DNA from: an uncultured Eubacteriales bacterium
GTDB taxonomy: Bacteria; Bacillota; Clostridia; Oscillospirales; Acutalibacteraceae
NCBI GenBank assembly: GCA_900318495.1
Contig: ONLA01000018.1
Span: forward strand, 1 to 38,753
DNA: 38,753 nt
Reading direction: 5' to 3'
Shown here: piece after piece, positions 1 to 38,753 of the stretch
Layout: each line of letters opens with the position of its first letter
Position numbering within the stretch: position 1 is the stretch's first letter
Made by a program: the position numbers and the translations under genes
Notes under the pieces: generated by a model
What the model was told of the DNA's origin: nothing
Seen by the model: the letters and a program-made list of their open reading frames with translations, nothing else
Databases searched by the model: none

Positions 1-1059
1 ATGGTCGATTTTTCCTGCGCGCTAAAGCTTGCCATGCCTGTGACGGTTCTGTCGGCTATTCGTGAAGCAAACGCCTGCGGAATCGCGGTTAAGGGCGGCA
101 AATTCCTTGAAAAAACCGCAAGCGCCAACACAATAGTTTTTGATAAAACAGGAACGCTTACCAAGGCAAATCCCACCGTTCACAGCGTGGTTTCCTTTTG
201 CGATAAAAGTCCCGACGAGCTTCTGCGGATTGCCGCGTGTCTTGAGGAGCATTTTCCGCACTCAATCGCAAACGCCGTTGTGCGCGCGGCTAAAGAAAAA
301 AATCTTGTTCACGATGAAATGCACACCAAGGTTGAGTACGTGGTGGCGCACGGTATTAAATCTACCATTGACGGCGCGGAGGTTTTAATCGGAAGCTATC
401 ACTTTATTTTTGAGGATATGGGCGCGGCAGTACCGCTCGGAACGGAACAGCGTTTGCTGGACATTTCAAAGGAGTATTCGCGGCTATATCTTTCCGTAGA
501 CGGTTGGCTCGCGGCGGTAATTTGCATTGAGGATCCGCCGAGGGAAGAAGCGCCTGAGGTTATCGCAGGGCTAAAAGAGCTCGGCTTTGAGAATATTGTA
601 ATGATGAACGGCGACAGCAAGCACACCGCCGCGGCAATCGCCGAAAGAGTCGGAGTTGACCGTTATTACGCCGAGGTGCTGCCCGAGGAAAAGGCGCGGT
701 TTATTCAAGCGGAAAAAGCAAAGGGCAACACGGTTGTAATGATTGGCGACGGCGTTAACGATTCTCCGGCGCTGTCAGCCGCCGATGTGGGCGTGGCCAT
801 TTTAAACGGCGCCGCAATAGCGAGAGAAATCGCTGACATTACAATATCCGAAAATGATTTGAGCAGTATTATTACCCTGCGAAAGCTCAGCACAGCGATG
901 ATGAAGCGGATTAACTTTAATTACCGTTCAATTCTGTCAATAAACAGCGGATTAATCGTGCTCGGCGTTGGCGGTTTTGCTCATCCGACGGCAACCGCTA
1001 TGCTGCACAACGCGTCAACCTTGGCAATCGGCTTGCTTAGTACAAAAAAATTGCTTTGA
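1..1059 (+). CDS. P1B-type metal-transporting ATPase, C-terminal part (5'-truncated by the window edge)
   Basis: This is the cytoplasmic catalytic part and last membrane segments of a heavy-metal translocating P-type ATPase, which pumps a metal cation across the membrane at the cost of ATP. Visible motifs are the phosphorylation site DKTGTLTK (Asp48 of the visible part), a variant HP locus (HFPHSIANA) and the hinge GDGVNDSPAL near residue 250, then two hydrophobic stretches at the C terminus. The membrane ion site reads DFSCALKL, so the usual CPC motif is replaced by F-S-C with a single cysteine. The first ATG is the window edge and is probably internal, since the family has about 350 more N-terminal residues. 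It lies upstream of a DtxR-family regulator and an iron-uptake locus, so iron or manganese is a reasonable guess for the cargo, but the metal cannot be read from the sequence. Confidence 0.93.
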   Translation: MVDFSCALKLAMPVTVLSAIREANACGIAVKGGKFLEKTASANTIVFDKTGTLTKANPTVHSVVSFCDKSPDELLRIAACLEEHFPHSIANAVVRAAKEKNLVHDEMHTKVEYVVAHGIKSTIDGAEVLIGSYHFIFEDMGAAVPLGTEQRLLDISKEYSRLYLSVDGWLAAVICIEDPPREEAPEVIAGLKELGFENIVMMNGDSKHTAAAIAERVGVDRYYAEVLPEEKARFIQAEKAKGNTVVMIGDGVNDSPALSAADVGVAILNGAAIAREIADITISENDLSSIITLRKLSTAMMKRINFNYRSILSINSGLIVLGVGGFAHPTATAMLHNASTLAIGLLSTKKLL

Positions 1060-1077
1060 TTCGGGTGATAAAATGAA

Positions 1078-1130
1078 GGCAACACCGCACAATTCAAGCA
1101 ATCCGCACACCTGAATTATGCGGTATTGCC
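1078..1130. repeat. REP-like palindromic element, copy 1
   Basis: An imperfect inverted repeat with 19-bp arms (17 matching) begins GGCAACACCGCACAATTCA and ends TGAATTATGCGGTATTGCC. A nearly identical copy lies at 36874-36926, differing by 4 bp in the loop, and arms or fragments occur at 22148-22166 and 36225-36252. No coding function is seen. Confidence 0.85.
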
Positions 1131-1360
1131 CAAAGTATTTGTGTATGATGGACTATTATACCTTTGAAATGCAGGGAGCAGTTCTTGACAGAACCAAAAC
1201 ACTCGGTTACGGCGACGACGAATGTAATTTTCATCTGATGAGCAAGGATAGGGCTGAAGAGCTTGGATTTGTAAAAAGTCCCGGCGCAAAGCAGCGGCAT
1301 CAAAATTTGCTCTTGACAAGAAGAGATACAATCGCTATAATGTCAGTAAGGTCGGGCTAA
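1131..1360 (+). pseudogene. C-terminal remnant resembling L-2-amino-thiazoline-4-carboxylic acid hydrolase family
   Basis: A short open frame contains the stretch LCMMDYYTFEMQG followed by RTKTLGYGDDECNFHL. This resembles the C-terminal end of the ATC hydrolase-like family, where a cysteine-Asp pair is followed by an Arg-Thr segment and a GxxxCxF motif. The frame has no ribosome binding site, its first codons come from the REP-like palindrome, and its last part overlaps a consensus promoter for the next gene. It is therefore read as a gene truncated at the repeat rather than an expressed protein. Family assignment is from memory of the motif and is moderate. Confidence 0.45.
1313..1341 (+). 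promoter_or_regulatory. Consensus sigma-A promoter of the DtxR-family regulator
   Basis: TTGACA at 1313-1318 and TATAAT at 1336-1341 are separated by exactly 17 bp. The predicted start is near 1348, about 77 bases before the regulator start codon. Confidence 0.85.
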
Positions 1361-1367
1361 CTGCCCG
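1346..1367 (+). other. Start-site hairpin and possible weak operator
   Basis: CGGGC (1353-1357) and GCCCG (1363-1367) form a small hairpin followed by CCTTTGTATTTT, which could be a weak terminator. The same bases contain GTAA-N8-TAAC, a degenerate match to the GTTA-N8-TAAC operator core found 40 bp downstream. Either role is an inference. Confidence 0.35.
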
Positions 1368-1382
1368 CCTTTGTATTTTGTA

Positions 1383-1408
1383 ATATAGTTAGCCGAGGCT
1401 AACTATAT
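1383..1408. promoter_or_regulatory. Operator-like perfect dyad before the DtxR-family gene
   Basis: ATATAGTTAG-N6-CTAACTATAT is a perfect 26-bp dyad just downstream of the promoter. The same GTTAG-N6-CTAAC core occurs at 4411-4434 before the FTR1 gene. It resembles the DtxR/IdeR box in half-site sequence (GTTAG/CTAAC), but with a 6-bp rather than 1-bp centre. It probably binds the regulator encoded immediately downstream. Confidence 0.75.
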
Positions 1409-1424
1409 ACGGTGAGGTTTTTAT

Positions 1425-1832
1425 ATGGGCAACAATCAAAAAGTGGAAGATTATATGAAAACTATATACCGCTTGCGCGAAAAAGGTTTGGTTCGCGGAG
1501 CGTACATCGCGCGTGAACTGGGTGTAACAAAGCCGACTGTCTCTGTTTCGCTTAAAGAAATGGAGGAGGCGGGATATCTTACAATCCAACCGGACAGAAC
1601 CGTAATATTAACGCAAAAAGGCGAGGAAATCGCCGAACGGATTGTTGAGCGAAATAAGATAATATTTGATTTGCTCACAAATCTTGGCGTAAACCGTGAA
1701 ACCGCGTATGATGACGCCTGCAATATCGAGCACGGTATCAGCGACGAAACCTTAAACGCGCTTATAAAGCTTCGCGATTATCTTACCTTTATCCGCAAAG
1801 CTCCTTTCGGAAAAACAGAGGAGTCTTTTTGA
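1425..1832 (+). CDS. DtxR/MntR-family metal-dependent transcriptional regulator
   Basis: A 135-residue protein with the DtxR/MntR layout: an N-terminal winged helix (about residues 5-65, with the recognition helix in VTKPTVSVSLKEMEEAGY) and a metal-binding dimerisation domain (about 70-135). It lacks the SH3-like third domain of classical DtxR. Candidate metal ligands by alignment from memory are Asp9, Cys99, Glu102 and His103. The motif ACNIEH matches the iron-type DtxR pattern (Cys at this place) rather than the Glu of Bacillus MntR, and Asn77 replaces the MntR His77, so iron sensing is favoured. It sits behind a consensus promoter and an operator-like dyad, so it probably represses itself. 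The downstream genes to 4168 are likely co-transcribed. Confidence 0.92.
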   Translation: MGNNQKVEDYMKTIYRLREKGLVRGAYIARELGVTKPTVSVSLKEMEEAGYLTIQPDRTVILTQKGEEIAERIVERNKIIFDLLTNLGVNRETAYDDACNIEHGISDETLNALIKLRDYLTFIRKAPFGKTEESF

Positions 1833-1876
1833 TACAGCGGAGTTACCCTAAACTAACTTTTAAAGGAGGAATATAT

Positions 1877-2281
1877 ATGAAACTCAAAAGCCTTATTCCC
1901 GAAATTATTTTACTGATCCTCAGCCTGTTGATTTGCATAGGCTCGTTTACCTTTTTCTCAGCCTGTCCGGTGCACGGCGACACCGTTATGGCTTGTCACT
2001 GGGCGCAAAACGCGGTTACGGCACTCGGAGCGCTTTTGTCGGCAATATCGCTCGCCGCTGTTGTAATTCCGGACAGAAAGCTTAAGGCAGGACTGGAGCT
2101 TTCGGCAACGCTGACCGCAATCTTAACGGCGGTTGTTCCGGGTATTGTAATCAACGTTTGTATGATGAATTCAATGCGCTGTGTAAGCACATTCCGCCCG
2201 TTTACAATTTTGTTTGCGTCGTTAGCGGCGGTAGCCGCCTTATTCGGCGCGATTCTCAATCTAAAAAGAAAAGAGAAGTAA
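1877..2281 (+). CDS. DUF4418 family membrane protein
   Basis: A 134-residue integral membrane protein with about four hydrophobic segments. It has paired extracytoplasmic cysteines in the family's pattern: FSACPVHG then MACHWAQ near the first loop, and VCMMNSMRC between the last segments. The start at 1877 is chosen because AAAGGAGG lies just upstream; an in-frame upstream ATG at 1829 overlaps the previous gene and has no such site. It lies 44 bp after the metal regulator and 1 bp before an FtsX-type permease, so it probably works with that ABC module. The family has no assigned biochemical function that I know of; cysteine-rich loops suggest redox or metal contact, which is inference. Confidence 0.85.
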   Translation: MKLKSLIPEIILLILSLLICIGSFTFFSACPVHGDTVMACHWAQNAVTALGALLSAISLAAVVIPDRKLKAGLELSATLTAILTAVVPGIVINVCMMNSMRCVSTFRPFTILFASLAAVAALFGAILNLKRKEK

Positions 2282-2282
2282 T

Positions 2283-3491
2283 ATGAAGTCAATCAACGGA
2301 TTATCCTTTAGAAATATCATCAAAAAACCTGTCAGAAGCGCTGCGCTGATAATCATCGCGGCGTTTCTCGCGTTTTCGGCGTTCGGAGGCTCTGTAATGG
2401 TTATGAGTCTGTCGGAAGGTCTTAACAGCCTTTCGGCGCGCCTCGGCGCGGATATTGTAGTTGTGCCGTACTCCGCGACCTCGAAGGTCAGCTATGACTC
2501 AATTATTATCCAAGGTCAGCCCGGGCAGTTCTATATGGACTCAAAATATTACGACGAGATCAAGGAAGAAATCAGCGGAATAGAAAAGATAACCGCTCAG
2601 TTTTATCTTGCTTCGGCAAAGGCTTCCTGCTGTTCGTCCAGGCTTCAAATTATCGGCTTTGATCCCGAAACTGACTTTTCGGTTCAGCCGTGGATAGAAA
2701 AAAGCTATTCAGATAAGCTCGGACTTTATGACACCGTAGTCGGAAGCGACGTAACTCCCAACACCGATATGACGGTTGAGATTTACGGAAAAGCCCTGAA
2801 GGTTCAGTCGGTTCTTGATAAAACAGGAACAGAGCTTGACCACGCGATTTATGTTAATACCGATACTATGAAGGAGCTTATCAAGGCTCATAACGAGAAA
2901 AATCCGAATCAGGAGCGCAAGGTTAATCCCGACAACGTTGTTTCCTCGGTTCTGATTAAGGTAAGCGACGGCTTTGATATTGACAGCGTCGCAGGAGATA
3001 TTAATCTGCACGTGCGTCAGGTCAAGGCGGTTCGCACTCAAAATATGATTTCAGGAGTAGCCGACAGCCTTTCGGGCGTATCGGGAATGATAAGCGCGTT
3101 GATGATTGCTGTGTGGGCGTTGTCGGTCATCATAATGGCGATAGCTTTCACAATGATTATGAACGAACGCAAAAAGGAATTTGCCGTTTTGCGTGTGCTC
3201 GGAGCTTCAAGAGCGCGGCTTGCGGGGCTTGTGTTTAAGGAGAACGCCATGCTCACCCTGACGGGGGGAGTCGCGGGCGTATTGCTCACCGTTATGATAA
3301 CCCTGCTGTTTTCACCGCTTATTGAACAAAGCATCGGACTGCCGTTTTTACTGCCCGGCGCTGTTACCCTGTGTATCGCCGGAATAACAACCGTTATTGT
3401 AACGGTCGCTGCAGGCGCGCTGACAGCGGCAATTTCGGCGTTTAAAATCAGCAAGGCAGACGCCGGGGTGATACTGAGAGGTGATAACTGA
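2283..3491 (+). CDS. FtsX/MacB-type ABC transporter permease
   Basis: A 402-residue permease with the MacB/LolC layout: an N-terminal membrane segment (about residues 15-45), a large extracytoplasmic MacB_PCD-like domain (about 45-250), and three C-terminal membrane segments forming the FtsX domain. The coupling region reads ERKKEFAVLRVLGASRARL, typical of this family. The stop codon overlaps the ATG of the following ATPase by one base, so the two form one transporter. Substrate is unknown. Position under a DtxR-type regulator and next to a DUF4418 gene suggests a role in metal homeostasis or cell-envelope export linked to it. Confidence 0.93.
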   Translation: MKSINGLSFRNIIKKPVRSAALIIIAAFLAFSAFGGSVMVMSLSEGLNSLSARLGADIVVVPYSATSKVSYDSIIIQGQPGQFYMDSKYYDEIKEEISGIEKITAQFYLASAKASCCSSRLQIIGFDPETDFSVQPWIEKSYSDKLGLYDTVVGSDVTPNTDMTVEIYGKALKVQSVLDKTGTELDHAIYVNTDTMKELIKAHNEKNPNQERKVNPDNVVSSVLIKVSDGFDIDSVAGDINLHVRQVKAVRTQNMISGVADSLSGVSGMISALMIAVWALSVIIMAIAFTMIMNERKKEFAVLRVLGASRARLAGLVFKENAMLTLTGGVAGVLLTVMITLLFSPLIEQSIGLPFLLPGAVTLCIAGITTVIVTVAAGALTAAISAFKISKADAGVILRGDN

Positions 3492-4168
3492 TGAGGCTTA
3501 AAGCGGAAAAAATCTGTAAAAAATTTAACAGGAAAACAGGCGGAGCAAGCTACTTTTACGCGGTGAACGAAACTGATTTTGAATTAGCCGAAAGCTCTCT
3601 GACCGCTGTATACGGCAGGTCAGGCGGAGGAAAAACAACGTTTCTGAATATGCTCGGCGGTTTGCTTAAACCGTCGGACGGAAAGGTGCTTGTTGACGGT
3701 ACGGATATCTATGCAATGCCTGACAGAGAGCTGTCAAAATTCAGAAATAAAAATATAGGGATTATTCCGCAGGGAAGTACCGCTATTCCTGCTTTGACAG
3801 TGCTCGAAAATGTGATGCTGCCGAGGCTGATGTACAGCAAGCAAGACGATTCTTCGCTCGAATACGCTATGGAGCTGCTCGAAAAAGTCGGCATATCCAA
3901 TCTGAGCGAAGCAATGCCGAACGAGCTGTCGGGCGGCGAGCTCAGAAGAATGGCGATTGCCAGAGCGCTAATGAATAAGCCGTCTGTTTTGCTCGCCGAC
4001 GAACCCACCGGCGACCTCGACGACGAAAACACCGCGCTTGTGCTTTCTCTTTTGAGAGACACCGCAAAAGAAGGAACCTCTGTTTTTATTGTAACTCACG
4101 AGGGCGAAGCGGAAAACTATGCGGATATTGCTTTAAAGATGGACTCGGGAACTCTTAAAAATAAATAA
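3491..4168 (+). CDS. ABC transporter ATPase, LolD/MacB class
   Basis: A 225-residue nucleotide-binding subunit. Walker A is GRSGGGKT (residues 42-49), the signature is LSGGELRR, and Walker B with the catalytic Glu is VLLADEPTGDLD; the switch His is in VTHEGE. The signature lacks the common Gln after SGG (ELRR instead of QQQR), as in some members. It overlaps the permease gene by one base and is followed by a strong terminator, so it closes the first operon (regulator, DUF4418, permease, ATPase). It drives the adjacent FtsX-type permease by ATP binding and hydrolysis at the inner face of the membrane. Confidence 0.95.
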   Translation: MRLKAEKICKKFNRKTGGASYFYAVNETDFELAESSLTAVYGRSGGGKTTFLNMLGGLLKPSDGKVLVDGTDIYAMPDRELSKFRNKNIGIIPQGSTAIPALTVLENVMLPRLMYSKQDDSSLEYAMELLEKVGISNLSEAMPNELSGGELRRMAIARALMNKPSVLLADEPTGDLDDENTALVLSLLRDTAKEGTSVFIVTHEGEAENYADIALKMDSGTLKNK

Positions 4169-4180
4169 TATACAAAGCTT

Positions 4181-4234
4181 TTTCTCCGCAAGGGCGGCAA
4201 ATATTGTGTGCCCTCGCGGAGAAAATAATTTTTC
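4181..4234 (+). terminator. Rho-independent terminator after the first ABC operon
   Basis: A 15-bp stem with one mismatch (4181-4195 with 4210-4224, arms TTTCTCCGC... and ...GCGGAGAAA) is followed by AATAATTTTT. It separates the regulator operon from the FTR1 operon. Confidence 0.8.
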
Positions 4235-4252
4235 TAAACACATAAAAACCGC

Positions 4253-4281
4253 TTGACAAAGGGATTTTTATGTGATATATT
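4253..4281 (+). promoter_or_regulatory. Upstream promoter of the FTR1 operon
   Basis: TTGACA (4253-4258) and TATATT (4276-4281) are 17 bp apart. It would give a leader of about 170 bases before the FTR1 start codon. Confidence 0.7.
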
Positions 4282-4315
4282 ATCTAACGGAATTTTTCCT
4301 TTATTTTTTTGCGTC

Positions 4316-4339
4316 TAAGTTAGCGTGTGATAACCAAAA
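4316..4339. promoter_or_regulatory. Degenerate operator-like dyad
   Basis: GTTA (4319-4322) and TAAC (4331-4334) have the same N8 spacing as the two strong dyads, with partial matches in the flanks. It sits 35 bp after the upstream -10 box, similar to the placement of the strong sites. Weak on its own. Confidence 0.4.
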
Positions 4340-4345
4340 GTAAAA

Positions 4346-4373
4346 CAGCTTAACCAAAAAAACGCAATATAAT
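4346..4373 (+). promoter_or_regulatory. Possible second promoter of the FTR1 operon
   Basis: A perfect TATAAT at 4368-4373 has only a poor -35 candidate (CAGCTT, 4346-4351, 16-bp spacer). The strong dyad begins 38 bp after it, the same arrangement as at the regulator gene. Confidence 0.4.
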
Positions 4374-4410
4374 ATCAGAGTCGGAATGAAACGGCTTTAT
4401 TTTTAAATAA

Positions 4411-4434
4411 ATTAGTTAGCTTAGTCTAACTAAT
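4411..4434. promoter_or_regulatory. Operator-like dyad before the FTR1 iron permease
   Basis: ATTAGTTAG-N6-CTAACTAAT is a perfect 24-bp dyad sharing the GTTAG-N6-CTAAC core and spacing with the dyad at 1383-1408. It ends 9 bases before the ribosome binding site of the FTR1 gene. Probable binding site of the DtxR-family regulator, making this operon iron-repressed. Confidence 0.75.
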
Positions 4435-4456
4435 GGAGATTTTGGAGGTGTTATGT

Positions 4457-5911
4457 GTGGCAGCGAAAGCTAAATCACACAAAAAACTTTTTGCGGTGCT
4501 GTTTTTGGCGCTTGTTGTATTTACCGCTGTGTTTCCCGTTCAGGCGTTTGCGGCGGAGGAAACAAAGCATTACGCCACATGGAAGGAAGCTCAGCCCGAG
4601 TATTTTCCCGACAGCGATAAAACCAATATGAACGAGGTAGCCTACGCCATTGAAAAGGTGGTTGCCGCAGGCAGACAAAACCTTGCGGACGGCAATACCG
4701 ACGCGGCTTACAAGTGTGCCCAGGACGCGTACTACGGCTACTACGAGGTATGCGGCTTTGAACGCCAGACCATGGCGCGGATTTCGGGCTCGCGCAAAAA
4801 CGAGGTTGAATTCTATTACCGCGATTTGCGTCAGGCTGTAAAGTCAAATTCGCTTTCGGATTACGACAAGGCTGCAGACAATCTTATGAAGGATTTGTAC
4901 ACCGACGCTCCGCTTTTAAGCAACGTAAGCGACGCGTTTGTGCAAAAATATGTTGAGGACAAGGACTTTGCCGAAAACTACACAAAGCTTACCGGTACGG
5001 TTCTTGCTGAAAGCAACGTAACCGACAACGTAGGCGGAGCCGGAAGCGCGGGCGCGGTATTCGCTCAGGCTTTTGTAATCCTTCTTCGAGAGGGAATAGA
5101 GGCTATTCTTGTTATCGGCGGTATCATTGCCTACCTGATTAAATCGGGTAATAAAAAGCAGGTGCGCGCGGTTTACATCGGTTCCGTATTCGCTATTGCT
5201 CTCAGCTTTGGCGCGGCGATACTTTTAAACATTATCAAGTCGGCAAACGCCACAAACGGCGGCGCTAACCAGGAGCTTATCGAGGGTATTACGGCGTTGA
5301 TCGCGGTTGCCGTTCTGTTCTATGTCAGCAACTGGATGCTGTCAAAATCAGAGTCCGAGGCTTGGCAAAACTACCTTGACAAAAAGGTTGAAACTTCTGT
5401 GTCGCGCGGAAGTATGATTGCTCTCGGCTTTACGGCGTTTCTCGCCGTGTTCCGTGAGGGCGCTGAGGTTATTCTGTTCTATCAGCAAATCATCACCGAC
5501 GCTCAGGAAGGCGACGGCGTGGGCTGGCTTTGGCTCGGCGTTGCGGCAGCGGCTGTTGTGCTTGTCGCAATCTTTATCGCAATCCGGTTCTTCTCGGTTA
5601 AGCTTCCGTTAAAGCTATTCTTCCTCGCTACAAGTATTCTTATGGCTGTTATGGCGATATCGTTCCTCGGAGCAGGCATCAAGGAGCTTATGGAAGGCAG
5701 CTTTGAGCTTGTGCTCAGAATTCAGGGAATTACGCCGCTTGTCGAGCAGATTCCCACAAACGATTTCCTCGATATTTTCGGAATTTATCCGCATACCGAA
5801 ACAATCGTTCCGCAGTTTATCCTGCTGTGCATAACGGTTTACCTGTTTATAAAACAGCACAGGGAAAACAAAAAGCTCAGAGCGCGGTTAGCCGCGAATG
5901 AGAATAAATAA
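4457..5911 (+). CDS. FTR1-family high-affinity iron permease
   Basis: A 484-residue iron permease. It has an N-terminal signal segment (residues about 11-33), an extracytoplasmic helical domain (about 35-195), then seven hydrophobic segments. The two family-defining iron-binding motifs are present: REGIE (Arg211-Glu215) and REGAE (Arg333-Glu337). GTG at 4457 is chosen because GGAGGTG lies 6 bases upstream; the in-frame ATG at 4433 falls inside the operator dyad and has no ribosome binding site. In the related E. coli FetM and Campylobacter systems this protein moves iron through the membrane together with the P19 protein encoded next. It leads an operon that appears to run to 15100. Confidence 0.95.
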   Translation: MAAKAKSHKKLFAVLFLALVVFTAVFPVQAFAAEETKHYATWKEAQPEYFPDSDKTNMNEVAYAIEKVVAAGRQNLADGNTDAAYKCAQDAYYGYYEVCGFERQTMARISGSRKNEVEFYYRDLRQAVKSNSLSDYDKAADNLMKDLYTDAPLLSNVSDAFVQKYVEDKDFAENYTKLTGTVLAESNVTDNVGGAGSAGAVFAQAFVILLREGIEAILVIGGIIAYLIKSGNKKQVRAVYIGSVFAIALSFGAAILLNIIKSANATNGGANQELIEGITALIAVAVLFYVSNWMLSKSESEAWQNYLDKKVETSVSRGSMIALGFTAFLAVFREGAEVILFYQQIITDAQEGDGVGWLWLGVAAAAVVLVAIFIAIRFFSVKLPLKLFFLATSILMAVMAISFLGAGIKELMEGSFELVLRIQGITPLVEQIPTNDFLDIFGIYPHTETIVPQFILLCITVYLFIKQHRENKKLRARLAANENK

Positions 5912-5919
5912 GTTGATTC

Positions 5920-5943
5920 ATACTCAGGCAAACGCCGGAGTAT
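5920..5943 (+). other. Intercistronic hairpin between FTR1 and P19 genes
   Basis: A 10-bp stem with one mismatch (ATACTCAGGC with GCCGGAGTAT) closes a 4-base loop, with no T-run after it. It may set mRNA stability or expression ratio rather than terminate. Confidence 0.5.
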
Positions 5944-5983
5944 TATTCAAAATAATAAATTATATAAAAGGAGTAATGTAAAA

Positions 5984-6658
5984 ATGAAGAAGATTCTTGC
6001 AATCCTCTGCGCCGCTGCAATTGCGGTAACAGCCACAGCAGCTCTTTCGGGCTGCGGCAACAGTTCATCATCAAGCTCATCCTCAAGCGCGTCAAAGGCA
6101 GACTCAAGCGCTGCCGAGACAAAGGCTGAGGAAACCAAGGCAGCCGCTGACGACGCCGCCGCTGATGACGCGGGCTTCACAGAGTATCCTATTTTTGAGG
6201 ATGAAGAGGTTGGATTTATGAACGTTTCCGCCGTATTCTTCCAGGCGGTTCCCATGACAGCAGGCGCTACCGTAAAGGAGCAGAAGGCTGAGGATTACGA
6301 CATTCACCTCGAGGCGGATATCTCGGCTCTTGACAACAAGCTCGGATACGAAAAGGGTTCATGGGTTCCCTACCTCACAGTTGACTACAAGGTAACAGAC
6401 GGCAAGGACGTTAAGGCTGAAGGCACATTTATGGAAATGGCTGCTTCCGACGGTCCCCACTACGGCGCTAACATCAAGCTTCCCGACGCGGGCAAGTATC
6501 AGCTTACAATCACAATTCACAGCCCGGCTGACAACGATTATCTTATCCACAGCGACGCCCTTACAGGCCCCGGCGGCACCTTCGACGATTACTTCAAGAA
6601 CGGCGAGCCCCTCGCAATTACAAAGGATTGGGATTACACCGGTCCTGTTAAGGTATAA
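5984..6658 (+). CDS. P19/Tpd-family periplasmic-type iron-binding lipoprotein
   Basis: A 224-residue lipoprotein with signal peptide and lipobox LSGC (Cys24), a low-complexity Ser/Ala/Glu/Lys linker (about 25-65), and a P19 domain (about 66-224). Family features seen are the M/Q-rich AVFFQAVPM stretch and MAASDGPHYGANIKLP, which contains the conserved Met and His that bind metal in characterised P19 proteins, followed by the GKYQLTITI strand. P19 proteins bind Cu and Fe at the cell surface and feed iron to the adjacent permease. Being a lipoprotein suits a one-membrane cell. AAAGGAG is placed upstream. It lies 72 bp after the FTR1 gene. Confidence 0.93.
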   Translation: MKKILAILCAAAIAVTATAALSGCGNSSSSSSSSSASKADSSAAETKAEETKAAADDAAADDAGFTEYPIFEDEEVGFMNVSAVFFQAVPMTAGATVKEQKAEDYDIHLEADISALDNKLGYEKGSWVPYLTVDYKVTDGKDVKAEGTFMEMAASDGPHYGANIKLPDAGKYQLTITIHSPADNDYLIHSDALTGPGGTFDDYFKNGEPLAITKDWDYTGPVKV

Positions 6659-6688
6659 TTTCCCTCTAATTCCATTATAAACAACCAT

Positions 6689-6725
6689 GGCAGCCTCTTT
6701 TCAGGGGCTGCCAAAAGCCCTTTTT
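6689..6725 (+). terminator. Possible partial terminator after the P19 gene
   Basis: GGCAGCC (6689-6695) pairs with GGCTGCC (6706-6712), followed 8 bases later by TTTTT. The distance to the T-run makes it a weak terminator; it could reduce readthrough so that P19 is made in excess. Confidence 0.45.
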
Positions 6726-6781
6726 GAGAGTTTAGGGTTCAGGCACCGGTTAATTTATTGTGAGCCTTAAACTCTCAAAAA
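6721..6781. repeat. Inverted repeat with 14-bp perfect arms before the DUF2318 gene
   Basis: TTTTTGAGAGTTTA (6721-6734) is mirrored exactly at 6768-6781; pairing continues with two interruptions to about 20 bp. It lies between the P19 gene and the DUF2318 gene and could be a large mRNA hairpin, a terminator or the remains of a small mobile palindrome. Confidence 0.75.
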
Positions 6782-6813
6782 GTGCATATATAAATTTAAT
6801 CAGAGGAATGCAA

Positions 6814-8097
6814 ATGTTAAAGTTTTTTGAACAACTATCGCTCGATTTGATGATACCCGCAATCGTTGCGGCGATGCTTTACGCGTTCGTCAAATTCAAA
6901 TTGAGCAAGCTATGTAATATTGTGTTTTTGGCAGGCGGCGGTCTGACACTCGCGGCTTCGGTTTTTGTCGCGATTCTTAAAAATACAAACCGCGAACTTA
7001 AGCTGCCGTTTTGGAACGGAGTAACATATTATCTGTTAACAGTGCTTGTAATTGCTTCGGCGGTACTGATTATACTGCTGCCGCTTTGGCTCGCGTTAAA
7101 AAAATTCCGCAGGGTAACGGGCGTTATCGCGACAATAGCCGCGGCTGCCGTGGTGTTTACGGTGACGGTAAATTCTTTGCCCGGAGTTTTGGCGTATCCG
7201 TTTAACTTTGATTTGCAGGGCAATTCGGTGTTTTCAACGGAATTTTTATACAGGCTCATCGGCTGGATACTCGGCTTTTTGTTAGTGTTTTTAACAGGTC
7301 TTGCTGCGTTTAAAACGCTTAAATTCGCTTCAAACGCGGTGTCGGTAATCTTTATTGATATCGCCGTGTTTATTTCGGCGTTCAGCGTGCTCGGAAGGCT
7401 TATTCAGCTTATGCTGCAGCTGCAAATTATAAGGCAAACCCGTGACAAGGATTTGTTTAAGCTGCTGTTCCCGGTTTTGCAGTTTGTCAATAATAACGCC
7501 GAGCTGTTTATCTTCTGCGCGCTGGGTTGCGTTTCGGCAGCCGCGGTAATTCAGTTTATCCGCAACCTAAGGGTGCGCGGGGAATATGACAATCCCGCTC
7601 AGCTCAGAAAAATCAGGGCAGCAATGCGCAGCCGCCGCCGCTGGGCGGTAACGGCTATTGTTTGCGTTATCGCTACTGTGCTGAATCTTACGGTTGTTGA
7701 CGCTATAAACAATAAAAAGCCCGTTGAAGCTCCTGTTGAACAGTGCGAAACGGACAGCACTAATATGTACATCGATTTTTCTCAGGTTGACGACGGTCAC
7801 CTGCACCGCTTCGCTTATACCACCGAAAAAGGCACGGAAATCCGCTTTATCGTTATAAAAAAGCCGAACTCAAGCTCATACGGCGTAGGTCTTGACGCCT
7901 GCGATATTTGCGGCGAGGCAGGCTACTTTGAACGCGACGGACAAATTGTCTGCAAGCGCTGCGACGTTGTAATGAATATCAACACCATCGGTTTTAAGGG
8001 CGGCTGCAACCCGATTGTTATTGACTACGAGGTCAGGGACGGCAGAATTATCGTGCCGGTTGAAGGCTTGGTTCTGCACGAGCGCAAGTTTAAATGA
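6814..8097 (+). CDS. DUF2318 family membrane protein with C-terminal CxxC metal/Fe-S motif domain
   Basis: A 427-residue protein with about eight hydrophobic segments in the first 290 residues and a soluble C-terminal domain. That domain carries two CxxC pairs (Cys363/Cys366 in CDIC and Cys380/Cys383 in CKRC) followed by GFKGGCNPI, the DUF2318 signature. The start at 6814 is preceded by AGAGGAAT; a GTG at 6760 lies inside an inverted repeat and is unlikely. DUF2318 genes are part of the P19/FTR1 iron clusters of Campylobacter and E. coli (the Cj1660 position); the cysteines suggest bound metal or iron-sulfur and a redox step during iron delivery. That role is inference. Confidence 0.92.
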   Translation: MLKFFEQLSLDLMIPAIVAAMLYAFVKFKLSKLCNIVFLAGGGLTLAASVFVAILKNTNRELKLPFWNGVTYYLLTVLVIASAVLIILLPLWLALKKFRRVTGVIATIAAAAVVFTVTVNSLPGVLAYPFNFDLQGNSVFSTEFLYRLIGWILGFLLVFLTGLAAFKTLKFASNAVSVIFIDIAVFISAFSVLGRLIQLMLQLQIIRQTRDKDLFKLLFPVLQFVNNNAELFIFCALGCVSAAAVIQFIRNLRVRGEYDNPAQLRKIRAAMRSRRRWAVTAIVCVIATVLNLTVVDAINNKKPVEAPVEQCETDSTNMYIDFSQVDDGHLHRFAYTTEKGTEIRFIVIKKPNSSSYGVGLDACDICGEAGYFERDGQIVCKRCDVVMNINTIGFKGGCNPIVIDYEVRDGRIIVPVEGLVLHERKFK

Positions 8098-8110
8098 TTA
8101 GGAGAAATTT

Positions 8111-9409
8111 ATGTTTTTCAGGATGATAAAAGGAGCGCTGTTCAGGCAAAAATCCAAAATGATTATGATTGCCGTAACAATCGCGCTCGGAGCGTCGCTG
8201 GCAACGGCTATGCTCAACATTATGCTCGATGTAGGGGATAAGGTTAATCAGGAGCTTAAAGCGTACGGAGCGAACATCACCGTTGTTCCGAAGGAAAATT
8301 CAGTGCTTAACGAGCTGTATTCCCTTGACGAGAAGGAAGAAACCGCCGCGGCTCACCTTAAAGAGGATGACCTGGGCAAAATCAAAACAATTTTCTGGGG
8401 CTTTAATATTCTCGACTTTACTCCGTTTGTGAATACATACGCTGAGCTTCCTAACGGTGAAGCCGTTAAGCTGACAGGCACTTGGTTTAACCATCACCTT
8501 GCGCTTAACACAGGCGAGGAGCTTGACGCGGGAATTCACAGCCTTCGTTCCTGGTGGGATGTGAAAAACGGTCAGTGGATTGACGAGCAAAGCGGAAGCG
8601 GCGGTGAAAATCCCGCTATGGTCGGTGTTGCCCTCGCGGAAAAGCTCGGCGTCAGCACCGGAGACAAGCTTGAGGTCAAAACCTCAAAGGGAAGTAAAGC
8701 TCTTGTCATTACAGGCGTTTATGACGCAGGCGGCGATGAGGACGAGCAGATTTTTACCACGCTCAAAACCGCTCAGGAGCTTTCGGACACTAAGGGCTTA
8801 ATCGACAGCATCGAGGTCAGCGCCCTGACAACTCCCGACAACGAGCTTGCACGAAAAGCTGCTACAAAAGGACCTGCCTCGCTTTCTCCGGCGGATTACG
8901 AAACCTGGTACTGCACGGCTTATGTAAGCTCGATCTGCTACCAAATTCAGGAGGCGATTCCCGATTCGGTTGCTTCACCCGTACGGCAGGTTGCCGAATC
9001 CGAGGGAACTATCCTTGACAAAACCCAGCTTTTGATGATTTTGATAACAATACTCAGCCTGTTCGGCTCCGCTCTGGGAATTTCAAACCTTGTAACCGCG
9101 AGTGTAATGGAGCGCAGCAATGAAATAGGCTTGTTAAAGGCAATCGGAGCGCGCGACAACCGCATTTCGGGCATCGTGCTTACCGAAATTATAATCACTG
9201 CTGTTGCCGGCGGCGTTGCGGGCTACTTTATGGGCTACGGCTTCGCTCAGATAATCGGTCATACCGTGTTCAACTCGGCTATAGAAATGAAGCCGATGGT
9301 TATCCCGGTTGTAGCGGTTTTGATTATAATTGTAACGCTTTTGGGAAGTATTCCCGCAATACGTATGCTGCTTAGACTCCGCCCTGCGGAAGTATTGCAC
9401 GGACGTTAA
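8111..9409 (+). CDS. FtsX-type ABC permease of the P19 iron cluster, first copy
   Basis: A 432-residue permease: N-terminal membrane segment (about 15-38), a large extracytoplasmic domain, and three C-terminal membrane segments. The coupling stretch is MERSNEIGLLKAIGARDNRI. It starts 13 bases after the DUF2318 gene with AGGAGA upstream and is followed 13 bases later by a second permease, matching the paired permeases Cj1661 and Cj1662 of the Campylobacter P19 locus. The two probably form a heterodimer driven by the ATPase at 10607. Work on the related systems suggests that this module supports iron uptake rather than drug export; its exact cargo is not established. Confidence 0.92.
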   Translation: MFFRMIKGALFRQKSKMIMIAVTIALGASLATAMLNIMLDVGDKVNQELKAYGANITVVPKENSVLNELYSLDEKEETAAAHLKEDDLGKIKTIFWGFNILDFTPFVNTYAELPNGEAVKLTGTWFNHHLALNTGEELDAGIHSLRSWWDVKNGQWIDEQSGSGGENPAMVGVALAEKLGVSTGDKLEVKTSKGSKALVITGVYDAGGDEDEQIFTTLKTAQELSDTKGLIDSIEVSALTTPDNELARKAATKGPASLSPADYETWYCTAYVSSICYQIQEAIPDSVASPVRQVAESEGTILDKTQLLMILITILSLFGSALGISNLVTASVMERSNEIGLLKAIGARDNRISGIVLTEIIITAVAGGVAGYFMGYGFAQIIGHTVFNSAIEMKPMVIPVVAVLIIIVTLLGSIPAIRMLLRLRPAEVLHGR

Positions 9410-9422
9410 GGGAGGTAAAGTA

Positions 9423-10592
9423 ATGAAAAGACAAACAATGTTTTTGAAAATGATTACCGCATCTCTTTTAAGGCGGCGTTCGCGTATGCTGGTTGCGCTT
9501 CTCGCAATCGCGGTAGGAGCGACAATTCTTTCGGGACTTGTAACGATTTATTATGACGTTCCGCGCCAGATGGGCGAGCAGTTCAGAAACTACGGAGCGA
9601 ATATGATCTTCACGCCGTCGGGCAGCGATAAGCTCAGCACGGACGCAATCAACAAGGCAAAGGGCATTATTGACGGCAAGGAGCTTGTAGGCACGGCTCC
9701 GTACAGATATGAAAACATAACCGTTTATGAACGTCCGCTTATGGCGGCGGCAACCGATTTTGACGGCGCCGAAAAAACCAGTCCGTACTGGCGTATTGAC
9801 GGCGAATGGCCTGCAAAAAGCGGTGAGGCTCTTGTGGGAAAAGAAACCGCCGCAACGCTCGATTTAAGGGCAGGCGATACAGTAACGCTTGTGTACGACC
9901 TTGAAGGTCAGACGTCCGGGACAAAGCCGTCGAAAAAAACAGAGAGAAATCAGAACAGCCTCGAATTCAGGGTGACCGGCGTTCTCGACACAGGCGGCAA
10001 TGAGGAAAAGTACATATTTATTTCCATAGCCGATATGGAATCGTTGACCGGCAAGTCCGATATTTTCGATATGACCGAGCTCAGCGTTTCGGCTTCTCAG
10101 GAACAGCTTTCGGACTATGCCGAAAAAATATCATCCGGGGTTGACGGACTATCGGCACGCCTTGTAAAGCGCGTTACGCAGTCCGAAAACACAGTGCTCT
10201 CAAAGCTTCAGGCGCTTGTGCTGCTTGTAACGATAATTGTTCTGCTGCTGACTATGATTTGCGTTGCCACAACAATGATGGCGGTAGTTACCGAACGCCG
10301 TAAGGAAGTGGGACTTCGCAAGGCGCTTGGCGCTTCAAACAGGAGTATTATATTTGAGTTTATGGGCGAGGGCTTGCTTTTGGGCGCGATAGGCGGACTG
10401 CTTGGTTCAATTTTCGGCTTTATCTTTGCTCAGGCAGTCAGCATAAACGTATTCAACAGCTCAATTCAGTTCCACTGGGTTTTAATCCCGGTAACATTAC
10501 TTGTGTCGGTGCTGGTAACGGGAATATCCTGTGTGCTTCCGGTAAGAAGCGCTACGGACGTGGATCCTGCTCTGGTGCTTAAGGGCGAATGA
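9423..10592 (+). CDS. FtsX-type ABC permease of the P19 iron cluster, second copy
   Basis: A 389-residue paralogue of the preceding permease, with the same topology (one N-terminal and three C-terminal membrane segments around an extracytoplasmic domain). The coupling stretch is TERRKEVGLRKALGASNRSI. GGGAGGTAAAG lies just before the ATG. Both copies begin their outer domain with a similar motif (YGANITVVP in the first, YGANMIFTP here), supporting a duplication followed by divergence into a heterodimeric pair. Confidence 0.92.
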   Translation: MKRQTMFLKMITASLLRRRSRMLVALLAIAVGATILSGLVTIYYDVPRQMGEQFRNYGANMIFTPSGSDKLSTDAINKAKGIIDGKELVGTAPYRYENITVYERPLMAAATDFDGAEKTSPYWRIDGEWPAKSGEALVGKETAATLDLRAGDTVTLVYDLEGQTSGTKPSKKTERNQNSLEFRVTGVLDTGGNEEKYIFISIADMESLTGKSDIFDMTELSVSASQEQLSDYAEKISSGVDGLSARLVKRVTQSENTVLSKLQALVLLVTIIVLLLTMICVATTMMAVVTERRKEVGLRKALGASNRSIIFEFMGEGLLLGAIGGLLGSIFGFIFAQAVSINVFNSSIQFHWVLIPVTLLVSVLVTGISCVLPVRSATDVDPALVLKGE

Positions 10593-10606
10593 TAAAGGAG
10601 AATTAT

Positions 10607-11281
10607 ATGAGTCTTTTGGAAATAAAAAACGTATCAAAAATCTACGGTCCGCTAAAGGCGCTTGACGGGGTTAACCTGACGGTTGAAAACGGCGAGTGGC
10701 TGGCAATTATGGGGCCTTCAGGCTCGGGAAAGTCAACAATGATGAATATTATCGGCTGTATGGATAAGCCCTCTTTGGGCGAGGTAATACTCGACGGCGC
10801 AGACATCGCCAAGGAAAGCGGCAAAAAGCTTACCGAAATCCGCAGGGATAAAATCGGACTTATTTTTCAGCAGTTCCATCTTATCAACTACCTTACGGCT
10901 GTGGAAAATGTTATGGTGTCGCAGTATTACCACAGTATGCCCGACGAAAAAGAGGCTATGGAGGCGCTTGAACGAGTTGGACTTGCTGAACGCGCAAAGC
11001 ATTTGCCCAGCCAGCTTTCGGGCGGCGAGCAGCAGCGCGTGTGCATTGCGAGAGCGCTGATAAATCACCCCGAAATTGTGCTTGCCGACGAGCCTACGGG
11101 TAACCTTGACGAGGCCAACGAGAATATTGTAATCGACATTTTCAAGCAGCTCCACCGTCAGGGCACAACGCTGATTGTAGTTACCCACGACCCCGAGGTT
11201 GCCGAGGTTGCTCAGAGAACCGTTGTGCTCGAGCACGGCAGGCTTGTAAAGGAAATTATAAACGAAAATTTTGAGGAGTAA
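10607..11281 (+). CDS. ABC transporter ATPase of the P19 iron cluster
   Basis: A 224-residue MacB/LolD-class nucleotide-binding subunit with Walker A GPSGSGKST (residues 36-44), the Q-loop QQFHLI, signature LSGGEQQRV and Walker B LADEPTGNLD, and switch His in VTHDPE. ATG 10607 is preferred over the in-frame ATG at 10589 because AAAGGAG precedes it at normal spacing; the earlier ATG overlaps the permease stop. It corresponds to Cj1663 of the Campylobacter locus and energises the two upstream permeases. Confidence 0.95.
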   Translation: MSLLEIKNVSKIYGPLKALDGVNLTVENGEWLAIMGPSGSGKSTMMNIIGCMDKPSLGEVILDGADIAKESGKKLTEIRRDKIGLIFQQFHLINYLTAVENVMVSQYYHSMPDEKEAMEALERVGLAERAKHLPSQLSGGEQQRVCIARALINHPEIVLADEPTGNLDEANENIVIDIFKQLHRQGTTLIVVTHDPEVAEVAQRTVVLEHGRLVKEIINENFEE

Positions 11282-11285
11282 TTTT

Positions 11286-11726
11286 ATGAAAAAGCTAACT
11301 GCAATTTTGATGTGCGCGTTAATGCTCGGAACGGCTTTGTGCGGCTGCGGCGGCAAAAAAACATATAAGGACGGCACATATACCGGAAAAAGCGCGGTTT
11401 TCTCAGGCGATGAGGAAGGTAACGGCAACGGCTACGGCGAGGTAACAATCACCGTCAAGGACAACGCCGTAACCGCCTGCGAGTTCAAAACCTATGAGGA
11501 AAACGGAACCCTGAAGGGTGAGGACTACGGTATGGTTGACGGCGAGATTAAAAATCAGGATTACTACAACAAGGCGCAAAAGGCTATCAAGGGCAGCGAG
11601 CAATACGCCAAGGAGATTATAGGAAAAATCAACCCGGAAGAGGTTGACAGCATTTCCGGAGCGACATATTCGCACAATCAGTTTGTCGAGGCGGTTTACG
11701 ACGCCCTTGACAAAGCGGCTGAATAA
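11286..11726 (+). CDS. FMN-binding domain lipoprotein
   Basis: A 146-residue lipoprotein with signal peptide and lipobox LCGC (Cys21), then one FMN-binding domain. The motif D121-SISGAT-127 matches the ApbE flavinylation pattern D-x-x-S/T-G-A-T, so FMN is predicted to be attached covalently to Thr127 on the outer face of the membrane. Ribosome binding site GAGGAG overlaps the end of the ATPase gene, so it belongs to the same operon. In Campylobacter the corresponding place holds thioredoxin-like genes; here an extracytoplasmic flavoprotein stands instead, suggesting one-electron transfer to or from iron. No apbE gene is seen in the window. Confidence 0.92.
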   Translation: MKKLTAILMCALMLGTALCGCGGKKTYKDGTYTGKSAVFSGDEEGNGNGYGEVTITVKDNAVTACEFKTYEENGTLKGEDYGMVDGEIKNQDYYNKAQKAIKGSEQYAKEIIGKINPEEVDSISGATYSHNQFVEAVYDALDKAAE

Positions 11727-11737
11727 TAATATTATGT

Positions 11738-11770
11738 AAACGGCAGTCAGTTATTAACTCCCTGCCGTTT
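11738..11770 (+). terminator. Possible attenuating hairpin after the FMN-binding gene
   Basis: A perfect 9-bp stem AAACGGCAG / CTGCCGTTT with a 15-base loop is followed by GCCTGTTTTGG. The T-run is short, so partial readthrough into the next gene is likely. Confidence 0.5.
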
Positions 11771-11788
11771 GCCTGTTTTGGTGAATTT

Positions 11789-12295
11789 ATGAAAACTGTA
11801 TTTAGATTTGCTATGCGGCTTTTGTCCGTTGTTGTTGCCGGAGCTGTAATAATTTGTTTGCTCACGGCAGGCGGATATATTAACCTTAACAGCGATTCCC
11901 CCGACGCTGTGTCCTCGGCTACCGCGCAGTCGGTTTCCGCCGAAGATATGGAGGGAAAATGGGTTGTGCTTATCAACCGCGGTCTTCACGATAAATCGGG
12001 CACAACCGCCGACTGGCAAAAGTTTTTTTCTTTTTCCGGCAACGTCCCTCTTATTATGGAGGACATTATCTGCAAGGTCGCCGAGGGCGATTCAAGCGGA
12101 CTTGATACCGCGAAAAAATATCAGGCGCGTCTGCCTGAAAATCAAATGAAAATCGTACAGGAAGCCGGCACTATGCTTGTTTCAAAGGCTGAGCTTACGC
12201 GCTTTGATGTTATTATTCTGAGCGAAGCCGCGGCAAAAGCCTGCGGCGCGCACACCCTGTATGACAGAAATGATATTTTGACTATAAAAATGTAG
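11789..12295 (+). CDS. Unrecognised membrane-anchored extracytoplasmic protein
   Basis: A 168-residue protein I do not recognise. It has an N-terminal hydrophobic anchor (about residues 7-30), a Ser/Ala-rich linker, then a soluble domain of about 115 residues with the stretches KWVVLINRGLHD, MEDIICKVAEGD, ARLPENQMKIV and RFDVIILSEAA. It has only two cysteines (one in IICKV, one in KACGAH) and no recognisable cofactor motif. It sits between the FMN-binding lipoprotein and a cytochrome-b-like membrane protein, 8 bp before the latter, which suggests a structural or electron-transfer partner of the reductase module. The upstream ribosome binding site is weak (GGTGA). Confidence 0.75.
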   Translation: MKTVFRFAMRLLSVVVAGAVIICLLTAGGYINLNSDSPDAVSSATAQSVSAEDMEGKWVVLINRGLHDKSGTTADWQKFFSFSGNVPLIMEDIICKVAEGDSSGLDTAKKYQARLPENQMKIVQEAGTMLVSKAELTRFDVIILSEAAAKACGAHTLYDRNDILTIKM

Positions 12296-12303
12296 AGGCT
12301 TTT

Positions 12304-12840
12304 ATGAGGAAAATCAACGGAATAATCGCAATGCTTGTGCTTGTGCTGTTTGTAATTCACGGCTTGCTCGGAGCGCTTAATTTAATGAATATCGCGACGG
12401 TTATCATCAAGGCGCTGTCGCATACAATGCTTTCGCTGATTATAGTTCACGCTGTTATCAGCATAGCGCTTACGGTGCGCTCACTCAGAACAGCGGTAAA
12501 GACAAAAGCTCCGTATTTCAGGCATAACCGCCTGTTTTGGGCGAGAAGAATCAGCGGAGCTTTAATTTCGGCGCTTGTGTTTTTTCATATGACGGCGTTC
12601 GGCTATACCTCGGGCGGAGTTTTCCGCTTGGTTCCGTTTGATGCTTTCCGCCTGACAACGCAAATATTATTCATACTCAGCATTGCCGTCCACATTATCA
12701 CAAACGTCAAGCCCGCGCTCATCACCTTCGGCGTTAAAAGACTCCGCCCGAAGGCAGGGGACATTTTGTTCTTCGTTTCCGTTGCTATGCTGTTTATGAC
12801 GGCAGGCTTTATAATTTATTACATAAGGTGGCAGCTATGA
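12304..12840 (+). CDS. Small multi-helix membrane protein, probable heme or quinone-site anchor of the FrdA/B-like enzyme
   Basis: A 178-residue integral membrane protein with about five hydrophobic segments. Histidines sit within or at the ends of the segments: IHGLLG (His19), LSHTML (His40), IVHAVI (His49), FFHMTA and IAVHIITN. This resembles the spacing of heme-ligating helices in fumarate reductase/succinate dehydrogenase anchors, but overall similarity to a named family cannot be claimed from reading alone. Its stop overlaps the ATG of the FrdA-like gene (ATGA), so the three are translationally coupled. It likely anchors the flavoprotein and iron-sulfur subunits at the membrane. Confidence 0.8.
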   Translation: MRKINGIIAMLVLVLFVIHGLLGALNLMNIATVIIKALSHTMLSLIIVHAVISIALTVRSLRTAVKTKAPYFRHNRLFWARRISGALISALVFFHMTAFGYTSGGVFRLVPFDAFRLTTQILFILSIAVHIITNVKPALITFGVKRLRPKAGDILFFVSVAMLFMTAGFIIYYIRWQL

Positions 12841-14393
12841 GAATAAATATTATCGGCGCAGGGCTTGCCGGGCTTTCAGCGGCGCTCACGCTTGCCGAAA
12901 ACGGAGTAAAGTCAAATTTAATTTCATCTATGCAGTCCGAACGCGCTCAGTCGGTTATGGCAGAGGGCGGAATAAACGCCTGTCTGAACACAATGGGCGA
13001 GGACGACTCTGTGGAAAACCATATTGAAGACACTATCCGCGGAGGAGTAAATCTCGCCGATAAAAGCGCTGTTCGCGGACTTTGTGAAAATGCGCCGGAA
13101 ATAGTAAAAAAATTATATAACCTCGGCGTTCCGTTTCAAACAAACGAAAACGGAATCGTACAGCGAAATTTCGGCGGACAAAAGAAAAAACGCACCGCTT
13201 TTGTAAAAAGCAGTACGGGAAAAATGCTGATGACGGCGCTGATTGACGCTGTACGCCGGTATGAGGCGGAGGGTGTGATTAAGCGTTATCCGTATCACGC
13301 GCTTCAACAGCTTCATATCCGTGATAACAGATGTCAGGGCGTAACCGCAGCCGACCTACATACCGGGGAAAGCATAACCTTTCGCGGAAGCGTAATCCTT
13401 GCATCGGGCGGTATGAACGGCTTGTTCAGCGGACTCACAACCGGCACTACGCAAAATACCGCGGACGTTACCGCGATGTGCCTTGAAAACGGAGTTGAGC
13501 TTGCCAACCTTGAGTTTATCCAGTACCACCCCACAACTATCGCGATTCCCGGAAAGCGCCTGCTCATAAGCGAGGCGGCAAGGGGAGAGGGCGGCAGGCT
13601 GTTTGTTGGCAGAAACGGCAAGCCGTGGTACTTTATGGAGGAAAAATACCCAGAGCTTAAAAACCTTATGCCGCGCGACGTTGTTTCCGCGGAAATTGTT
13701 GAAGTGACATCAATGCCCGAGTGTGAAAATCAGGTTTATCTTGATATGACAGGGATTGATAAAAAGGTTTGGAAAAGCCGACTTTCCGACCTGCGCGAGC
13801 AGGTTATTCACTATCTTGCGCTCGACCCTGTGAAAAAGCCTGTTCCCGTATCGCCCGGCATTCACTATTTTATGGGCGGAATTTGGGTTGATTCCGAACA
13901 CCGTACCTCAGCGGAAAAGCTGTACGCCGCAGGAGAGTGCGCCTGTCAGTATCACGGCGCTAACCGCTTGGGAGGCAACTCGCTTTTAGGCGCGGTTTAC
14001 GGCGGGAAAGTTGCCGCAATGACAGTTATAAAAGAATACGGTGAACCGGAAGCTTTGCCGGAAATAAAAGGTGTTAAGTCTTATTCAGAGGTTTCTCCGG
14101 CTTTCAGAGATTCGGTCGGTCAGGTGCTCGGCAATCACTTGAAAATCCTGCGCAGCGAGGATGACCTTATGCGTGCTTTGGACGAACTGAACTCAATTCA
14201 GGAAAAAGCCGCAAATCCTGCCGAAAACCGTTTGATTAATCTCGCGAAAGCGACTGTGAACTGCGCGTTATTCCGCAAAGAGAGCCGCGGCGCTCACAGA
14301 CGGACGGATTATCCCGGCACAAATCCAGGCTGCCAAAAGCAGACAATAGTTAAAAATACAAAGGTGTTTTACAGAGAAATTAATCAGCTATGA
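12837..14393 (+). CDS. Fumarate reductase/succinate dehydrogenase flavoprotein-like subunit
   Basis: A 518-residue FAD protein of the FrdA/SdhA/NadB family. Seen are the dinucleotide-binding GAGLAGLSAA (residues 7-16), the FAD-contact MAEGGINA, the active-site regions FIQYHPTT, SEAARGEGG and MPRDVVSAEI, and GIHYFMGGI then GANRLGGNSLLGAVYGG. The histidine that carries covalent FAD in FrdA/SdhA (in RSHTVAAEGG) is Gln38 here (RAQSVMAEGG), so FAD is predicted non-covalent. The helical C-terminal domain ends soon after SRGAHRRTDYP, shorter than usual. It is followed by an FrdB-like subunit with a 4-base overlap. It could reduce fumarate or another acceptor, or donate electrons to the iron system; substrate is unproven. 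Confidence 0.93.
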   Translation: MRINIIGAGLAGLSAALTLAENGVKSNLISSMQSERAQSVMAEGGINACLNTMGEDDSVENHIEDTIRGGVNLADKSAVRGLCENAPEIVKKLYNLGVPFQTNENGIVQRNFGGQKKKRTAFVKSSTGKMLMTALIDAVRRYEAEGVIKRYPYHALQQLHIRDNRCQGVTAADLHTGESITFRGSVILASGGMNGLFSGLTTGTTQNTADVTAMCLENGVELANLEFIQYHPTTIAIPGKRLLISEAARGEGGRLFVGRNGKPWYFMEEKYPELKNLMPRDVVSAEIVEVTSMPECENQVYLDMTGIDKKVWKSRLSDLREQVIHYLALDPVKKPVPVSPGIHYFMGGIWVDSEHRTSAEKLYAAGECACQYHGANRLGGNSLLGAVYGGKVAAMTVIKEYGEPEALPEIKGVKSYSEVSPAFRDSVGQVLGNHLKILRSEDDLMRALDELNSIQEKAANPAENRLINLAKATVNCALFRKESRGAHRRTDYPGTNPGCQKQTIVKNTKVFYREINQL

Positions 14394-15100
14394 AACTTAC
14401 AGTAGAAATTTTACGGCGGAAGGACAGCGCTTCCGAGCCGTACAGACAAATAATTGAATTTGAAGCCCTGCCCGACGACACCGTCGCGACGCTGCTCAAT
14501 AAAATGAACGCGAGCGTTGACCTAAAGGATATAAACGGAAATCCTGTAGGAATCATTCATTGGGAGTGCAGCTGCCTGCAAAAGAAGTGCGGAGCATGCG
14601 CAATGCGAATAAACGGAAGTCCCGCTCTTGCCTGCGATACAAAGCTGAGTACCTGCAAGAATGGTAAATTAAGCTTAGAGCCGCTGAGAAAATTCCCGAC
14701 AGTTCGTGATTTGATTGTTGACCGCAGTTTGATGATGAATAATCTCAGATTAATCCACAACTGGCTGGAGCAGTCTGCCCATCATACGGAAAAGGCGGCG
14801 GATTTAAGCTATGACGCGTCGCGTTGCCTGCAGTGCGGCTGCTGCCTCGAGGTTTGTCCTAATTTTATGCCCGGCGGCGATTTTTACGGAGCGGCGGCTT
14901 TTGTGCCTGCGTCAAGAATTTTATCGCAGCTTGAAAAGAGCAATCCGCAGGAGTTGACCGCTCTATATCAAAAGAACATTTATAACGGCTGCGGCAAATC
15001 GCTTTCCTGCCATAACATTTGTCCGGCAGGCATCGACGTTGAACACAAGCTGTCGAACGCCAACGCCGTAGCGGTATGGAAAAGGTTTTTCGGTAATTAA
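14390..15100 (+). CDS. Fumarate reductase/succinate dehydrogenase iron-sulfur-like subunit
   Basis: A 236-residue protein with the FrdB/SdhB layout. The N-terminal ferredoxin domain has 2Fe-2S ligands Cys62, Cys67, Cys70 and Cys82. The C-terminal domain has a 4Fe-4S motif (Cys146, Cys149, Cys152, Cys156-Pro) and the remaining cluster ligands Cys201, Cys207, Cys211-Pro with the same x5/x3 spacing as E. coli SdhB. All cluster ligands are therefore intact. It overlaps the flavoprotein gene by 4 bases and ends the operon before a bidirectional terminator. It would pass electrons between the flavin and the membrane anchor encoded at 12304. Confidence 0.94.
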   Translation: MKLTVEILRRKDSASEPYRQIIEFEALPDDTVATLLNKMNASVDLKDINGNPVGIIHWECSCLQKKCGACAMRINGSPALACDTKLSTCKNGKLSLEPLRKFPTVRDLIVDRSLMMNNLRLIHNWLEQSAHHTEKAADLSYDASRCLQCGCCLEVCPNFMPGGDFYGAAAFVPASRILSQLEKSNPQELTALYQKNIYNGCGKSLSCHNICPAGIDVEHKLSNANAVAVWKRFFGN

Positions 15101-15124
15101 TTATTAATAATTTCGTGTTGTTAA

Positions 15125-15181
15125 GGCGGCTTAACCGTTGAATTGCTGCGCCGATGGCGCCCGGGTTCAAGCGCTGCCGCC
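15125..15181. repeat. Long nested imperfect hairpin downstream of the FrdB-like gene
   Basis: Three nested paired blocks (GGCGGC/GCCGCC, TTGAA/TTCAA, GCGCC/GGCGC) are arranged symmetrically around GAT. It is non-coding. It may be a REP-type palindrome or a 3'-end RNA structure; no other copy was noticed in the window. Confidence 0.55.
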
Positions 15182-15265
15182 CAAACCGTAAAGAATACTC
15201 AAAAAGATTTGTCCCCGGAAAAGTCTTATGAAAGGCGATAGAATGTTTCAAGTAAAAAAAGCAAC

Positions 15266-15300
15266 AGGCAGACGCGCCGCATCGGTACGCCTGCCTTTTC
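15266..15300. terminator. Bidirectional terminator between the convergent iron and trp operons
   Basis: AGGCAGACG (15266-15274) pairs with CGCCTGCCT (15288-15296) with one mismatch. It is followed by TTTTC on the + strand and, on the - strand, by GTTGCTTTTTTT, so it can stop transcription from both sides. Confidence 0.8.
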
Positions 15301-15310
15301 TTACGCTGTA

Positions 15311-15337
15311 ATACTACTTTCTATCAGGAATTAGTAT
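15311..15337. repeat. Short derivative of the ATACTA-ended MITE-like element
   Basis: ATACTA at the left is joined directly to a 19-bp sequence (TTCTATCAGGAATTAGTAT, 15319-15337) identical to the right end of the 116-bp element at 34193-34308. It looks like an internal-deletion derivative. Confidence 0.65.
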
Positions 15338-15350
15338 AAACACTTTCCGG

Positions 15351-16130
15351 TCAGTGAACGGTACAAACAGCCTCCTTCATTTTACGGACATATTCGCCGA
15401 TATGCTCCGGCGCTTCTCTGCCGTATTGCTCCGAAAGACGGACAATAGCGGAGCCGACAATCGCTCCGTCCGCAATTTCGGCCATTTGCTTTGCCTGTTC
15501 GGGAGTGGATATGCCGAAACCTACAGCGCAGGGGATGCTTGTATTTTCGCGGATGACCTTTATAATCGCGCCGAGGTCGGTGGTAATTTCGCTGCGTATT
15601 CCGGTAACGCCGAGGCTCGATACCAAATAAATAAAGCCCTCAGCTTCCTTGGCAATCATTCCGATACGGTTTGCCGAAGTAGGCGCAATCAAGGAGATTA
15701 AGTCCACATCATAACGGCGGCAAATTTCCGAGAATTCTTCCTTTTCCTCAAAGGGAATGTCCGGCAGAATCAAGCCGTCAATGCCGGTTTCGCCGCAGGT
15801 TGAAATGAATTTTTCCGCGCCGTAGGAAAACACCACGTTTGCATAGGTCATAAAGACCAGCGGCACGGTTACGTCTGTTCGCAAATCGCGCACAAGGTCA
15901 AAAATCTTGTCCGTATCAGCGCCGCCGCTGAGCGCGCGGATGTTTGCCGCCTGAATAACAGGACCTTCGGCGGTGGGGTCTGAAAACGGAATGCCCAGCT
16001 CGATTAAATCAGCGCCGTTTTGCGCCATTGCGCGCACAGCCGCCGCGGTTGTTTCCAAATCGGGATCGCCGCAGGTGATGAACGGAATAAACGCCTTGCC
16101 GTTTTGAAATGCTTTTGCTGTGTTACTCAT
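15351..16130 (-). CDS. trpA: Tryptophan synthase alpha subunit
   Basis: A 259-residue TIM-barrel subunit that cleaves indole-3-glycerol phosphate to indole and glyceraldehyde 3-phosphate, handing indole to TrpB. The motif [17 protein letters not shown] holds the catalytic Glu (Glu44, equivalent to E. coli Glu49). The E. coli Asp60 position carries Glu55 here, a conservative change. The phosphate-binding GFGIST and VGSAIV are present. It is the last gene of the operon and overlaps trpB by 8 bases. Confidence 0.97.
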
Positions 16131-17313
16131 AAATGTTCTCCCCTCTGTAACGCGCGATAGCCGCGCAGTCCTTGTCGCCTCTGCCGGAAACAGTAATCAC
16201 AATGATTTTATTTTTGTCAAGCGCAGGCGCAAGCTTTATTGCGTATGCCGCCGCGTGGGCTGATTCAATAGCGGGAATAATGCCCTCGGTTTTTGAAAGA
16301 TACTCAAAAGCGTTCACCGCTTCTTCGTCCGTGATCGCAACATATTCCGCCCTGCCTGTATCATAAAGATAAGCGTGCTCGGGACCTACGCCGGGATAAT
16401 CGAGTCCTGCCGATATGGAGTACACAGGCGCGATCTGTCCGTGCTTATCCTGGCAAAAATATGATTTCATACCGTGAAAAATGCCGGGTCTGCCGGTTGA
16501 GATTGTCGCGGCGGTTTCAAAGGTGTCAATGCCTCTGCCTGCCGCTTCACAGCCGATTAAGCGCACGCTTTTGTCCCCGATAAAATGATAAAAACTGCCG
16601 ATGGCATTCGAGCCGCCTCCGACGCAGGCGATAACCGCGTCGGGCAGTCTGCCTTCCTTTTCGAGCATCTGCGCTTTGGTTTCTTTTGAGATAACCGCCT
16701 GAAAATCGCGGACAATGGTGGGGAAGGGGTGAGGTCCCATAACGGAGCCTAAGCAGTAGTGAGTGTCGCTTATGCGGTTTGTCCACTCGCGCATGGCTTC
16801 GGATACTGCGTCCTTTAGAGTGGCAGTGCCGCTGTTAACCGGAATCACCTCCGCGCCGAGCAAGCGCATACGGTATACATTGAGCGCCTGCCGCTTAGTG
16901 TCCTTCTCGCCCATAAACACCACGCAGTCCATACCGAACAGCGCCGCCGCCGTTGCGGTGGCAACACCGTGCTGACCCGCGCCTGTTTCCGCGATAAGCC
17001 GGGATTTTCCCATCTTTTTGGCAAGAAGCGCCTGACCGAGCACATTGTTGATTTTATGTGCTCCGGTATGGTTCAAATCCTCGCGCTTTAAATATATCTT
17101 CGCGCCGCCCAAATCCTTTGTCATCCGTTCCGCAAAATATAGTCCGGACGGGCGGTTGGCGTATTCGTTAAACAGAGCTGTCAGTTCGCGGTTAAACTCA
17201 GGATCGTTTTTATAGTGATTGTACGCTTCTTCAAGCTCAATCACGGCGTTCATCAGTGTTTCGGGAATATATTGTCCGCCGTGAATTCCGAAGCGTCCGT
17301 TTGGATTTGTCAT
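16123..17313 (-). CDS. trpB: Tryptophan synthase beta subunit
   Basis: A 396-residue PLP enzyme that condenses indole with serine to give tryptophan. The PLP lysine is Lys87 in [10 protein letters not shown], the same number as in E. coli; the phosphate-binding loop GGGSNAIG and the catalytic ETGAGQHG are present. This is the TrpB1 form that pairs with TrpA. It overlaps trpF by 4 bases at its start and trpA by 8 at its end. Confidence 0.98.
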
Positions 17314-17921
17314 TCTGCTTCTTCCTTTCTTACAGACGCGGCAAATTCTGCCATTTTCACCTTATCCTTCAAGCCGTCAGTTTCAATTCCCGTGCTTACG
17401 TCAAGAGCATAGGGATGCAGCTTGCGCATTGCGACGGTTACATTGTCCGGGTTAAGACCTCCGGCAAGAAAATACGGCTTTTTAAAGTTATCAACCAGAT
17501 TCCAGTCAAAGGTTTTTCCCTCGCCCGTACCCGCGTCAAGAATAATGTAATCCGCAATCGTTTTCCCGGCGGCGGAAACGTCAGCTTCGCTGTGAATCCG
17601 GAACGCCTTGATTACCGGCTTGCCGGTTTCTTTTTGTATACGGGTGATGTATTCGGAGCTTTCGTCTCCGTGAAGCTGCGCCGCGTCGATAATGCCGAGG
17701 TTTAACAGTGAAATTACCTGTTCTATATCCTCGTTTAAAAATACACCGACCGCTTTAATGTCCTTGTCAAGAAGGTTTTTTAAATCAACCGCCTGCTTGT
17801 AGCTGACACGGCGTTTGCTGTTAGGCGCGAATACAAAGCCGATGTAATCCGGCTTTATTTCGTTTGCGGCTTCTATGTCGTGCGGACGTGTAAGTCCGCA
17901 AAATTTTATTTTTGTCATCAT
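17310..17921 (-). CDS. trpF: Phosphoribosylanthranilate isomerase
   Basis: A 203-residue TIM barrel that isomerises N-(5-phosphoribosyl)anthranilate to the carboxyphenylaminodeoxyribulose phosphate. The catalytic Cys is in [10 protein letters not shown] and the catalytic Asp in [12 protein letters not shown]; the [10 protein letters not shown] phosphate-binding loop is present. Length matches the free-standing enzyme, not the TrpC-TrpF fusion of enterics. Four-base overlaps join it to both neighbours. Confidence 0.97.
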
Positions 17922-18697
17922 ATACCCCTTAATTTATTTAATTTTCGTCGTTTGTCGGCGGATTTCATCAGGGCTTCACCGATGAGCACCGCGTCGGCGC
18001 CGGCTTCGCGCAGGATTTGTACGTCCTGCGGCGTTTTTACACCGCTTTCGGACACAAACAGAACATCCTTTGGAATCAGCTTTCTCAAACGCCGGCTGTT
18101 ATTTGTATCAACGGAAAAATCCTTCAGGTTTCTGTTGTTTACGCCGACTATCCTCGCGCCGCAGCGAAGCGCTGTATTCACCTCGGCTTCGTCGTGCGCT
18201 TCGACAAGCGCGGATAATCCGAGCGTGTCGCATATTTTTATATAGCTTTTGATTTGTTCCTCGCTTAGTATTGAGCAAATCAGCAAAACAGCCGCCGCGC
18301 CGAGGCACCTTGCCTCGTAAATCATATATTCGTCCACGGTAAAATCCTTGCGCAGACACGGTATGTGAACTGCTGCGGCAATCTCCTGTAAATAGCTGCC
18401 GCTTCCTAAAAACCACTTGGGTTCTGTCAGCACCGAAATACAATCGGCTCCGGCGCTCTCGTATTCCTTTGCGATTTGAAGATAAGGAAAATCCCCGGCA
18501 ATTACACCCTTTGACGGCGAAGCCTTTTTGCACTCGCAGATAAAAGCGATATCATCCTTTTTCAGCGCTTTTTCAAACGCGAATTCACCGTGCGGCAGCG
18601 CGAGAGCTTTTGCTTTTAATTCCTCTGAGGAGAATTTTTGCTTCGCAAGCATAACGCGCTCACCCGCATACTCCGCAAGTCTGTCGAGAATCGTCAT
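17918..18697 (-). CDS. trpC: Indole-3-glycerol phosphate synthase
   Basis: A 259-residue TIM barrel that closes the indole ring to give indole-3-glycerol phosphate. The family motif [11 protein letters not shown] contains the catalytic Lys, and the [29 protein letters not shown] and LIGEALM strands follow in order. It overlaps trpD and trpF by 4 bases each, indicating translational coupling. Confidence 0.97.
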
Positions 18698-19725
18698 TCC
18701 TCCACCTCGGGACGGTTGCTCACTTCAATCACCTTTTCAAGCGTTTTCAGCGCGGCGCCTGAGTCGATAAGCTCAGCCGCAAGCGCTATGCCTTTTTTTA
18801 GGCTGTCCGCCTTGTCGTAAAGGTACAGCGCTGCTCCCGCGTTCATCAGCACCGCGTTACGCATATGCCCTTGCTTTCCGCCGAGGATATCGCGTGTAAT
18901 TTGAGCGTTTTCAGCCGGTGTGCCGCCCTTCAAATCTTCTTTGGCACAGCGCGCAAGACCGAACTGTTCGGGTGTAATCGTGTAGGCTTTGAACCAGCCG
19001 TTGTTGATTTCGCAAACTTTTGTAGGAGCGCTTAATGATATCTCATCGAGCTTGTCCTGTCCGTAAACGACCATACCTCTTTTTACGCCGAGGTTAATGA
19101 GTACCTGTGCCAGCGGCTCAACAAGGTATTCGTCATAAACGCCGAGCAGCTGGCGCGTAGGAGAAGCAGGGTTTGTGAGCGGCCCCAGAATATTGAACAC
19201 TGTGCGGAAGCCCAGCTCGCGGCGGATAGCGCCTACGTATTTCATAGATGAGTGATACTTCTGCGCAAAGAAAAAGCACATTCCGGCTTCCCTGAGCATC
19301 TCAACGCAGCGGTCGGGGCTTTGATTTATGTTCACGCCGAGCGCCTCCAGGCAATCGGCTGTGCCGCTGTTTGATGACGCGGCGCGGTTGCCGTGCTTGG
19401 CTACTTTTACGCCTCCTGCCGCCGCTACCAGCGCCGAAGTAGTTGAAATATTAAAGCTGTGCGCGTTGTCGCCGCCGGTGCCTACGATTTCCAGCACATC
19501 CATTCCGGTGTTTACCTTTGTAGCATGGTCGCGCATTGCCGCCGCGCAGCCTGCAATTTCATCGGTGGTTTCAGCCTTTGCGCTTTTTGTTGACAAAGCC
19601 GCCAAAAACGCCGCGTTTTGTGTAGGAGAAGTTTTACCGCTCATAATTTCATTCATCACGGTATACGCTTCATCATAAGTCAAATCCTCTTTGTTTACTA
19701 TTTTTACAATAGCTTCTTTTATCAT
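18694..19725 (-). CDS. trpD: Anthranilate phosphoribosyltransferase
   Basis: A 343-residue enzyme that transfers the phosphoribosyl group of PRPP to anthranilate. The PRPP-binding [14 protein letters not shown], the [15 protein letters not shown] anthranilate/PRPP segment and the metal-site DKLDEISL motif are present. It is free-standing, not fused to TrpG. The start follows GGGGGT; it begins 4 bases after trpG and overlaps trpC by 4. Confidence 0.98.
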
Positions 19726-19729
19726 ATAA

Positions 19730-20296
19730 TTACCCCCTGATAAAGTTTTCCAACATAATTTTTCCGTTCGGCGTCATAACAGATTCCGGGTGAAACTGCA
19801 CGCCGAATATCGGATAATCACGGTGCTGAACCGCCATAACCTCGCCGTCGTCCGCCTTGGCTGTAACCTTTAAGCAACCGGGCAGGGTTTCTTCCGCAAC
19901 AGAAAGCGAATGATACCGCGCGACCGTGTCTGTTTGCGGACAATTGCGGAACAAAAGCGACGCGGTGTCAAGCGTGACCGCCGACTGCTTGCCGTGCATA
20001 AGCTCCTTGGCGTAAGTGATTTTTGCGCCGAACGCAGCGCAAATTGCCTGGTGACCGAGACAAACCCCGAGTATCGGGATTTCCGTTCCCAAGGCTTTGA
20101 CAACCCCGATGATGTTTCCCGCGTTTTCGGGTCTGCCGGGACCGGGCGAAAGAATAATGCGTCGGGGATTTAATTCGCGGATTTCCCGAACGGTCATTTC
20201 GTCATTGCGGATAACCCTGATTTCAGTATCTATGCTTCCGACAAGCTGATAAAGGTTATACGAGAAGCTGTCATAGTTATCAATCAGCAGTGTCAT
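19730..20296 (-). CDS. trpG: Anthranilate synthase glutamine amidotransferase subunit
   Basis: A 188-residue class I glutamine amidotransferase supplying ammonia to TrpE. The nucleophile is Cys79 in GVCLGHQ; the His-Glu pair is in VQFHPESV. The [12 protein letters not shown] motif is present. The gene overlaps trpE by 4 bases, in keeping with a one-to-one complex. Confidence 0.97.
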
Positions 20297-21762
20297 ATCA
20301 ATTCCTCCTGCGCCTGCTCAAGCGCCTTAAGCGACGCTTTTGCCTTATTCAGGCATTCTTCGTATTCTTTTTCGGGATCGGAATCAGCGACAATTCCCGC
20401 GCCGCTTCTTACAAATACTTTTCCGTTTTTCTTGTAGCAAAGGCGTATGGCAATGCAGGTGTCCATATTTCCGGTAAAATCAATATATCCGATTGCTCCG
20501 CCGTAAATGCCGCGTTTGTTGTTTTCCAGCTCGCCTATAAGCTGACACGCGCGGATTTTCGGCGCTCCCGAAAGCGTTCCGGCAGGCAGTACCGCTTCAA
20601 CCGCGTCAAGCGCGTCCTTTTCCTCCCTGATTTCTCCCCGAACGGTGGAGCCGATGTGCATAACGTGTGAAAACCGCTCAACGGAATGAAACTTTTCAAC
20701 CTCAACTGTGCCGAATTTGCTGATTTTACCGAGGTCGTTCCTGCCCAAATCAACGAGCATATTGTGTTCGGCAAGCTCTTTTTCGTCCGCTAAAAGCTCG
20801 CGCTCCAATGCCAAATCCTCTTCTTCTGTTTTTCCGCGCGGCCTTGTTCCGGCAAGCGGAAAGGTGTGTAAAACACCGTCCTCAAGCTTTACCAGCGTTT
20901 CAGGAGAAGCGCCCGCAACCTCCACATCCGTGCCGGAAAAGTAGAACATATACGGCGACGGATTTATCGTTCTCAGCACACGGTAGGTGTTGAGCAGACT
21001 GCCCTCAAACGGTGCGCTCAGGCGGTTGGAAAGAACAATCTGAAATATATCGCCCTCGCGTATATGACCTTTGGCTTTCCCGACCATATTGCAGTAGGCT
21101 TCCTTGTCAAACAGCGGCGTTACCTCACCGAGAAGTCTGCCGCTTTTTTCGTTTGACTTTTTGCCGTGCCTGAGAAGTCCGGCAAGGCCTTTCAGCTCTT
21201 CTTCCGCGCGTTTGTATTCGGCTTCAATGTTGTCAAGCTTTATGTTAACAATTAAAATCAGCTTTTGCCTGATGTTGTCAAAGGCAATCACTTTGTCAAA
21301 CAACATAAGGTCAACGTCCTTGAAGCATTCGCTGTCGCCGGTATTACAACGCGCGCGCGGTTCGCTGTAGCCAAAATAATCGTAGGAAAAATAGCCTACC
21401 AGACCGCCCGTGAAGGTCGGAAGATAATCAAACCCCGGACTTCGGTACTCGCTTAAAATCCGGCGAATAACCTCTGACGGATTGTCTGTTTTCACCGACA
21501 GGCTTCCGGCAGTTAGCTCGCCGTTAATGCAGGTTATTTCAAGCTTCGGGTTATATCCGAGGAAGGTGTAGCGCCCCCAGCGGTCGTTTGCCTGCGCGGA
21601 TTCAAGCATATAGCAGTGCGAAGACACATTTTTTAAAATCCGAATTGTTTCAATCGGTGTGGTAAAATCCGAGAAAATCTCACAGCTTACCGGTAAAACA
21701 CTGTAAGTCCCCAAAGCGGCATACTGCCTGACTTCCTCAATGCTTGGAATAATATTCATCAT
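20293..21762 (-). CDS. trpE: Anthranilate synthase component I
   Basis: A 489-residue chorismate-binding enzyme that makes anthranilate with ammonia from TrpG. The N-terminal MLESAQ motif corresponds to the LLES tryptophan feedback site, so end-product inhibition is expected. The catalytic domain shows [40 protein letters not shown] and [11 protein letters not shown]. The start at 21762 (or the adjacent ATG at 21759) is chosen because GGGGG lies at normal spacing upstream; a longer open frame to 21861 runs into the T-box leader and is not translated in my view. Confidence 0.97.
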
Positions 21763-21789
21763 AAACCCCCTGTTTTCTGTTTCTCTGAC

Positions 21790-22072
21790 AAAAACAAAAA
21801 CGCCCTTGACAGAATATAATAATTCTGTCAAGGACGAATATAAAACTATTCGCGGTGCCACCTTGATTCACGGAATGACCCGTGCGCTTAGCGGGATACC
21901 AACATATCCCCGGCAATTAACGTCTGCCTGCAACGTCGCAGAATGACTGCGCCCTCCGCGGTCCATTTGACAACTTGTTTCTCACCTGATTCTCAGCATC
22001 GCAGGTTCTCTGTAGAGGCATTGTTTGCCGTTATCTCCGCTTCAACGGTTTAGTTAGTTAAATTATTGAATT
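21790..22072 (-). promoter_or_regulatory. T-box riboswitch, tryptophan-specific, trp operon leader
   Basis: The leader holds the T-box sequence AAGGTGGCACCGCG (21851-21864). A perfect 12-bp terminator stem (CCTTGACAGAAT, 21804-21815 with 21822-21833) follows with a T-rich tail. Stem I is closed by GCGG/CCGC, and the specifier loop contains UGG (21963-21965) in context AAA-UGG-ACC, the tryptophan codon. Uncharged tRNA-Trp would stabilise the antiterminator (AAGG...CGAATA with TATTCG...CCTT) and switch the operon on. Confidence 0.95.
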
Positions 22073-22078
22073 GATTGC

Positions 22079-22107
22079 ATTATAACACCGATTTTATTAT
22101 TTGTCAA
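22079..22107 (-). promoter_or_regulatory. Promoter of the trp operon
   Basis: TTGACA (22102-22107) and TATAAT (22079-22084) on the - strand are 17 bp apart, a perfect consensus promoter just before the T-box leader. Confidence 0.9.
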
Positions 22108-22147
22108 CACCTTTTTTATCAGCAAACAGCAATTTGGTCTTGCGCCT

Positions 22148-22166
22148 TGAATTGTGCGGTGTTGCC
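22148..22166. repeat. Single arm of the REP-like element
   Basis: TGAATTGTGCGGTGTTGCC is the reverse complement of the left arm of the 1078-1130 element. The partner arm is missing. It lies between the amt stop codon and the trp promoter. Confidence 0.7.
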
Positions 22167-22175
22167 ATAACAGTG

Positions 22176-23939
22176 TTACATATAATCAAAGTGCTCCATG
22201 GCTTCAAGTCCCGTCTGACCTGTTCTTACCTTTACAACATCCTCAACGTCATAAACAAATATTTTTCCGTCGCCGATATGTCCCGTGTAAAGGGTTTTCT
22301 TTGCGGCTTCAATTACCTTGCCGACAGGAATCGTACATACCACAATATCAACCTGAACCTTGGGCAGAAGATTGGCCTCGATCTGAACGCCGCGGTAATA
22401 TTCGGGCTTGCCCTTCTGAGTTCCGCAGCCGAGAACGTGGGTTACGGTCATACCGTTAATGCCTATTGCCATCATAGCGTTTTTAAGCGCTTCAAGCCGC
22501 GATTCCTTACATACGATTTCGATCTTGGTGATTTTCGGCCTGCCATCGTCAAACGCAGGAATCTTTTTAACCTCAACCGCTTCGGCAACCGGTGTATCTC
22601 CGCTGACAAGAACAGGGGCGGAGCCTTCCTCGACATACTCGGGAACCATTGAAAATCCGGCATAAGCCGACGGCATACCGTGTTCCGTAATATCAAGTCC
22701 GAGTGTTTCTTCCTCACGGCTGACACGAAGCCCGAAAATCTTTTTAATCAGGAAAAATACGCAGGTCATTGTAACAGCCGTCCATGCGGCAACCGAAGCA
22801 AAGCCTAAAAGCTGCAAGCCGAGCAATTCAAAGCCGCCGCCGTAGAAAAGACCTGTGAGCTTTTCGCCCGACGCGTTTGCGACAGAGTAACCGGGAGCCG
22901 AGTCTGTCGCGAAAAGTCCTACCGCGAGCGTGCCCCAAATTCCGTTCATCATATGAACCGCCACAGCGCCCACAGGGTCGTCGATGTGCAGCTTGTAGTC
23001 AAGCAGCCATACGCCGAATACAACAAGCAGTCCCGAAACAACGCCGATAACAATAGCGCCGAATGCGTCGGTGACATCGCAGCCCGCCGTAATCGCTACC
23101 AAGCCGGCAAGCGAGGCGTTAAGGCACATACTGACGTCGGGCTTGCCGTATTTAATCCAGGTGAATGCCATACACACAACCGTAGCCAGAGCAGGGGAGA
23201 CAGTTGTGGTTAAAAAGATAGAGCCGAGCTGCTCCACTGAGGTTGCCGCAGCGCCGTTAAAGCCGTACCAGCCGAGCCAAAGGATGAAAACTCCCAGCGC
23301 TCCCAGGGCGATGTTGTGTCCCGGAAAAGCGCCGACCTTTACAACCTTGCCGTTTGAGTCTCTTTTGAATTTGCCGATACGCGCGCCCAAAATCTTTGCG
23401 CCGATCAGCGCCGAGATTCCGCCGACCATATGAATCGCGCATGAACCGGCAAAGTCGTGGAAGCCGAGCGAGCTCAGCCATCCGCCGCCCCAAATCCAGT
23501 GAGCTTCAACCGGATAAATAACGGCGGAAATAACGCCTGAGTATACGCAGTAGGATAAAAACTTTGTTCTTTCAGCCATAGCGCCCGAAACAATAGTTGC
23601 GGTAGTAGCGCAGAAAACAAGGTTGAATACAAAGCTTGAAAAATCAAAATCAGCGTACGAGGTGAACAAATCAAACCCCGGCTGACCGATAAATCCGAGT
23701 AAATCCTCGCCCATCAGCAGTCCGAAGCCGATAAGGATGAATGTTACCGTACCGATACAAAAATCCATAAGGTTTTTCATTATGATGTTGCCTGTGTTTT
23801 TTGCTCTGGTAAAGCCTGCCTCGACCATCGCAAAGCCTGCCTGCATCCAGAACACCAGCGCCGCGCCGATTAAAAACCACACGGCAAAAAGCTGTTCGTT
23901 TGTCATTTGAGTAACAAGTTCTTTTACACTTTCGCTCAT
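22176..23939 (-). CDS. amt: Ammonium transporter fused to a C-terminal PII signal protein
   Basis: A 587-residue protein. Residues about 15-430 form the Amt channel, with about 11 membrane segments and the family motifs GAALVFWMQAGFAMVEAGF and DFAGSCAIHMVGG. After a linker, residues about 467-587 form a PII (GlnB/GlnK) domain: KIEIVCKESRLEALKNAM, then the T-loop with YYRGVQ and the HIGDGKIFVYDVEDVVKVRTGQ ATP-binding segment, each shortened here to key parts. In most bacteria PII (GlnK) is separate and blocks the channel; here it is tethered. ATG 23939 is chosen over TTG 23945 because AAGGAG precedes it. Confidence 0.95.
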   Translation of the reverse strand: MSESVKELVTQMTNEQLFAVWFLIGAALVFWMQAGFAMVEAGFTRAKNTGNIIMKNLMDFCIGTVTFILIGFGLLMGEDLLGFIGQPGFDLFTSYADFDFSSFVFNLVFCATTATIVSGAMAERTKFLSYCVYSGVISAVIYPVEAHWIWGGGWLSSLGFHDFAGSCAIHMVGGISALIGAKILGARIGKFKRDSNGKVVKVGAFPGHNIALGALGVFILWLGWYGFNGAAATSVEQLGSIFLTTTVSPALATVVCMAFTWIKYGKPDVSMCLNASLAGLVAITAGCDVTDAFGAIVIGVVSGLLVVFGVWLLDYKLHIDDPVGAVAVHMMNGIWGTLAVGLFATDSAPGYSVANASGEKLTGLFYGGGFELLGLQLLGFASVAAWTAVTMTCVFFLIKKIFGLRVSREEETLGLDITEHGMPSAYAGFSMVPEYVEEGSAPVLVSGDTPVAEAVEVKKIPAFDDGRPKITKIEIVCKESRLEALKNAMMAIGINGMTVTHVLGCGTQKGKPEYYRGVQIEANLLPKVQVDIVVCTIPVGKVIEAAKKTLYTGHIGDGKIFVYDVEDVVKVRTGQTGLEAMEHFDYM

Positions 23940-23970
23940 TCTCAATCACTCCTTAATTTTTTTGCATACA

Positions 23971-24015
23971 CAAAGGCGCGCCTCCTGTTCGGAAAACGCG
24001 CCTTTGCGTTGTCAT
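23971..24015 (-). promoter_or_regulatory. Leader hairpin of amt, related to the glnN and glmS leaders
   Basis: CAAAGGCGCG (23971-23980) pairs perfectly with CGCGCCTTTG (23997-24006). On the - strand it is preceded by ATGACA and followed by an A-run, as in the leaders at 26205-26250 and 36292-36334. No good promoter was found between glnN and amt, so it may be intercistronic. Confidence 0.6.
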
Positions 24016-24087
24016 ATGTTAACCTATCGAGAGATAGCTGTTTGAAAATACTAATGAATTGAATAACCGGTGACGTTATCCGCGCTT

Positions 24088-26175
24088 TTAAACGCCGAAC
24101 AGAATTTCACCGTAAGAAGGATAAGGCCAGTATTTCGCGGGCATTTCCGTTTCCATTCCGTCGCCTGCCGCCCTGAGCTCCTCCATAAGCGCAAAAACGG
24201 TGTTTCTGTAGTACTTAGCGTGCACAAGATTATCTCCGCTGTAATCCGCCGCCTTTTTAATTGCATTCTCAAGCCTTTCCGTGTTTTTTACAAACGTCTC
24301 GAGCTTTGAAGAAAGACTGTTCAGCAATTCTTCCTCGGCATAACAGGATAATGAAGCCGAAACGCTCTTTTTTAACGAAACGGTCTGAGCCAGCTCGTTA
24401 ACAAACGTAATAACCGCGGGAGTTATATCTCTTTTTGCCATTTCAAGCATAGAAAGCGCTTCGATGTTAAGCTGTTTTACATAGTGTTCAAGCTCAATTT
24501 CATATCTTGCGTGGATTTCCTGCTCGGAAACAATGCCGTGCTTAACGAACAAATCAATGTTCTTTTTATCAATATAATGCTCCATAGCTTCGGGCAGGGA
24601 TTTGTAATTGCAAAGTCCGCGCCTTGCGGCCTCCTCAACCCACTCGTCGGTGTAGTTGTCGCCGTTAAATATGATACGCTGATGCGCTGTAAGAGTTTCC
24701 TTAACAAGCGCTTTTACCGCCGCGGTAATATCCTCCGCGTTTTTAAGCGTATCGTAAAAGCCGCTGAGCTCCTCGGCTGCCATTGTGTTCAGCATATAGT
24801 TTGGACAGGCGATGTTCAGTGAAGAACCGAGCGCTCTGAATTCGAACTTGTTTCCGGTGAAGGCAAACGGAGATGTGCGGTTTCTGTCCGAATTATCCTT
24901 GCGGAAGGTCGGCAGAGCGTCAACTCCCGTTTCCATTTTAAGCTTTGCGTGACTGCGGTATTCGGTGCCGTTAATAATGCTGTCAACCAAAGCGCCCAAA
25001 TCATCGCCGAGGTACATTGAAATAATCGCGGGCGGCGCTTCGTTTGCTCCCAACCGATGGTCGTTTCCTGCCGAGGCAACCGTAATCCTCAGCAAATCCT
25101 GATACTCGTCAACAGCCTTTACAATTGCGGCAAGGAAAAGCTGAAACTGCAAATTATCCTCCGGATTTTTGCCCGGGTCAAGCAGATTTTCGCCTGTATC
25201 GGTCGATATTGACCAGTTGTTGTGTTTGCCCGAGCCGTTAACGCCCTTAAAAGGCTTTTCGTGAAGCAGACACACAAGTCCGTGGCGTTCGGCAACCTTT
25301 TTCATAAGCTCCATTGTAAGCTCATTATGGTCTGTCGCAATGTTAGAGGTTGAAAAAACCGGCGCGAGCTCGTGCTGTGACGGCGCAACCTCGTTGTGCT
25401 TTGTCTTTGCCGGCACGCCGAGCTTCCAAAGCTCCCCGTCCAAATCGCGCATATAAGCCGCGACTCTTGTTTTGATTGAGCCGAAATAGTGATCCTCAAG
25501 CTCCTGACCTTTTGGTGCCATTGCTCCGTAAAGCGTTCTGCCCGTGTAAATAAGGTCGGGACGTTTGTCGTACATTTCCTTGTCAATTAAGAAATATTCC
25601 TGCTCGGGGCCTACGGTGGTCGTAACTCTTTTAACATCCTTGCCCAAAAGCTTTAATACCTTAACAGCCTCCTGATTCAGCTTTTCCATAGAGCGCAGCA
25701 GCGGAGTTTTTTTGTCGAGAACCTCGCCGGTGTATGAACAGAACGCCGTCGGAATATAAAGCGTTGAATCCCTGACAAACGCCGGAGAAGTCGGATCCCA
25801 TGTCGTATAGCCTCTTGCTTCAAAGGTTGCGCGGATTCCGCCGCTGGGAAAGCTTGAAGCGTCGGGCTCGCCCTTGATAAGCTCCTTGCCGGAAAATTCC
25901 ATAATTACGCCGTCTCCGCACGGCTGAATAAAGCTGTCGTGTTTTTCGGCTGTAACGCCCGTCATCGGCTGGAACCAGTGAGTGTAGTGTGTGCATCCAA
26001 GCTCCACAGCCCAGTCCTTCATTGCGTTCGCTACTACGTTGGCAACGGAAATATCAAGCTGCTCGCCGTTTTCAACGGTCTTTTTCAATGCTTTGTATGT
26101 AGCCTTCGGCAGTCTTTCCTGCATCACCTTGTCGTTAAAAACCAAGCTGCCGAACATCTGCGGTACGTTTTTCAT
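24088..26175 (-). CDS. glnN: Glutamine synthetase type III
   Basis: A 695-residue GSIII, about 250 residues longer than the GlnA types, making glutamine from glutamate, ammonia and ATP. Visible are the GSIII N terminus (MFGSLVFND), the [11 protein letters not shown] metal-site strand, [14 protein letters not shown], the [16 protein letters not shown] nucleotide-binding region and [19 protein letters not shown]. The start follows GGGGGT. It is first in the - strand pair glnN-amt and diverges from gltB, so ammonium capture, transport and the GOGAT step are together. Confidence 0.97.
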
Positions 26176-26204
26176 ATGATTACCCCCGGTATTTTTGACA
26201 AAGA

Positions 26205-26250
26205 CAAAGCGCCGACGGAATATGCCGTCAGCGCCTTTGCTGTGTCATTG
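26205..26250 (-). promoter_or_regulatory. Structured leader of glnN
   Basis: CAAAGCGCCGACGG (26205-26218) pairs with CCGTCAGCGCCTTTG (26225-26239) with one bulge. On the - strand the hairpin is preceded by ATGACA close to the predicted start site, and TGTCA with an A-run follows the hairpin, able to pair with the ATGACA segment. The same layout appears in the glmS leader. Confidence 0.65.
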
Positions 26251-26255
26251 ATGCC

Positions 26256-26284
26256 AGTATACTACAACTGAATTGATTTGTCAA
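26256..26284 (-). promoter_or_regulatory. Promoter of glnN
   Basis: TTGACA (26279-26284) and TATACT (26256-26261) on the - strand are 17 bp apart. The flanking bases match the glmS promoter closely. Confidence 0.85.
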
Positions 26285-26310
26285 GTGAAAATTGAAACTT
26301 TTTTTATTTA

Positions 26311-26393
26311 ACTTGCAAAAATTATTGATTAAGTAAGCATAATTGCAGGAATATAAACATAAAATGAATTATAAAATTAAAAAACTTGCAAAA
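26311..26393. repeat. Two ACTTGCAAAA boxes in the glnN-gltB divergent promoter region
   Basis: Identical 10-bp direct repeats at 26311-26320 and 26384-26393 lie between the divergent promoters, 73 bp apart. The same 10-mer occurs upstream of glmS at 36467-36476. They may be sites for a shared activator or repressor; the surrounding DNA is AT-rich and otherwise empty. Confidence 0.5.
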
Positions 26394-26398
26394 TGGTA

Positions 26399-26428
26399 TT
26401 GACAATTTGAAAAACACGGTAGTATAAT
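26399..26428 (+). promoter_or_regulatory. Promoter of gltBD
   Basis: TTGACA (26399-26404) and TATAAT (26423-26428) with an 18-bp spacer. An ACTTGCAAAA box ends 5 bp upstream of the -35. Confidence 0.85.
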
Positions 26429-26462
26429 AAGACACATAAATTTGCAGAGAGGAAGATGTCAT

Positions 26463-29400
26463 ATGTTTCAGCAAAAGAACAATCAGTTCAAACCTGCTCT
26501 TTATTCACCAAGCTTTGAACACGACAACTGCGGTATAGGAGCGGTGGTTAACATCAAGGGCAAAAAATCTCACGCAACGGTAGAAAACGCTCTTACCATC
26601 GTGGAAACTCTTGAACACCGCGCAGGTAAGGACGCCGCGGGCAAAACCGGCGACGGTGTTGGAATTCTGTTACAAATCAGCCACACTTTCTTTAAGAAGG
26701 CGGCTGAAAAGCTCGGCATTAAGCTGAAAAATGAACGCGATTACGCTGTGGGTATGTTTTTCTTTCCGCAAAACGAGCTAAGGCGCAATCAGGCGAAAAA
26801 GATGTTCGAAATAATTTCCGGAAAAGAGGGGCTTAACATCCTCGGCTGGCGCGAGGTTCCTCACAATAAAAACGCAATCGGCAAGCGCGCGCTTGACTGT
26901 ATGCCGAACATACAGCAGTGCTTTATCGAGCGCCCCGACGGAGTGTGCAGAGGCATTGATTTTGACCGCAGGCTTTATGTCGCGCGCAGAATTTTTGAGC
27001 AGAGCAGCGAGGATACATATGTTGTTTCGCTTTCCTCGCGCACAATAGTATACAAGGGAATGTTTTTGGTGGGCGATTTGCGCAAATTCTTCCCCGACCT
27101 GCGGGATAAGGATTTTACGAGCGCGATTGCGCTTGTCCATTCGCGTTTTTCCACCAACACAAATCCAAGCTGGGAAAGAGCGCATCCCAACCGGATGATT
27201 GTTCATAACGGCGAGATTAACACTATCCGCGGCAACGCCGATAAAATGCTCGCGCGTGAGGAAAATATGCGTTCGGAGCACCTGAAGGGCGATTTGGATA
27301 AGGTTATACCGGTAGTAAACGCCAAGGGTTCGGACTCCGCAATGCTCGACAACACCCTCGAATTCCTTGTGATGAGCGGAATGGATTTGCCGCTTGCGGT
27401 AATGATCACAATACCCGAGCCGTGGGATAAAAACAACACAATTTCACGAAAAAAGAAGGATTTTTACCGGTATTACGCAACAATGATGGAGCCGTGGGAC
27501 GGTCCGGCTTCAATACTTTTTTCCGACGGCGATATTATGGGCGCGGTGCTTGACCGCAACGGACTTCGCCCGTCAAGATATTACATCACAGATGATGAAA
27601 ATTTAATCCTGTCATCAGAGGTGGGAGCGCTTGAAATCCCGCCCGAAAAGGTGGTTGCCAAGGACAGACTCCGCCCGGGAAAAATGCTCCTTGTCGATAC
27701 CGTCAGGGGCGAGCTTATCAGCGACGATGAAATCAAGGAGCGCTACGCTTCAAAGCAGCCCTACGGCGAATGGCTCGACAGCAATCTTGTAAGGCTAAAG
27801 GACTTAAAAATACCCAATCTAAAGGTTGAGGAACACCGCCGCGCCGAGCGCAAAAAGCTTCAAAAGGCGTTCGGCTATACATACGAGGATGTTATGACCT
27901 CAATTTTGCCTATGGCACGCGACGGCGCCGAACAGATTGCCTCAATGGGCGCCGACAGTCCGATTCCGCCGCTTTCACAGGTCAATCAGCCGTTGTTTAA
28001 TTACTTTAAACAGCTTTTCGCTCAGGTTACAAATCCGCCGATTGACGCGCTCAGGGAGGAAGTTGTGACCTCAACCACCGTCTATCTCGGCGAATCGGGA
28101 AACATTCTTGAAGCAAAGCCCGAAAACTGCAAGGTGCTTATGGTTCACAATCCCATCCTGTCATCGACGGATATTTTAAAGCTTAAAAATATCAGGGAAC
28201 GCGGCTTTAAATCCGCGGTTATCCCAATACTGTACTATAAAAACACCTCGCTGAAAAAAGCGGTTGAAAAACTGTTCCTGAACGCCGACAAGGCATACCG
28301 CGAGGGTGCGAATATTCTGATTCTCTCCGACAGGGGAGTGGACGAAAACCACCTTGCGATTCCGTCGCTTTTGGCGGTTTCGGCGCTTCATCAGCACCTT
28401 GTTGTAACTAAGCGCAGAACCTCGCTGTCTATTGTGCTTGAGAGCGGAGAACCGCGCGAGGTTCACCACTTCGCGACGCTCCTCGGCTACGGCGCTACGG
28501 CGGTTAACCCGTATCTCGTCCAGGAAACTATCCGTGAGCTTATCCACGATAATTTGCTTGATAAGGACTGCTACGCCGCTGTTGACGATTACAACAGCGC
28601 GGTAATTCACGGCATCGTCAAAATCGCCTCAAAAATGGGAATATCCACAATTCAATCCTATTTAGGCTCGCAGATTTTCGAGGCAATCGGATTAAGCTCC
28701 GAGGTTATCGGAAAATACTTCACGGGAACGGTCAGCAGAGTGGGCGGTATTACAATCAAGGATATCGAAAATAATGTTGACAAGCTCCACACCGCGGCGT
28801 TTGATCCGCTCGGACTCGGAACAAGCTGTGAGCTTCCGTCAAACGGAACCCATAAATTCCGCAGCGGTAAAGAGGAGCACCTCTATAATCCGCAGACAAT
28901 TCATGCGTTACAGGCGGCAACAAGAACCGGAAGCTACGATTTGTTTAAGCAATATACAAAAATGATTAATGAAGAAATGAGCGCGGTCAGCCTTCGCGGA
29001 CTTCTTGATTTTAATTTTGCCGAAAATCCTGTGCCGATTGATGAGGTTGAAAGCGTGGACGAGCTTGTAAAGCGCTTTAAAACAGGCGCTATGAGCTACG
29101 GTTCAATTTCGCAGGAAGCGCACGAAACCCTGGCGCTTGCCATGAATATGCTTCACGGCAAGTCAAACTCGGGCGAGGGCGGCGAAAGCCCCGAACGCCT
29201 TGCGACAAAGGGAACTAAGGAAAACCGCTGTTCGGCGATTAAGCAGGTAGCGTCGGGACGTTTCGGCGTAACAAGCGAATATCTGAATTCAGCCGATGAA
29301 ATCCAAATTAAAATGGCGCAGGGCGCAAAGCCCGGCGAGGGCGGTCATCTTCCGGGGAGCAAGGTGTATCCGTGGATTGCAAGGACAAGACACTCAACCC

Positions 29401-31000
29401 CCGGCGTATCGCTTATTTCACCTCCGCCGCACCACGACATTTACTCAATCGAGGACTTGGCGCAGCTAATCTACGACCTGAAAAACGCCAACAAAAACGC
29501 GCGTATTTCCGTAAAGCTTGTATCTGAATGCGGTGTCGGAACGGTAGCCGCAGGCGTTGCGAAGGCAGGCGCCGGGGTAATCCTTATCTCGGGCTGGGAC
29601 GGCGGCACGGGCGCGGCGCCGAGAAGCTCAATCTACAACGCAGGTCTGCCGTGGGAGCTTGGACTTGCCGAGGCTCACCAGACGCTGATTATGAATAACC
29701 TCAGGAACAAGGTTGTAATTGAAACCGACGGCAAGCTGATGACCGGCAGAGACGTCGCAATCGCGGCGATACTCGGCGCGGAGGAATTCGGCTTCGCGAC
29801 CGCTCCTTTGGTAACAATGGGCTGCGCTATGATGCGAGTCTGCAACCTTGATACCTGTCCGTTCGGCGTGGCTACCCAAAATCCCGAACTGAGAAAGCGC
29901 TTTGCCGGCAAGCCGGAGTATGTGGTAAGCTTTATGCGTTTTATCGCTCAGGAGCTCAGGGAGTATATGTCAAGGCTCGGAGTCCGCACGCTTGACGAGC
30001 TTGTAGGCAGAACCGATTTGTTAAGACAAAAGGACAATCTTTCCGAAAACGAGAGCAAGCTTGACCTTTCGGCAATACTTGACACAAATTTCCGGGAAAA
30101 AATTCAGTACAGCTCAAAAAGTCCGTACGATTTCAAGCTTGGCGAAACTATTGACGAAAGTGTTTTGGAAAAGAAATTTGACTTGACGAGACCGGTAAAG
30201 CAAAAGGTTGAAATTCAGGTTAAGAATACAGACCGTTCGCTCGGTACCGCCTTTGGTTCAGAACTGACAAAGCGTTTTGGTTCGGCTTTGAGCGACGACA
30301 CATATACAGTAAAATGCAGCGGCTCGGGCGGTCAAAGCTTCGGCGCGTTTATCCCAAAGGGCTTAACGCTTGAGCTGTCCGGCGACAGCAACGATTATTT
30401 CGGAAAAGGTCTTTCGGGCGGCAAGCTCACCGTTTATCCGCCTGAAAATTCAAGGTTCAGCGCCGAGGAAAACATCATTATCGGCAACGTTGCCCTTTAC
30501 GGAGCGACAAGCGGAAAGGCGTTCATTAACGGAGTGGCAGGTGAACGCTTCTGCGTCCGCAATTCAGGCGCGACAGCGGTTGTTGAGGGAGCGGGCGACC
30601 ACGGCTGTGAGTATATGACAGGCGGCTGCGTGCTTGTTTTGGGAAGAACAGGCAAGAACTTTGCCGCAGGTATGTCAGGCGGTGTCGCGTATGTTCTCGA
30701 CGAACACCATCACCTTTACCGCAGGCTGAACAAGGAGCTTGTGGAGTGTACGGAACTTTCGGACAAAGCGGATATTGAAAAAGTGAAAGAGCTGCTCAAT
30801 GAGCACGTTAAGGCGACAGGCTCAAAAAAGGGCAGGCGCATTCTGGACAGCTTCGATGATTATTTACCGTTATTTAAGAAAATTATTCCGTATGATTATA
30901 AGCGCATAACCGGGGAGATTGCCGGCGGCAAGGCTCGCGGACTTAGCGCGGAGCAGGCGGAAATCGCCGCTTTTGATAAGCTGATAAAGGAGGAGCACTA

Positions 31001-31001
<1 letters not shown>
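26463..31001 (+). CDS. gltB: Glutamate synthase large subunit
   Basis: A 1512-residue subunit that takes the amide of glutamine to make glutamate from 2-oxoglutarate. Start ATG 26463 follows GAGAGGAAG. A 22-residue propeptide precedes the N-terminal nucleophile Cys23 (HDNCGIG), exposed by processing. Domains run in order: Ntn-type amidotransferase (about 23-430), central domain (about 470-770), FMN/synthase domain (about 840-1200, with SGEGGESPER and GWDGGTGAAPRSS), the iron-sulfur cysteines in CAMMRVCNLDTCPFG, and the C-terminal beta-helix (about 1240-1480). Its stop overlaps the gltD start by one base. Confidence 0.97.
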
Positions 31002-34089
<3,088 letters not shown>

Positions 34090-34115
34090 ACTGTTGCATT
34101 CGCAAGTTCGGCAAC

Positions 34116-34137
34116 GCGGTATTGCAAAAAATACCGC
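34116..34137. repeat. Short palindrome, possibly a REP-like remnant
   Basis: GCGGTATT and AATACCGC form a perfect 8-bp stem with a 6-base loop; GCGGTATTGC matches the right arm of the REP-like element. It lies 26 bp after the pyrG stop. On the - strand the loop side reads TTTTTT. Confidence 0.5.
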
Positions 34138-34142
34138 AAGCA

Positions 34143-34189
34143 CAAAGGCGCGTTTCCCGTAAAGGAAGCGCGCCTTTGTGTTGTCATAT
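34143..34189. other. Fourth copy of the CAAAGGCGC hairpin, between pyrG and glmS
   Basis: CAAAGGCGCG (34143-34152) pairs with CGCGCCTTTG (34169-34178), and the - strand is preceded by ATGACA as in the amt leader. Here it sits at the 3' side of both convergent genes, so it may act as a terminator or be a mobile palindrome. No U-run follows on the + strand. Confidence 0.55.
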
Positions 34190-34192
34190 ATT

Positions 34193-34308
34193 ATACTAAT
34201 ACCTAATAAAAAGTAGCCAATCTTTGCGGTCTATTTTCCGCAATACTGCGTTGTCGTCCTTGCAAGGCGCCGGCCTTGCCGCGTCCTTCTTCTATCAGGA
34301 ATTAGTAT
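34193..34308. mobile_element. MITE-like non-coding element with inverted ends
   Basis: A 116-bp segment begins ATACTAATACCTAATAAAAAG and ends, in inverted form, ATACTAATTCCTGATAGAAG (16 of 20 matching after one offset). Inside are the palindromes TTGCGG/CCGCAA and GCAAGGC/GCCTTGC. No reading frame is seen. Its right end is identical over 19 bp to the repeat at 15319-15337. It lacks a transposase, so any mobility would depend on one elsewhere. Confidence 0.6.
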
Positions 34309-34343
34309 TAAACTGTCGGCTGATAGCGTTTAAAAAATTGCCT

Positions 34344-36170
34344 TTATTCTACCGTAACAGATTTTGCCAAGTTTCTCGGTTTGTCAACGTCGTTGCCTTT
34401 GTTAACCGAGGTGTAGTAGGCAAGTAGCTGCATCGGAACGGTTGCGAGCATCGGCATAAGTGTTTCGTTAAGCTGCGGAATTCTGATTAAGTAATCAGCA
34501 GCGTCGCGGTCTATGTCGGCGTGCTCGTCACAAATAACAATTGTCATTGCGCCGCGCGCCTTGACCTCCTTGATATTGGAAACCGTTTTTTCAAGCAGAG
34601 AGTTCTGCGTGGCAACGGCGATAACAGGCATTCCGTCCTCCACAAGCGAGATTGTGCCGTGCTTCAGTTCGCCTGCCGCGTAGCTTTCTGAGTGTATATA
34701 TGAAATTTCCTTCAGCTTCAGCGAGCCTTCCATTGACAAAGCGTAGTCAAGTCCTCTGCCGATATACAGCAGGCTGTCGGCGGTAATAAGCTTGGTGGAA
34801 ACATACTGGCAGATGTCGAGCACCTTTGTGATAGTTTCCTCAATTTTGGCAGGCATCGAGGTAAGCTGAGATGTAAGCCGTCGGCATTTTTCTTCGCTGA
34901 TTTTTCCCTTGGCAAACGCCATTTCAAACGCGAGCAAATACATTACCGAAAGCTGAACCATATACGCTTTTGTCGAAGCGACGGCAATTTCGGGTCCGGC
35001 GTGAGTGTATATAACCATATCCGCTTCACGGGCGATTGAGCTTCCCTTTACGTTAACAATGGCAAGCGATTTTGCTCCTGTGCCCTTAACAAGGTTAAGC
35101 ACCGCCTTTGAATCTGCGGTTTCGCCCGACTGGCTGATGATAATAACCAAGTCGTTTTCACCGATTAACGGGTCGCGGTATCTAAACTCCGAGGCGATGT
35201 CAACGGTAACAGATACCCTCGCGATTTTCTCAATCACGTATTTGCCGACCATTCCGGCGTGCATAGCCGTACCGCACGCGACTATAAATATGTTGTTGAA
35301 GCTTCGCAAAATTTCGGGTGTTATTCCGCATTCTTCAAGATTCGGCAGTCCGTTTTCAATTCGCGGAGTTATGGTGGTTTTTACCGCGGTGGGCTGCTCG
35401 TTAATTTCCTTAATCATAAAGTGCGGATAACCGCATTTTTCGGCGCTGTCCTCGTCCCAGTCAGCGGTGTGCAGTTCTTTGTCAATCATTCTGCCGTGAA
35501 GGCTGCAAAAGTTAACCGAACCGTTTTTCAGCACGGCAATTTCGCCGTACTCCAAAAGATAATAGTCCTTGGTGTACTTAATAATAGCCGGAACGTCCGA
35601 AGCGACAAAAACCTCACCGACACCCTGACCGACAATCAGCGGACTTTCGCATCTTACCGCGTACACGGTTTCGGGACGATCCGCGAATACAATTCCCAGA
35701 GCGTATGATCCCCTAAGCTCGTGCAGAACCTTGCGTATACAGCGGATAGGGTTTCCGTCGTAGTAAAAGTCAAGAAGCTGTGCGACAACCTCGGTGTCTG
35801 TGTCCGATAAAAAGTCAGTGCGTTCGTTTTCAATTAAAAACTGCTTTAACTGCTTGTAATTCTCAATAATACCGTTGTGCACAATCGTTACGCGCCTGCC
35901 CGAATGGGGGTGCGAGTTAACGTCGGACGGTTCGCCGTGAGTTGCCCAGCGTGTGTGACCAATTCCGGCGTGTCCCTTGGGCTTTCCTTCCTTTTCCATT
36001 TTGGCTTCCAAATCGGCAAGCCTGCCTTTTGTTTTGGCAACTTCAATTTTACGGTTTTCAAAAACGGCGATTCCGGCGGAATCGTATCCCCTGTATTCAA
36101 GCTTTTTAAGCGCCGACACCAGAACATCGGTACAGTCACGCGGACCTACATAACCAACAATACCACACAT
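34344..36170 (-). CDS. glmS: Glutamine-fructose-6-phosphate aminotransferase (isomerising)
   Basis: A 608-residue enzyme making glucosamine 6-phosphate for cell-wall synthesis. The glutaminase domain starts with the nucleophile Cys2 (MCGIVGYVG) exposed after Met removal and contains GHTRWATHG; two SIS domains follow (SQSGETADSK and ESYAAGELKHGTIS), ending in KSVTVE. The start at 36170 follows GGAGGAAG; the longer open frame to 36233 lies in the leader. Its leader resembles that of glnN and contains no glmS ribozyme core. Confidence 0.97.
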   Translation of the reverse strand: MCGIVGYVGPRDCTDVLVSALKKLEYRGYDSAGIAVFENRKIEVAKTKGRLADLEAKMEKEGKPKGHAGIGHTRWATHGEPSDVNSHPHSGRRVTIVHNGIIENYKQLKQFLIENERTDFLSDTDTEVVAQLLDFYYDGNPIRCIRKVLHELRGSYALGIVFADRPETVYAVRCESPLIVGQGVGEVFVASDVPAIIKYTKDYYLLEYGEIAVLKNGSVNFCSLHGRMIDKELHTADWDEDSAEKCGYPHFMIKEINEQPTAVKTTITPRIENGLPNLEECGITPEILRSFNNIFIVACGTAMHAGMVGKYVIEKIARVSVTVDIASEFRYRDPLIGENDLVIIISQSGETADSKAVLNLVKGTGAKSLAIVNVKGSSIAREADMVIYTHAGPEIAVASTKAYMVQLSVMYLLAFEMAFAKGKISEEKCRRLTSQLTSMPAKIEETITKVLDICQYVSTKLITADSLLYIGRGLDYALSMEGSLKLKEISYIHSESYAAGELKHGTISLVEDGMPVIAVATQNSLLEKTVSNIKEVKARGAMTIVICDEHADIDRDAADYLIRIPQLNETLMPMLATVPMQLLAYYTSVNKGNDVDKPRNLAKSVTVE

Positions 36171-36224
36171 AGCTAATCTTCCTCCGATAGTTTTTATTAA
36201 TATATGACTATGACTGTTATATAA

Positions 36225-36252
36225 AAGCAACACCGCGCAATTCGCGGCGCGT
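36225..36252. repeat. REP-like fragment in the glmS leader
   Basis: AGCAACACCGCGCAATTC matches the left arm of the REP-like element with one change and is followed by GCGGCGCG. It lies in the transcribed glmS leader, between the leader hairpin and the start codon. Confidence 0.55.
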
Positions 36253-36282
36253 TTTTGCGGAATTAATTTCTGAATTTTTTGA

Positions 36283-36334
36283 CAAAAATATGGGCACTAA
36301 CGGTATTGTGCCGTCAGCGCCTTTGCTGTCATTG
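36283..36334 (-). promoter_or_regulatory. Structured leader of glmS, related to glnN leader
   Basis: GGCACTAACGG (36293-36303) pairs along its full 11 bp with CCGTCAGCGCC (36311-36321), with G-U pairs on the transcript. On the - strand it is preceded by ATGACA and followed by TTTTTGTCAAAAAA, which can pair with it. The first 20 or so transcribed bases are almost identical to those of glnN, while the 3' side of the stem differs but keeps pairing. Confidence 0.65.
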
Positions 36335-36339
36335 ATGTC

Positions 36340-36368
36340 AGTATACTACGGTCAAAATGATTTGTCAA
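36340..36368 (-). promoter_or_regulatory. Promoter of glmS
   Basis: TTGACA (36363-36368) and TATACT (36340-36345) on the - strand, 17 bp apart, as at glnN. Confidence 0.85.
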
Positions 36369-36381
36369 GTATAAATTGAAG

Positions 36382-36476
36382 CGTTTGCAAATAATCCTGC
36401 AAAAACTTACGGTATTATGATGAACAACGTGCAAATTTCAACTAAAAATGAATCAACTAAACAAAAACTTGCAAAA
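36382..36476. repeat. TGCAAA-box cluster upstream of glmS
   Basis: TGCAA boxes occur in the same direction at about 36386, 36398, 36430 and 36470; the last is ACTTGCAAAA, identical to the two boxes between glnN and gltB. They lie upstream of the -35 of glmS. The remaining space up to the tRNA terminator shows nothing else. Confidence 0.45.
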
Positions 36477-36520
36477 ACAGCGACGATTCTTACTGCGGCG
36501 CTGTATATATTGCTGAATAA

Positions 36521-36558
36521 AATAAAAACCACAGACACCATAAAAGGCATCTGTGGTT
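36521..36558 (-). terminator. Terminator of the tRNA-Ser pair
   Basis: On the - strand AACCACAGATGCC pairs with GGTGTCTGTGGTT (one interruption) and is followed by TTTATT, right after the CCA end of tRNA-Ser(GCU). Confidence 0.85.
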
Positions 36559-36559
36559 T

Positions 36560-36649
36560 TGGCGGAGGACAAGGGATTTGAACCCTCGCGCCGCGTTAGC
36601 GACCTACTCCCTTAGCAGGGGAGCCTCTTCACCACTTGAGTAATCCTCC
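36560..36649 (-). tRNA. tRNA-Ser (anticodon GCU)
   Basis: A 90-base class II tRNA. The acceptor stem GGAGGAT/GTCCTCC, discriminator G and an encoded CCA end are present. The anticodon GCT is at 36614-36616 in loop CTGCTAA, a long variable arm follows, and the T arm GAGGGTTCAAATCCC is canonical. Confidence 0.96.
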
Positions 36650-36674
36650 GTGCGGTAAAGTAGTTTAAAGAAAA

Positions 36675-36763
36675 TGGCGGAGAGAAAGGGATTCGAACCC
36701 TTGGTCCCTTGCGGGATCACTAGTTTTCAAGACTAGCTCCTTAAACCACTCGGACATCTCTCC
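36675..36763 (-). tRNA. tRNA-Ser (anticodon UGA)
   Basis: An 89-base class II tRNA with acceptor stem GGAGAGA/TTCTCTCC region and encoded CCA end. The anticodon TGA is at 36727-36729 in the loop CTTGAAA closed by CTAGT/ACTAG, with a long variable arm and a standard GGTTCGAATCC T arm. It is 25 bp upstream of tRNA-Ser(GCU) on the same strand. Confidence 0.96.
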
Positions 36764-36790
36764 GTAAACGCTGTTGTATCAGCAATATTT

Positions 36791-36819
36791 ATTTTAACAC
36801 AGCAGTTGTTTTTTGTCAA
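36791..36819 (-). promoter_or_regulatory. Promoter of the tRNA-Ser pair
   Basis: TTGACA (36814-36819) and TAAAAT (36791-36796) on the - strand, 17-bp spacer, just upstream of tRNA-Ser(UGA). Confidence 0.8.
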
Positions 36820-36873
36820 TACTTATTTTTTATATTTAGCTTGTCATACAAAAATTTTCCACGGATTTTTATT

Positions 36874-36926
36874 AAGGCAACACCGCACAATTCAAGCCGC
36901 ACACCTGAATTATGCGGTATTGCCTT
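36874..36926. repeat. REP-like palindromic element, copy 2
   Basis: AAGGCAACACCGCACAATTC at the left is mirrored by GAATTATGCGGTATTGCCTT at the right. It lies in the otherwise empty gap between the tRNA-Ser promoter and the lipoprotein promoter. Confidence 0.85.
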
Positions 36927-37017
36927 AACAACGCGTTTTCTGTGCTGTAATTTGCATAGCATACAGGCTGAAATTAATATCTTTTTTGATTTAGTCCGAT
37001 TAATATGATTAAATAAA

Positions 37018-37046
37018 TTGACAAAAATCATCTTACATTATATAAT
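37018..37046 (+). promoter_or_regulatory. Promoter of the lipoprotein gene
   Basis: TTGACA (37018-37023) and TATAAT (37041-37046), 17-bp spacer, a full consensus. Confidence 0.85.
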
Positions 37047-37107
37047 TAAGCTGTGTTATAATATTTTCGTACAAACAATATAAGTTTGCATTACAGGAGG
37101 CTCAAAT

Positions 37108-38598
37108 ATGAAAAAAGCCATCTGCGCACTTTTGGCGGCAACATTCCTTTCGGCCGGAATGGCTTCCGGATGTTCGCAGGGAGGGGATAACCCCTCAACA
37201 ATAGTTTACGGCGAAACCACCGCGGCTGTTAATGCTCCGGTATTTGAAGGAGTTGAAAAACAGTCCGAAAAAAAGCTTAAGGTTAAGCTTTTAGCATCGT
37301 TTAACGCCGAGGAAATGATGAAAATAGGTGGTTACGGGGTAACGGATTCAAGCTTCTATTATTATACCGGTCATTCAAAAAACGATAAAGAAGCAAGATT
37401 TGGAATTATTAATTCGTCCAACTACAAAGTTGAAAGCCCCGATTATACTTTCCTTGAAGAGGCGAGTTATCAGGACGCCGCAAATGTTGACAAGCATTAT
37501 TATATCTGTTCAAAAAGCACGTCCGTTAAAGATGTAGCTGATATGAATTCGAACGGCCTGATTTCAACCACTGGCGAAGAGCTTGTGCCGATGCAGTACG
37601 CCGCTATTCAGGTTCTTAACGACAGATACGCAAAGGTGGTAACTATCCTCGGCGAAACAAAAAACAAAAAAGAAGTGCTGGTGTATAAAAATCCCGAGAC
37701 AAGCGACGACAGAAACCCAAACACCGCTATGTCCAATGACGCCACACTTTACAACGGAAGGTGGGAGGTTTACGACCTTAAGAAAAAAGCGGTTGTAAAG
37801 AATGTTAACGGTGTTATTCCTACCGAAATCGCAGCAAGAGGCGCAATAATTATAGTAGGGGATAAATACTATAACGCCAAGGGCGAGCTGGTCAGCGGTG
37901 TTATCAATGCGTTCAAAAACGGTTACTACAGTGTGGCGGTTGACGCCAACACATCCCTGAATGATATTAACGGCAAATCGCTTTTTCAGTATGACAACCG
38001 GGTTACCACGTTATACGAAGCGTTTGACGACAATACATTTCTTGAACAGGAAAAAGGCTCATATTTTATAGTTGACATTTCAGGCAAAAAGGTTTCCGCG
38101 GACTTTAACTACGCGGTGGCAAAAGCCGGTTCATATTATTTTGCGTATTCTGACGACGGATATTTAATGTTCGACAAAAACGCCAAGCTTGTTTACGGAG
38201 GACAAATAAAAAGCTTTAAATATCAAAAAGACGTCGATGTTTTTTGCCTTTGCGACAACGATGACAATTACACCTATCTCGACGGTTCAGCCAAAGTAAT
38301 AGGAAAGCTTCCTGCCGCGACTAAATCGGACGGGGACTACGGAATTGCCTACGAGATAAGCACAAGCAAGTATTCCGTTTATAACTTCAAGGAAGGCAAG
38401 TTCAACATCGAAACCGACAAGGCTCCCAAAACCTGCGGTATGTTTTCAATAAGCAATAACAGCGCTGTTGTTAATGTGCTTGATAATACCGCGCTTGTTA
38501 ACGCGGATTATACATCCTTTGCCACAAACGGCAACGGACTTGTAATCGCGCAAAGACCCGATGATTCGGCAGACCTCTATAAAATCATACTGGAATAG
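37108..38598 (+). CDS. Large lipoprotein with weak WG-type repeats, function unknown
   Basis: A 496-residue lipoprotein with signal peptide and lipobox ASGC (Cys22). The rest is extracytoplasmic and rich in short beta-strand segments of the form D/N-G-K-x-hydrophobic followed by Y-x-Y or hydrophobic-x-D (for example NAKGELVSGVI, DISGKKVSADFNYAV, DKNAKLVYGGQIKSF and LDGSAKVIGKL), spaced about 35-45 residues apart. This resembles WG/KWG beta-repeat proteins, which may form a propeller-like domain. Its own consensus promoter, ACAGGAGG ribosome binding site and terminator make it a single-gene unit between tRNA genes. I do not recognise a specific function. Confidence 0.85.
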   Translation: MKKAICALLAATFLSAGMASGCSQGGDNPSTIVYGETTAAVNAPVFEGVEKQSEKKLKVKLLASFNAEEMMKIGGYGVTDSSFYYYTGHSKNDKEARFGIINSSNYKVESPDYTFLEEASYQDAANVDKHYYICSKSTSVKDVADMNSNGLISTTGEELVPMQYAAIQVLNDRYAKVVTILGETKNKKEVLVYKNPETSDDRNPNTAMSNDATLYNGRWEVYDLKKKAVVKNVNGVIPTEIAARGAIIIVGDKYYNAKGELVSGVINAFKNGYYSVAVDANTSLNDINGKSLFQYDNRVTTLYEAFDDNTFLEQEKGSYFIVDISGKKVSADFNYAVAKAGSYYFAYSDDGYLMFDKNAKLVYGGQIKSFKYQKDVDVFCLCDNDDNYTYLDGSAKVIGKLPAATKSDGDYGIAYEISTSKYSVYNFKEGKFNIETDKAPKTCGMFSISNNSAVVNVLDNTALVNADYTSFATNGNGLVIAQRPDDSADLYKIILE

Positions 38599-38616
38599 TT
38601 TCCAAATCATAAATTC

Positions 38617-38648
38617 AGCGGCGGCAATCTTAAACAGCCGCCGCTTTT
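38617..38648 (+). terminator. Terminator of the lipoprotein gene
   Basis: AGCGGCGGC and GCCGCCGCT form a perfect 9-bp stem with an 11-base loop followed by TTTTG. Confidence 0.85.
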
Positions 38649-38651
38649 GTC

Positions 38652-38680
38652 TTGACAAAGCGCTTTTCATATTGTAAAAT
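38652..38680 (+). promoter_or_regulatory. Promoter of the tRNA-Arg gene
   Basis: TTGACA (38652-38657) and TAAAAT (38675-38680), 17-bp spacer, about 30 bp before the tRNA. Confidence 0.8.
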
Positions 38681-38710
38681 GAATAATGCCGGTGTAAAAC
38701 TAAATAATAT

Positions 38711-38753
38711 GTCTTCGTAGCTCAGCCGGATAGAGCGTCCGCCTCCTAAGCGG
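38711..38753 (+). tRNA. tRNA-Arg (anticodon CCU), 5' part
   Basis: The acceptor 5' strand GTCTTCG, the D arm GCTC...GAGC and the anticodon stem-loop CCGC-CTCCTAA-GCGG are seen; the loop gives anticodon CCT. The window ends in the anticodon stem, so the 3' half is missing. Confidence 0.9.

Follow-up and report, generated by a model that had tools for sequence, protein, structure and literature searches.

The closest described relatives of the locus analyzed here are P19/FTR1 iron importers. The FetMP-FetABCDEF cluster of Campylobacter jejuni begins with six genes that are identical in kind and order to those of our locus, and P19 clusters of Gram-positive bacteria, as described in excerpts of PMC6083913 and PMC8238504, have FMN_bind instead of a thioredoxin, as the seventh gene, as is the case here. 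The FtrABCD systems of Bordetella and Brucella also comprise P19 (FtrA), FTR1 (FtrC), and an FtrD-like protein; an oxidation step during import has been proposed for them, with FtrABCD said to use Fe2+ only and the FTR1-type permease predicted to use Fe2+ oxidation (PMC11966278). In FtrABCD, the cupredoxin FtrB is the candidate ferroxidase, whereas no match to cupredoxin families was obtained among the scanned genes of the cluster described below. The complexes II of type B (Wolinella QFR, Chloroflexus SdhCAB, and Bacillus-type SdhCAB) likewise combine FrdA and FrdB with one five-helix anchor and four conserved histidines.

The window, that is, the whole stretch of 38,753 nucleotides that was analyzed, contains the following features:

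1385-1406, unstranded: palindrome ATAGTTAGCCGAGGCTAACTAT, upstream of the DtxR-family gene, with two mismatches to the FTR1 palindrome
1425-1832, + strand: DtxR-family iron-dependent repressor, the probable regulator (PF01325, PF02742)
1871-4168, + strand: companion set DUF4418 - FtsX permease - ABC ATPase (PF14387, ABC_tran, FtsX)
4412-4433, unstranded: TTAGTTAGCTTAGTCTAACTAA, a perfect palindrome that may serve the FTR1 operon as a DtxR-type operator
4457-5911, + strand: FTR1-family iron permease, FetM/FtrC-like (PF03239; listed ORF start 4433)
5984-6658, + strand: P19 (FetP/FtrA) iron-binding lipoprotein (PF10634, 154 bits)
6814-8097, + strand: DUF2318/FtrD-like membrane protein, FetA-like (PF10080, Cys motif; listed ORF start 6760)
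8111-9409, + strand: FtsX/MacB-type permease, FetB-like (FtsX with MacB_PCD)
9423-10592, + strand: FtsX/MacB-type permease, FetC-like (FtsX with MacB_PCD)
10607-11281, + strand: ABC ATPase, FetD-like (ABC_tran; listed ORF start 10589)
11286-11726, + strand: FMN_bind lipoprotein with the flavinylation motif DSISGAT (PF04205)
11707-11735: promoter-like TTGACA-17-TATTAT
11736-11772, unstranded: hairpin separating the P19 block from the fumarate-reductase module and possibly acting as an attenuator
11789-12295, + strand: ORF168, membrane-anchored, DUF6921-related, with the flavinylation-like motif DAVSSAT, proposed adaptor
12304-12840, + strand: ORF178, five-helix, four-histidine cytochrome b-type anchor of the complex II kind (FrdC-like)
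12837-14393, + strand: FrdA-like flavoprotein that retains the dicarboxylate-site motifs but has Gln at the position of the FAD-linking His (FAD_binding_2, Succ_DH_flav_C)
14390-15100, + strand: FrdB-like iron-sulfur subunit with three Cys sets, of which two correspond to 2Fe-2S and 4Fe-4S and the last to a further cluster (Fer2_3)

Every gene is open at these coordinates, in the order FTR1-P19-DUF2318-FtsX-FtsX-ATPase-FMN_bind-ORF168-ORF178-FrdA-FrdB. The short spacings and 4-base overlaps reported in the initial annotation were recovered in the DNA, the overlaps being ATGA at ORF178/FrdA and at FrdA/FrdB. The FrdA start at 12837 corrects an earlier reading, and for FTR1 the GTG at 4457, preceded by GGAGG, is the more likely start. 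The DtxR-family gene and the upstream DUF4418-FtsX-ATPase set (1425-4168) are part of the cluster; DUF4418 or the companion FtsX was found in 28 of the 32 relatives in which FTR1 or P19 is itself present on the stretch.

The Pfam assignments bear out the Campylobacter-like order FTR1, P19, DUF2318, two FtsX, ATPase that had been claimed for the first six genes, and the block thus represents a P19/FTR1 (FetMP-FetABCD) cluster. FTR1 contains two REGxE motifs, which we take to be expected of such permeases, and DUF2318 contains CxxC-x13-CxxC-x14-C, both read from the DNA. The Cys motif given for DUF2318 in an excerpt of PMC6083913 is CxxC-x13-CxxC-x14,15-C. The FMN-binding lipoprotein indeed has an intact D-x-x-[ST]-G-A-[ST] motif, by which its flavinylation is predicted (at Thr127, counted from 11286), and the genome encodes ApbE, in agreement with a Gram-positive P19 cluster of the FMN_bind type. 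An ApbE gene adjoining the cluster was considered and rejected, because the gene sits on another contig. The initial annotation knew of no described system of this composition. This appears to hold for the last four genes: ORF168, ORF178, FrdA, and FrdB were not among the matches listed in our searches as parts of a P19 cluster, and neither ORF168 nor a cytochrome b anchor, FrdA, or FrdB is mentioned for P19 clusters in excerpts of PMC6083913, PMC8238504, and PMC10783030. In contrast, the replacement of thioredoxin by FMN_bind is not new, because it is already contained in the excerpts of the first two.

Five sites in the genome match the palindrome with at most two mismatches, compared with none for a control pattern, and four of the five precede the FTR1 operon, the DtxR gene, feoA-feoB, and DUF3793-flavodoxin. 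That it recurs at feoB, flavodoxin, and DtxR genes hints at regulation by iron, and the palindrome is a candidate operator. Among the relatives, a site of at least 13/16 was found near FTR1 in 9 of the 32 P19-linked loci (three of these 32 lack the region before FTR1); with only these nine sites, conservation of the operator across the relatives was rejected. A transcription end at the hairpin between the two halves of the cluster (11738-11770 in the initial annotation) would speak against the original proposal; the hairpin at 11736-11772 folds and is absent from the terminator-like sites listed by the terminator scan, and the promoter-like site precedes ORF168.

The histidine-containing membrane protein of the initial annotation can be specified further. 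ORF178 (178 aa) has five predicted helices (structure prediction with a pLDDT of 92.9), and its four histidines are invariant in 89 of 89 alignment rows, as for the five-helix anchors of type B complex II, in which a single anchor with four haem-ligand histidines carries two haems b. In Foldseek, a complex II anchor ranked first and further such anchors made up most of the matches that followed, all with weak E-values (best 0.012); Pfam Sdh_cyt was matched by 13 of 56 relatives, and TMD0_ABC was also matched, by 6 of 56. Judged from sequence and predicted fold, ORF178 looks like a complex II cytochrome b with candidate haem ligands, and would be the missing membrane anchor. The DUF4405/FezC cytochromes, as described in an excerpt of PMC10979944, are also membrane cytochromes with conserved histidines that are tied to flavinylated proteins and iron, resembling the context of ORF178. 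However, such an identity, first suspected from the fourth helix, was rejected: the DUF4405 profile matched neither ORF178 nor its relatives in the Pfam search, DUF4405 has six helices in that excerpt as opposed to the five predicted here, and Sdh_cyt occurs among the relatives.

The similarity to type B complex II is strong for FrdA and FrdB but weak, in fold and sequence, for the anchor. FrdB has kept 11 cysteines (four in 85/85 rows and seven in 84/84 rows with letters), which form the three Cys sets of a type B iron-sulfur subunit. In FrdA, the dicarboxylate-site motifs are retained, but Gln occupies the position of the FAD-linking His in all 86 rows with letters, in place of the His-linked covalent FAD of type B. 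Homologues with noncovalent FAD are reported to reduce fumarate only and to be unable to oxidise succinate (PMC9557727). The module further differs from type B complex II by the short anchor and by its position next to extracytosolic flavin proteins, and neither menB nor mqnA/D exceeded the cut-off in any of the 50 host genomes searched. The best reading of ORF178-FrdA-FrdB is a complex II relative with predicted noncovalent FAD that would not rely on self-made quinone; quinones scavenged from neighbours are a possible membrane partner. A second complex II in the genome was rejected: apart from the FrdA of the module, the search yielded a single homologue (34% identity), which precedes a nadC-like gene and was read from its sequence as NadB.

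To assess the linkage, we examined 80 relatives found with ORF178 and kept from 129, a set that leans towards the window's kind (49 were left out) and that comes largely from MAGs. Altogether, 42 of the 80 loci lie beside P19-block genes (FTR1 or P19 itself is present in 32, and in another 10 the contig reaches DUF2318 or FMN_bind before it ends), 17 beside a P1B ATPase, and 14 by neither, whereas 7 are uninformative. Since 32 plus 10 of the 80 relatives show P19-block neighbours, the arrangement is not due to chance. The co-occurrence that the initial annotation proposed to look for also extends to 7 of the 14 unlinked loci, with P19 elsewhere in the genome. A module found mostly without P19, which would have spoken against the original proposal, is thus not what the loci show, although the P1B-linked loci and stand-alone copies exist. 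Two gene orders occur: the module follows the P19 block in one and precedes it in the other (L044, L047). L034 is probably also module-first; in its genome, a different contig starts with FrdB ahead of FTR1. The module does not accompany every P19 cluster, as none of 16 other P19 genomes in a phylum sample carries it in the stretches fetched.

ORF168, previously listed as an unrecognised anchored protein, is indeed anchored by a membrane helix, but it also carries the flavinylation-like motif DAVSSAT and is related to DUF6921 (matched by 7/52 relatives). Its presence agrees with that of P19 in 19 of 20 genomes, including genomes in which the genes have separated; in one of the latter (G904), the ORF168 match holds a stop. 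In the P19-type group, the motif is conserved at D (50/52), [ST] (48/52), A (52/52), and the final [ST] (52/52), whereas Gly is found in 15/52 compared with 17/17 in the P1B-type group. Ser takes its place in the window and in 29/52 of its group, a substitution that may reduce or block flavinylation (candidate residue Thr45 in ORF168). In fold, ORF168 is similar to a part of solute-binding proteins, SBP_bac_5 is matched by 2/52 group members, and the solved homologue, R. gnavus RUMGNA_00914 (PDB 3NOH), with which the P1B-type form aligns from VTGAT on, was deposited as a putative peptide-binding protein. A simple solute-binding role was nevertheless set aside, because an electron carrier agrees better with the partners and with the conserved motif that follows the membrane helix; ORF168 might bind a ligand all the same.

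We give roughly an even chance to the view that the cluster is an iron-regulated P19/FTR1 importer of an anaerobic rumen-type gut bacterium, extended by a dedicated electron line to fumarate. Electron exchange would take place between the outside flavin of the FMN lipoprotein and ORF168, between ORF168 and the ORF178 haems, and between these haems and FrdB and FrdA in the cytosol, where fumarate would be converted to succinate. Most likely, the line would remove outside electrons during import, for example from Fe(II) passing from P19 to FTR1, with fumarate standing in for oxygen as oxidant. By their sequences, the downstream genes, with FrdAB and a haem-type anchor, qualify as a candidate path for electrons across the membrane; we infer the haem and flavin binding, the partner contacts, the direction, and the coupling to iron. 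The initial annotation left both directions open. Electrons would probably flow inward to fumarate, provided that the Fe(II)/Fe(III) potential at P19 permits it, because the FAD-linking His has been lost in FrdA, which argues against succinate-driven Fe(III) reduction. Of the original proposal of electron transfer serving the importer, the conserved linkage, the ORF168/P19 agreement, and the candidate path speak in favour, while its Fe(III)-reducing version, if driven by succinate, is disfavoured by that loss.

Outward flow, by which FrdAB and the haem-type anchor would feed the FMN lipoprotein as an assimilatory ferric reductase that reduces Fe(III) before import, seems unlikely. It would accord with an excerpt of PMC8238504, in which redox chemistry like that of other assimilatory iron reductases is proposed as a possible role of the FMN protein in P19 clusters, with a model of reducing power relayed by FetE and FetF (excerpt of PMC10783030), and with the complete path of candidate cofactor sites; however, FrdA homologues without the FAD-linking His are reported unable to oxidise succinate, and domain searches recognised no NADH-oxidising subunit among the cluster genes. 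We consider it similarly improbable that ORF178-FrdA-FrdB serves succinate-forming gut bacteria as an ordinary fumarate reductase, placed beside P19 by inheritance and exchanging no electrons with iron uptake. Stand-alone copies (L037, L043, L046, L054, L056) occur in genomes where no P19 was found. The three genes also occur alone in genomes that yielded neither P19 nor ORF168, so they can work without both; moreover, the dicarboxylate site is retained, and the hairpin and promoter-like site separate the two halves. Yet, in the FrdA tree, stand-alone copies branch between P19-linked ones at several points, a pattern that later separation would produce, and the ORF168/P19 agreement, the occurrence of the module on either side of the P19 block, and the results for menB and mqnA/D also argue against this explanation.

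The P1B-linked loci raise the question of whether ORF168-ORF178-FrdAB acts as a redox partner in metal transport generally, and not specifically with P19. There, the ATPase and an ORF168 homologue precede the same genes (17/80), an ArsR-type gene lies ahead of the ATPase in 12 of these 17 loci, and the one ATPase tested (L076) belongs to the cadmium family; among 12 P1B-type genomes searched, P19 was found in two, without the module. However, this group forms a separate clade, and 16 of its 17 loci are near-copies spread across families, so the linkage may reflect one event, and we regard the general role as quite improbable.

Within the reading of an importer with an electron line to fumarate, a more specific version is tentative and rather doubtful: a quinone-free complex II relative would serve import, with Fe(II) at P19 oxidised anaerobically for FTR1 via two extracytosolic flavin proteins, a dihaem cytochrome, and cytosolic fumarate. 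The candidate electron-line genes share one cluster with the importer, and the direction is testable. Known ferroxidase-permease pairs use oxygen or peroxide. If the proposal is true, fumarate would replace these oxidants, complex II would have been remodelled into an outlet for the electrons of metal import that does without quinone, and strict anaerobes could have a way to drive an FTR1-type permease without oxygen.

The gene order claimed in the initial annotation was present in the window, as judged from open reading frames and Pfam assignments. The host genome is a 1.88 Mb draft of 81 contigs (86% complete), one of which is the entire window, and the nearest relatives of the window in the named-genome collection bore the titles uncultured Clostridia and (partly rumen) Ruminococcus. 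The relevant features are:

1-1059, heavy-metal P-type ATPase gene, truncated by the contig end
1118-1360, short open reading frame, match limited to the end of ATC_hydrolase (PF14196)
1425-4168, DtxR-family repressor gene and DUF4418-FtsX-ATPase set, upstream of FTR1
4457-11726, P19 block (FTR1, P19, DUF2318, FtsX, FtsX, ATPase, FMN_bind lipoprotein)
11789-12295, ORF168, membrane-anchored protein
12304-12840, ORF178, candidate complex II-type anchor
12837-14393, FrdA
14390-15100, FrdB

The last four genes are referred to as the module. The DUF4418-FtsX-ATPase set was counted as a cluster member because DUF4418 or its companion FtsX was also present in 28 of the 32 relatives whose available sequence contains FTR1 or P19; its position relative to the main block varies (5' or 3'). 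Two P19 genes in a row were seen at the loci L157 (genome G925) and L126 (genome G521), which may reflect an assembly error.

Named genomes were scanned for ORF178 with five query sequences, of which three came from P19 clusters, and the best 80 of 129 relatives were kept, a sample that tilts towards the window's kind because the other 49 were unseen. Among these 80 loci, FTR1 or P19 was in hand at 32, DUF2318 or FMN_bind followed by the contig end at 10, and a P1B ATPase at 17; 14 had none of these partners, with at least 6.5 kb available upstream, and seven were too short to judge. P19 was found elsewhere in the genome for seven of the 14 partnerless loci, one of which (L034) is probably merely a contig break, and was not found in the remaining seven genomes. 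Among the seven loci with P19 elsewhere, L025 and L030 belong to close kin of the window, in which ORF168 still lies behind FMN_bind and ORF178-FrdA-FrdB are relocated (the ORF168 match in the genome of L030 contains one stop); at L036, L041, L045, and L050, also among these seven, the separation falls between FMN_bind and ORF168. For the seven short loci, P19 was found in two genomes and not found in five, including that of L023, close kin of the window with a contig that starts at ORF178. In 20 genomes searched for P19 and ORF168, both were present in nine, neither in 10, and ORF168 alone, at a contig end, in one, with one partial 25-bit match scored as absent (Fisher one-sided 6e-5, genomes taken as independent despite kinship).

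In an unrooted FrdA tree (84 rows, quick method), the 16 P1B-linked rows formed one starred clade, and stand-alone copies fell in several places among the P19-linked ones, a pattern expected of later separation. P19 was found in two of 12 P1B-linked genomes, in clusters lacking the module. Conversely, most P19 genomes lack the module. At the order level, P19 was found in four of 147 genomes, three of them with the module; in the phylum sample, it was found in 17 of 398. The linkage of the P19 block to the downstream genes proposed in the initial annotation was borne out by P19-block genes beside 42 of the best 80 relatives, but it did not extend to the 17 loci with a P1B ATPase, nor to the 16 P19 genomes of the phylum sample other than the host, where the module was found in none within the stretches fetched (one of 10 kb; the P19 blocks of L121 and L136 looked incomplete).

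In the P1B-type form, exemplified by L076:6451-12785, a P1B ATPase (of the cadmium family in L076) is accompanied by an ORF168 homologue with D-A-V/I-T-G-A/V-T, ORF178, FrdA, and FrdB. The same arrangement, mostly with an ArsR-type gene in front, occurs at L077, L079-L083, L085-L087, L090, and L093-L097. Because about 90-100% identity spans several Firmicutes families, these loci have probably moved horizontally. A more divergent P1B-type module is found at L068 (Ruminococcus flavefaciens SAb67), with only the ATPase end matched in hand. The module also occurs in three records with the titles Flexilinea, Chloroflexi, and Anaerolineaceae (L035, L069, L084), and P19 was detected for two of these. 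In the FrdA tree, the three copies branch within those of Clostridia, which indicates inter-phylum transfer, unless they are binning errors.

In the model of ORF168, a membrane helix (2-27) is followed by a flexible linker, in which D-A-V-S-S-A-T sits, and an alpha/beta domain (pLDDT 88.5). Within its group (52 loci), the residues retained are D (50), A (48), S/T (48), A (52), and T/S (52), but the fifth position of the motif is Gly in only 15 and Ser in 29. The P1B-type group (17 loci, L078 included, L081 left out as too short) has Gly at the fifth position in 17/17 and Ala at the sixth in 14/17. According to PMC12052999, the ApbE motif is D-x-x-[ST]-G-A-[ST], Gly to Ala gives about 50% flavinylation, and RnfD carries covalent FMN. 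The gene read as RnfD of the host genome (L162:4165-5112) has DAASSAT at the flavinylation site, with Ser for Gly like ORF168, so that this replacement need not be fatal to flavinylation. The host genome encodes one ApbE, two FMN_bind proteins (the cluster's own and RnfG), and a putative rnfCDGEAB set, the Rnf names being our reading of the sequence. A solved ORF168 homologue, 3NOH of R. gnavus, was matched by the profile (E 7.7e-13) and by a P1B-type member (E 2.5e-40). The structure, which carries the deposited description putative peptide-binding protein, is of the ORF168 kind, and the match starts at its VTGAT motif. DUF6921 was matched by seven of the 52 members, and a literature search for this family found no paper.

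ORF178 of the window alone had no Pfam match. Among 56 relatives, Sdh_cyt was matched by 13 (E down to 5e-5), TMD0_ABC by six, and three other families by at most four each; the ORF178 profile matched SdhC of M. smegmatis (E 8.7e-4). Five membrane helices are seen in the AlphaFold model, which was built from 56 sequences (pLDDT 92.9). Its best Foldseek match was 9lay_C, the complex II anchor of Chloroflexus (TM-score 0.62, E 0.012), followed mostly by further complex II anchors (5xmj_C, 0.55; 2bs4_C, 0.54; both E >1); cytochrome b561 ranked third, and none of the matches was as low as E 0.001. His 19, 49, 95, and 130 are invariant in 89/89 alignment rows (near-copies included). In type B complex II anchors, the haem ligands lie on the first four helices, and the conserved His of ORF178 are likewise placed.

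In an alignment with the SDHA and FrdA subunits of complex II, FrdA retains, with few changes, the motifs around QYHPT, EAARGEGG, PRD, HYFMGG, and ANRLGGNS, within which catalytic residues lie. Gln replaces the FAD-linking His in 86/86 rows with letters (one more row has a gap; near-copies included). Related enzymes with noncovalent FAD reduce fumarate only and do not oxidize succinate (PMC9557727). Because FrdA has a noncovalent type of FAD site, it would more probably reduce fumarate, in which case electrons would flow inward. In FrdB, 11 Cys are retained (four in 85/85 rows, seven in 84/84 rows with letters).

The cluster contains an unbroken series of candidate cofactor sites from the outside to the cytosol, through which electrons would pass inward, with fumarate as oxidant in place of oxygen. 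Arginine and purine synthesis yield fumarate as a by-product, and an anaerobe would require an oxidant other than oxygen for Fe2+ oxidation, which makes inward electron flow to fumarate an attractive possibility. FtrABCD is restricted to Fe2+, and a prediction for its FTR1-type permease is that it exploits the energy of Fe2+ oxidation (PMC11966278). FetE and FetF are described as likely oxidases in PMC10783030, yet the model in that paper has reducing power relayed. Neither menB nor mqnA/D was found over the cut-off in 50 genomes that carry the module or its P1B-type form (seven further ones left out), with weaker matches in 19 and two genomes, respectively; the control genomes had menB over the cut-off in 7/14 and mqnA/D in 4/14. 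Going by these two families, module hosts appear to lack menaquinone synthesis by either known route and may take up menaquinone from neighbours.

The sequence TTAGTTAGCTTAGTCTAACTAA at 4412-4433, immediately upstream of FTR1, is a perfect palindrome. At up to two mismatches, the genome contains five such sites, compared with zero when the reversed control is used; at up to three, the window has three matches vs 0.06 expected. The five sites are:

Site 1, 4412-4433, before FTR1
Site 2, before the DtxR gene
Site 3, before feoA-feoA-feoB (FeoB by Pfam; feoA by sequence reading)
Site 4, before DUF3793-flavodoxin (DUF3793 by Pfam; flavodoxin by sequence reading)
Site 5, between an aldo/keto reductase and a ferredoxin-like gene (names by sequence reading)

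The palindrome resembles DtxR boxes, and the first four sites fit a candidate iron regulon under a DtxR-type repressor. The 32 P19-linked relatives contain 18 sites at ≥13/16 vs 1.6 in shuffles, and only nine of the 32 loci have one near FTR1. At L043:8493-12830, a stand-alone ORF178-FrdA-FrdB lies behind DUF3793 and flavodoxin genes, which are themselves preceded by a palindrome of this type (14/16).

A hairpin between FMN_bind and ORF168 recurs with differing sequence; in 8/12 loci, a 75-base stretch, which can extend into ORF168, has a folding energy of at most -18 kcal/mol (no shuffled control). The terminator scan did not list this hairpin. Positions 11707-11735 contain a promoter-like site, a type that occurs 24 times in the region vs 17.9 expected. 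Therefore, co-transcription of the P19 block and the module is possible, and the two may also be expressed separately.

The order of the first six P19-cluster genes is identical across all 33 species examined, and for Actinobacteria, Firmicutes, Spirochaetes, and Synergistetes the product of the seventh gene is predicted to bind FMN (PMC6083913). In the literature searched, fumarate-reductase genes were not mentioned as part of P19 clusters, although supplementary files could list such neighbours. Taken together, the module is a real, recurrent extension of a known importer, undescribed within that literature, and the direction of electron flow through it is a testable question.
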